Positions 1-64,000 of a DNA stretch of 64,000 nt are shown here, piece after piece. Made by a program: the position numbers and the translations under genes. The stretch comes from Membranipora membranacea (taxonomy: Eukaryota; Bryozoa; Gymnolaemata; Cheilostomatida; Membraniporidae): the NCBI GenBank assembly GCA_914767715.1, contig OU612066.1:37920283-37984282 (forward strand). Reading direction: 5' to 3'. Below the pieces are notes generated by a model. That model searched no databases, was not told where the DNA came from, and saw only the letters and a list, made by a program, of their open reading frames with translations. Each line of letters opens with the position of its first letter. The first letter of the stretch is position 1.

Positions 1-1204
1 ACTAGTTGCTTTGGGATGGACATTTTTATTTATAAATATTTTTTTGATGCAATAGGAATTTTAAAAGACCAGTTAATTAAGGTAATTAGCATAATTATTA
101 TTAAATGCCTTCATTACAACCAATAATTTTGGTGTAAACATAGCTATAGCAGCCAGCTATTTCCCTCAGCTGTTTGCGCTTTCCTATTGTTCCAAGATCT
201 ATAGCTATGACTATGACTCATTTGTTTTAACCGTCAGCCAGCATTATTACACGCGGCAGCTCAGCAAGAGGAAAGTTTATCTCTGGCCGCCAGTAAATTT
301 ATTTATGTTTATCATGTTTTCAACTTGCTCCAAGAAACGTTATAGAACCCTACACCATGTAAGTTTAATTTTTTAAATGAATAAGTTTGATCTGATGCGT
401 TCCTAATATGTAGCAAACTGTTTGTGGAGATTTCTATCAATTTCTATGGCTGTAACTTAATTTTGAGCCCATATTATTATGTCAAGTGTCCCCTATTCGT
501 TATTATCATACAAACAAACGTTATATAAGACTAATTATATACCCTTTTTAGCGGTGTTAATTATTAGCTTGGAGGAATTATGCTCTCAACAACAGCTGGT
601 GAATTCAACGTCCTCCCTATCAATAATTGTGAGAGCTTAAATTCATTTTGTGTTTGTGTACTTTGTTTATTGTTTTTTTGTCTTGTTTGTAATTCTGATG
701 AGGATTTAATTTTATGTTTAGCTTCATTGCATATCACATGTTAAATCATTTCGTCTTGTCCTGTTCCATCGTTACATTGTCAGTATTTTTTATAGGTTAC
801 GTCTTCTAAATAAAATAATTACCAACAAGTCAGTTGGCAATTAATACGGACGTCATAGACCAGCGCACTAGTCAATGGTTGCAGTATTTAGCCTTAACAA
901 TGTTTACGCCTTGGGTGGCTTGCAAACGATTGGACTGCGGCTGTCGCAACCCTAGTTTCGACCTTTGTGATGTTTTATCTAAATGCTTTATTTAAAACTA
1001 CACACAGGAGTCTTTCAATTTACCTGTTTTCAATACCACTGCTTAATTATAACTTACTGGTAATAGTAGCTGAGCTGACTTGCAGGTGATGGTGTTGTTA
1101 ACCGAGGTGATGATGTCACAGGAAGTGGAGGACAGCTCATCTCCACCTTCCAGAAGAGAAGATCGTCTACAGAGACACCATTACACAGTGCACAGTATAT
1201 ATTC
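1..1204. other. AT-rich non-coding sequence
   Basis: No ORF with recognisable protein similarity, no splice-bounded exon and no RNA gene was seen on either strand. The segment runs up to the 62-bp minisatellite. Confidence 0.5.
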
Positions 1205-1948
1205 CTGTATATATACTTTGTCAGCGCTGACTGGACCACCCAGTGAAGCAGATCTATAACAAACACCTGTATATATACTTTGTCAGCGCTGACTGGACCA
1301 CCCAGTGAAGCAGATCTATAACAAACACCTGTATATATACTTTGTCCGCTCTGACTGGACCACCCAGTGAAGCAGATCTATAACAAACACCTGTATATAT
1401 GCTCTGTCAGCTCTGACTGGACCACCCAGTGAAGCAGATCTATAACAAACACCTGTATATATGCTCTGTCAGCGCTGACTGGACCACCCAGTGAAGCAGA
1501 TCTATAACAAACACCTGTATATATACCTTGTCCGCTCTGACTGGACCACCCAGTGAAGCAGATCTATAACAAACACCTGTATATATACTCTGTCAGCTCT
1601 GACTGGACCACCCAGTGAAGCAGATCTATAACAAACACCTGTATATATGCTCTGTCAGCGCTGACTGGACCACCCAGTGAAGCAGATCTATAACAAACAC
1701 CTGTATATATACCTTGTCCGCTCTGACTGGACCACCCAGTGAAGCAGATCTATAACAAACACCTGTATATATACCTTGTCCGCTCTGACTGGACCACCCA
1801 GTGAAGCAGATCTATAACAAACACCTGTATATATACTCTGTCAGCTCTGACTCGACCACCCAGTGAAGCAGATCTATAACAAACACCTGTATATATACTC
1901 TGTCAGCTCTGACTCGACCACCCAGTGAAGCAGATCTATAACAAACAG
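1205..1948. repeat. 62-bp minisatellite, about 12 copies
   Basis: Each unit starts CTGTATATATAC, runs through GACTGGACCACCCAGTGAAG and ends AACAAACAC; starts at 1205, 1267, 1329 and 1391 show the 62-bp period. Copies differ at a few diagnostic sites (CAGCGC, CCGCTC or CAGCTC after TTGT/CTGT). These variants recur in an AGCGC, CCGCTC, AGCTC order over copies 5-11, suggesting that blocks of units amplified together. The last two copies carry CTCGACC instead of CTGGACC. No coding role is apparent. Confidence 0.95.
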
Positions 1949-2743
1949 CTTATTAACTGGAAAATGTCTCGTCATTAAAAGAGGTTAGATGACTCTAACA
2001 ATATCGATTAAGACCATAGACTTAATAATATCAAGTCTATGATTAAAACAAATAACATTTAAACCATTACTAAATTTAGGAAAATGTGCATTCACCTGTA
2101 ATGACACTTGCTTCGAAAGCACAATTTTTTAAAAACTAAATTGGCATCACATCATTCTAAAAATGCTCACCGTTATGTTAGGTGTTTTATTCATAATATA
2201 ATTTTTACAACACTGCTGATTGGAAAGGAGAGAAGAAAGCCATGGAGGTCATGCAAAAAAATGCAGCCAGCACCCGGCAAACTGTAACCAGCAAGGGCAC
2301 CAAGTACCTACCAAATCAAAACCGGCACCTAACATTACCTGGTTTTGATGTGTTAGTCATTAAAGGAGTGTCACATAGTTTGGTGAGCTCCGAGCTGGCC
2401 GTGTGGTTAGCGTCACACTGTGTGATCATATATGTAGGTTTGGTAGTGTTAGCCTCAATTCCATCATACATGGTGACACATTTGAATGGTGAAGTATGGT
2501 CATCTATAGAGTGGTCAGCATCCTGGCAGCAATCCCCGTATACAGTACATTCATCCAATATACAAGAGCAAGTTCCTGTATAAACATAATTAGGCAGACT
2601 GAAGTTTGTTCATGGGGTGCTATAATCGTGGATTTGGGAATGAATAGTCACGCAAAAAATTGGCTGACATCCCTATGGGTTGACTAGCTAATTGATAAGG
2701 AAACTACTTTGAATGAGAATATTTGGACACACTGATCACTCAC
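1949..2743. other. No supported gene
   Basis: Two overlapping ORFs on opposite strands (2242-2583 plus, 2316-2558 minus) look like chance reading frames. Neither resembles a known protein, and no convincing splice pairing was found. If the orphan exon at 2744-2984 is real, its next exon should lie here or beyond the left edge. Confidence 0.4.
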
Positions 2744-2984
2744 TTCTGGATGAAAATGAAGACAAGAATCTCGGAAAATCTGTAGTGATGATTTCTAACT
2801 GAATAGAACTAATGAGCCTGTAGACTTCGTCACTTTCGGCGTCACAGTAATGGAGATTCAAACATTCACCCAGCTCAAACATTCCTAAATCATGGGTGAA
2901 GTTAGACCATATCTCCACATCAAGTCTGTCAAATGCCTCAGTAGACCAAGTGACCGCGGCCAATATAAGGGCCAAGACTCTGAC
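2744..2984 (-). CDS. Orphan internal exon candidate
   Basis: A minus-strand open stretch of 241 nt (80 codons plus one base) is bounded by a good acceptor (GCTGTTTCAG) and a consensus donor (AGAA followed by GTGAGT). Its translation begins VRVLALILAAVTWSTEAF and includes the acidic helix-like segment DAESDEVYRLISS. I do not recognise the family. The leucine-rich amphipathic look would suit a helical-repeat protein, but that is a guess. No partner exon in matching phase was found: a short open segment near 3341-3416 ends in the wrong phase. It is downstream of, and on the same strand as, the channel gene. It could be a real exon of another gene or a chance ORF. Confidence 0.3.
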
Positions 2985-5386
2985 CTGAAACAGCAATTTA
3001 TATCATAACATTTCTAAAATGAAAGCTGACCTTACAATTAATTTGACAATTCTACCGAAATCAGCATGTCAGCTAAATTAGCATCATATGGTTTATTGTA
3101 AGGAAATTCCAATACTTGCAATGATCAGAGTGAGTTTTATTGTCTATAGCACTACTGTGAGGGCGATGTGCATAGCACCATGCTAACCATGAAAACTGTG
3201 GGTTTTGCAGCTGTCGGAATTGTTGGATGAAAGAAAGACAAATGTATGGAGAACATTTGGTGGTGGAAACAATAACTTACTCCATACATGATATACATGC
3301 ATATATATATGTCTATTGATATGGAATAAATGTACCTCAGTATATACCTCAGTGTATATGTCACTTCATACCAGCTTGTACCAGGGCTGTCCTCGCTGAC
3401 AAAAACCTTTTTAGACATCACTGATTTCTGTGTACCATCTAGTCTAATTACCTAATAATTTTTTGTCTCTTCTCACTTATTACCTGTCCACATTGTAAAA
3501 CAGAGCAATAATATGCTGGCTCTAGTTTTTATTTCACTTTATATCCTACCAATTGTAATCACTGTCTCATTTGCTATCAGACGTACTGACAGGAAATCAA
3601 TATTCATACAAAAAAAAGAATCTATATATGTCAATATATACTTGCATCAAATAGTGATCAACATGAAAAGATGAATATGAGGGTTTAGTTTGTATGAAAA
3701 TCGAATACCACAAATTTTATTGGTAACAGCTATGTCCATACCTCCATGACAAAATGATGAGTGTTAATCTCCAAGCAAAGCTGCTGCTTTCGTAGGCAGC
3801 AATTTCTTGACTGATCGAAAGTCAGAGTAAGGACAATAATTATAGTCTGCTATATTGTTGACAGTTAACTTATATTGTTATTGTAAGATGACATAATGAC
3901 ATAAACATTATTCATCATTTCTTGCTCCCAAGAGTCATACAAATACATTATTTAATCTATTTTGTCTGCGTTGAATATATCTTAATAATATCTCTATAAA
4001 TCTTATATTTATAAGATAATCTCATAGTTTTCCTCATCCCTCCTCACCTTACATACATACAGAACCCTCTCATGTGAAGCAATTATTTAGATCACATGTA
4101 CTGGTACATGCTTTGTTGTCACATTTTTGCTTCATGAAGAATCTAGATGGGCTCTAGTACAACACTGTAGGAAAAAGATAATACAATATGAAATCAGTGC
4201 GTGCGAGTGAGTGCCAGATATCGGAGGCTTTTCTAGGCAGTCAAATAAATACCTCAATCAGCAGAACAATGAAATGACTACCATGTTCATGCTGATAAGT
4301 GTAAGCAAACATCAATCTCTGGAAATTTGTAAGATTCTGGTATAAAAACTCTAAACCTCAGTATCTGGTGAATATCGTCATTGTACTTGTTTAACTTAAT
4401 TGAAGACTAGTGGAATACCTTGAAACTGAAGGGTGTTCTTTTCTAATTATATATTTGTGATGTATTATTTTAAGACATATTTGAAGCATTGTGTTGCATC
4501 AAGGGCGAGGAATGGGGGCAGGAATTTGTTGTGCAATTACACAGGCATTCATGGGAAACATCATCATCCATATTAGTTTTTGTGTGCTCCTCCTCAATGG
4601 ATAGTCAGCAACACAGTGTTGCGCTAAACATGACGGATGCTTGAAAGCGTACAGCTTTGTTTATCGAATGCTTTTATCATTGCTGCTACCTCCAGCAGCA
4701 TAACATCATGTTTAACGCAAAGCCATGCATGACTCATAGTTAGATGAAAAAGATGATGTTGTAAGTTTTATTAATTTTAGTTCTCACTGCCAACTAAATT
4801 TGTGTGCCTACTATCTGATATTATTATGATGCTATCTGGTAAGAGTTTGCAATGGCTACTCATATATATTATATATATTATAAATCCTGACCAAATGACA
4901 AATTTTTTTCACTTCTGTATATAGGCATTTAGCATCTGTTTTTTTTTCTTCATTTTTCGTTACCTTGTCTCATTGTTACTGTAAGACATGATCTTATTTG
5001 CTTCCCTGCACTGATCAGTTCAATATTAAAGGTTAATATTATTACATCAATGAGGGAGTTCATTGATTACATTACTATTTATGGAAAGGTTGCTGCCAAT
5101 CGCAACATACCCTCTTGTTTATGCAGATTGATTGAAGCGCTGAAACAAATTCTATATTTCTTTTTATGTATATATATCAGTTATTTCGAGTATCATTAGT
5201 TTGAGGCATTTACATTGCCTACAATAGAAGGTAATTTAAGTACAATTGTCCTTGCCAATATTTCTTAGTTTTTTTAGGTTTTTTTTCCGTCACTGCGTGC
5301 AAAGCATTCCAAAAATTGACAGTAAATGTATTCGTATATATCGCATCGATTGTTGAAGTGAACCTGATTTCTGCCCATAAAAGTGT
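2985..5386. other. No supported gene
   Basis: AT-rich sequence. A minus-strand ORF at 3152-3421 has a donor-like end near 3341 but no recognisable similarity and no compatible neighbour. Nothing else was supported. Confidence 0.4.
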
Positions 5387-5459
5387 TGGAGGTGCCGGGT
5401 ATCAATCCCAGTACCTCTCACATGCTAAGCGAGCGCTTTACCACTTGAGCTACACCCCC
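5387..5459 (-). tRNA. tRNA-Ala (AGC)-like gene
   Basis: On the minus strand this 73-nt segment reads as an alanine tRNA. Acceptor strand GGGGGTG pairs with CACCTCC and the discriminator is A. The D arm begins GCTC and includes GTGGTA. Anticodon stem CTCGC/GTGAG encloses loop TTAGCAT with anticodon AGC, and T stem CTGGG pairs with CCCGG. Two features are off: the D stem has one mismatch, and the T loop is ATTGATA, so the TTC of the B box is lost. It may be a weak functional gene or a recently decayed copy. Confidence 0.7.
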
Positions 5460-5660
5460 ATTGGATACCTTTGTGAAGCTGAATAACATAATAAGACACT
5501 AGGAATGGCCTGCAATATCACCTGTAAGTTCCCAGGATGTGTATTGTGAATTGGGGGTTCTGAAAATTTTGTTATTAATGTTAAATCCAGTGCATCATTT
5601 ATTATATAATATTAAACTCGCTTCGTTTTTTCAATAGCTCAATCTTTTTATGGTTAATTA

Positions 5661-6004
5661 AAAACTTCTTCACATATTTTGTTCTACTCACCTGTCCTTA
5701 CTCAATGACCAGCGGTCGGCAAAATCAGGGTGACAAAAAAGCAAATTAATGAGCAGAAAAGTACTACAGGTAATCATTATTAAAGATTTGTAATTATACC
5801 TGACCTTGGTAAGTTTGTATAATCTGACCTTGGTAAGTTTGTATAATCTGACCTTGGTAAGTTTGTATAATCTGACCTTGGTAAGTTTGTATAATCTGAC
5901 CTTGGTAAGTTTGTATCTGACCTTGGTAAGTTTGTATCTGACCTTGGTAAGTTTGTATAATCTGACCTTGGTAAGTTTGTTTAATCTGACCTTGGTAATC
6001 TTAG
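5661..6004. repeat. Duplicated intron 16 segment with 24-bp minisatellite
   Basis: About 140 bp (from AAACTTCTTCACA through CAATGACCAGCGGTCGGC) followed by nine copies of a 24-bp unit, CTGACCTTGGTAAGTTTGTA plus TAAT (two copies are shorter). It matches 9499-9800, which lies in intron 16 of the channel gene up to the exon 16 splice donor. The copy here lacks exon 16, so it is best read as a duplicate of the intronic piece placed downstream of the gene. The plus strand of each unit carries a consensus-like donor TTGGTAAGT. The plus-strand ORF across it (5806-6033) is repeat translation only. Confidence 0.9.
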
Positions 6005-7777
6005 TTCAAAACCAGATAAAAAAGAAAGGTTGATGCACTCATGACATATCTGAATGACACAAGATTCACCATTAAGATTAATCTCATATATTAATCATTT
6101 TGGCGTGGTAAATGGTCAATATGGAGCAATTCTGTCAGGATCAGAAAATAACGAAAGTGATAAAAAAAATTAATCAAAACTAACACAATGTTGCATAGGA
6201 TCGGCTTGACTTGTTTAATTTTATGTGGTACATTTTGTACTTGCATTTAATATAACTGCCTTATTGAAACCAAAGTAGAAGATAATATTTTCAACTTACT
6301 TATCACATCCTGTGCCTTGGAGATTCACAGGTGATAGTCCTTTTAATGCAGCGCCAACCGACATAGAATTGTTAATCTCATTGACTCACTCACATAATAC
6401 TCTTAATTTCAACTTGAACTTTCATAGTATGGAATATACTTTGACACCCAATATACGCACCTAGCAGAGAGTGTTTATCCACCAACCTCTGGGTTAAGGG
6501 GCCCAGCACGCTTCCACTGTGCCACTCTGCTATGTTTCACTGTAGCCTAGAATCTTTAAATTTTTTAATAACGTCAAACTTGAATAGACAGAGTTCTGAG
6601 CTCGAGTTTGAGCCTAGTCTGGAAATTTTCCTCTCTCTATGTACGGATAGTTTAACCAATGCAGCAAAGGATAATTGGAGCTGAGGTTGTGCTTATCTTG
6701 AAAACCACTCATCATAGGCAAAAATTCTTTTCGAATCAGCATCAGCACCATTGAAATTCCTATTGGCCTAAATGCAATATCTGCACTACATACATGCTGT
6801 AGAGTTGGTGAGGATACTGATATAAGTTATCTCTATTCAGGTCATATCATTGATACATATACACAATGTTTGAAATCTGTATCATGATGCCAATTTATTT
6901 ACCAACTAAACTTGCAGAAGCCTGCTCATGTTAGATAAGCACAAATTAAAAAATTTCGATTGAATAATGTCAAACTTTTTATGAGGCTAGTATGATATTG
7001 TATGGTCTAAGACCACCGTCTTGTGGCAGCATATCCGCAACTTTTCTCATACCGCATTTAATAAGTGAATTGTTATCAATTTTAAAAATAACGTAAAACA
7101 ACGGATGAATCCAGTTGTAGCGATCATGTCAGCGGCAGCACGGCAGCATATCCACAATTTTACTCAAAATGGATTCGATAAGGGAAGAGGTGAATGTTTA
7201 ACATAATAATGTTATATTATTCCATGAGGTGGTTAGTCATCGACAGCGCTACCGCATCCCAATTCCATTTCATTAGCATGTTAGGAAAAGATGCGAAGCT
7301 GACATATCTAAGTTGAAAAAATGTGCTTTTATCAATCAATTAACATTGTAAAGCCACATTCAAATAGCTGCTTCTGGCCCATAAAATGATACAGCATTGT
7401 CAAATCATGTTTTAGTTCAGATATTCATATTCAGTAGATCGGCAGCTTTCCAAGGGGATGTAATGTGTTGATATTCAGATTGGTCATTTACATTATTTGA
7501 CATGAAAAATCTGTATTATGATGTGCTCTTGTACTAAAGGGTGTGAAGAGTAGAATTAAGAACAAAATCAAAAGTATTGACAATACTTAAATAGGCACAT
7601 GCATATTATTAACATGAATTACTATGTCATAGAAATATATTCAAAGTCATTATTTTGTTTGTGAGTACTCGGTGAGAAGACTTGGACGGTTGACGGAATC
7701 TTAAGAAAATCCGATCAACCTAGTATGTTGAATGTCAGTGTGCATTGGTAAGCTGTCATCCATGTGTAAATAGTGCA
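6005..7777. other. Downstream flank of the channel gene
   Basis: Presumably includes the 3' UTR of the channel gene immediately below 7778, but no poly(A) signal could be chosen with confidence. A short duplicated motif, GGCAGCATATCC, occurs near 7026 and 7143. The tRNA-iMet-like relic is listed separately. No protein-coding gene was seen. Confidence 0.4.
6462..6531 (-). pseudogene. tRNA-iMet-like pseudogene
   Basis: The minus strand starts AGCAGAGTGGCACAGTGGAA and continues GCGTGCTGGGCC, which closely matches the 5' half of eukaryotic initiator tRNA-Met. The anticodon stem CTGGG/CCCAG is intact, but the loop CCCCTTAA has eight bases and no CAT. The T arm no longer pairs cleanly. It ends CTCTCTGCTA, complementary to the acceptor start. 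Best read as a dead copy. Confidence 0.65.
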
Positions 7778-7974
7778 TCACATATTTAGGGCAGCATTAT
7801 GTTTATTTTCATTATTTCGTAGCTCATTAGCCATTCCCAACCACTTTTCAGCTATTTTCCTCGCTTTGCGTCTACGAGTGCATTGCCTGATGGCTAAAAC
7901 TAAAGCCTCAAACATTTCACAGATCGTCAGCACACTGACGCCGATAAACAATCCCAACTGACCGCCAAGATCGC
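7778..7974 (-). CDS. Channel exon 20: TM2, pore filter and C terminus
   Basis: 197 nt to the TGA at 7778-7780. [20 protein letters not shown] carries the pre-TM2 signature and the GVS selectivity filter (residues 900-902), typical of sodium-selective DEG/ENaC pores. A basic cytoplasmic tail ([15 protein letters not shown]) ends at Met953. No PDZ or PY motif is apparent. Acceptor ATATTGTAG. Confidence 0.96.
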
Positions 7975-10900
7975 CTACAATATTTGTAAATCAATTGTAT
8001 TTTCTAGCATTTTATGAGACAAACCGTACCAACCTCAGCAGATTAACAAATCAAACATATTTATATGCATGAACCCTGTGATTCAAGATGGTTGTCAGGA
8101 TAGGGCTCCGTTTCCAAAATCAAGAATCTAAGTGTAAAACAGCCTTTCATAAACCATAAAATCAATCATGATCTTGGCATCAATTTTGTTCAGGGAGTTA
8201 TAATCTCACTATGTAAGAGTAGATAACTTGAGACTTCTTCATAAAATAGATAATTTTATTCAGAGACGTGATTAATACAGTGTACCAGATATATTATATG
8301 AATGTATAACTCACTCAGTAAGCTTGACTCGTCCATGGCTTTGAGCTGTTTCATCTCTCCATAACTCAACTCATCATAGTACACACTAAAGCTTATCACA
8401 TTGTTCCTGTAAACAATTTTTCTTGTAGATAATCCACAAAATCATCGGTCAGTTTGACATTCACACATTTATCGATATCGAAAAGTCCATACAAATCCAC
8501 AGCAAGCTCATAATACATTAACAGTCACATTACATTATAATCTTTACTAACTTGTATTGGATCTCATAATTAATCCCAGGTGCAGATGTAACGTTTTGAC
8601 AGTTTTTACAGTTTTACATTTTTATATACCAAGGGGCTTTTTTTGTCTGTTATTGTAAGCATTCTCGGATGAGAAGTTTTAAAATTAAAACAAACAAAAA
8701 CAAACAATTTGAATGTGAAAAATAGAGACTTTCTCAGCCAGCCACAGCCCACAGACATCAATAAACCTCCTACTCCCATCATGTGCTGATAACTCACTTG
8801 TAAAAGCTGCTGTCGTTACGTGGATTCTTCTCTTCGTCTGTAATGTTAAAGTATTCCTCATTCATCTCGTCGACGACAGCAGGTATAGATCCAAACTCGA
8901 CATAACTTGTCTTCATGTCTATCGTATCATATTCACAGGATACTGGACATTCGCATTCTCGGGAGAACTCTCCCTGATCTAAGCGAGCTACGATGAGAAG
9001 ACGTTTAATCATTTTAAGGTACGCTGTTAAAAGAAAAGATTACTACGGAAATGCTAGCAGGTTTATTTCGGGAATGGGAACTGGAATCCAAACAATATAA
9101 GGATAAGCTACACACGGCTATGATATGGTCCTACCTATTGCAGGTAAGGCGCAAGTTTTGAGATCAAATGCATTGCATTCTGGTATATCATCCCCAGGAT
9201 AGTAGTAGGGCTTACAGCCACAACTAACAAATGTGTATCGGGTTTTACATTCTACAGCACACTGCTCATAGGAGTAACGCTCTGAATACTGTAATGTGAT
9301 AGATCTGCTGCACCGACCCCAGGGAGGCTCGATGTTCTTCACCTGAAATGTTAACAAAACATTTTAATTTATCAAAAAATTTATTGATGAATGGAAATTT
9401 AAACAAGTGAAAGACACCCCATGATGTAATTGGCGCTTTTTTGCATGTAAGAAAGTAACACGATTATAAAGATGCTACCAATATCATGATGCATCAGAAA
9501 AAACTTCTTCACACATTATTTTGTTCTACTCACCAGTCCTTACTCAATGACCAGCGGTCGGCAAAATCAGGGTGACAAAAAAGCAATTTAATGAGCAGAA
9601 AAGTACTACAGGTAATCATTATTAAAGATTTGTAATTGTACCTGACCTCTGTAAGTTTGTATCTGACCTTGGTAAGTTTGTATAATCTGACCTTGGTAAG
9701 TTTGTATAATCTGACCTTGGTAAGTTTGTATAATCTGACCTTGGTAAGTTTTATAATCTGACCTTGGTAAGTTTGTAATTGTACCTGACCTTGGTAAGTT
9801 TGAATCCAGCGTAGACATGTTTGCCTGTACTGACAGCCAATCCTTGATTCTCTACATCAGGAGATGTTGAGGACGAGTGTACCTGGAACTTAATACCTAC
9901 TTCTGAATATCCTGTCTCTAAGTTCTCTGAATACTCCTCCTGTCAATGGTATTACCAAGTTTATGCTTTGTCGAACTTGTCTACAGTTGATCAGACAGTC
10001 TTTAACTCCTTGAGTTGATGAATCATATTACTGCCAGTGCTCTCCTCTTTCTAATTATGTATATAACTACCACTTGGATTTTATAGTGTGCCACTTAACC
10101 TTCTATCCTCTACGACCTGTCTCTATCATTACATCCCCCATCTATGTCTGTCTCATTTCTGCTCTTCTCCGATCACATTTGGCCCTCACTTTGTTAAATA
10201 TGGATTCCAAGTTAGATAATTGAGCAAAGAAGACCTCAACCAAACCAAGTCAAATTATCATAGTATAAAACTCACTCTGTGAATATCTAGCTTGAGGTTG
10301 AGACCATGAGTAGGTCCGGGCTGTAGCTGTGTAAGGGGTACTTCCAGAGGATCCGTCATGTTTTCAGTCAGCAATCCATCAGGGTTGAAAATGTAACAGT
10401 TTCCAAATCTGGTGAATATGTGCTTAAACCACTACAATATATATGGATGCTCGTATAAAAAGTGGAATGATCACCTCAGCTCAGCGCAACAAATTCCAAA
10501 TTGCAGGAAAGAGATCAAATTGGGATTGTATATTATGGTAGATATTTGAAGTTATTTACTCATTGCGAATGAGCAGACGACTTTACACTGCACTTTCCAT
10601 TGAGTCAATATTAATTATTATGCTTATTTGTAGTTGCCTATTTCTTCTTGGTTGGTGACTATAGGTTGTAACAAACACATACTCACATATTGATCACACT
10701 GTTTTCCTCTGTACCTGCAGTGCAGTATTGAGTTGCTCAGATTCCAGCCGCCAACTTTAATCCTGTCTGAGAAGCGTGTACCCGCCAGATCTAACGCTTG
10801 GGCTGCTCCAGCTATTCAAATATTTCAAATCAAATCAATCAATCAAATCAATAAGAAATTAATTTAAACCATTCTCCTGTTTTTGGTGCCTATGCCTTGT

Positions 10901-13900
10901 CTTTTAGGCTTTAAAGAATTTTGCGTGACTCTGACAGGGAGTGCACTGTATCTTCGTGAAACTATGTTGGCACTTCTGCACACAAACTGCATTTAAGAAC
11001 TGCAAGGCTGACGTAGACTTGCCCGAATGACAGAATTTCGCTCACATTTTTGGGTAGTATTTGTTGACCTCCTGTTTCTGATCATGTTATAAACATTTAT
11101 CGGTTCTGATCTTTTTTTCCTCTTCACCAATTGACCTCCTGTATTTGCCTCTGTTGTCTGTAGCATGGGGGTCGTAGCCTCTATACTACCTGCAAGAGCC
11201 ATAAATGTGTGTGATATAACATTGGCAGTGAGTTGGCATTAAAGGCAAGAAGAGGTTTCAAATACAAAAAGCCACTTATTTGGCAGGACATTGCAGAGGT
11301 TGTATTTTATGCAAATTTGTTAAAAGTTCCTGATTGTGATAAATTGATTCCTCAAAATTAATGTAAACTAACTTTCAATTCAATCCTTGTATTGTATCAA
11401 GACAAATAACAGCTTGAAATACTTGGAAAATGCCAAAATTTCAGTCAGAATATTTTCAGAATCCTGAGTTTAGTAAACTGAAGTGAGAGGTTATCCAGAT
11501 TATATTTTAGTGTGTGATTAAATCGTCATGTATAACACAAGGTGACACCCCCTCCCCCTGCAGCAGTGGCTGCTGACTGAACTATATGTTATGCACACAA
11601 AGTCTGCTAATGTAAAACACTGCTCTTATTCTGACCTAAATATTTTAGATACTCAAATACCATTGGATTATATTTTTATGAATATCATTAGTAAATATAT
11701 TTTTGCTCAGTAGAAGAAAAGGTGTTCCAAAACCTTTCCTTTAACTTATACATCTCAAACCGAATTTTCACAATAAATGTTATGAAAACTAAAAATATTT
11801 AGATTTGAGAATTTTTAATCATTTACAGCATTCCGAGTCTGCATCCAGGCAGCTCTCTTTCACTCCATAAAAAAACAGGAGGAAGTCCCTTCCATCATTT
11901 AATCGAGGCCAACTGATCGGCAAAACAGGTATGAATAATGAGCTATGAGCTAATGTTCTAAAGCTGATTTTATATAGGGTGATTTACCTGAATCTCCATA
12001 AGAATTTGTTGTATCGTTTGCACCTGTAAGATATTGAAAGGACTTATCACAACAGGGGAGAAATCAGCAAATTTAGCCTTAGCTCATTTTTAATCTATTA
12101 TAATGTCCTAGCTACGTACTAATTCAGTGAGAACAATCTTGAAGTTTTCAGTTTTGGGAATTGATATGTAATATATTGATTAGGGGAACATATCTGACTC
12201 TGATCAACAATATAAATGCATTTCTCATCTTTGAATGGTCCACAAGTTCAGGAACTTACCATACCGACCACTTTTAAATCCTTTGTCAATCAGCTTGCCG
12301 CAGTTTTTGAAGCTTGTTACTGGTACTTCAATCAACGCATAATATAAAAGCTGTCTGATTTTTTGCTAGATCCAGTTTCTGACACAAGGTTATGTAGGTT
12401 ATGTAGGCAACGGATGGAATATCTCCACAAATAGCTATTATATGTTACCACTGACTCATATCAATGGTTTTGAGTAAAATTATAAAAAAACCTAAGATTA
12501 TTGTAAAACAAATTTTTGATTGGTCCACCAGTCTGTAAAGCTCTAGACGACCAGCTGGAGATCATCCAACCTCAGTTTTAGAAGGTATTCAGAATCAAAT
12601 GCTGTAATCCTTTGTGAGTGAGCTAGCTGAAAATGGAGTATGTCTTGCTATTCACTGTTATGCCATGTTCACCAGGAGTTGTGAGTTCATATCCCAATGG
12701 CCAGCTTTCTAGCCTATCAGACTGATCAATATTTCATCTATGTTCACAACACCCGGCTTAGACCAACTCACAAATACCATCAAATATATAATGAAGTTTG
12801 TCCAGCGATCTATCATTACTTGGTGTGTATGGATAGATAAGTTAGAAATGTCATGACCTACCAGCTAATATCATTGAGAAGCCAATCCTTTTGTCTGATG
12901 GGGTGTGTATTGATGTTATAAAGGACACACTAATACTCCCAAAATAGTAGTCTGTCAGATCTACTGGTTGGTTATCCATTCCACAAAACCGCATCTGTGT
13001 TTGGTTGTCATAATGATTTGTATATTCTGTAATAATAATAATATGAAGAATTCTCAACTAGACAGGTAGACTCGTCTTCTTTACTGTGCTACACATAGTT
13101 TACTCTATATAAGTATTGCTGGCCTGAACCATAGATAGAGGAACTGAAGTCCAGGTCAGTGGACATTCTGGATCGGACATCAGTTATGTTTGGATCCAGA
13201 AATGGCCCCTGCTTAGATCAGAGCGACATTGTTAGATAATTTGCTGCATGAGTGGGTATTACTAAAGATGGATACACATAATCAGCCTCATGTCAGTTTG
13301 TGGTATCACTGGTTGTGATGTTGACGTACCTATAAGTAAATAATCTGTAGAACAGTTCTCCGAGTGTACTCCATCCAAGGCTAACTCTGTGAATCTTATT
13401 TCTGGTAAAGCTCCTTCTTCTGGGATAAACTGTACCTGGATATACATAAGAGTTATGTTGGTCTTAGCTAGCAATGTGCGGATAACTCTATCTGCTATCT
13501 TATACTACTAATGACTGAATACTAACACATTTACAAACTGTTACTTCATGGATGGTTTTCACCTCTTAGACAGGACCAGTGGCCCTATTTTTCCATATAA
13601 ATAGTCATATTTTTAAGCCATAAAAGATGAACACCTAGCATTATGTCTACTAACCGTGCAGTTAACTCCAACAGGGTAGTGAGCATCATCGGACCCATTC
13701 ATATATGATTCTGAGCTCAGAAGAACCCAGGTACCTAGGCTATTGTCCCCAGTATGAGGGAGTAAGGGATATTCTTGTAACTCTGGGTTACATATATGAA
13801 TAGCCTGTGATACTACAAACACACATCCAAACACAAATTACAAAAATGACATAAAATTACACAATACTTTATACATATAATCACACCGTATGGCAATGAT

Positions 13901-16900
13901 GTGAACTTGCAAACGAACTACTATTAATAATAGTATTTCTTGAGTTACTGATAGCATTTTTCCAGTTGCAGCTCTTGTATACATAATATACCTTGGAGTT
14001 TGTTGTGAGACAAAAAGAAAAATGATGATCACGTTAACTCGGTGGGTTGTTGTTTATTTCACAAACCATTCTGGAGATAAAAGAATCTTTCATCGATCTC
14101 GTAACCTGACGATCCTACTGTTGTAGGTGCGGAGATAGAAGAGAGGATAGTAAAGGAGCCACCATCCTCAGTATCAGCTGTGTCTGTAAAATATGAAACC
14201 CGGTCATCACTTCCAGGCCAGTGAGAACTGATTGATGTAAATGACGGTTTGAGGGATTAGCAAAGAAATTAAAAATATCTTGAAGCCTATGCCCCATCCA
14301 TGATCATCCTCATAGTATATGTGCATGAAGAGAAGAGAACACTATTTCGTGAGTTGGGGTTTGTTAGTGGAAGCAAGTGGCATTTCATTTTAAAGGTTTT
14401 TGAAAAGTTTGAAGATCCAGACAAACCTGCGTAATGGTACTTCAGAGCAAAACCGAGCTTGGTGACTGAGCTGTCAGACGAAAACTTTATTGGTACAGTC
14501 GTTCCCTGTTTCATTGATTGCACATCGACAGCTACAGTCTGTTCGTATTCTCCACATATCCTCGCTGAACCAATCTCAAGATAATCATATATGCAGGAGA
14601 AGTCAGTCTCTATCTGTATAGCAGAACAAAGAGATTTATCCTGGCAAGCAGATTGACTGTATCCTAAATCTGCTCATCATTGGGGGAAATGCATTGTGGG
14701 ACAATTTTTTTTTTTTTCTTTTCTGCAACGATTTATTGTAATTAAAATCAAAGGACTAAAATAGTGAAATAAAATAAGGCAGCGGCATGGTCAGATTAGT
14801 CCAGGACTAGTATGGCAACCATCCGATTATCGGGAAAACGAAGGCTACTGTCCCCAGGGCGAGCCCAGACACGTAGCCTACTCGACAAGAAGCGAACCAC
14901 ACCCCCACAGCGAGGACGCAAACCTCCCACGCAAAGCAGAAGGAGCCGCCGCCTCCTCCCCCAGTAGGTGTGAATTCCACAGGTAAACACCTGTGGTTAA
15001 CATTGACCTCTCCCCTCTGCAGTTGTTGGCTCTCTTTGGGGCAAATTTTTCCTTCGACCTAGTGGCTGTAATGGCAGGGGTTTGAATTTCTAACTCCCCA
15101 TTAAGGCGAGTATTATTGAAATGTAACAAATAGCGGTATTTAAAAAGCATTTCGATGGGCATAATTTGATACGCAGAGAAGAAAGAGGTCACATGACCAC
15201 GTGGGCGGATATTGAGTATGACACGAAGAGCTGATTTTTGAAGTAAATAGATTTGATTAAGATGACAATTTGCGGCAAGACCATTAAACTCAATACCATA
15301 AATTAAATGTGGATAAAAGAATGTGTAATACAAATTGATCATCGTAGAAATATCGAAATATGGTCGTACACTACGCATTAAAAATAGGATGTAGTTCAAT
15401 TTCCGACAAACTTCTAAAATATGGGTTTTAAAAATAATGCTCTCATCAAGGTGAATGCCGAGAAGTTTGGTCCTATTTTTTGTCTCTAAAACCTGATTAC
15501 CAAGTTTAATTTGGTACTGTTCAGGATCTACAATTTGCTTATTTTGGGATTTAAAAATTACCTGAAATGTTTTTGTGAAGTTAAAAATTAATTTATTACT
15601 CAAGCACCATTGTTCAATTTTATGAACATTTGATTTTAAAATTTCGGGATCATTGGAAAATATATTTGTGTCGTCGGCAAAGAGAATATATTTAAACATT
15701 GGCGCAGATATTACCAAATCATTGATAAATATTAAAAATAAAATTGGACCTAATACAGATCCCTGAGGAACTCCTATATCGACCTTTTTCATTGTACTGG
15801 AATGATCAGTGATTTTGACAAATTGTTTTCTGTTTTCTAAATAAGATTTCAACAAGTCACATGCATCATTTGTAAATTATAAAAAGGCAATTTTTGATTA
15901 AAATATCATGGTTGATGGTATCAAAAGCCTTGCTGAAGTCTAAAAATATTCCTTGTGTAATTTTACTGTTATTAAAACTGTCGTACAGGTGTTCCATTAG
16001 TCTAGATATAGCAGAAGTTGTGTTCCGTTTTTCACGGAATCCAAACTGGCTGTCAATTAAAATATTAGAATTTTCCAAATAAAAACGAAGTTGGATAGCT
16101 AATACTTTTTCCGCAATTTTGGATATTGAAGTTAATATTGATATCGGCCGATAGTTGTTACAGTAAAATTTATCACCTTATTTATGCAGTGGTTGTACTC
16201 TGGCAATTTTCTGGCTATCTGGAAATTTTGATGTTCGAACAATAAGATTGATCATGTGGGTCAAGATTGGGCTGATAGCATTTTTATTTTCTTTAATGAT
16301 TTTCATTGAAATTCCATCTTTTTGCAGAGGAATTATTTATGACACTCTCTGTAATGTCGTTTGTAATTTCTGAGAAGTAAAAATGGTTAATTCTGTCGTA
16401 TTTTGATAAGTATGATTACGGGTCAGCTCCACATTCAGGTAATTTAGCTGCCAAGCTAGAACCTACACTCGTAAAAAACTTGTTAAAACATTCAGCAATT
16501 TCATTTTCAGATGTGTACCTTTGTCCATTTGTTTCAATACAGCTTGGTGTTGAAGACTTGTCTGCTTTTCTGTTTAAAAGCCGATTTACAAATGCCCATT
16601 TCTCATTTTGATTCGATTTTACATTTTCAAATTCAGTTTTGTAAAATTCTATTTTCGCATCTTTGATGATATTACATGTCAGATTTTTTATCTTAGAATA
16701 TCTTTGAAGAAGTTTACTGTTGAAAGGCTCATCCTTTAATTTCCGGGCAAGTTTTTCTCGCTGTTGAATCAATTTGAAGATTTTGAGCGTCATCCAAGGC
16801 TTATTAAAAGTAAATTTTTTGCTTACCTATTTGTAAAAATTTCAAAGGCGTCATATGGATTACTGCTATTGAGCACTCCCTGCCATACTTCGGGGTCATT

Positions 16901-19900
16901 AACTTTTTTGTAAAATGTGTTTGGATCAAGCTTAGTAATTAAAATTTGGTTTGCTTGGTTTGGCTTCCATGTGTTTGGAAAAGCAATGGAGCTAATCACT
17001 GGAAAATGGTCAGCTATCATGTCAGTTTTATCTGTACATGACAAAATTTCATTACTGCTGTTGTTGATCAGAATATGATCTAAAATACTGTCTTTCGCGC
17101 GGCCACACCGTGTTGGCGACTCAATAATATTAAAGAAGCCATTCATGCTCATAATTCTCATATAGTCTAGGGTAAAGTTATCAGTTTCATTTGAAGGATT
17201 TAAGTCAAAATTAAGATCACCAACAACTATAGAGTTGATAGGGAGCGAAGGCAGCAGCGCCTCCCAGTCCACCAGGAAAGCTGCCGGCCCCACCGAAGGG
17301 GTGCGATAGACCGGCAGCACATAGCACCATGAAGCCTTTCTGTACAATCCTAATTTCACTCCCTCATGCAATAATGCGTGTTGAATGAATAAATATAATA
17401 AATTTATAAAGTGACACATCACCTGTGCAAAGATGGACATTATGATGTAATTGAAGTCTCTATGCGGTATATCCGATGAGCATGATACACCATTATCATA
17501 GCGCTTTACTCCAAAATCTGTAGATGTGATCCACCCGATGTCAGCAAACCCTGAGTCTGGGCTCAAAGATGAGCAGATAGGATAGACATCACCTGATATA
17601 ATTGGTCTGGAGCTGAAGATCCCTGAATTAGGATAATAAAGTTAATTACATTTCATAATTTCAGTCTAATGCTCGGTTCACATTGTCCCAGATGACACTA
17701 GGATGCCATCCCAGATGCTTATCCTAGTCACATTATAACATTCATCCCAGATAGCCATCCCAGATAGCCATCCCAGTCAATGTGAACCAAAAAATGAAAC
17801 AATCCCAGACTGTCTGGGTCCGTCTGGGATAGCATCGGGAAAGTTTGCGAACTTTCCCGATGCTATCCATAGTGTCATCCTAGTGTCATCTGGGACAATG
17901 TGAACCAAGCATCAGTTGTCAACTTTCTCACTCATACCTATACTGTAATCTCTACTCCCAGTATCTAACTGAGATCTCTACTCCCAGTATCTAACTGAGA
18001 TCAATGTATTCTGCCGCTCTACGCATCCTTTCATCCTAGAGAAACCAATTGGCTACATTCCATTTATCTATTTGGTCAGGTCTATCTAGCCTTGCATTCA
18101 TCACTCACACGAATTACTCAAAGGCTTGTAACATTATGTTACATACTTTTAGAGCAGCAGTAACCGCAGTAGCTGGGGAATCCGCAAATCATGAATATAC
18201 ATCGTTGTTTATGGTTCTTGTCTTGATGCAGTTGAAGCAAATTTCATGAAACCTTGGATTGTTATCACAATCCGATGATATAGATATTAGCCATGACAGT
18301 GAAAGCAAGTAATAAGATAAATTGCTTTTAAGATTGATAGTTTAAAGGATTAGACTGAGAGTTATACCATCCATTAAGGAGGCTATGCAGACGTCCCCCT
18401 CATCACTACCATCAAAACAGTCGACAGACCCGTCACATGTCCAGCTTATAGGGATACAGCATGTCTTATTGGTCTGAGCTTGAGCAGTCAAACATCTGAA
18501 CTCATCTGATGAACAGTCACATATATTATCTTCTGTTCCTATATAGATACAGTAGAAATAGAGAATTGGGTTAGTCTGCCCGCAAAAAAATGGATATCAA
18601 ACAGGTCATTCTCTCCTTCGCCCCTTGCTGTTAGACTAAGAGTATCACTATGCTTCAACATTATCAGAAAATTTAACAACTCTGCCTGCAATGGCAGTTT
18701 CCTGGAGATACAAACTCCAAATTCATGCAGAAGAGTAATAAATCTTGGTCTATAGATCAAAAGTCAGGTCAGGCAAGAGTTAGCTTTATCAAATTCTCAC
18801 TCTGCTAAACATAGACTGCAAACTTTGAATAAATAAATCAACGTTCTAGGTCCCTTACCAGTAAACTCCTCTGTTAATAAATCATTCAGCACACCGAATA
18901 TCTTAGCATTATCTCCCTCATGTAGGTAGGAGAGTCGCACTCTGAAATTATGTATAATTCGTTGTATTATTAAAATTATGTTATCTTAGGTTTGTAGGTA
19001 CGTTGCCGAACATCATCATCACATGAGTTTTATCTTCCCTGGATACTTCATATCATGACATACAAAGTTATGCACAGTTCAGTAACAGCGACTAGCATGA
19101 TAAAATTGAGGGTGTGGTTGTTAAGTCACCCACACCCTTGAGCACATACCATCAGGCGAGGGATTGGTTGTGTTCTTACTTGTTAAAGTTGCAGAGAGTC
19201 ACCGCTGGGAAATGAAGATTCTCAGGAAAGATAGTATTAAACTCTACCACTGTGTTGTAAGAGAAATAGGCCTTAAATCTACAAACAAGTATTGTTATCA
19301 TGATCATGGAATACAATATTAAACAAACATTTTGACATGCATGATCAACAGTGCATAAATGCAGCATCATGATAATATTGAGTTTCTAATCAAACATATC
19401 GACATTATATTATGTTATATTATATACTGCCTCCAATGAACTGGGCTTTCACAGATTTCAATAAGATCTATTAAATATAAGAATAAAATTCAAAACATTG
19501 ATACACTTTACGACTGACTGCTTTCTAAAGTCTGTACCAGAACCTAACAAGTAATACTATTCATGACATCGCATCAGGTATATTCACATTTCCATATGGC
19601 CCCAAGCGTGGCCAAGTGTATTTGCCATCCCATGCGTGAAAGCCACAGCAGAGCATGATATCCTCTAACAGGAGTACATAATAAGAGGGTAGGGAGGGGT
19701 TTGGAATATTCGGTGCTGGTGACTCCAATGATTAAGTGGCTTGCCAGCGTGATGTTGCATGTAAGAGTCCTTCCCCTGGGAAATATCTAATGTTCATCTA
19801 CTCACCTCAGTGTGATCATGACAGCTGACAGGACAAAAGCTCCAAGCAGAGCTATTAGCCAGAAAGCTCTTTTAATGGCTGACTTTGCGCTGACCATCTT

Positions 19901-20432
19901 ACTGACACCATGCGCTGTCGTCTCCATAGCAAAGTTCCACAGTATCCTCTCATCATGCTCAGTATGGCGCACTGAGGAATCCTCCACAGGTGAAGAATCT
20001 GTGTCTATGTCTTTGAAGGCTCTTCCAGGCTTCCTTTTCATTGTAATATCAGTATCGGGCAATTCCTCAACTTGGGTGCTGGTCTACAAAATGAAGGATA
20101 AATGATAATGAGACATAACTTAGATTAGGTTATGTATAAGTAGATAGCTAGAACCCTCAGCCTCATTGGCCGACCAGCTGCTGCAGTGAAACAGTACATA
20201 TCTTCTTGATTCTGAATACTAAACTTAGTACCCCTAACAATTCAGACAACAAATACTGTTCCCTTCCGCCAATTCTTACTCCTGTTCCTCTATTTGGTTT
20301 ATTCAAATTAATTGAGTCTTCGCTTATTTTGAGTACATTAGGTAACAAACACAAGAGGTTTGAATTAATACAAGGTGTTTTAATATTTTAGCTACAAAAA
20401 TTTTTGCCCAAATTAAACATACAACTTACCAT
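7778..20432 (-). CDS. DEG/ENaC sodium channel with LDLa and two CUB domains
   Basis: Subunit of a degenerin/epithelial sodium channel: two membrane spans and a large extracellular loop, normally assembling as a plasma-membrane trimer. Twenty exons, all GT-AG, join in consistent phase to 954 codons including stop. Family hallmarks in order: HG gating motif (59-60), TM1 (about 73-93), [10 protein letters not shown] (117-126), finger motif [29 protein letters not shown], a cysteine-rich thumb, and [16 protein letters not shown] with the GxS selectivity filter (900-902). Unusual insert, residues 155-569: LDLa (161-205), CUB1 (about 228-340), Ser/Thr linker, CUB2 (about 367-509), then two furin consensus sites (545-548, 559-562). 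Family members are usually about 500-700 aa; without the insert this one would be 538. Gating stimulus and partners are unknown. The exon structure is my hand model. Confidence 0.9.
8315..8406 (-). CDS. Channel exon 19: pre-TM2 palm strand
   Basis: 92 nt. [20 protein letters not shown] is the final extracellular strand leading to TM2, as in the ENaC/ASIC NxxxLxVYFxxLxYE segment. It ends in phase 1: codon 889 (AGC, Ser at the degenerin position) is split between exons 19 and 20. Acceptor GTTTACAG, donor CTGA before GTGAGT. Confidence 0.93.
8798..9023 (-). CDS. Channel exon 18: thumb and palm
   Basis: 226 nt, residues 783-858. [20 protein letters not shown] matches the conserved CxCPxPCExxxY segment of the family. 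An acidic, glycosylatable stretch follows ([18 protein letters not shown]). Acceptor CTTTTAACAG, donor TACAA before GTGAGT. Confidence 0.94.
9135..9342 (-). CDS. Channel exon 17: cysteine-rich thumb
   Basis: 208 nt, residues 714-782. [20 protein letters not shown], then a cysteine ladder ([39 protein letters not shown]) typical of the DEG/ENaC thumb, where disulphides stabilise gating movements. Acceptor ACATTTCAG, donor AATAG before GTAGGA. Confidence 0.94.
9499..9789. repeat. Intron 16 minisatellite built from the splice donor
   Basis: On the minus strand the array repeats AAACTTACCAAGGTCAGATT at about 24-bp spacing. In plus coordinates, CCTTGG cores lie at 9667, 9691, 9715, 9739 and 9762, the last one (9789) is the real exon 16 junction, and a degenerate copy is near 9646. 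Each copy therefore reproduces the exon-end/donor sequence. The non-repeat part (9499-9640) matches 5661-5800. Confidence 0.88.
9790..9939 (-). CDS. Channel exon 16: palm strand before the thumb
   Basis: 150 nt, phase 0-0, residues 664-713. [10 protein letters not shown] fits the conserved GxxVxVHxx strand, followed by [10 protein letters not shown] before the thumb. The donor is weak (AAG before GTCAGG). The last 12 exonic bases (AAACTTACCAAG) and first 5 intronic bases (GTCAG) are the first copy of the adjacent 24-bp minisatellite, which repeats this splice junction. Confidence 0.88.
10276..10431 (-). CDS. Channel exon 15: beta-ball segment
   Basis: 156 nt, phase 0-0, residues 612-663. [19 protein letters not shown] matches the ENaC/ASIC stretch around YGNCYTFN, and [14 protein letters not shown] the conserved GPxxGLxLxLNI strand. 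Donor AGA before GTGAGT. Confidence 0.93.
10687..10811 (-). CDS. Channel exon 14: finger domain motif
   Basis: 125 nt, residues 570-611. Encodes [20 protein letters not shown] and then [12 protein letters not shown], the conserved finger helix and Cys pair found across DEG/ENaC proteins. Its phase-1 start marks the end of the inserted module block. Acceptor TTTGAATAG, donor CAATAT before GTGAGT. Confidence 0.9.
11046..11189 (-). CDS. Channel exon 13: linker with two furin sites
   Basis: A 144-nt symmetric phase 1-1 exon, residues 522-569. A Thr-rich start ([18 protein letters not shown]) is followed by two furin-type consensus sites: RKKR/S (residues 545-548, bases 11110-11121) and RNRR/S (559-562, bases 11068-11079), 14 residues apart. 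Vertebrate ENaC alpha is activated by furin cutting at two finger-region sites that release a short inhibitory tract. The same layout here suggests, but does not prove, processing. Acceptor GGCTCTTGCAG, donor AAAAAT before GTGAGC. Confidence 0.72.
11988..12023 (-). CDS. Channel exon 12: 36-nt micro-exon
   Basis: Encodes [12 protein letters not shown] between CUB2 and the furin exon. Acceptor TATCTTACAG, donor TTCAG before GTAAAT. Symmetric phase 1-1, so it could be skipped without changing frame. Supported only by splice signals and phase, because the peptide is a nondescript linker. Confidence 0.6.
12862..13026 (-). CDS. Channel exon 11: last part of CUB2
   Basis: 165 nt, residues 455-509. 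Encodes [18 protein letters not shown] and the final strands [20 protein letters not shown], completing the four-cysteine CUB fold. CUB2 lacks the Asp of the FxSD calcium site present in CUB1, so it may not bind calcium. Ends in phase 1. Acceptor ATTATTACAG, donor GCTG before GTAGGT. Confidence 0.87.
13330..13435 (-). CDS. Channel exon 10: middle of CUB2
   Basis: 106 nt, residues 420-454. Encodes [20 protein letters not shown] and [10 protein letters not shown], the CUB third cysteine and the DYLxI strand. Acceptor ATATCCAG, donor TATAG before GTACGT. Two N-glycosylation sequons (NCT across the exon 9/10 region and NCS here) fit an extracellular domain. Confidence 0.85.
13655..13812 (-). CDS. 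Channel exon 9: first part of CUB2
   Basis: 158 nt, residues 367-419. Encodes [17 protein letters not shown] and on to YPVGVNCTV, the N-terminal strands and first two cysteines of the second CUB domain. The acceptor GTTTGTAG just before TATCACAG is chosen because it alone keeps the frame with exon 8. Donor ACG before GTTAGT. Confidence 0.82.
14106..14183 (-). CDS. Channel exon 8: Ser/Thr-rich linker
   Basis: A 78-nt symmetric phase 1-1 exon, residues 341-366, coding for [19 protein letters not shown] and a short tail. Probably a flexible linker between the two CUB domains. Acceptor ATTTTACAG, donor GTCAG before GTTACG. Confidence 0.7.
14427..14613 (-). CDS. Channel exon 7: second half of CUB1
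   Basis: 187 nt, residues 279-340. Contains the CUB hallmark [15 protein letters not shown] and the strand [20 protein letters not shown]. The Asp before the third cysteine (DFSC) and the Asp of FSSD fit the calcium-binding subset of CUB domains. Acceptor GCTATACAG; donor GCAG before GTTTGT, the weakest donor in the gene. Confidence 0.88.
14705..17330 (-). mobile_element. LINE (CR1/Jockey-like) in intron 6
   Basis: A decayed non-LTR retrotransposon in the same orientation as the host gene. Pieces in several frames: C-terminal part of the APE endonuclease ([17 protein letters not shown]; 16823-17290), a linker (16416-16793), RT ([14 protein letters not shown] near 15900-16000; [15 protein letters not shown] near 15680) and the RT C terminus to about 14880. 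Its 3' end has AATAAA followed by a poly(A) tract (T run at 14705-14717 on the plus strand). The endonuclease N terminus is missing, so the copy is 5'-truncated, and the frames are broken. The 5' boundary is approximate. Confidence 0.88.
17423..17622 (-). CDS. Channel exon 6: first half of CUB1
   Basis: 200 nt, residues 212-278; acceptor CCTAATTCAG, donor GCACAG before GTGATG. It encodes the N-terminal half of a CUB domain ([19 protein letters not shown]), with the first two of four cysteines. The open frame runs on past the donor into the intron and the LINE, but the splice to exon 7 restores the CUB fold. Confidence 0.85.
17669..17912. mobile_element. Foldback MITE in intron 5
   Basis: A 244-bp element with inverted ends sharing GGTTCACATTGTCCCAGATG and on through ACACTAGGATG. 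A perfect central hairpin has 19-nt arms at 17827-17845 and 17850-17868 around a TGCG loop. No ORF. Target-site duplication not clear. It lies between channel exons 5 and 6, and its ability to fold in the pre-mRNA follows directly from its sequence. Confidence 0.85.
18368..18538 (-). CDS. Channel exon 5: LDL-receptor class A domain
   Basis: A symmetric phase 1-1 exon of 171 nt (residues 155-211) holding one LDLa module. The core [20 protein letters not shown] matches the family's calcium-binding signature, with W187, D190, D194, D200 and E201 in the expected places and Cys at 163, 170, 182, 189, 195 and 205. Extra cysteines sit at 161 and 181. LDLa modules bind ligands or partner proteins in a calcium-dependent fold. 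Acceptor CTATATAG, donor GGATG before GTATAA. Confidence 0.9.
18859..18941 (-). CDS. Channel exon 4: last exon before the insert
   Basis: Acceptor TAATTTCAG, donor ACTG before GTAAGG; 83 nt, ending in phase 1. Encodes [13 protein letters not shown] and on to LLTEEFT. The phase-1 end matches the start of exon 14, so a direct 4-to-14 splice would stay in frame. Confidence 0.85.
19180..19278 (-). CDS. Channel exon 3: post-TM1 palm strand
   Basis: Acceptor TTGTTTGTAG, donor AACAA before GTAAGA; 99 nt. It encodes the segment just after TM1, including the family signature [10 protein letters not shown] (117-126), the first palm strand of the extracellular domain. Confidence 0.93.
19806..20083 (-). 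CDS. Channel exon 2: N terminus, HG motif and TM1
   Basis: Acceptor TTTTGTAG, donor GAG before GTGAGT; residues 2-94. It encodes an acidic cytoplasmic segment, then [13 protein letters not shown] containing the His-Gly gating pair found across DEG/ENaC channels, then the hydrophobic span [17 protein letters not shown]. Ends in phase 2. Confidence 0.92.
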
Positions 20433-20470
20433 AATAACTTTTTCAAGCTGTGAGATTCATGAGAACTGAG
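20430..20470 (-). CDS. Channel exon 1: 5' UTR and start codon
   Basis: The proposed ATG is the last three bases of exon 1 (20432-20430), directly before donor GTAAGTTG. It joins in frame to exon 2 to give [12 protein letters not shown] five-codon upstream ORF (ATG AAT CTC ACA GCT TGA) lies just before it. The alternative start is Met16 in exon 2 (ATGAAAAGG), which would shorten the cytoplasmic N terminus but leave the HG motif and TM1. Transcription start not determined; the upper bound here is nominal. Confidence 0.55.
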
Positions 20471-21439
20471 TCAAGCAGAGAAAAAGACAAGATCACATGT
20501 CAAAATGACTGTAGGGTACTGTAGCCCATATTAGTATTGATAAATTTACCCATTATATTATCTATAGAAAATCATAACTAAATAATTGAATACAAATTGC
20601 ACAAATTTATGGACTTCCTTCCTGAAGTTTAGATTACCCACTAAGTAATCATTATCAAAACATGTATGAATGCTATCAACTGATTGCATTGAAAATCCAG
20701 GTGATTGTAAAGTGGCAGTTATTTTGGTTTGCACCATGCATATCCGGTTTATAGGTTTGCAATAATATATTTAGTATAAATAATTGACTAATGTTGATAC
20801 ATTAATCTTTTACCTGAGCGACTTAATACTGGTTTTAATTTTCTGAGCAAGGTATGAGAGGGTGAATTTGCTGCAGCATGTTTGAATTATGGTTGCTTAT
20901 TGCTTCGCCGGATTGAAACATACAGTATATGCAACACAACATGTATAGCATTGATTCTGATTGTTGTGGATATACCTACACAGAATATGGTCATGTTACA
21001 CATACTGACTCTCGTGATATGACTGGGCATGTAGATCACTGATAAACTAGGTTATCATTACCACAAAGCAGGTGTCGTAAGGCTAAGTATGCATCATGCA
21101 TGACTTGAATTCGCGCATGTGCAAGAACAATGAGTTTAGTTTGGGTTCTGATTGCAACTTTGGAAGGGGGAAATGGGATATCCCCAGCATAAACTGTCAA
21201 TCAAAATCAGCTAATACTGACAAGAGAGGATAACTATTAATAACAAATCCGCACGCTTGGGGAGTATGTCACCAGAGCAGGTAGCCAATCAGATGGCTTC
21301 GGAATTCCGAGACTCAATTTTGCAGAGATCAGCTCATGCCCAGAGCTGAGCATGCGCAGAATGCATGTTACACTCGCTTTTTCTACCTCCATCAGTCATT
21401 ACTATATCTTCATATACCTGTATATACTGCTGTATCTCA
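20471..21439. other. Upstream flank of the channel gene
   Basis: Probably holds the promoter, but no TATA box or other motif could be tied to a start site. No ORF is recognisable. Confidence 0.35.
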
Positions 21440-21950
21440 GTTCCGTGACATCAACATAGGAGTACCCCAATGTTCAAACTTGCGGCCACTATTATTTTAA
21501 AATTACATAAACGAATGCAGCGCCTACATTATATTTCATTCTGTATGCAGACGACACTATATTCTGTACCGACCATGACATTTTAAGACAAGAATTGAAC
21601 AAAGTAGAAAATTGGTGCTTAGCTAATAAACTTGTACTTAACTATTCCAAAACTTTTCAGGTAATTTTTAAATCCCCAAGAAAATTTATCAGTTCTGTTG
21701 ATCATGTCATCAAACTGAATACCAACACCCTTGATCTGAAAAATGAAACTAATTTTTTAGTTAATTATCCTTGATTCAATCATTAATTTTAAATCGCACA
21801 TAAATTAATTGTGCAAATTGGTTGTGATGATGATGCGTGTTGTAAGACCATATTTTGACAAAAAAACCATGAATACCTATATTCCTCATTTTTATATCCG
21901 ACCTACTTCATGGAATAGAGTTTTGGGGCCACGCTTCTGAAAATGATTTA
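21440..21950 (+). pseudogene. Reverse-transcriptase relic, same family as the intron 6 LINE
   Basis: A broken plus-strand RT segment. ADDTIFCTDHDILRQELNKV, then NWCLANKLVLNYSKTFQVIF, aligns with the LINE in channel intron 6 ([35 protein letters not shown]). Frame changes and stops show it is dead. Confidence 0.8.
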
Positions 21951-22005
21951 GAACGAAAAATAGGCTTGTGTGAGAGTAATTTTAAAGAAAAAAACCAGAG
22001 ATCTT

Positions 22006-22157
22006 TCCAGGAGGCGATTGTGACGTTGAGTGTTTTAGTCAGGCAGTCACTGTTCTCTGTCCTATCTGACTGTCCCATTGCTCCAGGAGGCGAGTGTGAC
22101 ATTGAGTGTTTTAGTCTGGCAGTCTCTGTTCTCTGTCCTATCTGACTGTCCCATTGC
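22006..22157. repeat. Two-copy 76-bp tandem duplication
   Basis: TCCAGGAGGCGATTGTGACG at 22006 recurs at 22082 (TCCAGGAGGCGAGTGTGACA). The two units are nearly identical, including CTGTTCTCTGTCCTATCTGA. Lies just after the RT relic. Confidence 0.9.
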
Positions 22158-23019
22158 CTTTTAACTTGTTATGTACCTTTATTACCGTTCTACTTATTCT
22201 AGTTTTTATAGTAAGCAATAAACACTAAATAAAAGAAAATTTAAATATAGGCGTAATAATCACCATCTGCTTCTTAATTATTAGGCTATCCATGTGATAT
22301 CCACAATATTGTCATATTTCTATAATGAGAGGTTTTCTTCACTCACCTTTCAGTCTCTGCAGCGTATTGACAAGACGTATAAAGCTTATTTAACTTATAG
22401 GCCTTAGCGGACCGCTTTAGTCTTGTGGATGTACTGATGAGTGCGATATAAACAATTTTATCATTACACAAGTGAAAGTTTCCTGTTCAATATTTACGAT
22501 AGTCAAGCGTCAGTGATCTTGGGGTTTCTCGGATGTGTGAAGAATATTTTAAACAGCTCTGAGACTTTATGTTACAGTGGTCTTTGTCAAAATTACATTT
22601 AAATTTAATCAAACATTATTTTCACTTCATAATAATAAAACTTTGAATACCATCTCAAAATCAATATCAATATGACACCAACACCATGCAATTGGTGGGA
22701 AAAATCAGCATCTAATGGTCTAAAGTGTGGTCATTCACATCACGTAAAGTACTGTCAAAGTCGATTATATAGCTCATTATTTAGTCTGTGAGTATGGTCA
22801 ATTACCCTCCCAAAGGTTCCCCACTAAATCATTTAGAAGAATTAAAACTTTCAATACTGTGTGCCAACAGTTTACATGTCAGATTGCCAATAAGATCATC
22901 ACATCTTTGAAGAGACAGGAGAGATAACTTCTTTTGAATCATAATTTAGCAGTCAGGTCATCAAACTGTTATAGTACAAAAACTCTTTATATGTTTTTCA
23001 TCTCCAAGTGTAACTGAAA
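22158..23019. other. No supported gene
   Basis: AT-rich sequence between the RT relic and the G-rich tract. Nothing recognisable on either strand. Confidence 0.4.
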
Positions 23020-23107
23020 GGGGGGGAGAGTAGGCGGGGGAATAGGGGGGAGTAGGCGGGGGAGTAGGGGGGGAGTAGGCGGGGGTGTAGGCGGGGGCGT
23101 AGGCGGG
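23020..23107 (+). repeat. G-rich tract with G-quadruplex potential
   Basis: Eight runs of three to seven G, separated by short spacers such as AGTAGGC, lie within 88 bases. This spacing is compatible with several G-quadruplex registers on the plus strand. It ends about 160 bp before the left end of the long-TIR element. Confidence 0.85.
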
Positions 23108-24180
23108 TCAAGCTGTGATCTCATAAATCCTTGGCTCAGGATTCAATGATCTCCTTTTCTCTGGATTGTAGTCTAAACTGTGTGACGATCTGTGTTAGGC
23201 GCAGCGGTATGTGACCATCCATATAGAAAATTAGTAAAAAGCAACAGCTTCAGAATTGACTTAGCAATGCACCCTGTTGAACCCACAAATGTCGCAAACG
23301 TCAAAACGTCGAAATCTAGCAGTCCACTAACGTCGCAATCCCAAAAACGCCGCAACGAAGGGTTTTTTAAACGTCGCAAACCCACAAACGTCGCAATTTT
23401 TAAAACGTCGCAATAGCTCGAACCCACTAACGTCGCAAACAGGGAGTTACAGTTACAGTTTTCAAACTCCTTGGTCACAAATGTTGCAACTTAACAGAAA
23501 TGCCAAGTTGTCTTCTCATTTGATGCATAATGGTGATTATGATTTTCTGCGAGTAGAAGATAGGAGCATACAAACTTCAAAACGCTGTTGGGAGTTGAAT
23601 ATTAATGTTATATATCGAGCTTTGGATAATTGTTGAGTATTTTTCATGTCAATTGAATCATTTTTTTTCACTTCCTAGGGTCGTTTATTGTTACCTCAGA
23701 ATCCATTACTGCTGTCATATAAGGGATGTTTATCAGCATCTTAGCATATATATTGAAAAACCAATTTGTAATGTACTGTAATGTTTTGATTTCCCAATGA
23801 TTGATGTTGCCAAGTGGTATTGACACAGCTTTGGCGTGATTGGTTTTTATTGTTAGGGGAGTATGCAATAGGGTCTTGATGGAAATGCTCCGCGTATTTT
23901 CTCTCAGATATCTCCTCTTTTCGAAAGCCTCTCCTGCTTGTTTTTGGTAAGAACTCTTTGACCATATGTAAGCAAAACCAAATCGTTGGTTGATGAGCAA
24001 TTTAACGAAGACCTGCTTACCTTCGAGAATGCTCAACAAGTAACTAAATTCAATGCGACACAATAACACCCTGATAAATGTAATTGTATTGTTTTGTCAC
24101 ATGTACCATAAAAGCTAGAGCTGTTACATTGTAACAATTGATGATCCGCGAATAAGGTCTCAATTTTTCAATTTTCATCT

Positions 24181-24285
24181 TAAAGTGACAGTCCTACAAG
24201 GCCATGTTTGGTATGGATTTAAAGATCTCAGGCTGAAAAGTCATTAGGGCATATGAAACGAAACAGCCTGTGAACCTGGTTGCAG
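24181..24285 (+). repeat. Dispersed about 100-bp repeat, copy 1
   Basis: AGGCCATGTTTGGTATGG, then AGATCTCAGGCTGAAAAGTC and CAGCCTGTGAACC, matches 36608-36712 in inverted orientation. No coding content. This copy is nested in the long-TIR element. Confidence 0.85.
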
Positions 24286-25318
24286 TAAAATGGGATAACT
24301 CATACCTATAATTTCTACTTTCCACTTCTGCTGTGAAACGTTATGGTAGAAAGTTAAACCATTCTCCCTGATTGAACATATATGAAATAATTACAAACAG
24401 ATGGACATGAATACCATCTGAGAGCCCTGAAATTGTTTATTGTGTTCAAGTTTAATTGATGGAAACAACAATCTGTGTTACTTGGCAATATTGTTTGCCA
24501 TGAGAATATTTTGTCTTAACTGACCTATGAACAGTACAGGTGGGGAGGCCGCCCATTCACTAAGTATCTGTGTCTGTCGCGATAAAATCTCTGTAGAACC
24601 CCCACCTGCTCTCTAGTCCTCTTGATGACAGGAATGTTGGACCTCCCTATTATCATTGCTATTAACAAAAAGTATCATATTCTTCACCGCTAAGTGTTTC
24701 GATGTTTCTTAGTCCACTTACAGATGCTCTGTGAACAATTATATCAATATTTTTGTTCAGTAGGTGGTCAGAATCTCACTGAGCCATCATGCACACATTT
24801 ATGTCTTCGCAAATCCCTTTTATTAGTCAATCAAACCAAGTCTCTAATTCTTACATCAAACATTCCAGGCTACTTTAAATGACATGTTGTATATAACATA
24901 TGTACCCATAAAATTTAATGCATAACCATATTGCCCTCCCAAGCACTAATTTTACTCGCTAGATAATAAAGAGCCGCCAGCTAACAACCAATAAACATAT
25001 GCATCATGGTATTGTGGGATCGAACCAGTATTGAAGATAGGGATACAGCCGGGTAACCTGTAATATGTAAGGGACGGCTTAGTTCAGGTTTGCAGTAATA
25101 CTTCACAACTGCATAGAACTTGAATCAGTGATAAATAAAATTTGAGTACTTACATAGAAAATCGTGAGATACCAGAGAAGTCTCAATTGCTGCAGTTGAG
25201 AAACAGAACAGCCCGCATAAAAATGATTGTTGATGATTGTAAGAAATTTTCAAGCTGTTGATAGGGGATCAAATTTTGACTGTAATGGTTCCAGGCTTCT
25301 CATAGGCAGGTTATGTAC

Positions 25319-25380
25319 ACACACACACACACACATATATAATATATATATATTTATATATATCTATATATGTGTGATAT
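25319..25380. repeat. (CA)n/(TA)n microsatellite
   Basis: A run of CA repeats grades into TA-rich repeats. It lies inside the long-TIR element. Confidence 0.9.
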
Positions 25381-26004
25381 ATGCGCATGGCTGGCCATCA
25401 TGTTAGATTTATTTATCACTATGGATAATGAGTAGGCTATGGCTACAGCAGATCTGAATAAGTAGTAGGCAGCCCAATGTATGTTTAGGTTGAATAGATG
25501 GATACTGTTTCACTAGCAGACTAGATAGACAAAAGCAGGTTACATTTTCAGAGGTCGGATAATGGTCTTTGGGTACCCAGGCATAGTTGTGCTACAAATT
25601 TTATCAATTGATTTAATTACTAAACAAGCAAAGTACAATATCTCAAAAAAATCATCTGCTGGTTTCTTTGCCGGTCTTGACAAGTTATGTTGGAGGGGTT
25701 CCCCTCCTATCAGCAATGCCTATCAAATCATGATCACCAATTTGCATCAAATGAGAAGACAACTCAGCATTTTTATTGAGTTGCGACATTTGTGACGTTA
25801 GTGGGATCGAGCTATTGCGACGTTAAAGAAATTGCGACGTTTGTGGGTTTGCGACGTTTTAAAAACCCTTCGTTGAGACGTTTTTGGGATTGCGACGTTT
25901 TGACATTTGCGACATTTGTGGGTTCAACACACCCCCATAATATGAGCCCTATCCCAATTTAGAATAATTATATTGCTGATTAATAAAGAAAATATATAGT
26001 AAAG

Positions 26005-27245
26005 CCAGAGACTATAGATATAGAGACCTTCCACTTGCCATGATAATGTATATAACCCATGCGAACACATTGAAAATTAGGCTCCGCCCCTTTCTGGTGG
26101 TAATCGCTGTACCCAGTGCTATGAATTTACTATCAAAAATTGACAAGGTGAATGATTTAGTTGATTATTTTATAAGTACATTCACACAAAACTCTCAATA
26201 ATATCAACTGGGACAAATGAAATCTAAGATGTGACTTTTATATAAAATATAGGCATCAAGGAAACAAAATACTTGGTGGATGACCTTTTGGTAATGTAGC
26301 CCCCGTATGTATAGAAAATTGAATATTCAATGTGAAAATAGTTAAATGTGAATGAGCACTGATGTTATATTCTCCAGTTCCGGTGACTGAATTGAATTCA
26401 TCAGTTAGGCCAGCACAGAAACTTTCTATAGCATAGGTCTGAGAAAAGTATCATCCTCAAAAAGTCTAAGTTTTCCCGTTTTCAGTCAGCATACTGCTGA
26501 TTGTTGCCTGAAGATATGTGCTTTGAACTGCTCTGAATCTGTCTGCCCAAACAAGTTTTCAAGGCGATTTGTAAAAATAAGCTTTTCATAGCCCCAACCA
26601 TCCCACAATAACTTTGATGCAGAGAGGGAGGTCTTCTATCTCTCAATGCAGTAAATTCTTTACATTTGTCAGCATTGAACTGTCCGTATGAATCTGCTGA
26701 CGTTGCACTTTACTCTGATGTCATTCTTACTTCAGTTTTGAATGTGTGTGTATGGTTGGTACTAGTCACCATGATTAAATTTGTTTATGTTAATCTTAGA
26801 GCATATATTAACAAACAAAAAGAAGCCCTCTTCCTCTTGTCCTCACACATGAAAACTTTGTCCATGAAACTCATCACAACAGCTAAGCTAACCTATGTCA
26901 GGCCATCATTATATCGCAGTGGGCAACAATGATGGATTATACTGCACAGCCCCCTTACTTTCTTACAAAAATACAGGCCTGTATAATATAAATCTCTGGC
27001 TAAGTATGCAACAACAAGTTGATAGTGACTTTGTTGCTGTCTGATCTGGTTTTGTCATCAAGATTGTGGTTATTTTGCCTCAAATAACTCAGGTTAAAAA
27101 CCTGAAATTTTATTAAGAAACCCATTGCTGTCCAAGGCAGCAGCGCTTACTTTACAACCAGAAGTGGGCGTGACCGTTAAATAACGCTGATTGGCTATTC
27201 GCATTTTATGCGCAAGTGGAAGGTCTCTATATCTATAGTCTCTGG
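26005..27245. mobile_element. TIR element with 5-bp TSD TAAAG
   Basis: Perfect inverted ends of at least 30 bp start CCAGAGACTATAGATATAGA and reach CTTCCACTTG. TAAAG is repeated directly at 26000-26004 and 27246-27250. The 1,241-bp interior has no recognisable transposase. A plus-strand 88-codon ORF (26666-26932) lacks similarity and is probably not a gene. Inferred non-autonomous DNA transposon; the superfamily cannot be named. Confidence 0.85.
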
Positions 27246-27250
27246 TAAAG

Positions 27251-28580
27251 CTACATCAAAAGTAGCTATATGAGTTGTATCCTGCTTGTGTAGCCCTGGA
27301 TGTCCAACTTCTAAATGGCCAAGGGTGGTGACGCACCGAAAAAGTCGTCAACTATGATGTTCTGATAAGTTTAATTTAAATATTTATGTCATTTTGTTTG
27401 ATATAATATATATGAATATGAATATCATTGCTTTACCGCAAACAAGTTCCTTGCAGCATCTCACAAACAATAATACGAGAGTGTTGTGAGAACTGTACTA
27501 GGCCAGTCAAATTATTTAACTCCTGGCTTTGCAATTCGCAAGTCGCCCAACAGCTAAATTATGGGACATGGTTTCCTCAACAATAGAAACAAACTAAGCA
27601 CTGCTTGCTAATAAAAAAGCTACGCTAGAACTACTATGGATGGATTGTGGGAAAGCTTTAGATTATCTTTCAGCTTTGTTTTGAGTGGAGAGTCTTTTGA
27701 CTCCTCTTTCCGAATGAATGCTGTAAATTACCAGGACAGATCTTTTAGACTATAAGCTGTCATTGGAAGCATTAATTGAAACATTGTGACCAGGGACCAC
27801 CCTCCCTGTTGTGACAATCATAAAATTTGATAAGTTATTGAAGTTGCCCGCTCTCATCCGAAAACGACAGGAATCTTTGGTGATTTAACCAGGAGATGCT
27901 CTATACAAAGTGAAGTCAACTTGTCCTGCTAGCATTTAGGACACTCAACTTTGCGCTATACGCAACGACACTATTTGTGAGCAAGCTTTTCTATGCTATA
28001 GTTAGTGCTTGAGTTTTTGGAGCCACAAGGTACAATGTAGCTCACATCCTAGTGCTTTGTTCTAGTGAATGGATTTTGAGGACGCTAATTTATAGGTCTG
28101 TTGCAACAACCTTTCTGTTCTTCACCTTGTCACATTAAATTGCACCATACATGACAAGTAGGTAGACCCAGAAATCAGGAGGTCGATGCGGACAAACTCC
28201 CAACCCGGAATACGGCTCTGCGCCCCAGAGTGTCTGCGCAATTCAGCCCTTGTCTGTCATATTTCTAAGCCAAAACTTGAGCTTTCATATTATGAATTGC
28301 GTCATTTTACCTGTTTTTACATACAATCAGTAATTGTAATAAGCAATTACATAGTAATATGCACTGCTGAGATAGGAAAACAAAGTTTCCCTTGCAAAAA
28401 GAAGTTTAAAAGGTTTTCTGGGTAAAGGAAGCTGAAAAAAGGGAGGGAAAAGGGAGATAGGGGATGGAAAAAGACCCTAAAAACTGGGAGGCTCCCTACC
28501 AAAAAGGGAGACTTGTCAGGTATGAATTGCACTGTGTTTTGTCCCTTGCAGCAACTAGATATTTCTTATTTTTCTCATCA
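27251..28580. other. No supported gene
   Basis: Anonymous sequence between two transposons. The ORFs at 28186-28425 (plus) and 28347-28532 (minus) overlap in opposite directions and look random. Confidence 0.4.
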
Positions 28581-28589
28581 TCATGTTTG

Positions 28590-31229
28590 AGGTAACTGTA
28601 AATTGCTGAACAGGCTGAACAGGCTGAACAGACTGAACAGACTGAACAGCTGAACATAATTTCTTAGACTATTATCCGTTTGATTCTTTACATGATTGGC
28701 TAATTTTGCATGAGCATGGATATTTTTTTATATTCTGCTAGTAGAGATTGTGAGTATGAGGAATTTAGGTATTACTTTTGCTCGTCGTCTTCTCATGAAC
28801 ATGATGAGGAGACAACTACAATGTATTACATATATTAATGAGGACCCCTAGTTCATACATGAATGAACATGGATGATTAGGAAGAGTGAATGAAGTATTA
28901 ATAGCAAGTGAAGAGCTTAGCTCGGGGACTCTTGACCCACCAAGAGAACTGAGCACATCAGACATTAATTGGAGCTGAAATATGTGGCAACAGCACACAG
29001 ATACCTAGCCACATATTCAGTATTAGATAGTATTATAATCTCGGCTGGAGATAAGTGAGATTGTGGGTGCTGTGACAACTGCACGTCATGGCATCGGCTG
29101 GGAAGCAAACCGGTAGTTCTCAAAGGAAAGCCCAAAGGTTAGACGGGAGATAGTAGTTGATAAGGTGCGCAAGATGGAAGAGGAGCGCTGCCAGACGCAA
29201 GTTGTAGGCCAAGCCCAACAAGGCAGGTGGTCTTGTTGGGAGTCTGTTGAGCAGCGTCAGCTCAAATGGACAGAAATGTGGTCGATGGAGCCACAAAGGA
29301 TCAGCTTTCTGGTTGGTGCAACTTATGATCAACTACCGACCCCGGCGAACCTGGAACGCTGGAATTTGACCGAGAACTCGAAATGCTCCAAGTGCTCGGC
29401 CAAGGGCACACTTCGACATATTCTGTCGAATTGCCCGCAGAGCCTTGGAAGATACACGTATAGACATAATCAAGTCCTGAAAGTGTTGTGTAAATATGTC
29501 ACGGAGAAGTGTGAATATGCTAATGCTGGTGGTGAAGCGCATGAAAAGATTTTGCGCAAAAGGGGATTGATGAACAGCGGAGAATGGCAGGTGAGATTCG
29601 ACCTCACAGAGCAGCTCAGCATGCCACAGCATATTGTGATCACAAACCAAATACCAGACTTAATTGTCTGGTCTGACAAAGAAAAAGCACTAATACTGAT
29701 GGAATTGACGGTGCCTTGGGAAGAAAATCTTTCAAACGCACATGAGAGAAAACTGACAAGATACGAAGATCTGGTGACACAATGCCAAGACAAAGGTTGG
29801 AATTGCGAATTATTCGCAGTGGAAGTTGGCTGCCGTGGCTTCATGGCTAGATCAGCTACCAAATTTCTGACTAGAGTTGGGCTGTCGGGCAGAGAACTCA
29901 AACAAGCCACAAAAAGCGCATCTGCATGGATTTGGCAACAGCACTGTGTGAAGACAAAAGCTAAGTAATCCTATTGCTTGTAAGCTGGGGTTTAACACGC
30001 TCACTTTGTTTTGTGGAGTTGACCAGCATTTATTTCCTTTGTTTATAATCCTTGTAAGGATTAGATTGAGGGGATTATGTGATGATTAGCAAACTGCTCG
30101 GGGTAGAAGGCTAAGCGGGATTATGCCTTTAATACTCAAATTAAAGTAGTTTAATCTCTGCAGGGTGAAAAACCAAAGTGAGTCTGAGTTAGGCATTACA
30201 AACATAGGATTAAAAGCTTGGCCATCGCATAAAAGGTAGGCAGAGCGAGACAGGAGATCACAGTCAGCCCACTGGCTGTAGCGCAAACAAGTCATCTCTC
30301 TGACTTGTGTATGAGTTGTACTATGCTCAATGTGGTGAATTTGAGTAGTGAACTATGGCACGAGGGGCGGGTGCCTTGACGATTAGCGATGTTGCGCCGA
30401 TGAGTTGATGGAAAGCAAACCTCCCAGCACTGGTTTGGCTTAGAGTATAAGCATGAGAGTGATGGGGCGAACATTGTTAAACTGAAACAATGACGAGTTG
30501 GCAGCCTCCCTGGTTGCGCAACAGCGTAAACACACCAATTATGTCAAACCACCGAAACTTACAAAATGCACTGAGGGATCGATGAGATTGATTGAGATGC
30601 TCATCAACACACAGGGGTGGCTTCATGCTGCTGGGGCCGGCCATGAGGAGGTTGTACTAGAGAAGGCCTCGAAACAGCGCTTGACTCATGGTTTCTAGCT
30701 GAAGCCCTGTGTGTTGTGCAATATGTGAATATGCAAACAGCTAAGTAAACCTAACCAAGATGATTGTGTGATTGTGGTTGCGAGTTTATATCTTGTTCTG
30801 TTTATATTGCATATGTTTTTCTATCATGACGATGTCTCTCACCCGTGTTTTTGTCTATCTCTAGGTTCGATATCACCGTAACAGGACAGGTCGATCAGGA
30901 TTAAATTACTTTGATGGTTGTCGGTTCAGAGGTAGAATAGTATAATTCGGTGAGTTGTATATTTATATGAATTGAGCATTTGCCATTAACTAGCTGTTAG
31001 TGTACACCCCAAAGTGCACCATTTAGAGCGTATCAATTTGCTTGCCCTAAATTGGTTATATTAGGTGCCAACAGGTTAACTTAGTGACTCATCAAATCAT
31101 TTGGTTAGGAGGAATGTGTTTGAGAAGTGATAGTCAGCCAGAGAAATGATTACAAATAATAATTTTAGTCTGAGAAATTCTGTTCAGCTGTTCAGTCCGT
31201 TCAGCCTGTTCAGCAATTTACAGTTACCG
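28590..31229. mobile_element. Long-TIR element with endonuclease-like ORF
   Basis: The ends are inverted repeats: left 28590-28668 begins GGTAACTGTAAATTGCTGAA, and right 31163-31229 is its reverse complement. Both contain tandem 10-bp CTGAACAGGC-like units, with two more copies on the left. Flanking TCATGTTTG (28581-28589) and TCATGCTTG (31230-31238) form a 9-bp duplication with one mismatch. Long TIRs plus a 9-bp TSD resemble Mutator-like elements, but no transposase is visible. The interior holds an endonuclease-like ORF and, near 30490-30700, a segment repeated at about 44.2 kb. Confidence 0.75.
29174..29968 (+). CDS. Zn-knuckle plus restriction-like endonuclease-type protein
   Basis: 264 codons from ATG to TAA; the frame also extends upstream without a Met. 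After a basic N terminus comes RISFLVGATYDQLPTPANLE, a C-X2-C-X7-H-X4-C knuckle (CSKCSAKGTLRHILSNC), then IPDLIVWSDKEKALILMELT and VPWEENLSNAHERKLTRYED. The order knuckle then PD...ExT resembles the C-terminal region of retroelements with a restriction-like endonuclease, and I recall abundant relatives in marine-animal genomes. No reverse transcriptase precedes it, so it is either a detached C-terminal domain or a protein of the enclosing TIR element. The usual catalytic Lys after the Glu is Thr here, so activity is uncertain. Confidence 0.65.
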   Translation: MEEERCQTQVVGQAQQGRWSCWESVEQRQLKWTEMWSMEPQRISFLVGATYDQLPTPANLERWNLTENSKCSKCSAKGTLRHILSNCPQSLGRYTYRHNQVLKVLCKYVTEKCEYANAGGEAHEKILRKRGLMNSGEWQVRFDLTEQLSMPQHIVITNQIPDLIVWSDKEKALILMELTVPWEENLSNAHERKLTRYEDLVTQCQDKGWNCELFAVEVGCRGFMARSATKFLTRVGLSGRELKQATKSASAWIWQQHCVKTKAK

Positions 31230-31721
31230 TCATGCTTGGGTTAATCTCAGTATTCAAAGTAGTGCTGTACTTGTGCATTCTGGTTGACCATAGATTAATT
31301 TTAGTCTTGCTGATGTTGAGGTGCCTTGATGTTTAAATAACAATTCCCCAGTGAACAATCACACTCGATATAAGACCAAGCTTGCCAACTCTATTTCGAC
31401 CTTTTGGCGTCACCGCAGCAAATATTACACCGATGTGCCAAGGGTCATCTGGTATCCTTTAATGTACTTACCCCCAAAACATTGTTGCTGAAATGACCAT
31501 AAGACAAGCTTGAAGTTATATCAGTGACATTTGAAAATAAAATCCTTCAGTAGAACCTACTTGACCTAAACCGAAACTTTCACACTATTCTTCGATCTAA
31601 ACTCCTGAAGCAGCATATATGCCCTTCTTGTTGCACAGTCTCAGGAAAACAAGTAAAAAAAGTCTGAATATTAAATATAATATTACGATTATGGGAAATC
31701 GGTAATCTGCTATTGCCGAGG

Positions 31722-31778
31722 CTAAGTACTACATACCCAACTAAGTACTACATACCCAACTAAGTACTACATACCCAA
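31722..31778. repeat. Three perfect 19-bp tandem repeats
   Basis: CTAAGTACTACATACCCAA occurs three times without change. Confidence 0.95.
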
Positions 31779-31856
31779 CCAACTGAGACATTTTTGTAAA
31801 TCATACTTGGCCGACTCCCTGTCACATTCACACTTGAATACAGCTTAGAATTTTGA

Positions 31857-32322
31857 TTTTATTATCTCATTTATTATCTAATTTATTATCTATTTTATTA
31901 TCTAATTTATTATCTAATCTATTATCTCATCTATTATCTAATCTATTATCTAATTTGTTTTCTAATTTGTTATCTAATTTGTTATCTAATTTGTTATCTA
32001 ATTTGTTATCTAATTTGTTATCTAATTTGTTATCTAATTTGTTATCTAATTTATTATCTAATTTATTATCTAATTTATTATCTAATTTATTATCTAATTT
32101 ATTATATATTTTATTATCTAATTTATTATTTAATCTATTATCTAATCTATTATCTAATCTATTATCTAATCTATTATCTAATCTATTATCTAATCTATTA
32201 TCTAATTTATTATCTAATTTGTTATCTAATTTGTTATCTAATTTATTATCTAATTTATTATCTAATTTATTATCTAATTTATAATCTAATTTATTATCTA
32301 ATTTATTATCTAATTTATTATC
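31857..32322. repeat. 12-bp minisatellite, about 39 copies
   Basis: The unit is TTTATTATCTAA with TTTGTTATCTAA and CTATTATCTAAT variants in blocks. It is open in one frame (LLSN repeats), so the 143-codon ORF over it is not a gene. Confidence 0.95.
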
Positions 32323-33694
32323 ATTATTTTTCCCTGTTGATTTCCTCAGCTCTTCAGCCGGTGATATGTTGGTATCGGGTTAGGACCTCTAGTAGAGCAG
32401 AGAACTGCTGCACTCTGTCTACTTATTATCATTATTGTTATTATTGTTATTATTATTATCGTTATTTATCTTGAGAAAACCTTCAAGAGAATCGTTATAC
32501 ATTTCTATGATAGCTTTGGATTATCCAAGATAATGTTCACCATGATATCATACACTGGATGGCTCAAGATTGTATGGTCATGCCTGGCATTGATAGGATT
32601 AGTCAGTTACAGGCACACTGCCATTGATATTACACTGACTGATAGGATGTGCATCCTTATCGTTGATCTGTCTGAGTCAATTTGTTAAAGTACCTATCCT
32701 GTGCCCTCCCTAATTCTAAAATTTTACCAAAACCATTCTGAAGGTACTCACTCTTCATTGAATTGATTAATGCTCTATCCATCAGAGATATATGTATATT
32801 CTAGTGAAGTATAGTATATCACATGATCACACATACTGCCCATTTGGCTCATGCAGCTTGTTTCCACTTGTTTCTAATATTCAATGTTACGCCACGTTGT
32901 AGATCATGTCACATAGTAGTTGAATTTGTTTTGTATAGCCTATTTTTGATTATGCAGCTTGAATTCCCCATGAATGACTTAATTATCATTTTGATACTCT
33001 CAATATTTTAACTTTTGGTAATTTGGACCTGTTGAAATTTCGAAGTTTCAATAATTATTTTATCAACCTATGACTTAGCTCGGACAAACTAAAGTAACTT
33101 ATTTAATCTCGATTATCAACCCAGATTTACATGTAGATTTTGAGAGCATAACCTGAGTTGCGATTCATGAGTCGCATGCACAATTTGTATACTTGCAACT
33201 GGTGAACTATTGAGGGTTAGGGTTGTTTTCCCTCTTAGTAGATGAAGATAACTCCAATTGTGAGATTACTGAGTGATCGCAGTTTAAAACAATTAATTTG
33301 AGGCTGACATTGATAATGAATTCAAGGTTCAGTGATGAAATACATGGTATGGCTGTTTGTAGAGAAATAACATCAGGTCAGGTGCGTCACCTGCTACGGG
33401 TAACCATGAATCCGGTACTACCTGGGGGGGGGGGGGGTGCACTGGACACCCCTGTAGAACTAAAAGCCACATCTACAAAATACATCATCTCAGTGGGTAC
33501 CTGTGGCAGTACCTAGGGGCAGGGGGGGGGGGGGGTACAGACAAACATGTATTCCGGTCAGCCACTGCAGCAGTATGTAGCTACTAGCACGTCTCGACCT
33601 GTTCTTGCCAGCTAGACATTATTTACACCCTGCCAAGAGAGGGATCATGGTACTACGAAAGCCATGTTCACTTTAACATTTCGCATGCAGTTTT
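32323..33694. other. No supported gene; two poly-G runs
   Basis: Contains a short TTATTR microsatellite (about 32421-32470) and two 14-base G runs at 33424-33437 and 33522-33535, which are likely assembly-fragile. No gene is recognisable. Confidence 0.5.
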
Positions 33695-35810
33695 ATGGTT
33701 AATGGCAACGGAAACATACCTGACACCGGCTCGAACGTCGCCTGGGTTAACAAGGTTCGCGCTGGCTTGCTCCCGCTCCGGCAGCCAGTGAAAAGTCAGA
33801 TAGGACGCAATGGTAAAACCAGAGTTGAGTTAAATGCATTGCTTGATGCAAGAAATAAGGCCAAAGTGAAAGTACTACAGAGAAAGACTAGAAGTAACGT
33901 TGACAGACTAGCAAAAGCCAGAAGTAAATTACAGAAGTATACTCGAGAGAAGAAGTCTGAATGGTGGGAGGAAAAAGCGATAGAACTCCAACGAGCAGCT
34001 GATAAAAATGACATGAAGGCATTTTACAATGGCCTTAGAGAGGTGTATGGGCCACAAAATAGGGGTACTGCCCAATTGTTTGATGAGGATGGTGAGACAG
34101 TATTAACAGCGAAGGATGACACCTTAAAAAGGTTTGCACAGCATTTTGACCACCTGCTGAATGTACCCGGGACTGTGGATCATGAAGCTCTAAGCAGTCT
34201 CACAGACATGCCGCCTGATGAAAGTCTGGATGACACGCCAAGCTTTGATGAACTGCTGAATGCCATATATGCAACGAAGGAAAATAAGGCCCCTGGGGAG
34301 TGTGGCATTCCAGCAGAGGTGTGGAAGCATGGCGGACTGAAGTTAAAAGAAAGACTGCATGACCTGATTGTTTTCATCTGGAAGAATGAGCAGATGCCGC
34401 AGAACTGGAAGAATGCAAACATTGTGCCCATTTTCAAAAAGGGCAGGAGGAAGATCTGTGGTAACTACAGAGGAATCTCACTGCTCTCTATAGCCGGTAA
34501 GATCACGGCCCGAATAATCCTCAACAGAATCAGTGAAAAGATAACTCCAAATATCCTACCTGAGACACAGTGTGGTTTTCGTAGCAGCAGAAGCACTATT
34601 GATATGGAGTTTAGCTTGCGCCAAATCCAAGAGAAATGTACTGAACAGAACAGGGAGCTATATGCTGTATTTATAGATTTTACTAAAGCCTTTGATACAG
34701 TATCAAGGGAAGGCCTCTGGAGTGTACTGAAGAAGTTTGGCTTCACAGAGAAATTCACAAATCTGATTAAAGCCCTCCATACGGGGATGCAAGCCAAAGT
34801 AGTACAAGGTAGAGACACATCGAATGAGTGGTGTCAAGCAGGGATGTGTTCTTGCTCCCACACTATTCTCATTATACCTGACAGCTATGTTAGAAGTTGC
34901 ATTTAAGGATGTACATGAAGGAATTTATATCCAAGCAAGACATGGGGCGGATCTCTTTAACATAGCCCAGTTCAAGTCCAAGACCCGTACAAACAAGCAC
35001 CTAGTAAGAGAGATGCTGTTTGCCGATGACAGTGCTTTGGTGGCCCACAGTGCTGCAGATATGCAGGTACTCGTAGACCACTTCGCTAAAGCAGCAGCTC
35101 AGTTCAGCCTGAAAATAAACATCGAAAAGACAGAATGCATGTACCAGCCAAGCAAACTCATTAATCCTCCGCCTGAGCCAGAGGTTATCATGATAGACCA
35201 TAAACCACTTGTACTTGCCTCAGACTTCACCTACCTAGGAAGCACTGTCTCCAGCACTGCAAAGATAGATAAAGAGCTGCGAAACAGACTAGGCAAGGCA
35301 AGCGCGGCTTTCGGGAAGCTTCAACAGAGATTGTGGAACAACAGACATGTCTCCATAAGGGTGAAATGTAAAGTCTATAGAGCTGTGGTGCTTTCATGTC
35401 TCCTCTATGGAGCTGAAGCATGGACGATATACAGGACCCAAGTGAAAAAACTAAGCGCTTTCATGATGAGACAACTGAGGGACATAATGAGTGTAAAGTG
35501 GTATAACAAAATCACAAATGAAGAGATACTAAGACATGCCAACCTGCCTTGCATAGCAGATATTCTCATTGAAAGGAACTTGAGATGGGTAGGCCATATG
35601 CATAGGATGGACAATGACCGGCTCCCTAGGCAACTGCTGTACTCGCAATTGAAAGAAGGAAACAGAAATCAGGGAAGGCCTAGACTCAGATTTAAAGACG
35701 CTGCAAAAAGAAACATGAACTGGAAAGAGATCAACCTGAACTCCTGGCAATCCATGGCTAAAAACAGAGTTGCGTGGAGGACTGCAACCAAATCAAAGCC
35801 AAAACCATAG
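33695..35810 (+). mobile_element. 5'-truncated, frameshifted LINE
   Basis: Two overlapping frames make up one reverse transcriptase. The first (33695 to about 34825) has NWKNANIVPIFKKG, NYRGISLLSIAGKI and AVFIDFTKAFDTVSR. The second (34824-35810) resumes at GVKQGCVLAPTLFSLYL, with LFADDSALVA and the C-terminal RNLRWVGHMHRM and GRPRLRFKDA typical of RTE-like LINEs. A one-base shift near 34824 (TCGAATGAG) breaks the ORF just before the VKQG motif. There is no APE endonuclease upstream, so the copy is 5'-truncated and cannot move on its own. Confidence 0.9.
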
Positions 35811-38800
35811 AACAGTCTTAGTCACATCGACTGACTGCAAGAGAGAACATCAGTTTATAATTTTGTGTCAGTAACTGGATCAAAATAAAAAAAACTGACA
35901 GCTTTCAAATTTTGCATTGACTACCGTCCTAGTAACAACCTCCACAAAATCAGGCAAGTAGATGATAAATATGTTATAGCAACCATACATAAACTGCCAT
36001 TTGCTTGTTCAGGTTTAGATATGTTTCCCTAATACCACATGCGTGAATATGTATCAGTGGGGGCTAAATTTGAGTGACATAGTCCTACTCTGGGTCCAAA
36101 AGACAGATTGGATTAAAGTCTTAACCAAATCACTCAGTTACAAGGCCTGAAATTCTGATATATCGTTTATTAAGTGTTTTACTATTGTGGTCTATAGGTA
36201 ACCATATCTAATAGAAGTTATTTTCACAGTTCCAGCCTCCCAAATGTTTGACGGTGCTATTTTTTAACTGGGCCGTCATGTTCTTGCTCTCACCATATAC
36301 AGCAAACTTGGGACTAACTGGAGTAGCACAATTTTTGCAAAACTTTATCTTCTTAGGCTTCCAGTCTCCGAGTTTTAAAGGGTCAGTCCTATTAGAAAAA
36401 TGGATATATCACCCTAGTAAATTAAGTATTGTGAGTTCATAGAGCAAATAAAAATAATAAAAAAATGATAATTGTAGAAAATAGCAAATAGTGTTTTTTT
36501 TCAATTATTTTAGCAAGGACTATAGTGGATCATAGTGGTCAGGGAGAGGCAATAAATCACTATGATCGACTATGATCCCAATTTTAGGATTTTTGATTCC
36601 CAATTAATAAGGTTCACAGGCTGTTTTATTTCATATGCTCTAATGACTTTTCAGCCTGAGATCTTTAAAACCATACCAAACATGGCCTTGCAGGGCTGTC
36701 ACTTTACAATCGGGTTTTGCAATAGCATGTTTCTCTGACCCCTCATACTATGCAACCAGTCAGACTGTCATGCAAGGACTAAAATTTCCAAAATATAATA
36801 CCATTTTGTACTGCCACTTTCATCAATAATCTCACCTGTTCATAATTGTAACAAATGAAATCCATAGCTTTTACTCAAATGATGAGGATTCAATAAATCT
36901 ACAGGTTATTCAGATCTGTTTTCAGCACGATGAGCAGCAGGAGTTTATTTAGATTTTCATCAAAGCAACCTTTGAATATATCTTATATCTTGAGATATTT
37001 GAGTTAATCCGCTATATAAACCTTTTGATCATTATGAGATCTTAGTTTGACCACTATACTGACGTGTCAGTGAAGGAATTTCTGATGTGGGCTAAGTAAT
37101 TCCTGAGAAACAGAAAAGGTGATATATCGGGTTAAACCGTTCAAGCTACCTAACACTAACGCGCACCTATAGCACATGTGAGAAAAGGAAGTTAGCTCGG
37201 TTGGTTTTTCGAAAGCTTGGTGAAAGTACATGACATCAAAATCTTATGATTGATGGACATCTGATTGTGTACTTGTGGGAAACAACCATCTGAGAGAATT
37301 AAGGTCGTCAACTTATAGCATATCTCTGTCAAACAGTCAATCGCCTTAATTAAATTTCAGACTAAAATACGCAAGTAACTATAAATATAGTTGGCGATAA
37401 ACTTCCAACATTTATTGCCAATGTATAGTTTTCCGTTTCTGTTGCGTCGCAAAATATTTATAAATTCCATACCAAGTTATGTTCTCCCTAGCTGCAGGAA
37501 GTTTAATATTATATCCTATATGACTTTGAAGTAGTCCATTCATTACAATGGCCTCATGATCTAACTGGCCTCAGAAAGAATTGAGCAAAGATGTGCCCAA
37601 TTTGAGACGAGCTGATTTTGGGCTTGTTTGAGAACGGATGACTGGATATTGCTGCTATAAACAAGCAGTCTTGTTTGATAAGCTTATTATAATATTTATG
37701 TAATTTCACCAAAAATATAGTGGATAGTCGATTCATTTGAGTTCCTTTATCGTATAACCAGCAAATGCAGGGAATTATAAACAAGTGAGAAAGGGGCCAG
37801 CATTAGAGCTCAATACTTCAAACTCAAATATTTATAGAAAGCAACAACTTGTGAAATTTCCTGCACATCATGGGTTTGGGACAGCCAGTTGGATAGTTTT
37901 GATCCAGGATCTTCACTGTTACATAACCGCCAAAAGTATGGCGAGGCGGCATCCGACAGATTACAGGGTGTTGGTAGACAGAGCACCTTTACATACTGTG
38001 TCTCGTTTTTATTGATAGACGTCGGTCTTGAGCTAAATTTAAATTCTCGGCTCATCAGCCAAGGTTATTTTATTTAGACCTAATGATTCATAAGATGATT
38101 AACGAGACAGAATAGAAAGAAATGTGTCAAAAGAAGTGAAGAAATAAAAACCGGTGTTAAAACGGAGTATGTCATAAATTATTGTGTGAGATCTGCCATT
38201 TCACCATATATAGATCCACACTTGACAGCCCTAACTTTAATTTAAATATTGTTATCCTTATCAGGATAAAGGTTTAACATTATTAACATTACAGTTCAAA
38301 ACTGTATCACTTGAACCTTCTTTGACCAAAGATTTCCATAATCCAAGTTCCGTGATTATACAGTTTCCGAAATAGACAGTTATGTCATGCTCCACAGCTG
38401 CAATTGTTACCACTCACTTCTGCTCTCAAACATTAATCAATCACAATTGTGACCATTCATAGTATCAAAGAGTAAGGATATCCTATATTATCTTACTTCT
38501 CATAATATACTTTTAATTATCAGCTGGTCTGACCAAGAAGTCCTCTAACTCCTTGGTCTGACTTCATTTATTTCTATGACCGACGATTCAGGGTCAATCA
38601 ATTCCTGGGCCTCGATATTCACCCCTAGGACATTATTTAGAACATCTGAGCTCGCCTTACTGGTATTAGAGGCAGGCAACTCCCAATGTTTTCTTAGAGC
38701 AATATAATAAGATACTGTGAGATCCAGGAAAGTCATTTAATTAAAGCATCTCACTGCACCTTGCTGGGGGTGAGATGCTAAAGGTTTTTTGACCAAATAT

Positions 38801-41800
38801 TCCACTACTTGAGGGCACTATTTTCTCAGAGTGAATGATCTTAGAACCAGATTGCCAACAGAACAAGGATCTTGAGTAGAGGATTTGGCTTAAAAAGCAA
38901 GGGAATTTATACTCTTTGCTAAACTAAAAAGCATCTCTTGTGCTTTTTTCAGACTGACCAGGCGCAGTGCAGGGCTCTTTTCTTTTGTGACCCCAGTATG
39001 TTGAAAACTGGGACAGGGCAGGTGTTCATTTCTACTGATCAATTTCATTTTTCATTATATCACATAAATATAATTCACATGCTTGTTCTCATTTGGCTAC
39101 ACAAATTTGCTCGGAAAATCAAAATGTTGATCAAATCTTAAATATAACCCTTCCCTCCCTCACACACCCATTCTTGGTAAACAGGAAATTAAATTTCCAA
39201 TGGCGGTGAAATGACACCAACACTATATTTGATATATTTCTTTCAGATTTTCTAATAACAAGTGCTAGGAATTGTTTTGGGTGTGCTGAGATCTAAATCT
39301 AGCCCCTGTTGTGAGCTTTGTCTAGAACGTATTTAAGGCACATTTCATTTGTTTAATGTGCTTTTTCGTCAAAATTAATGCTCCTTTTGTAAAAAGTAAT
39401 CAGTCATGATGGCCTTGCTTGCACTAAAGGACACCAGATTGTTGAAAGGATGCACGGGTTTGTAACGCTTTCAATTGCAATTAAAATGTTTGATTCACTA
39501 GTGTTTATGAAAAGGCTACAGTCTACAAGTTTTACTTCTGTTTGGATTAGTGATGATTTTGGATATTGATTTTGTGGGTTGCTGTCCTGATAAGGTTGTA
39601 TGTAAAAAGATCTAAACATGAGTGCTCATTATGTGGACCTCTGTTTTAGTCTTCCTAATTTGGATTCAGCATGGTTTTTTCCTATTGCAGCCAAACTCTC
39701 AGTTTTCATGATAAACTGCTAAAATTTTTAATGTTTTCTGTTGAGTCTAACAAAATCAGCCTCATTAAAATCCTGAATGTAACAATTGGTCATTTTGTCT
39801 ATCAATGTCATAATTTTGGGGTAAGAATAATCGAGTAAATTCAGTCTTTGAAGGAAGTCATTTACTGGGATTAATGCCTTACAAACCTTTTTTTCGCTCA
39901 ACACCATGCTTGGACACAAAAAGTAGTGAAAAGGAATATTAGTGATTAGTCACTGTATAGTGATTTTTCAGGTCCTATAGTAACGGGGAGAAATTTACGT
40001 GCAAGTTTGTTGTCAAAGGCAAGGCAAAGATTTCAGCGCCAATCCTAATTGGAACAAATTTAATGCAGAAAGATTGCCAGGTATATATAAGTATATATAA
40101 GTAAAGGTTTTCCTCTGGATATTTTGGAAAATAAATTGTTGTAACTGAAAGTTAGTTGTCAAAAATCAAGATGTAATTTCCGTCTTGCGTCTGCGAGATT
40201 TGTGATTAGTCCCCCTGCCTTCCCTACAATGCAAGATCTTGGTTTGTAAAAAGATTTGTTGCTCTCGCTGATAATTTGGACATGCAGTACCAACTCACAC
40301 CAGTTCCAAGTCCCCACTAAAATTTTTATAGCTATCCCCCCTCAGCTTTACATCATGATTTATAATTGTAGAACTTTATTATGTGAAGACTGCTTGTAGG
40401 TTTTATAGTTTGAGAAACCAGTGTGAATAATTTTGACATTAATAAATGACAAAATAATGACAATATTAGTAGCATTGCTAAAGGCATTTGATACCCATGA
40501 GCAGTTAAAACTTTATTTGACTAGCAAAAATATTGTGTTCTTATGTAAAACTTAGTAATAGTTAACATTCCCTTTAAGTCTGCATAAGAAATCTCCATCA
40601 GACAAATACAAGCTGGTATAATGAGTGTTCACTTCAATACTGGTGGTAGCTAACATTAATAAAGTACTCTACTCTAGGTGAGCGCTGACAATATTCAGGA
40701 GGTGACAGAGCTAAGAGCTAAGGGGTAATAGTAACACCTTCTAGCCCATATCTAGATGTCTCTGAAATCTTGCAATGGCGTGTAACATCCAACATCTTTG
40801 CAGACAACTCATATCTCACTCATCTATCACCTGCAGATTAAATTACACTAAAATACATATCTACGACTCGGCAACTTACCAAGAAGTACAAATAATAATG
40901 TAATTAATATTACAACGGCCTTCTACTCCCTGCCGATGATGTAGAGATGATAATTCTGCAAATCATTCATTGTTAAGGCTGTGCTGCCCTGTAACTGGTC
41001 TGGGCCTTAGAACCAACATAAATGAAAGAAATTCCTACAAACAGCAAGTCGGATATTCCACAAAGTTAAAAAAAAACAAAAAGGGCTCAAAACATATAAT
41101 GACTTGGTATAAAGTCGACCTTCCCACCCCTCTCCACCAACACGTATACAAAACGGGAAACTCAAATGTAAATATTGATTGCCATATGATAATCTGTAAA
41201 GAAAAGGTAGAATTTAAAGGCATTTAATGTCGGGCCCCGAAGGCGAATGTAAGGACACAACAATTAAATTAAAACCAGTCTGTTAACATCCTTATGATCA
41301 CTTTTCCCAAATAGCGGTAGAATAGCCTAGTCATTCATATATAAACGCATTATTTTTAACGCTTTGAGATCAGAATGCCACTACTTTAAATGCGTCATAC
41401 TCTTGCTCAAGTATATATAAAAATACTTTATTTTGGTTTTTAATTATATGTATGGGCTATTTTCATTATAATAATTGCGATAAGATGAGGTGCACTAAAA
41501 TAAACTTCCCCAAACTTCTGACATATTATTTGGTAAACAGGAGCCTTATTCAGATTCAGTCATTACTTATATCTAACAGAACTGTCATCTAATCTTAATA
41601 CGTAAAAGCTCAAAGTCTGATGAGGTTTAAAAGATTATTATCATTTAATTGTACAAGTTGCGTTTCTAAGCTTTTATTGATGCAGCAGACACGTGTTTAC
41701 CAATCTCTCTCTCCGCCAACAGAGTGAAGGACGATAGACTTAGATATTAATCATCAGCTGTGTTACGAATTCCTTGATACTTCTGACGGCTTTGTTGAAA

Positions 41801-42310
41801 CCTCAAAGGTCCGCTGGTTTTTAAGATTTTTTATCCGCTTTCGACATAAGCTTACAAACTATTCATAAAAATGGAAATGAGTTTATAATTCCAGTCGGAA
41901 TACACAAAAAATGTTACAGCTTCAAAGCATAATTATAAAATAATATGTTAGTGAAAAAATGAACTCAATAGCTTACACTGGCATTAGCTTCAAATCAAAT
42001 ATAAATATATCATATCTTTAATAAAACAAATCAATTAAATAATATTTAATAGTTGCCGGTCAATACACTAGCCATTTCCCAAGCAACAGAAAAAATAACA
42101 CGAACAGATTCTTTGGCAGAGAGGGGAAACATGTTTTTGATAAAATAAAAATCTTGCGATGCAATGAGACAAAAATGGCTCAAATAAATATGACTACAAT
42201 ATTATTGTATAATTACTATCACAATGAGCAAAATATCTGAATGGAGTAAAGCTCGTCTTTGGCTGTCGTAGGACTATTCAGAGGTAGATGATCATCTAAT
42301 TTATCAAAGT
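35811..42310. other. Gene-poor stretch
   Basis: Includes the 3' remnant of the LINE and the second copy of a dispersed repeat. Short ORFs (36248-36442, 38545-38736, 39404-39619, 40970-41227) show no recognisable similarity or convincing splice context. The minus ORF at 38545-38736 has the most protein-like composition but remains unassigned. Confidence 0.4.
36608..36712 (-). repeat. Dispersed about 100-bp repeat, copy 2
   Basis: Inverted relative to 24181-24285: GGTTCACAGGCTG, then GACTTTTCAGCCTGAGATCT and CCATACCAAACATGGCCTTG. Probably a short non-autonomous element. Confidence 0.85.
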
Positions 42311-42764
42311 TCAGCAGAAAAGGCCCTCGTTTTCACTGATGTAGTTGTCAGTCATACCCAGTCCAGCAGATTTCTAAATCAGAAAACTTAAATCAAAACA
42401 GTGCAGATTGATTTCAAAGCAGCTGCTGAGAAGGAAAATATTACACATCTCAGCACATATTTATCGTAATATCAATCTGAGAGCCACGAGAGCCACGAGA
42501 GAAGCGTTGAGAATATTAAACACGGCACACCTAGTGTTTTTCGCTGAATAAAACAATATTTTACTGTGATAGAAATGCACATACCATACGAGCTTTTCTT
42601 GATTGTGTTGAGGTCCGATGTCGAGGTCCCTTGGCATCCCCAACTGTTTTGTTATAAAGTGAGAGGCTTTCACTGCTCAATTCTTCCTCCATAGTATGTT
42701 CTGCGATGTGATAAATGCTGTCAAAACATTGCTGGTAGTCTCTGTCTGCTCCGAGTCTGCCCAT
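42311..42764 (-). CDS. Small two-exon gene A (80 aa), duplicate of gene B
   Basis: Exon 1 is 42585-42764 (60 codons, start MGRLGADRDYQQCFDSIYHI) and ends ATG before donor GTATGT. Exon 2 is 42311-42373 (acceptor CTGATTTAG), coding KSAGLGMTDNYISENEGLFC and stop. The gene 4.2 kb away has the same exon 1 length, the same phase-0 intron and about 70% identical residues, with SSESLSLYNKT invariant. That is good evidence that both are coding. No signal peptide or membrane span; acidic centre, basic RHRTSTQSRKAR stretch. Function and family not recognised. The start has A at -3 and G at +4. Confidence 0.8.
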
Positions 42765-42830
42765 TATGATGATGTGTGTGTTTCAAAGTAAAGACTATAA
42801 AAAAAAAATTAAGCTAGTTATTCCTGTTTA

Positions 42831-42923
42831 CTAGTTTATTTGGTAGAATTTGTGTTGATGTGTTTTGAGTTGTTGCTTGATTGTTTCTGCTTTGAGATAC
42901 AAGCGAAAAGTGATTTTATCCAT
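42831..42923 (-). other. Upstream ORF of gene A
   Basis: Starts at ATG 42923-42921 just below the TATA box and encodes 30 residues beginning MDKITFRLYL, ending before the main start. The ATG and next codons are conserved in gene B (MDKIT), where the ORF is 16 residues. Probably in the 5' leader and able to reduce main-ORF translation. Confidence 0.5.
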
Positions 42924-42935
42924 GTAAGACGCCAG

Positions 42936-42943
42936 TTTATATA
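42936..42943 (-). promoter_or_regulatory. TATA box of gene A
   Basis: TATATAAA on the minus strand, 172 bases above the main ATG. The same box, at nearly the same distance and followed by the conserved block TTACATGGATAAAATCACT, precedes gene B. Confidence 0.75.
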
Positions 42944-43469
42944 CATGCACTGAGCCTGACAGCAGCCCAGTGCACCATAACACCAATGCACATGACATAG
43001 TCTGATGGTCACAATATTAAAAAGTTTGGACTGATATCATTCACTATAATCCAACTTCAAATCTTTTAGAATTTGGCAATAATGAGGAATTCCTATTTTT
43101 CATTGATAGAAGATTGACATTCATTGCCAATGACAGCCTGACTGACAAGTTCCGTATAACAAATACACCAAAAATCAATGTCATGCCTAAAATGTTACTC
43201 TTTATCCTGCTTTCTAAAGGAACTGGAAGAAACCATGTAAATTTAGATCCTGGAATACTGTAAATAAAACTATCAAAAAATAATTCAATTTATCCTTTAT
43301 ACAATTGATTATAGATATATTTTTGGATTATTAAGTCTTCATCTTTATTTATTTAGCAATTCATGATCCTTTTGACGCAAAAGGTTTAATAGGGCAAAGG
43401 GAAACCAGTCTAACTGATGCAAGTATATGATATGTGTCTTAATTACTGTATGTTTGCATTACATGTAAG

Positions 43470-43640
43470 TAAATGTATACATATATATATATACATTTAT
43501 ATTTATATATAACATTATATTTATATATACATATATGTGTACATATATATATATATATAACATTAATATATACATATATATATTACATTAATATATAAAT
43601 ATATATGTGTACATATAGTATATATATATTCTCATCTTTA
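43470..43640. repeat. TA-rich microsatellite
   Basis: Interrupted ATATAT and TACATATATA arrays. Confidence 0.9.
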
Positions 43641-43884
43641 ATTAGGATCCTCACAACTGTACGAGAAAATATAAAATGAGCACTTAAAACAACAATATAT
43701 AGACAGTGATGTAGCGTATGCCCACATGCTTTACCAGGGTATTGAATTGATTCCCTTCAAATTTTATCATTATATCTTCCAATGCCTCTGAATACATGAT
43801 GTGAAGTTTCAAAGTTAGATGAGTAACTTGCTACAATATAGACAGATTAAAAATGTCGCTACAATTTTGATTATTTGCTTGTTT

Positions 43885-43901
43885 CCCCCCCCCCCCCCCC
43901 C
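43885..43901 (+). repeat. C homopolymer, 17 bases
   Basis: Uninterrupted run of C; its length is uncertain in any assembly. Confidence 0.9.
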
Positions 43902-44159
43902 GGCTTTCTGCTGGTCACATGACTTATCATGACATAATAATACTGTTAGAGTCATATAAAAATACTGTTGGAGTGGTATTTATTTTTGTGCAAAAAACAA
44001 CTTGTTGACAGAATTGAACCTAGCCCACCAACTTCATGAATTGAATCACTACAATTACAACTACAGTCCAGTGCATCATTGAATGTTGTAGAAAACAGTG
44101 ACTTATGGATAATCATCACAAGGCTGAAAAAATCGGACTGTCCAACTTCGAATTGATTG

Positions 44160-44375
44160 ATAGACGACATAGTGTGAATGGCCGGCCCCACCAGCGTGAA
44201 GCCACCCCTGTGTATTGATTCATTCCTTCGCTTCTAGCCCTCAGGGAATTTTGACATGTTTCGCAGCCTGGGTGCTGCCACCTTATCATTGTTTCACTGC
44301 ATAAACGCAGCCCTGCTTCTCCATGCTTACACTCTAAGCCATACCAGTGTGTGGAGGTTTGCCTTCTCATCACAT
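44160..44375 (-). pseudogene. Relic of the endonuclease element's 3' part
   Basis: The minus strand shares ACACAGGGGTGGCTTCA and GGGGCCGGCCAT with about 30600-30645 inside the 28.6-31.2 kb element, plus weaker similarity above. It shows that part of that element is dispersed in the genome. No intact ORF. Confidence 0.65.
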
Positions 44376-44642
44376 CATCTTCTCATTATGAGTGGATATT
44401 TAAATATAGTCTTCAACGCAAGTTCTATGAATACGGATCACCATTTAAGATTCGCTAGATCAGAGTGCCACAATTGTATATACGTCATCATTGCACATTT
44501 GATAATTATTGTATAAAACAGACCCAATTATCAACTTGGATCAATAAAAGTAATTGATTTAGATTTACAATTTATTGTAAATGCACAAAAGAGGAATTAA
44601 TAATATTTCGTTATGTCACCAAGGCCATTTTATTATTTAAGC

Positions 44643-44698
44643 AGACGGTGAGATGGCGAGATGGCGAGGTGGGAGATGGTGAGATGGCGTTTTGGAGG
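44643..44698. repeat. Short GAGATGGC repeat
   Basis: Imperfect tandem copies of GAGATGGC and GAGATGGT. Confidence 0.75.
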
Positions 44699-46511
44699 CG
44701 ATGCTTTGCCTTGTGTCATACAAATCCATAAAATATTTGATAATTAGGAAATAGCTTTCTTTATAATTATGCAAATCTGCACCAATTGTTTTACTTACCC
44801 AATAATAAGACTATGTTCCGTGATTGGGATTAACAAGTTCTGCCCATCTTCTGATCATACCATTTGGAGACCCACGGATCTAGGCTAGCGAGATTTCCAG
44901 CTGGCTTTGTGGAGAACTCAAACGTATTACATTACAGTTACAGAGTGGAGATACTCTGCTGGTGCTGCTGTAGTACAAGGGCGCTCTGCAGCTGTGGAGA
45001 AGCCGCCACTTGAGTCAGTAAATATCCCATAATGCAATTGTCATGAGTTTCCAAAGATAAGATTGATGAGAATCATAACCAAATCATAACCAAGAACTTC
45101 TAAACGACACTGTTTCCATCTTAGCTACCTCATTCAAACAGCCATTCTGACATAAGTTTTTTAATAACAATCACACTCGAAATTGTGGTTTGTTCACTGC
45201 TGTTCATAATTCGCTCATAAGCGGGTCAGTATGACGACATATAAACTTCCTAAGTTCAGATACTTGTGGTGGTATAGTGCGTAATCAATCAAAGACATGC
45301 ATACACGAGAGTGAGACACTTTCTGTTCAAACAAACCTGACATTGTAGCTAGATTGGCGGCTCCTATGTGAATTTTTGGCTCTGAAATCAACTGATATAA
45401 TATATGGTTTGTGAAAGTAATTGTGCGGTAATTTTTGTGCTTTACAGAAATTGAAGACAATCACCATACAATTTAACTGATCTTAGTTTTACTAAGCCAT
45501 GCATACCTGTACCAGATAGATCGGGAAATAGCTTGAACGCACTGGTACAGGTACAGGGTATTTGGGTAACACATGTTATTCTAAGAAGTTGTCTACCACT
45601 TTGATGACATTTTGACAAGGCCATCAAGCTCTGACTGCATACAGATCCAAATCATACAGGCAAACATATGCATTATGTTCTCTTCCCTATATGCATCTGC
45701 CAGACTAGCCAAAATCATCCTCGTCTTTATGAAGGAATGAAGTACATTGGTTGCGTGTATTGCATATTTGGATAGACTTCTAACTAGACGTCAATAAAGC
45801 TAACAGTGGACTGCTACTTCAGGAATCTAATTTGCTGTTCAACCATTTGCTTTAAATATTTTATTCTGGTGATTACGAAAGACTTGCTTGCTATTTTCGT
45901 TTGAGTAGATGATACTGCAATATTTCCAAAATGGTAATACTGTTTAGAGTTTCAACCACAAAATGAAAAAATATATCAGGCACAAAAATGATCATGGTCG
46001 GAAAACACTGCCAAAAATGAATTGTTAGAGAAAGCTGTCAACGAAGAGCTGACACGGTCAATAGTCATAAAAATAAATATACCAAAGAGTAAAGAGTTAC
46101 TCATTGAATATACTATGTTAGTGAAATGTATGGAACAATTAAATATGATTCAACCTCTAGCGATCAATACATTTACCTTTGCCCAGACGGTGAAAAAGAA
46201 AATAAATAGAAGTTACTCGATGTCGAGTATTCTTTGGTAGAATGCTGAAACAAAACTTCAAAAATGATGAATCTTTTGATGCAATGAAACCAAAGAATGT
46301 CATAGATTGAAACGAATAAAATGTCATTTATGGGAATACTATCACAATGCACAAAATCTCTGTATGCAATAAAATGTAGCTGGTCTTGGGTTGATTAAAT
46401 ACTTTGGATTATATCCTGCTCACTTCTTGGTTTGCAACCAATGTTGATGCAGCGATTCTAAATAGCTTTGTTGTAAGAGGGGTTAGAGGATTAATCTGAT
46501 TGAGAAAACAG

Positions 46512-46947
46512 CTAATTCACCAGAGTCCAGCAGAACAGGTGCTCGTTTTCATTGATATAGGTGTCACTCATGTCTGCCCCATGCAAGCTCTAAAATATGG
46601 TACAGAAAACTGATGTGAAACAGCGACAAGGTTACTGATACAGTTGTGAGGATCAATTGTACATCAAAACAACATCATTGTGTACTTTTTTTTATGGATG
46701 TGTAAGTTTTCACAAGCCTCAATCAGTGTTTTTGATGAATGAACCAATATTAGAGCAATAGACATACCATAGGTGCTGCTGCTGATTGTGTTGAGCTCCG
46801 ATGTCGAGGTCTCTTGGCATCCCAAGCTGTTTTGTTATAAAGTGAGAGGCTTTCACTGCTCAATTCGTCCTCCATAGTATGTTCGGTAATGTGATAAATG
46901 TTGTCAAAACATTGCTCGTAGTCTCTGTCTGCTCCGATCTTGCCCAT
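46512..46947 (-). CDS. Small two-exon gene B (85 aa), duplicate of gene A
   Basis: Exon 1 is 46768-46947 (60 codons, MGKIGADRDYEQCFDNIYHI) with donor ATG before GTATGT. Exon 2 is 46512-46589 (acceptor ATATTTTAG), coding SLHGADMSDTYINENEHLFC and then WTLVN before TAG. Compared with gene A, the stop after LFC is read through by five codons. The intron position and phase are identical. The distal end SRKARM of gene A is replaced by SAAAPM. Shared 5' flank, leader and 3' flank patches (ACTATCACAATG and CAAAAT) show that the whole transcription unit was duplicated. Function not recognised. Confidence 0.8.
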
Positions 46948-47048
46948 AATGATTGATATTTATTTCGAGGTAAATGAAATAAAGAAGATAAAGATAACAG
47001 ATTACTGACTGGTTTTTCGTAGAATCTGTGCTGCAGAGTCCGGAGCTG

Positions 47049-47099
47049 TTACTGGGTTGTTTCTGGTTTGCAATGCGAGTGAAGAGTGATTTTATCCAT
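47049..47099 (-). other. Upstream ORF of gene B
   Basis: Encodes MDKITLHSHCKPETTQ, then TAA. It starts at the same ATG as the gene A upstream ORF, within the conserved leader block, but diverges after MDKIT. Confidence 0.5.
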
Positions 47100-47110
47100 G
47101 TAATCGCGGC

Positions 47111-47118
47111 CTTATATA
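47111..47118 (-). promoter_or_regulatory. TATA box of gene B
   Basis: TATATAAG, 164 bases above the main ATG. Just upstream lies GGGCAGCTGCCAGCTA, containing an E-box CAGCTG within a palindrome; gene A has the diverged GGGCTGCTGTCAGGCT at the same place. Confidence 0.72.
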
Positions 47119-48853
47119 CGTTCACTGTAGCTGGCAGCTGCCCAGAGCTACGGTTGCACCAGCTTAGCGCACATGATGCAACCTAATTTGGTGGTCACAT
47201 TATAAGCGGTAAGCAATATAATCCACATTTCCAAATAATGAGTAGAGATCTGCCTCTTGCCTCCAGTTGAGCGCTTTCCAAGTTTGGCAATATGGAAGAC
47301 CTCCTATTTAGTTGATGGGATGGAATGTAGTATAAGCCTACGCACCAGGTCACGACATTTTAGCGAGGATATTATTGTCGTGGTAGTCGTTGCCGCGTGC
47401 AATAGATTGACAGTGGCACTTATGCCATATAGGTAATCACTCTATCCATCTTTCTCTCCAATATCAATATTTTGTACATCCTGATACTTTGGCAAACCAC
47501 TAACAACATGATCATAGATGAGGATTAAAACCCAACAGATTATTAGAAACTCATACATGTATACCCATATATTGATTCGTTTTTTATGCTTCCGTGGTAA
47601 AGCAAACGATTTCCACTCCTAAAACAGGATATGAACAAGCTCACTATCGTAGGTTTTTTGCTCATTATTTTTAGTTTTGACAGGAGTTTGGTCAACATAG
47701 TTGTTACATAAGCTGTGCTTTGAGAACACATGTTCGGCCTGCTTCAGGATCTAGGTTACACAACAAGCTTTGACCTAGATTCTGGGACTGGTGGTGGGAT
47801 AACAAGAAAATCAATGTGTCGAATGAAGAAAAACAGCAGATGGCCGATCAAAATAGCAGTGATTGGTTGACGTTTGACAACGTTGCTGTCATCGACCTTT
47901 GCGTTAACTGGTTGGTGATTTTTACTTTATTTTTAGACCCTAGACCATTATGTAACTTGTTTTGTTTTGTCTATCGTTATGTAACATACCAAAACATCTT
48001 CAAGGTTTAATTAGTTTTGATGTTTTTTGGGAAGACCATGGCAGCAATGGCCCTTGTAGTTAAAACAATTTTCCTGTATTTTTATCAATCGGTAAATGCA
48101 GTCATTGATGACGCCGGTCAGCAGTCACGTGACATCAGATCGGCGTGCTGACATCATACCTATATGGCTGCCGTAAACCTTGTGTGCAGCAATCACAGTG
48201 TGGTCGCGTGTCTCCGTGTGTCATGCGTCTATGGCACGTGTCTGGCTGACTTTGGAATGCGTCAACCATGCAAAATCCAGTAAGAAAACTAAGAGCATCC
48301 ATAAAAGAGGTTGAAATGAGTATGACAAACTCTTCGGGCAAAAAGTGAAGAACTGTCTCACAACTCCTCCAACTATTTTTTCCCGATTTCTTTAGCTCTA
48401 TCTACCTAGATTGTCATTTTATTTAGGTGCTGACCCAAGCGATTATCTGGGCTTGCGCTCCATTTAAACAAAATAAACATTCGATACCTGTTACAGAACT
48501 CAGAGAATCAAGTAAAAACTAATCTCACCTCGGATTCATCTTAAATAGCACTGTATCAAAAATAAAACTAACACAGGCATCTAGAACTAGAAATTTCGGG
48601 CAATTAATAGCCTAAAAACATAGTCCCAGAAAGCCAAAGAGCTCCTAATTCATTCTCTATTGTTTTTTTGATTATGTTCCGTAGCATTCCATCAGCAAAA
48701 TTGTTTTTACACTTTCAAGTTGGAAGCAATAATGACACATTTTCCAGGCGATGATGCTCTTTTCGATGGTTTTCTATTGACATTATTCTGTGCTTTGGGA
48801 TATCAGAAGGTCACTCAATCAGCATGAGTTTTCTTATATGTGTTCCTATTGGC
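47119..48853. other. Spacer between gene B and the synthetase gene
   Basis: The first 200 bases are the upstream flank shared with gene A. Toward 48853 lies the presumed 3' UTR of the synthetase gene, with a possible AATAAA at 48418-48423 (minus) 431 bases below the stop. ORFs at 47816-48010 and 48135-48341 are unassigned. Confidence 0.4.
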
Positions 48854-48961
48854 TCAGTCTTTATCATCGTCATCGCCCAGGTTAGGTTGAAGGTTGATGA
48901 TTCGTAGGAAATATTCCACGCATGACTCTGCCAGCATGACGTCCTTCTTCACCAATTCAAT
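48854..48961 (-). CDS. VARS: ValRS final exon
   Basis: IELVKKDVMLAESCVEYFLR completes the coiled coil, followed by an acidic end (GDDDDKD) and TGA at 48854-48856. Acceptor ATTCTTTTAG. Confidence 0.82.
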   Translation of the reverse strand: MELVKKDVMLAESCVEYFLRIINLQPNLGDDDDKD

Positions 48962-51900
48962 CTAAAAGAATTGTTTAGTTTTTAAATTTAAATTTTAATT
49001 GTGATCGGTATTCAGCCACTGCTACATGTAGAGTCTAGATCTGCAGACTCATAGTTTGATCCTGTGATCATTAACTACCGATATATCATATAAGTAAAAT
49101 GGTTATCATATAAGCAGTGGTTTGGACATGTTCAAAGACGAGATAGTCAGGAAGACATCAGAAAAGTATGTGAGATAGAGATAGATGGCAATAGACCTAG
49201 AGGCCGCCCTAAGCAGAGATGGAGTGATACAATAAATGCGGACCTCAGATGGCTGGATCTTGATAGCAGCGATGTGGAAGACCGGAGCAGATGGAGAAGT
49301 CTGGTTGAGCTTGGTATCAAGCAAAAACCCGCCACTCGTACAGGAAAAAGGCGGTGAAAGGTGAGAAGGTGATTATATCATATAAGTAAAATGTGGATAT
49401 TTTAGGCCACATGGCATTTGTGTAATAATGCTACACATAGTATTCAAGTGGGTAAAATTGGTTGATTAATATGCAAACAACTTTTGTGACATACTTGGAT
49501 GAGTCAGCACTTCACACTTTCCACAACATGTAGGTAGAAGATTACGCTGCAAAAAGTACGTCACCACAAGACTAGCGGAAACATACGATTTCAACACCTA
49601 AAGGTTTAACCACAAATATCCGTCTACTGCCAAGACTTAAGGACATGATATGTTACCTGTGTATCAGTTTTACTTTTAAAGTGGACCAGAATAATGACAA
49701 TCAAGCAGTTTTGATTGACACCAGTGTTCCATATATCTCATGAATACACAATGTAATACACAATGCAATACACAATGTAATACACAATGTAATACACAAT
49801 GTAATACACAATGTAATACACAATGTAATACACAATGTAATATACAATGTAATACGCAATGTAATATACAATGTAATACACAATGTAATACACAATGTAA
49901 TACACAATGTAATATACAATGTAATACGCAATGTAATATACAATGTAATAACGGGTTTATTCTTCATCTTAGTGCGTCTGACCTTATTTAGGTGTTTCTC
50001 TAGCTCTTTAGGGTCTGCGCTCTCTGTCTGTAGATGGTTAGTTAGATCGATCAGCTTCTTTTGTGAGATCAGCAAATCATGCAGCTTTTTATTCAGTCTC
50101 TCTACTTCAACTTCATCCTGAGACCGCAAACAATCCTACATGATGAGAAGAGGGTAGATTGAACAAACCGGTATAACAAGCTTCACCTCACCAAAACACA
50201 AAGTATGGGTAACATTTTCTACCATTGCATAAGCATGAAATGTTTTTTTGTTTCTTCAATAATCGGCAGCGCAATAAAATACCTATATCCCCAGCATCAT
50301 GAGTATTGAGCCGTGAATCTGTCGTCATGTTTCTATATTTAGTTACTGGTTAGAAATACCCCACATACAACATCTTCTATCTGCGTAGTCATTCATTAAA
50401 ATTATGGAAATTTGATGATGACTATATTCATGTTTTTTAAATTAGGTAACCTGCATACCATACTGAGTTAAAAACAAAGCACTGGATTCTTTTTTAGTTG
50501 CTATTTTTTGCATTTATCACTTTGAACAATAACGGTAGTACTATAAAGACATTAACATTTCATCATACAACAAAGAAGAACAAACATAGTAATTTATATG
50601 ATAGGGAATGAGTCAAGAATACCAAGTCCGGAATAGTACCTTGATTTATACCCGAGACAAAGTATTATTTTTTTGGTACTAACAGGATCTTATTGTGCAC
50701 TTCAAAACAAATCTTGGCACAAAAAGCCTGGTCAATAGTCTTCAAAGTACAATCATATTAAAGTACTCAATTTTTTTTTATAAAACAAGGATAAAAGCAT
50801 TGTTTTGACGGAAGGTGATTCTAAAAATTTTAAGCATTTATGGAGTAATATTTCAAAGAAAAACTGAGGTCTGTCTGTGATATATTGGCATTGGGATCAC
50901 TGTGAGGAAATGATAAATCTTATATGACACTGCTTTCTGACATACCTTCTCTCCTATGGGGGTATATTATATATATATTAAGTTATGAAGTTTGCGTTGA
51001 ATTTTAAAATCAATTAATGATTGCGAAGAATTTTATTACAGAAAGACCACTCAATGTGTAATAAATTGCATTCTTCCTTTTTGGCGATTGCCAAGTATTT
51101 CAAAACTCTACCCGTGTTTGTCTCAGGTGGCTTTTACAATATCATATATCTGATAAAAGTGTCTGACATATATTCATATTGTGCCTGCCAGTGAACAAAT
51201 TCCACCTGATTATACATTTTAAAAGTGACAAAAATAGGCAGAGATAGAGTTTCTCTTTCCCTTATTAGATGATTTTGTCCACTCTTCTACCAGCTGCCAT
51301 ATCTGCCAGCCCATGGTGAGCTGCTTGATGTTAGATTGGAGCTATGATGGACTTGTTCGCCCAAGGTTTTTTGGACAAAGTTAACCAGAATGGATAGTAA
51401 GGAGCATGCTGAACTTCTAAAATAAATGTTATTGGAGCTGAGTCATATAGGATAGAGTAGTCCAAATAAAACCCCCACTCCAAAATTTCAGTCTGTCATG
51501 CTGCAGTCATATGTTATATTAGAAAAATAGCAAAATATTTTAACCACACAAATAATCCTTTCACTCAAACAGTTAATGAGCAATCCGGATTAAGAACTCT
51601 GAACACATCTAATAGGATCAGTTGTAGTTCTAATGGTGGCGAGTGATTTCTCACTCATAATAAATGTTTCTGCCAAACACAGGAGTATTCTATATGCAGC
51701 TTCGTTGATTACTAGCCTTTTTGTTGGTACTTTGCCATATTTACCTTGTTTTTTTAGGCCTGACAAATTTGTGTGCATGTGTGCGAGTAGTTGGTTGGTG
51801 TGCGAGTAGTTGGTTGGTGTGCGAGTAGTTGGTTGGTTTGCGCAATGCTTTGAGAGAGGCGTTTTATGGGTTATCGGATTCTGTGATACAACATCCACAT

Positions 51901-54900
51901 CGAGTATCAAGTGCGAAAAATGCAAAAAAAAAATATGAGAAGACTTACATAAAGTGGGTATTAAGAACATAACCCTAATAAATGACATCCATCTGCAGAA
52001 TGTGACTAAGCTTTACTAAGGGTTGTTTATCTTATTCAGTTTAGAATGTTGGTAATCTCGTTACGTACAGAGATTATTTGCATATATATTATTCTATTTT
52101 AAAAAAATATGTTGCAGAAAATAGCTTGAAAAGCAAAAAATTGCGTGATCAACTAGCCATAAATCTGGAGACAACCCCATTTTGGACGCAATAAAATTCC
52201 CATTTTTCCCCAATTTACTCCAATACACTCCAACCGATAGGATTAACCGTGGGATGTTTCCCATACCAGTTTATAGCTTTAATTTAAAGATAATTTTTAA
52301 GACACACACAGCAAGTAAGGCACAAGAGTGCATGTGAGAGTCTTGCGGTAAACTGATTCGGAGGAAAGCCGCAGATGTGACTGAAAACACCTAAGAGATA
52401 ATTCTAGATTTATCAATCATAATAACTGCAGTATTAAAGTCTGTTAATTTGATAAATCTGTCATCAAATTCACTAATTCAATTCAATTTAATTCAAAATC
52501 ATTATTTACAAACACACACAAATAAATTTAATTTTGACTTCCCGAAAGCAACACATTGGTGGGCTCATATTCCCACTGAAGCACCCGTGTGATTTACCTA
52601 ACCCGCTATAATAACTTACACTCAGGTCTAGAAGAATATTACAAGCCACTCCGTCGATAATGAGCTCATAAACTGCATCCTCACTGTCTGGTATGGTATC
52701 CACATAAAGGTCCTCAAGTCTCGAACATGACTGTATGTGGCTCAGTATATCAGTAGGAATCACTCTTCTTGATGGCCTCATTATATAAGCTAGATTAACA
52801 AACAAAAATTGGATATCACTGATAACTAAAAAATTACTGCAAAACAGCTTAGATGGCCTATGGAATAGGCAATATAATGCGTCACTGGAACACCAGGGGC
52901 GGTTTGATATTTCATTCATCATCAAAATTTAAAGATGTCCAGGGGATAATTTGATAGCTAGATGTTGGTGAGATACTTGAATGAGCACACTTAGACATTT
53001 CAAACTAGCGATGGTTATAGTATCTACATATCACATCCGTTAGACGGTCAACACATTTTGTAATTTTTTGAAAAAGTTTTAACTACCCCTGTGATATGCG
53101 GTCACATGGTTGGTTGGACTCTGTCCAGGAAGTTGACCAAAACAAATGATTAGATATCAATATGTAATCAAAGGTGTCACTAGAACAACAGGGGTGGTTT
53201 GATATATCATTCACCGCCCTACTTCACAGAGTCCCAATGTTTGACTTGTTAGCTAATTCTTGGTGAGATACTAGAATCAGTACAACATAATATACGCACA
53301 GACCCTTAGAAAGTTCAAATATTGTCTAAAATTGTTATTTCCATCCTGGATTTTGTCATCACATGGTTGGTTGGACTGTGTCCATCAAGGTTACCAATAC
53401 AAACTGACTAGGAAAGTGATTGCATGTAGCGCAGAGCCCAACACAGACAGACACACAGACACACACAGACACACACAGACGTGCATGTTTTTTGTATCAG
53501 GGTACTCAGTGATGATCATATCCTGGCCAAGCATATAACGACCTTTAGGGTGAACTTGACTATTAGTGGAGTAGACTGCTCTTGTGGCCCTGTTATATCT
53601 TACGATTATATCTTAATCATACTCACCCTGTTATATCTGACTATTATACCTTAATCAATGTCTTGTATTAAGTTGGTTGTGTTTGACCAACATTGTCGAA
53701 TGGTATACAGTCACAAACTGAGAATTTTCAGGATGGAATAAAATGCATGTCAAATGTACATGACGTGACTGAGAGCAACTTAGAATAGATTCATTAAATT
53801 TTAACTTTTCAATTATGACAGGAACAGAACTATATTTTCATTGCTTTTTTCGAAAATATCCACTGTCATGACCCAAGAATCCATTGTGTTACGTCAAAAA
53901 TATCCTCTTTAGTTTGAAAAATCCTCTAACCATCAAAATTAAAAGAACATTTTTAAAAATAATTCCAGTTGTAGATCGGATATTGCCATATTAATTACAT
54001 TAAAAACATCAGTTTATTTTTACTCTCTGTAAAAGGGCTTACAATGAAGTTTAAAGTTCATGACATTTATTCTTAAATCATAATTATGCAAACAGAAGTA
54101 TTCAATTCTCGGAGGCATTATAGGTGGAAACAAAGATAACTTATGATGATACTTTCAAGGAGAACTGGTATCAATCCTTCCTCTGCAACTGTTCTACGGA
54201 CATATGATATCTGATAAGGTAGTAAGGCTGAGATTGCAGCTAGCTTCCTACCTTTGCCAACCTTCCTAGTTTGATACGACAGACCAAACTGAGCTTTGAA
54301 CACATTGATTTGAGAGGATATGAGCTCCACCTGGTCAAAGTGATGATCCAATTCTGCATTCATATACTCAGCATACTACAAATATCAATAAAACATTACA
54401 AAGCATGGAGCACAGCAAGACAAAGAGAAAAGGTTATATTCACTGTGGTGCGACGGAGACGTTAACATCAACCCTGATACCCAGACAAATTCACTAATTC
54501 TCATGCTACAAATCATAATTCAAAACTTTTGAATTTTTAGGTTTTACTATATTCTAGTTGAGTATCATCCTCTATTATTGAGGTCTCCACTCTGATGATG
54601 ATTGGGAATAATTTTCAAGTCTTGTTTGCCAAAACGGCTGGGTGTACTTTGACGTTGGTGCGTAATGCAGCTAAAAATAATCGAAAAGCTTATTATTTTA
54701 ATTGGCAGTATTTCTGTAATTAAAAACTTTCACAGACATTACATAACTAGCACGATGTTTTGGAATGAGGACGAGTGGCCCACCGACATGTCAATGCCTC
54801 TCTAACCTCCACCCATCGGATAGTAGGCGTGTGTTATACATAAAATTTGGCGCAACAGACTGAAGCCACCCTCGCATGGTGCTGTCTGCATTCTTAATGA

Positions 54901-57900
54901 CCCAAAATGTGCCTGGCTTATGATCGCGTACCCTCGATATTTTGCAACCCAAAAATGGCAATATAACCATATCCGGATGTTGATCTGTAGCTTGGATGAT
55001 TATCTATGCTCATAACATCCCAGACCTTAGCCCACCCATGTCAAAGACAATGATAAGTACTTATGTCACAACTGTGTAGGCAGCAAAAGTTATGGGACAT
55101 TAATTAAAAATCATTTAAAATCAGATCATTACGATTCATAAAATCACAGCTCAACAAAACAAATTTAACTAGAGATTCGATTAAAAAGCTGGCAAGCGGA
55201 GATAGCTGCAGCCCGAGGGCCGGATTCCCTTCCTACTGATTATGATTATGCAATATAAGGTACCAGCCGCTGGTTAGGAATTAAACAATGCTTAACCGCA
55301 AGAACAAAGAAAGGAGGAACCTGTCGCCGCACGCCAAGATATTACCCTTTTTTCGTAGAATTTACAGTAGAACAGGATGTTTCAAACCAAATCTTTTGCT
55401 ACATAATCTCTTGCCTGCGGGTAAGTGCAACGTGACATTGAGTCTCACTTTTCTCAATTTCCATAAAGAGGACCTTACAGTTCCATCGTATATTACTGTT
55501 TAGAAGGAAAGCAACTTGCATTATGATTTCCTGTCACATGATAAGCAAAGCTACAACAAACTCCATATTAATCAAAGCTAGTCAACCTGTCATTTTAAAG
55601 TTAAAATATAATGAGGAATAATGACTCTGTTGAGGCGGAAATTATATAAAAACAAGTGCCATCAATAAACAAAAAAGTTGTCTGTCGTAGATGTGTAAAA
55701 AATATTATAATAGCTCAAATATAGACAAAACCTGTCTATATTTGAGCTGTTTTTGAATGAGCTTATGTGAGAATATTTGAAACTTTGTGGTTATTTGAGC
55801 TTAATTCAATATTCTAACACAAGCGCTTTTTTAAGATGATAAAAGTGAGTAAAAGCCTCGTGTTTTTTGGCATGTTGTGGTTAACATCTTCACCTACTTC
55901 AAAATATGTCAGGTCAACAACTGACAGAATTTCTGACCCACAAATCGAAAGAACTCGGCTACGGTCCATCTGAATGGTTTGCCCAAAGATGCTCACTTGT
56001 AATCATAAAGCTATGTCCTCGAATAATCTCTCCTCAAAACATTCTTATGGCTCAGCATTTTCTGATGTGGCTCCAATCTCAAAAATAGGTTGAGGCTCTG
56101 ATTACAAGTATACACTTGATTACTAATTTAGCAGATAATATTGTGATTTCAGAGATAGGTCAACTCTACAATGACAGATAGTGGAATTACCTCCGTAGAT
56201 ACGGCTGATATTACAATGGAATTTCTAAATTGCAGACCTACCTCATGACTACTGGGAAAGGGGGCCACACAGACAGAGGGCGCTTTATCTGCTCCTGTGT
56301 GTGGCAGCCTCTGATACAGCTCTTCTGACAGGTAAGGCATAAAAGGTGACAAGCACCTGAAGGTGACACTGAGCACCTCGGCAGCTACGTTCACTGTTCT
56401 CTGCTTCTCATCTTCGGCTCCTCTGAATATTATCTCCTTGGAGCATTCCTTTAAATGGTGCATAAACAACATAACATTTTAGACGAATACAAAATTGCTT
56501 TGATATCTACAATGAGAAGTTACAAGTTCTATCAACATCCAAGTTGGCATGGGCAATTATTTTACATCTTGATTCATCAAAGCCCTGTTTGGTTTGGTGT
56601 ATTTTTCATCATAAGTAAAATAAAAAATTGACAGGTAAAAACAAGTGAGGCGATGAGGCTCTTGTGCGCAGTAGGATCTGAGATGCTATTGCTTTTGGTC
56701 ATATCAGTCTGATGAACATTACAGATCTATGATCACAGAGTAAGGATATATATCCTTACTCTGTGATATGATGACTATGCACACTGCTGCATCGAAATGT
56801 TTATAGCTTTCAACGGTGAGCTAGCATGTAGGGCCATTACCTTACAATATTCACAAAGAAAACTAAAATCTTAGGCAAGCAGGTAGACCCATGCTTAATG
56901 AGACCGTTAAGCAGGGAGGTCATAGAGATATGGTACCTGAATGGATTGTGCTGGTTGAGCTCAGATGGTGTCAGGGGGGGGGGGGGGGGTTTATCAGGCA
57001 TTGACTCTAATGTTCATATGTAGTAAACAGTTAAAGTATTGATGAGATGACCGTGATAGTAAAAGGGTATTTTATCATTGCAATGACAATGCAGATCTAT
57101 ATAAATTACATTGACGCGTTTGGTTACGAGTGTCAGGAGATGGTTACATGTAGATAGATGTGGTCGGTGGATGTGTTGGTTGTATGAGAGAGAGAGAGAG
57201 AGAGAGAGAGATTGTTTCATTGCTTGTCATCAATGATGAAGCAAAATTATAGTGACTGTAAGAAGGCGTATCATTTAGGAGTCTGATACTAAAAGGTATG
57301 AAACTGTTTAAAAAACGAGTTGTGCGGCACTTAGCTGATAAAAATGTTTTCCTACCTGGAACATAATATTTGTTAAAAATATGGTCTTCGTCATTAATAA
57401 AATTTACTGCAGTACTAAGAGTTCGGTCTGAGATCAAATTAGGAATGTCACAGCTGTATGAGGTAGAAAAAGGAGATAATAACCGCGATATCTCCTTTGC
57501 CGTGCAAGAGTTATACCAAACTTCTGAATTATATAATAAAATCGGTAATATTGAGATTGCACAAAATACTCACATTGAGTATTGGACGGATAAAAAGATT
57601 TGAACTTAGACAATGCATAAAATCTGCTTTTAAATCTGCGAAAAATGTGGTCAGTATTATCAGTCCATTTTAAATCATCATTAAAAATAGTACCCATATA
57701 CTTAAAACATTTCTCTACTGGGTTGTCATCAATAAAAACATTTGAAGTGACTTCCTGGGATCTACTAAAGTCAAATATCCTTGGTCTTAGCGGTATTCAG
57801 TATAAGACAGTTAGCTTTGCACCATTCGGAGAATCATTTACGGCTTTAAATTAAAATTATTCACTACTGCTATGATCCAAAAGACCCAAAATAACCATGT

Positions 57901-59836
57901 CATCAGCATACTTATAGATCTTTATGTTAGGGTGATCAGATTGAACCGTGTCAGTGTAGATGGAAAATAACAATGGAGATAAAACACACCCCTATGGGCA
58001 GCCAGTACTACTAGGTAAAATATCAGATTTATGACTGGAGATTCTAACATGCTGTCGTCGTTCACTGAGAAAAGAATTAATCAAATTTACATAATGAAAA
58101 GGTACACACATATCAATTAATTTATCTGCGAGAAATTTTGGCGATATCGTATTAAATGCCGAATAAAAATCTACAAACAAAGCTGTAGCATACCTCCTTG
58201 GTGTATCGAGGTGTTGCCTAACACTGTAGTCAAAAGCAATACATGCATCCTTTGTGCTACGAGACTTCCTATAAGAAAATTGGTTTTGATCTAACCTCAG
58301 AGTAGCACACAGTCTGTCTTTAATCAAATGCTCAAAAGTCTTCATAACTACCAAGGTCAAGGCGATAGGGCGATAATCATTCAGGGCTGACGGCTTAGGC
58401 TTCTTAGGAACAGGAACCACCTCCGATCTCCGCCATAGTTGAGGGATGTAACCAGCAGCCAGGCAGCGATTGAAAAGTGTGTGGAATATATCAGCGAGTT
58501 GGTTGGCGCATGATTTCAGAATCTCAGTTGGTACTGAGTCTGGTCCACTAGCTTTCCCGGGTACGCACCTCCCTAAAGCAGCGTTGACCTCAGCAATAGT
58601 GAAGTCTGGAACATTTGAAGGTGTGTCATCATGAGGCTGGAACTGGTGTGGTGTTTCGTCACGCTCAAACCTCAGGTTAAACTTGTTGAGGTTATCAGAG
58701 AGTTGAGGTAGATCACTTCGGGCGACAGTAGTGTCGACGGAGGGAGTGTTTTTGTTTAGATTGGACATTGATTTAATGCCTCTCCAGGCCTCCTTCATAT
58801 TCTTACACATTTGATCGAGTTTTCTACTACTGCAAGATTTTGTATGTATGTATCATGTATGTATGTATGTATGTATGTATGTATGTATGTATGTATGTAT
58901 GTATGTATGTATGTATGTATGTATGTATGTATGTATGTATGTATGTATGTATGTATGTATGTATGTATGTATGTATGTATGTATGTATGTATGTATGTAT
59001 GTATGTATGTATGTATGTATGTATGTATGTATGTATGTATGTATGTATGTATGTGGCTATCATCAACTGTTCATGTAGGTAGTGGGCACAATATAACATA
59101 TCTATAAGTGTATATGGGCCATGTGGGAGGTAGGTGACTCACTGGCAGGTTATAGATATTTACAGTGCCAGGTAGCGTTCCTTAGGTAGGAGTTACTTAG
59201 TATAATACGACATTCATTGGTGTGTAGTTATCGCCATTGAACAGACAATCACCGAAGGTGTACAATAGGTACAATTAAGAAGTGGCAGAGCTGCGCCAGG
59301 ATGTGCCAGGATGTGCCCGTATGTATCTTATTATATCTCACAGGAAAAGCAACACTACGCTGCCCTCACATGGATACGACCCTCATATAGATACAGCCAT
59401 CTGTGCAGACCAGAGCAATCTACTTTATTTTAAGTTCACCACACAAAAAATTTGCGTCAATGTGGTCAAGCCTTTCCTGATATTAATAAAAATATCGAGA
59501 AATACGGGTTATAAGTCGGTCAGGAGCTTCATGTCACCATTTTGACTCGAAAGTGACTGGACAAACAACCAAGAAGCAATCTTAAACTGATGATCCTGGC
59601 AAAAATATCAAAGATTCAATATACACAAAACAAAGTGTACACACAAACCACAGATCACAGCTGTGCGTGCATTGCGGGCTTACCAGATATAGTTTAGAGA
59701 TATCATGTCTCCAGAAGTGATTTAGCTTGTGAGTTATAACGTCGAGGTTAGCGAGAGGAAAGTTCACCTCACATGTCTCTATCAAGTCCGCACAGCGGTG
59801 TAAAATCCATCTATCTAAACTCGACAATTCCTCCAA
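48854..59836 (-). CDS. VARS: Valyl-tRNA synthetase, C-terminal six exons
   Basis: Partial gene; the catalytic half lies beyond the right edge. Six exons (59684-59836, 56242-56448, 54252-54375, 52620-52789, 49983-50135, 48854-48961) join in phase to 304 residues and a TGA. ValRS charges tRNA-Val with valine and edits mischarged threonine. The part seen is the anticodon-binding helical domain (SSLDRWILHRCADLIETCEV; LNHFWRHDISKLYL; LSPFMPYLSEELYQRLP; PSVCVAPFP) and the C-terminal coiled-coil arm (VERLNKKLHDLLISQKKLID). It ends with the acidic tail LGDDDDKD. Whether it is the cytosolic or mitochondrial enzyme is unresolved; HKLNHFW looks slightly closer to VARS2-type sequences. Confidence 0.9.
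49104..49372 (+). mobile_element. LINE 3' fragment in ValRS intron
   Basis: Plus-strand open stretch: QWFGHVQRRDSQEDIRKVCE, then RPRGRPKQRWSDTINADLRW, the C-terminal end of an RTE-type LINE protein, with a stop near 49357. It is flanked by TATATCATATAAGTAAAATG direct repeats (about 49083 and 49374, one or two differences), so it is a severely 5'-truncated insertion. Antisense to the host gene. Confidence 0.85.
49742..49952. repeat. 12-bp minisatellite in ValRS intron
   Basis: About 17 copies of AATACACAATGT with TATA and CGC variants, starting about 30 bases below a splice donor. Open in both directions, which explains the long ORFs here. Confidence 0.95.
49983..50135 (-). CDS. VARS: ValRS exon: C-terminal coiled coil
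   Basis: 51 codons, phase 0-0: EVEVERLNKKLHDLLISQKK continuing to PKELEKHLNK. The heptad pattern and charge match the tRNA-contacting coiled-coil arm of ValRS. Donor AAG before GTCAGA. Thirty-odd bases below it a 12-bp minisatellite begins. Confidence 0.85.
51779..51840. repeat. Three 20-bp tandem repeats in ValRS intron
   Basis: TGTGCGAGTAGTTGGTTGG occurs three times. Confidence 0.9.
52620..52789 (-). CDS. VARS: ValRS exon: beta segment before the coiled coil
   Basis: 170 nt, phase 1 to 0. Encodes YIMRPSRRVIPTDILSHIQS and LYVDTIPDSEDAVYELIIDG, matching the small alpha/beta region before the C-terminal arm. Donor GAGT before GTAAGT. Confidence 0.82.
52870..53420. repeat. Two-copy tandem duplication in ValRS intron
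   Basis: CGTCACTGGAACACCAGGGG near 52879 and GTGTCACTAGAACAACAGGGG near 53171 begin two diverged units of about 290 bp. Both contain GGTTTGATAT, TTGGTGAGATACT and CATGGTTGGTTGGACT. Confidence 0.75.
53440..53480. repeat. CACAGACA-type microsatellite
   Basis: Short irregular array of CACA and GACA units. Confidence 0.85.
54252..54375 (-). CDS. VARS: ValRS exon: helix after CVAPFP
   Basis: 124 nt, phase 0 to 1. YAEYMNAELDHHFDQVELIS, then SQINVFKAQFGLSYQTRKVG, fits the family's long helix and YxLT element. The donor AAAG before GTAGGA was chosen over AAG before GTTGGC because it joins the next exon in frame. Confidence 0.82.
55712..55748. repeat. Perfect hairpin in ValRS intron
   Basis: Arms AGCTCAAATATAGACA and TGTCTATATTTGAGCT (16 bp each) flank a 5-base loop. 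Confidence 0.9.
56242..56448 (-). CDS. VARS: ValRS exon: LSPFMPYLSEELYQRLP
   Basis: 69 codons, phase 0-0. Joins the previous exon as YL/ECSKEIIF, matching the family's YLECxKP segment. Contains the strongly conserved LSPFMPYLSEELYQRLP and the CVAPFPSSHE turn. Donor GAG before GTAGGT. Confidence 0.92.
56733..56766. repeat. Perfect 34-bp palindrome in ValRS intron
   Basis: TCACAGAGTAAGGATAT is followed immediately by its reverse complement, so there is no loop spacer. Confidence 0.92.
56974..56989 (+). repeat. G homopolymer, 16 bases
   Basis: Uninterrupted G run in a ValRS intron. Confidence 0.9.
57140..58810 (-). mobile_element. CR1/Rex-like LINE remnant in ValRS intron
   Basis: Same orientation as the host gene. 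GKASGPDSVPTEILKSC, LNDYRPIALTLVVMKTFEHL and FVDFYSAFNT mark RT motifs up to 57992. There a TAG replaces the Gln of the PQG motif (GCP-stop-GCVLSPLLF). The frame continues to YADDMVI near 57915, then further frames carry the RT C terminus (57434-57697, 57144-57437) to a (TC)n tract near 57187-57212. Stops and shifts show it is dead; the endonuclease is absent. Confidence 0.88.
58841..59054. repeat. (ATGT)n microsatellite, about 50 copies
   Basis: An almost pure GTAT array with one interruption near 58852. It gives ORFs in all frames (MYVC and YIHT repeats), none of which are genes. Confidence 0.97.
59684..59836 (-). CDS. VARS: ValRS exon: start of anticodon-binding domain
   Basis: 51 codons, phase 0-0, acceptor CCGTTTCAG and donor CTG before GTAAGC. 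LEELSSLDRWILHRCADLIE is the segment after the catalytic core in ValRS, where the linker meets the anticodon-binding helices. The preceding exon is outside the window. Confidence 0.9.
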
Positions 59837-60137
59837 CTGAAACGGCATAAAAAAACAAGTTTAAATATACAATCGATTTGATATTATTGATATTTTCACT
59901 TTGCATTGGTATGACTTATCCCATTAACCTGAATGTAGTGGGCGATTACTGTGCAACTTAAATTTTGGTCGAAAGCAGATGGGTGTAGCTTTAGATGAAG
60001 CTTTTCACTGCTTTATACTTGAAGTCATAAACAGACTGAAATTTTGTAAATTTCAATTTCGAGAAAACATCCTTGAATCATGTTATTGGTAGTATAACGC
60101 AAATCATTCATAAGCTTTTAATCTTTGAACCTCATTA
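59837..60137. other. ValRS intron sequence
   Basis: No exon of the synthetase or any other gene was recognised here or further right in the window. Confidence 0.45.
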
Positions 60138-61715
60138 GGAATACAACAAAGTTGTATTCCTTTTACTTTAGTAGGGTTTATTATTAGGAATACAACAAAG
60201 TTGTATTTCTTTTGTTTTAGTAGGGTTTATTATTATTTTTATTATTATTATTATTGCAACACTTTTTGGGCCTCTATAAGTCAAGAACTACCAGGCAGAA
60301 TTGGATGGAACTTTGTCATAATATAGTTCCATATGGCTAGCTAAGAAATTACAAAATGAATTTTTGAATTGTTATGTAATATAAGCTAATTAGACTAATT
60401 AGTGGAGGACGTTTTGACCTTTATATTGATCATATCTTGAGAACGAATCATGCGATTGAGGTAAAACTTGGGATTTGGGGGTTATGACATATACCGAATC
60501 TTATGACATCATCGATTTTGATGTCACATGACCCCAAATCCAATATGGCCGCCATAGAGAGTTAATTGCTGCCGATTAGCAGTTCTCATCATGCGATTGA
60601 GTTGGGACTTGGGATAAGGGGTTTTCGGCATATACCGAGTCTTATGACATCATCAATTATGATGTCACATGACCCGATATCCAATATGGCCACCATAAAC
60701 AGGAAGTGGCTGCCGATTAACAATTCTTATCATGCGATTGAGTTAAAACTTGGGATATGGGGGTTTTGGCATATACCGAATCTTATGACATCATCATTTT
60801 TAATAACACATGACCCGAAATCCAATATGGCCGCCATAGAGAGTTAATTGCTGCCGATTAGCAGTTCTCATCATGCGATTGAATTGAGACTTGGGATTTG
60901 GGGGTTTTGAACTATACCGAGTCCTATGACATCATCAATTATGATGTCACATGACCTCGATAATCAAATCTATTGGTTGTATTCCTTTATATTTGCTTGC
61001 AAATATGTTTACCGTTTCTAGTTATTTTTATTATTGCAACACTTTTTGGGCCTCTATAAGTCAAGAACTACCAGGCAGAATTGGATGTTGCTTGGTCACA
61101 ACATAGTTGCATATGTCTAGATAGGAAATTACTAAATGAGTTTTTGAATTGTTATGTAACACTCGCTAATTAGACTAATTAGTGAAGGAGGTTTTGCCGT
61201 TTTTATCAATCATACCTTGATTATACCAAAATTAAGTCTTCTATAACTCAAGAACTACTTGGCAGATTCTAATGATGCTTGGTCACAACATAGTCCTATA
61301 GGTCAAGATGAAAAAATGCTTGGACAATTTTTGAATTGTTATGCAATTTATTTGCTAATTACACTAATTAGTGGAGGATGTTTTTCCTTTTTCTTTTGGT
61401 GATATCTTGAGAACGAATCATGCGACTGAGTTGAAACTTGGGATATGGGGGTTTTGACTTATACCGAATCTTATGACATCATCAATTTTCATGTCACATG
61501 ACCCGAAATCCAATTATCCACCATAAAGAGTTAATTGCTGCCGATTAGCAGTTCTCATCATGCGATTGAGTTGAGACTTTAGATAAGGGGGTTTCGGCAT
61601 ATACCGAGTCTTATGACATCATCAATTATGATGTCACATGACCTCGATATTCAAATATATTGGTTGTATTCCTTTATATTTGCTTGCAAATATGTTTACC
61701 GTTTCTAGTTTGAAT
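60138..61715. repeat. Repeat family with about 141-bp monomers, two blocks
   Basis: Begins with AGGAATACAACAAAGTTGTA palindromes. Two blocks start CAACACTTTTTGGGCCTCTA (60257 and 61035) and end with TTGGTTGTATTCCTTTATAT (about 60970 and 61660). In between are monomers around CATGCGATTGAG (60449, 60590, 60731, 60872; then 61419, 61559). Monomers contain the palindrome TGACATCATCAATTATGATG and then TCACATGACC. No ORF of note. Probably a non-autonomous element with internal tandem repeats. Confidence 0.85.
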
Positions 61716-62501
61716 TATTTCTCATTGTAGCACAGTCGAGAAATGTATCATCCTTTTCCACACTTAAATATAACATAAATTCTTTGCAAATCATTTTGCA
61801 GTAGTTTGGAGAGTCTCTCTATTTAGGATACATTCTTTATGAATGAGTCCAATAATCCAGTATGAGTATGGAAATAGAATATTTAAAATTTGACCTAGCT
61901 ATCTATGTTCAGGTAGAGAGACTGAGCTGTGTCACACTTATTCCTAACTAGTATGCTAAACTCAAGCTCAATACATGGTCCTTTTTTGAGGATCATTGAA
62001 CAAACAGCTAAATCATCAAAAGTGATGGGTTTTAGTTTCATCAAAAAAACGGAGCTTTAATGATTTAAGTTACAATCAATATTGTGATGATATCTTGATA
62101 ACCTATTTTTCATTGGACAAAATGTGTTGGGACATTTATTGGCCAGAATCTTATAATAGATTTATTTTATTGAGCGTTCCTCACTGTATCATCCCATATA
62201 ATCACCAGATTTCGTTCTGAAGTCACATTGTGTAACTTCCTTAATACGAGGAAAGGCGACTAGGCATCAGTTTGACAGGGGCACTACCGTAATGGACATG
62301 GGAATTACACATTATTATAGTATTACTGGCACATGGTCAAACAATGTACAACCAAGTCCAAGGAAATAAGAATTCAGCATAGACGTAATAATAAACCTAG
62401 ACAGGACACTGTATATAGCTGAAGTGAGGCACTTAATTATGGTGACGCGACGTCACTGGAGGGTGTAGAAACAGTGGGTCTTACTCATAGCTATCATTGA
62501 T
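61716..62501. other. No supported gene
   Basis: Anonymous sequence between the two repeat systems. Confidence 0.4.
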
Positions 62502-64000
62502 TTACCTGTCCCAGCTCTGGTTAAATGTTGATAACTCAATTGGCTTCAATCGGAATTTAAGTTTGAAAATTGCAATAGATTCGGCAGCTTCTGGCGATCA
62601 TTTTGATAGTCTATTTAGCTTCGTAGCTTAAACATTATAAAAAAAAGCAAACTTTTGAAAACGGTGCAAAGCTATAATTGCAGTTTCAGTCCTGATTAAA
62701 TGCTTATATCTCAAACAATTTTGATGGAAACTTGAGTTTGAAAATTGCAATAGACTCAGCAGCTTCTGATGATCATGTTGATAGTCTGATTAGCTTCGTA
62801 GCTTAAATATTATAAAAAAATCAAGCTTTTGAAAACGGTGCATAGACTCAAAGCTATAATTTTTTTGCAGATTCAGCTCTGATTTAAAGTTTATTTCCTT
62901 ATCAATTTCGATGGGATTTTAAGTTTGAAAATTGCAATAGATTCAGTAGCTTGTGGAGATCATTTTGATGGTCTGTTCTGCCTTTTAGCTCAAGTATAAC
63001 CAGGGAGTTCAGGGCTTTCTTCCATGGAATAACTGAGGAAGCAAGAAATTGAATTTACTTGGTGAATACACAATTACCAAAGAAATAACTAATTTCATCT
63101 TTGGTTTTTTTAATGCTTTCTTGCCCATTTTGAGCCAGGCATACACAATAAGAAATGTCATGACCTTAGACAAAATATCCACCAACATTATTGAAACGTG
63201 ACCAACAGAGACAGTGGGAAGTAAACAAGTCAAGGCCGGACCTCACAAAGCTTCAAATAAAATTGAAGTTCATAGTAGACGATATTCTGTGTAGCTAATA
63301 TAATGGTCACTTTGGTGGGTCAAAAGTAAAGGCAGACCTCCTGCCCCGACAGCATACTCCTTGTCCTTACCTTAAATTAGCAGCCTGATGAGACAAGCAA
63401 CAGCTAAGTCAAGTAATTCAGGAAATCATAATACATCAATTCTGACAACGAAACACAATCTTTCGAACTTTTGAAATACATAGGTTAATTGTGGTCTGGT
63501 GGAGTCAGCAATAGAGCAACAGATTTCTAGATTTCTGAGTAAACAGCACTCATCAAGCTAAGCACTATTTGTTCACAATGGATAAGCCAGGCCAGAGCAG
63601 ATCTTCCGAACCACCAGTATGTAACTGTGATACAATGACTTCGGTTATACCAAGGAGGAAAGTCCTAAACTCCCTGGTCATACCTGAGCTACAAAGCTGA
63701 ACAGACCTTCAAAATGAGCCCCATAAGCTGCTGAGTCTATTGCAATTTTCAAATTGAAATCCCATTAAAATTGATTAGGAATTAAACTCTAAATCAGGGT
63801 TAAAACTGCAAAACAAATTATAGCTTTGAGTCTATGCACTGTTTTCAATAGCTTGCTTTTTTGATAATATTTAAGCTACGAAGCTAAACAGACTATCAAA
63901 ATGATCATCAGAAGCTGCTGAGTCTATTGCAATTTTCAAACTTAAATTCCGATTGAAGCCAATTGAGTTATCAAAATTTGACCAGAGCTGGGACAGGTAA
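62502..64000. repeat. Large inverted repeat with internal tandem units
   Basis: The left arm (62502 to about 63035) and right arm (about 63642-64000) are reverse complements. Left starts TTACCTGTCCCAGCTCTGG and the right arm ends with its complement at the last base of the window. Arms consist of units of about 185 bp carrying TTTGAAAATTGCAATAGA and AGCTTCGTAGCTTAA: three units on the left, two on the right. The central 600 bp has only an anonymous ORF (63009-63233). Resembles a foldback transposon. Confidence 0.85.

Follow-up and report, generated by a model that had tools for sequence, protein, structure and literature searches.

Neto, LEV-10 and SOL-1 are CUB/LDLa auxiliary subunits that place other receptors and are separate proteins; like the matriptase-type proteases, which have a CUB-LDLa stem, they have one transmembrane segment (TM) and no pore. 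In Neto and matriptase the modules run in the order CUB-CUB-LDLa. A 64,000-nucleotide stretch of Membranipora membranacea DNA (contig OU612066.1; the window) was analysed here, in which one gene is predicted to encode a DEG/ENaC channel with such modules built in. CUB and, in part, LDLa modules occur together as in those four kinds of protein, but the order is reversed (LDLa-CUB-CUB) and no protease domain was found among the Pfam matches of the window protein.

In ENaC, the GRIP domain sits between finger helices 1 and 2, and two cuts within it activate the channel (PMC8791634, PMC6197857). The window gene resembles ENaC alpha and gamma in that paired polybasic sites accompany an insert between the finger helices; it differs in that GRIP is described as a beta-strand insert unique to ENaC, with neither LDLa nor CUB in it. 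Nematode EGAS proteins likewise join a DEG/ENaC channel to an extracellular-type module, "EGF plus ASC" (PMC10424705), and the channels for which that article lists no measurable current include EGAS-2, -3, -4 and one printed EGAS-12. EGAS is a precedent for a DEG/ENaC channel with an added extracellular module; the EGAS module is EGF, whereas here it is LDLa/CUB, and no EGF family match was found in the window protein up to E 1 (Pfam). At the time of PMC9949801, BASIC-clade channels had yet to be characterised outside mammals.

Gene model

The gene was modelled independently with GT-AG introns at 20432-7778 on the minus strand, and 20 exons were joined in frame. An earlier note had described a 20-exon frame closing at 954 codons; the single frame held and the length did not, the open reading frame being one codon longer (955 codons with the stop, 954 aa). 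The start is provisional, with exon 1 consisting of ATG alone and a further in-frame ATG in exon 2. Features are listed in gene order.

Exon 1, 20430..20432, minus strand: ATG start codon (provisional) followed by the donor GTAAGT
Exon 2, 19806..20083, minus strand: cytosolic N-terminus; HG motif TTAHG, residues 56-60; TM1 at about 75-93
Exon 3, 19180..19278, minus strand: region after TM1 and FPAVTLCN motif
Exon 4, 18859..18941, minus strand: start of finger; final channel exon ahead of the head; phase-1 donor
Exon 5, 18368..18538, minus strand: LDLa, residues 161-205; symmetric phase 1-1; eight cysteines; Pfam 6.5e-10, VLDLR/LDLR repeats in PDB
Exon 6, 17423..17622, minus strand: first part of CUB1; Pfam CUB match spans exons 6-7
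Intron 6, 14614..17422, minus strand: broken LINE with endonuclease and reverse transcriptase, oriented like the gene
Exon 7, 14427..14613, minus strand: second part of CUB1; Pfam 9.5e-7
Exon 8, 14067..14183, minus strand: CUB1-CUB2 linker; symmetric phase 1-1
Exon 9, 13655..13812, minus strand: first part of CUB2; 20.2 bits in Pfam (cutoff 21.4; E ~8e-4)
Exon 10, 13330..13435, minus strand: middle of CUB2
Exon 11, 12862..13026, minus strand: end part of CUB2
Candidate microexon, 12260..12280, minus strand: 21 nt, in frame, weak acceptor; not in the model
Exon 12, 11988..12023, minus strand: linker
Exon 13, 11046..11189, minus strand: linker carrying two furin-type sites in tandem, RKKR|S (558-561) and RNRR|S (572-575)
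Exon 14, 10687..10811, minus strand: channel core restarts (finger)
Exon 15, 10276..10431, minus strand: FGNCYIFN region
Exon 16, 9790..9939, minus strand: channel core
Exon 17, 9135..9342, minus strand: thumb region, cysteine-rich
Exon 18, 8798..8987, minus strand: channel core
Exon 19, 8315..8406, minus strand: region before TM2
Exon 20, 7778..7974, minus strand: TM2 and its GVS filter; C-terminus and stop

The 21-nt microexon (12280-12260) was left out because of its poor acceptor, although it is in frame; its inclusion would give 962 codons. An in-frame donor for exon 13 at 11136 was set aside as poor (GTCAAT, against GTGAGC at 11046). Searches by tblastn with the window protein and nine related proteins (P0001-P0009 in the numbering used below) found no tandem duplicate channel in the window.

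Channel core

The DEG/ENaC core that the earlier note had reported (HG motif, TM1, finger, thumb, TM2 and GVS) was borne out by Pfam ASC on the full translation (6.1e-87, 293 bits against a cutoff of 23.6), by 14 ectodomain cysteines and by the motifs, GVS being of the form G-x-S. Best matches in PDB were solved ASIC2/ASIC1 (4.3e-59), and the sequence lies nearer ASIC (~200 bits) than ENaC (at most 97 bits), a further difference from ENaC. Where proton-gated ASICs have H73 and D78 in the palm (PMC9949801), the window protein has T and N (by eye in an ASIC1 alignment, residues located by motif).

LDLa-CUB-CUB head

The head lies in the finger region, as had been noted earlier: in the PDB alignment query residues 137 and 604 pair with ASIC2 chain residues 108 and 163, which puts 466 residues of the window protein in place of 54 in the ASIC2 finger. 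Core cysteines and motifs are common to the window channel and BASIC/ASIC5, but the spacing between the CN and YGNCY anchors is 508 residues, against 85-97 in two lamprey entries and one crinoid entry.

An LDLa and two four-cysteine CUB domains in the channel's own frame were recovered by Pfam, with LDLa and CUB above cutoff and CUB2 alone slightly under it. LDLa scored 7.8e-7 (29.6 bits) in the full protein and 6.5e-10 (39.5 bits) alone, against a cutoff of 24.1; its exon encodes eight cysteines instead of six, one extra pair, and residues 161-205 carry the Ca2+-site pattern. CUB was matched in the full protein over two stretches (3.3e-10, 40.7 bits). As an isolated piece CUB1 was above cutoff (9.5e-7, 29.6 bits), and its match bridges exons 6 and 7, which flank a 2.8-kb intron with the broken LINE; acidic residues occupy the three positions typical of Ca2+-binding CUBs (IETDFSC, YDYLEI, FSSD). 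CUB2 as an isolated piece fell just below cutoff (20.2 and 20.0 bits against 21.4, E ~8e-4), has four cysteines (387, 431, 460 and 482) and, on visual inspection, an incomplete Ca2+ site. LDLa and CUB1 are probably Ca2+-binding. No NCBIfam model matched the head.

Neither CUB nor LDLa was present in any of the 52 related proteins found (precomputed Pfam domains). The earlier note knew of no described DEG/ENaC channel with these modules, and none of this layout was found in the open-licence PMC literature, searched mostly by listing.

Intron phases and mRNA joins

Introns at the head boundaries were in phase 1 in 7/7 cases and the other channel introns in 2/9 (Fisher p 0.003, in a test that omits three intra-CUB introns, phases 0, 0 and 1, and was framed after the phases were seen). 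In this gene model the phase-1 bias at the head boundaries is an exon-shuffling signature. Phase symmetry holds for each head module and for the head as a unit, and skipping the head (exon 4 to exon 14) leaves an in-frame channel of 526 aa.

The 640 bases before the LDLa acceptor (19178-18539) were scanned for an initial exon (ATG, open frame of at least 8 codons, GTA/GTG donor in phase 1, intron >60) and gave no candidate; no Met was found in the open frame ahead of the acceptor. We infer mRNA joins between exons 4 and 5 and between exons 13 and 14 from phase, colinearity, the lack of an alternative start in those 640 bases and a relative with the same layout. Both joins fall outside any conserved domain.

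Furin-type sites

Two furin-type sites in tandem, RKKR|S and RNRR|S, follow directly on the head and have 14 residues between their cuts; they need the exon 13 donor at 11046, and the in-frame donor at 11136 would drop both. These sites and the phase-1 signature are additions to what the earlier note described. Finger sites were scored with RX[KR]R, the furin-type pattern, in 53 proteins (the 52 found and the window protein; many are close vertebrate ASICs and not independent). Two matches at most 20 residues apart were present in 2/53 channels, the window protein and the Watersipora subatra protein P0001, and such a pair arose in 6e-5 (window protein) and 4e-5 (P0001) of draws when each finger segment was shuffled 50,000 times. 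A single match was not rare (5-6% of shuffles): at least one was present in the finger of 10/53 (the window protein, P0001, P0006, P0007, P0009, P0011, P0023, P0039, P0044 and P0048), and in both lamprey entries it stands right at the finger start. The match in P0041 is extracellular but ahead of the finger, that in P0046 is C-terminal, and the other remaining hits are N- or C-terminal. One or more finger anchors are missing in P0032, P0034-P0038, P0041, P0042, P0045, P0046 and P0048-P0052, of which P0041 and P0048 were placed by reading; P0046 is the only one of the others with a match.

Since both sites are C-terminal to the head, cutting there would leave it attached through TM1 and not release it. 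The window protein differs from ENaC in having only a 14-residue tract between the cuts and a head that stays N-terminal to both.

Relatives and clade placement

Protein searches gave 1 match (with the 7986 best word-sharing candidates scored), 9 matches with the channel core and 44 with the P0001 core, 52 distinct proteins in total. No second named bryozoan protein was among the 52 (10/52 are nameless), and no second domain above cutoff beside ASC was found by Pfam in P0005-P0009 (5/9 of the channel-core matches).

The nearest protein found was P0001, an uncharacterised protein of the bryozoan W. subatra (941 aa, labelled isoform X2). It shares with the window protein 39% identity over the channel core, a long insert (502 residues between anchors, against 508) and tandem furin-type sites (RSKR|S, RVKR|Q) closing the insert at the same place, but its head has no CUB or LDLa and the two heads are not homologous; the tracts that the paired cuts enclose show little resemblance. 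Sushi was matched in the P0001 head at 20.9 bits as a piece (cutoff 20.7) and 14.7 bits in the full protein. A second head segment of ~200 residues gave a weak pentraxin-like PDB match (E 0.06-0.14) and a better, still weak, sialidase match (0.029); pentraxin identity was dropped, being outscored and without Pfam support, and the segment was left unassigned. Against NCBIfam, P0001 was below cutoff for ENaC (264.8 of 428 bits) and deg-1 (168.8 of 598) and matched none else. A fold predicted from the single P0001 sequence was discarded (pLDDT 31).

Trees of channel cores were built from 26/53 and 22/53 rows, with no ENaC rows; the first comprised 27 chosen rows minus P0041 (missing anchor), and P0048, P0047, P0005 and P0044 were dropped from the second. 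The window channel grouped with the only BASIC/ASIC5 rows, namely a crinoid ASIC5-like protein and two nearly identical BASIC/ASIC5 entries from Petromyzon (support 98/96 in the first tree, 97/94 in the second). Placement with ASICs, represented by chordate ASICs only, was rejected (p-AU 0.0045 with P0001, 0.0063 alone). On these trees the channel is assigned to the BASIC/ASIC5-like clade. The sister relation of the window gene and P0001 was weak (88/79, 82/57) and their heads are not homologous, so there may have been two separate gains of heads and sites.

Interpretation and alternatives

We give about even chances to a BASIC-type channel with a shuffled LDLa-CUB-CUB head at the GRIP position, licensed by convertases, in which the head modulates gating or placement. 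One gene would encode a subunit that assembles into a DEG/ENaC trimer and belongs to the BASIC/ASIC5-like clade; the subunit's finger would have gained LDLa-CUB-CUB by phase-1 exon shuffling at the position of the protease-gated GRIP of ENaC. Three heads, one per subunit, would sit on the trimer crown, and LDLa and CUB1 would bind Ca2+ as well as a partner outside the cell, either a ligand or a matrix component. The earlier note had suggested that the head may serve clustering, ligand binding or matrix binding. On its way through the secretory pathway the protein would be cut at both sites behind the head by furin-type convertases, releasing the 14-residue tract and changing the head from a doubly tied loop to an appendage tethered only through finger and TM1. 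This double cut would license opening, as in ENaC, and a ligand on the head would modulate gating or placement via finger and thumb.

The layout could instead be a nested gene or model artefact, in which an ordinary BASIC-like channel gene hosts an LDLa-CUB-CUB gene in one of its phase-1 introns and the two are never joined. A symmetric 1-1 cassette whose skipping leaves a complete channel suits such nesting; however, the scan of the 640 bases before the LDLa acceptor gave no initial exon or Met for a nested gene, both joins are on the same strand with matching phases, and the NCBI protein of W. subatra has an in-channel head at the same place, which makes nesting improbable. The symmetry of each module and of the entire head also suits alternative splicing, with the plain 526-aa channel as main product and the head form minor or tissue-restricted. 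The isoform X2 label of P0001 indicates isoforms of some kind at that gene, but a single-step skip from exon 4 to 14 would have to cover ~8 kb and ten introns; we regard this reading as a lesser possibility.

The head might also merely place the channel and take no part in gating, the furin-type sites being incidental or serving maturation. Neto, LEV-10 and SOL-1 act in this way, and attachment through TM1 would be kept with both cuts behind the head. A head in the finger adjoining the gating helices, and tandem sites that recur behind an unrelated head in P0001, suggest instead a constrained link, and pure placement seems to us likewise a lesser possibility. The probabilities of these alternatives overlap with that of the convertase-licensed, head-modulated channel and need not sum to one.

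More tentatively, and with considerable doubt, the finger in a branch of BASIC-type channels may be a docking place for swappable modules (LDLa-CUB-CUB here, Sushi and a further segment in Watersipora), each closed by a tandem convertase cassette, giving a family of modular, protease-licensed receptor-channels. If so, the sensor would swap while latch and pore stay, and an ENaC-like double-cleavage latch would exist outside vertebrates at the position of the insert described as ENaC-unique. DEG/ENaC channels have one fold and very different opening stimuli, and the origin of new stimuli becomes testable at this locus: if transcripts agree, it would be an example of a channel gaining its own sensor by exon shuffling. 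The locus would also place paired convertase-type sites in a DEG/ENaC finger far outside the vertebrate setting by which PMC8791634 explains the evolution of the ENaC pairs.

Repeats in the gene

The broken LINE in intron 6 matched Exo_endo_phos_2 at 27.5 bits (cutoff 27.4) and RVT_1 at 58.1 bits (cutoff 29.6) in Pfam. The final 16 bases of exon 16 lie inside a minisatellite-bearing repeat.

Gene model and domain content

One gene in the window was modelled as a DEG/ENaC channel:
20432-7778, minus strand: channel gene, predicted on the basis of GT-AG splice sites, frame and matching domains

The 20-exon closing frame proposed in an earlier note was recovered and was open throughout, with zero internal stops, but ran to 955 codons including the stop rather than 954. 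Exon 1 contributed the start codon alone, and exon 2 held a further in-frame ATG. An additional microexon of 21 nt at 12280-12260 would keep the frame and may exist, but its acceptor is poor. Pfam matches in the one translation were to ASC (6.1e-87), to CUB in two stretches (3.3e-10) and to LDLa (7.8e-7), bearing out the DEG/ENaC subunit with LDLa and two CUB domains that the same note had described. When tested as separate pieces, LDLa and CUB1 exceeded Pfam cutoffs and CUB2 fell slightly below (20.2 bits vs 21.4), with four cysteines present. CUB1 was split between exons 6 and 7, which flank intron 6 with its broken LINE and plainly belong together.

Top PDB matches were the solved ASIC2 and ASIC1. 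The channel core carried 14 ectodomain cysteines, the number required for the seven disulfides described as conserved across the family (excerpt of PMC6197857). In the PDB alignment, window residues 137 and 604 corresponded to ASIC2 chain residues 108 and 163, so that 466 residues replaced 54 of ASIC2; the LDLa/CUB head (exons 5-13, with linkers) thus lies in the finger, where the earlier note had placed it. In ENaC, the GRIP domain is described as lying between finger helices 1 and 2 (PMC6197857, in part), and by alignment the head would occupy the same place.

Probable continuity of the head with the channel

Joins 4-5 and 13-14 required other evidence because neither falls in a conserved domain. 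Both were phase 1. Positions 19178-18539 were scanned for an initial exon (ATG opening a frame of 8 or more codons, GTA/GTG donor in phase 1, intron >60 bases) and yielded no candidate, and the open frame preceding the LDLa acceptor contained no Met. Phase-1 introns at module boundaries are the classic signature of exon shuffling, and the head carries it: introns 4, 5, 7, 8, 11, 12 and 13, at module boundaries, were phase 1 in 7/7 cases, vs 2/9 among channel introns (phases 0, 2, 2, 0, 0, 0, 1, 2, 1; Fisher p 0.003, the test being framed after the data were seen). CUB-internal introns were in phases 0, 0 and 1. Skipping of the head would leave an in-frame, ordinary channel of 526 aa, and an alternatively spliced head is therefore a live rival reading. 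Very probably, one or more isoforms of the predicted gene carry the head as part of the channel protein.

Relatives and channel clade

Protein searches returned 52 distinct proteins (10 nameless), among which a single one had a like layout: P0001, of the bryozoan Watersipora subatra (941 aa), one database entry that is itself probably a prediction. Its core was 39% identical to that of the window channel. The CN-to-YGNCY anchor distance was 502 residues in P0001 and 508 in the window protein, and 84-114 in vertebrate and tunicate ASIC/BASIC rows having both anchors. The P0001 head differed from the window head, consisting of a Sushi domain close to the detection limit (as a piece, 20.9 bits vs cutoff 20.7; within the whole protein, 14.7) and a segment of ~200 residues with faint PDB matches only (sialidase, 0.029; neuronal pentraxins, 0.06-0.14).

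In two core trees, both proteins grouped with lamprey BASIC/ASIC5 (two near-identical entries) and one crinoid ASIC5-like protein (98/96 and 97/94); the window-P0001 pair was recovered with weak support (88/79; 82/57). Forcing the window channel with chordate ASICs was rejected with P0001 (p-AU 0.0045) and alone (0.0063). H73 and D78 are named among protonatable ASIC gating residues in part of PMC9949801; the window protein has T and N there (by eye, ASIC1 alignment), and proton gating of ASIC type is therefore not expected. P0010, an ASIC5-like protein of Antedon mediterranea, carried, along with ASC, a precomputed reverse-transcriptase domain (PF00078) that is probably an artefact of prediction.

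Tandem furin-type sites

Like the window protein, P0001 had its head closed by tandem furin-type sites: RKKR|S and RNRR|S in the former (cuts 14 residues apart) and RSKR|S and RVKR|Q in the latter (18 apart), each pair directly behind the protein's own head. The window pair depends on exon-13 donor 11046, used in the model; the poorer in-frame donor 11136 would omit it. At least one furin-type site occurred in the finger of 10/53 channels (the 52 and the window protein), and a pair within 20 residues in these two proteins only. Across 50,000 shuffles per finger segment, a pair arose in 6e-5 and 4e-5 of draws; the frequency of a single site was 5-6%. One of the ten, the amphipod P0048, had two sites 42 residues apart in an exceptionally long finger; across the superfamily, long fingers may thus more generally tend to carry basic sites. 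P0048 (Trinorchestia longiramus) is a predicted protein of 1421 aa with Ets and ASC domains; its finger is acidic and repetitive, with RX[KR]R sites at residues 819 and 861.

Proposed mechanism and precedents

For ENaC, cutting the GRIP of one subunit twice is described as freeing an inhibitory tract and activating the channel (PMC8791634, in part). By analogy, convertases would cut the window protein twice behind the head, dropping a 14-residue tract and leaving the head tethered solely via finger and TM1. Because the LDLa shows the Ca2+-site pattern and CUB1 has the acidic residues typical of CUB domains that bind Ca2+, the head is likely to bind a ligand or matrix protein in a Ca2+-dependent manner; such binding may either gate the pore or just place the channel. 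The whole account, convertase licensing included, is given about an even chance.

Within the family, GRIP is called unique to ENaC in excerpts of PMC8791634 and PMC6197857; the former ties paired ENaC cleavage sites to the vertebrate move to land. Putative paired finger sites in two BASIC-type channels, one from the bryozoan W. subatra, fall outside this picture. No DEG/ENaC with CUB or LDLa was found in open-licence literature, seen as titles, abstract starts and passages, in agreement with the earlier note, which knew of none. The closest precedent comes from nematode EGAS, spelled out as 'EGF plus ASC' in an excerpt of PMC10424705; an added extracellular-type module is thus not unheard of in the family.

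Other features of the window

2319-3002, minus: open frames, the first cysteine-rich, receptor-ectodomain-like (zero Pfam matches in 2319-2609)
14881-17349, minus: broken LINE-type retrotransposon (Pfam RVT_1 at 14.9-15.9 kb; endonuclease at 16.8-17.6 kb, barely above cutoff)
21511-22142, plus: broken LINE-type retrotransposon (71% match to the intron-6 element over 145 bases)
29117-29965, plus: broken LINE-type retrotransposon (zf-RVT at 29 kb, barely below cutoff)
33677-35807, plus: broken LINE-type retrotransposon (Pfam RVT_1, 33.7-35.8 kb)
57995-58852, minus: broken LINE-type retrotransposon (Pfam RVT_1 at 58 kb)
56152-56478 and 59585-59860, minus: open frames with a tRNA ligase anticodon-binding domain (Pfam), probably of valyl-tRNA synthetase

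A stretch of ~310 bp with a 24-bp minisatellite (9499-9805), including the last 16 bases of exon 16 and its donor (AACTTACCAAG|GTCAG), recurred 92.6% alike at 5660-5958, about 3.8 kb away and 1.8-2.1 kb past the channel gene's stop codon. The repeat unit may have come from the end of exon 16, or the end of exon 16 from the repeat.
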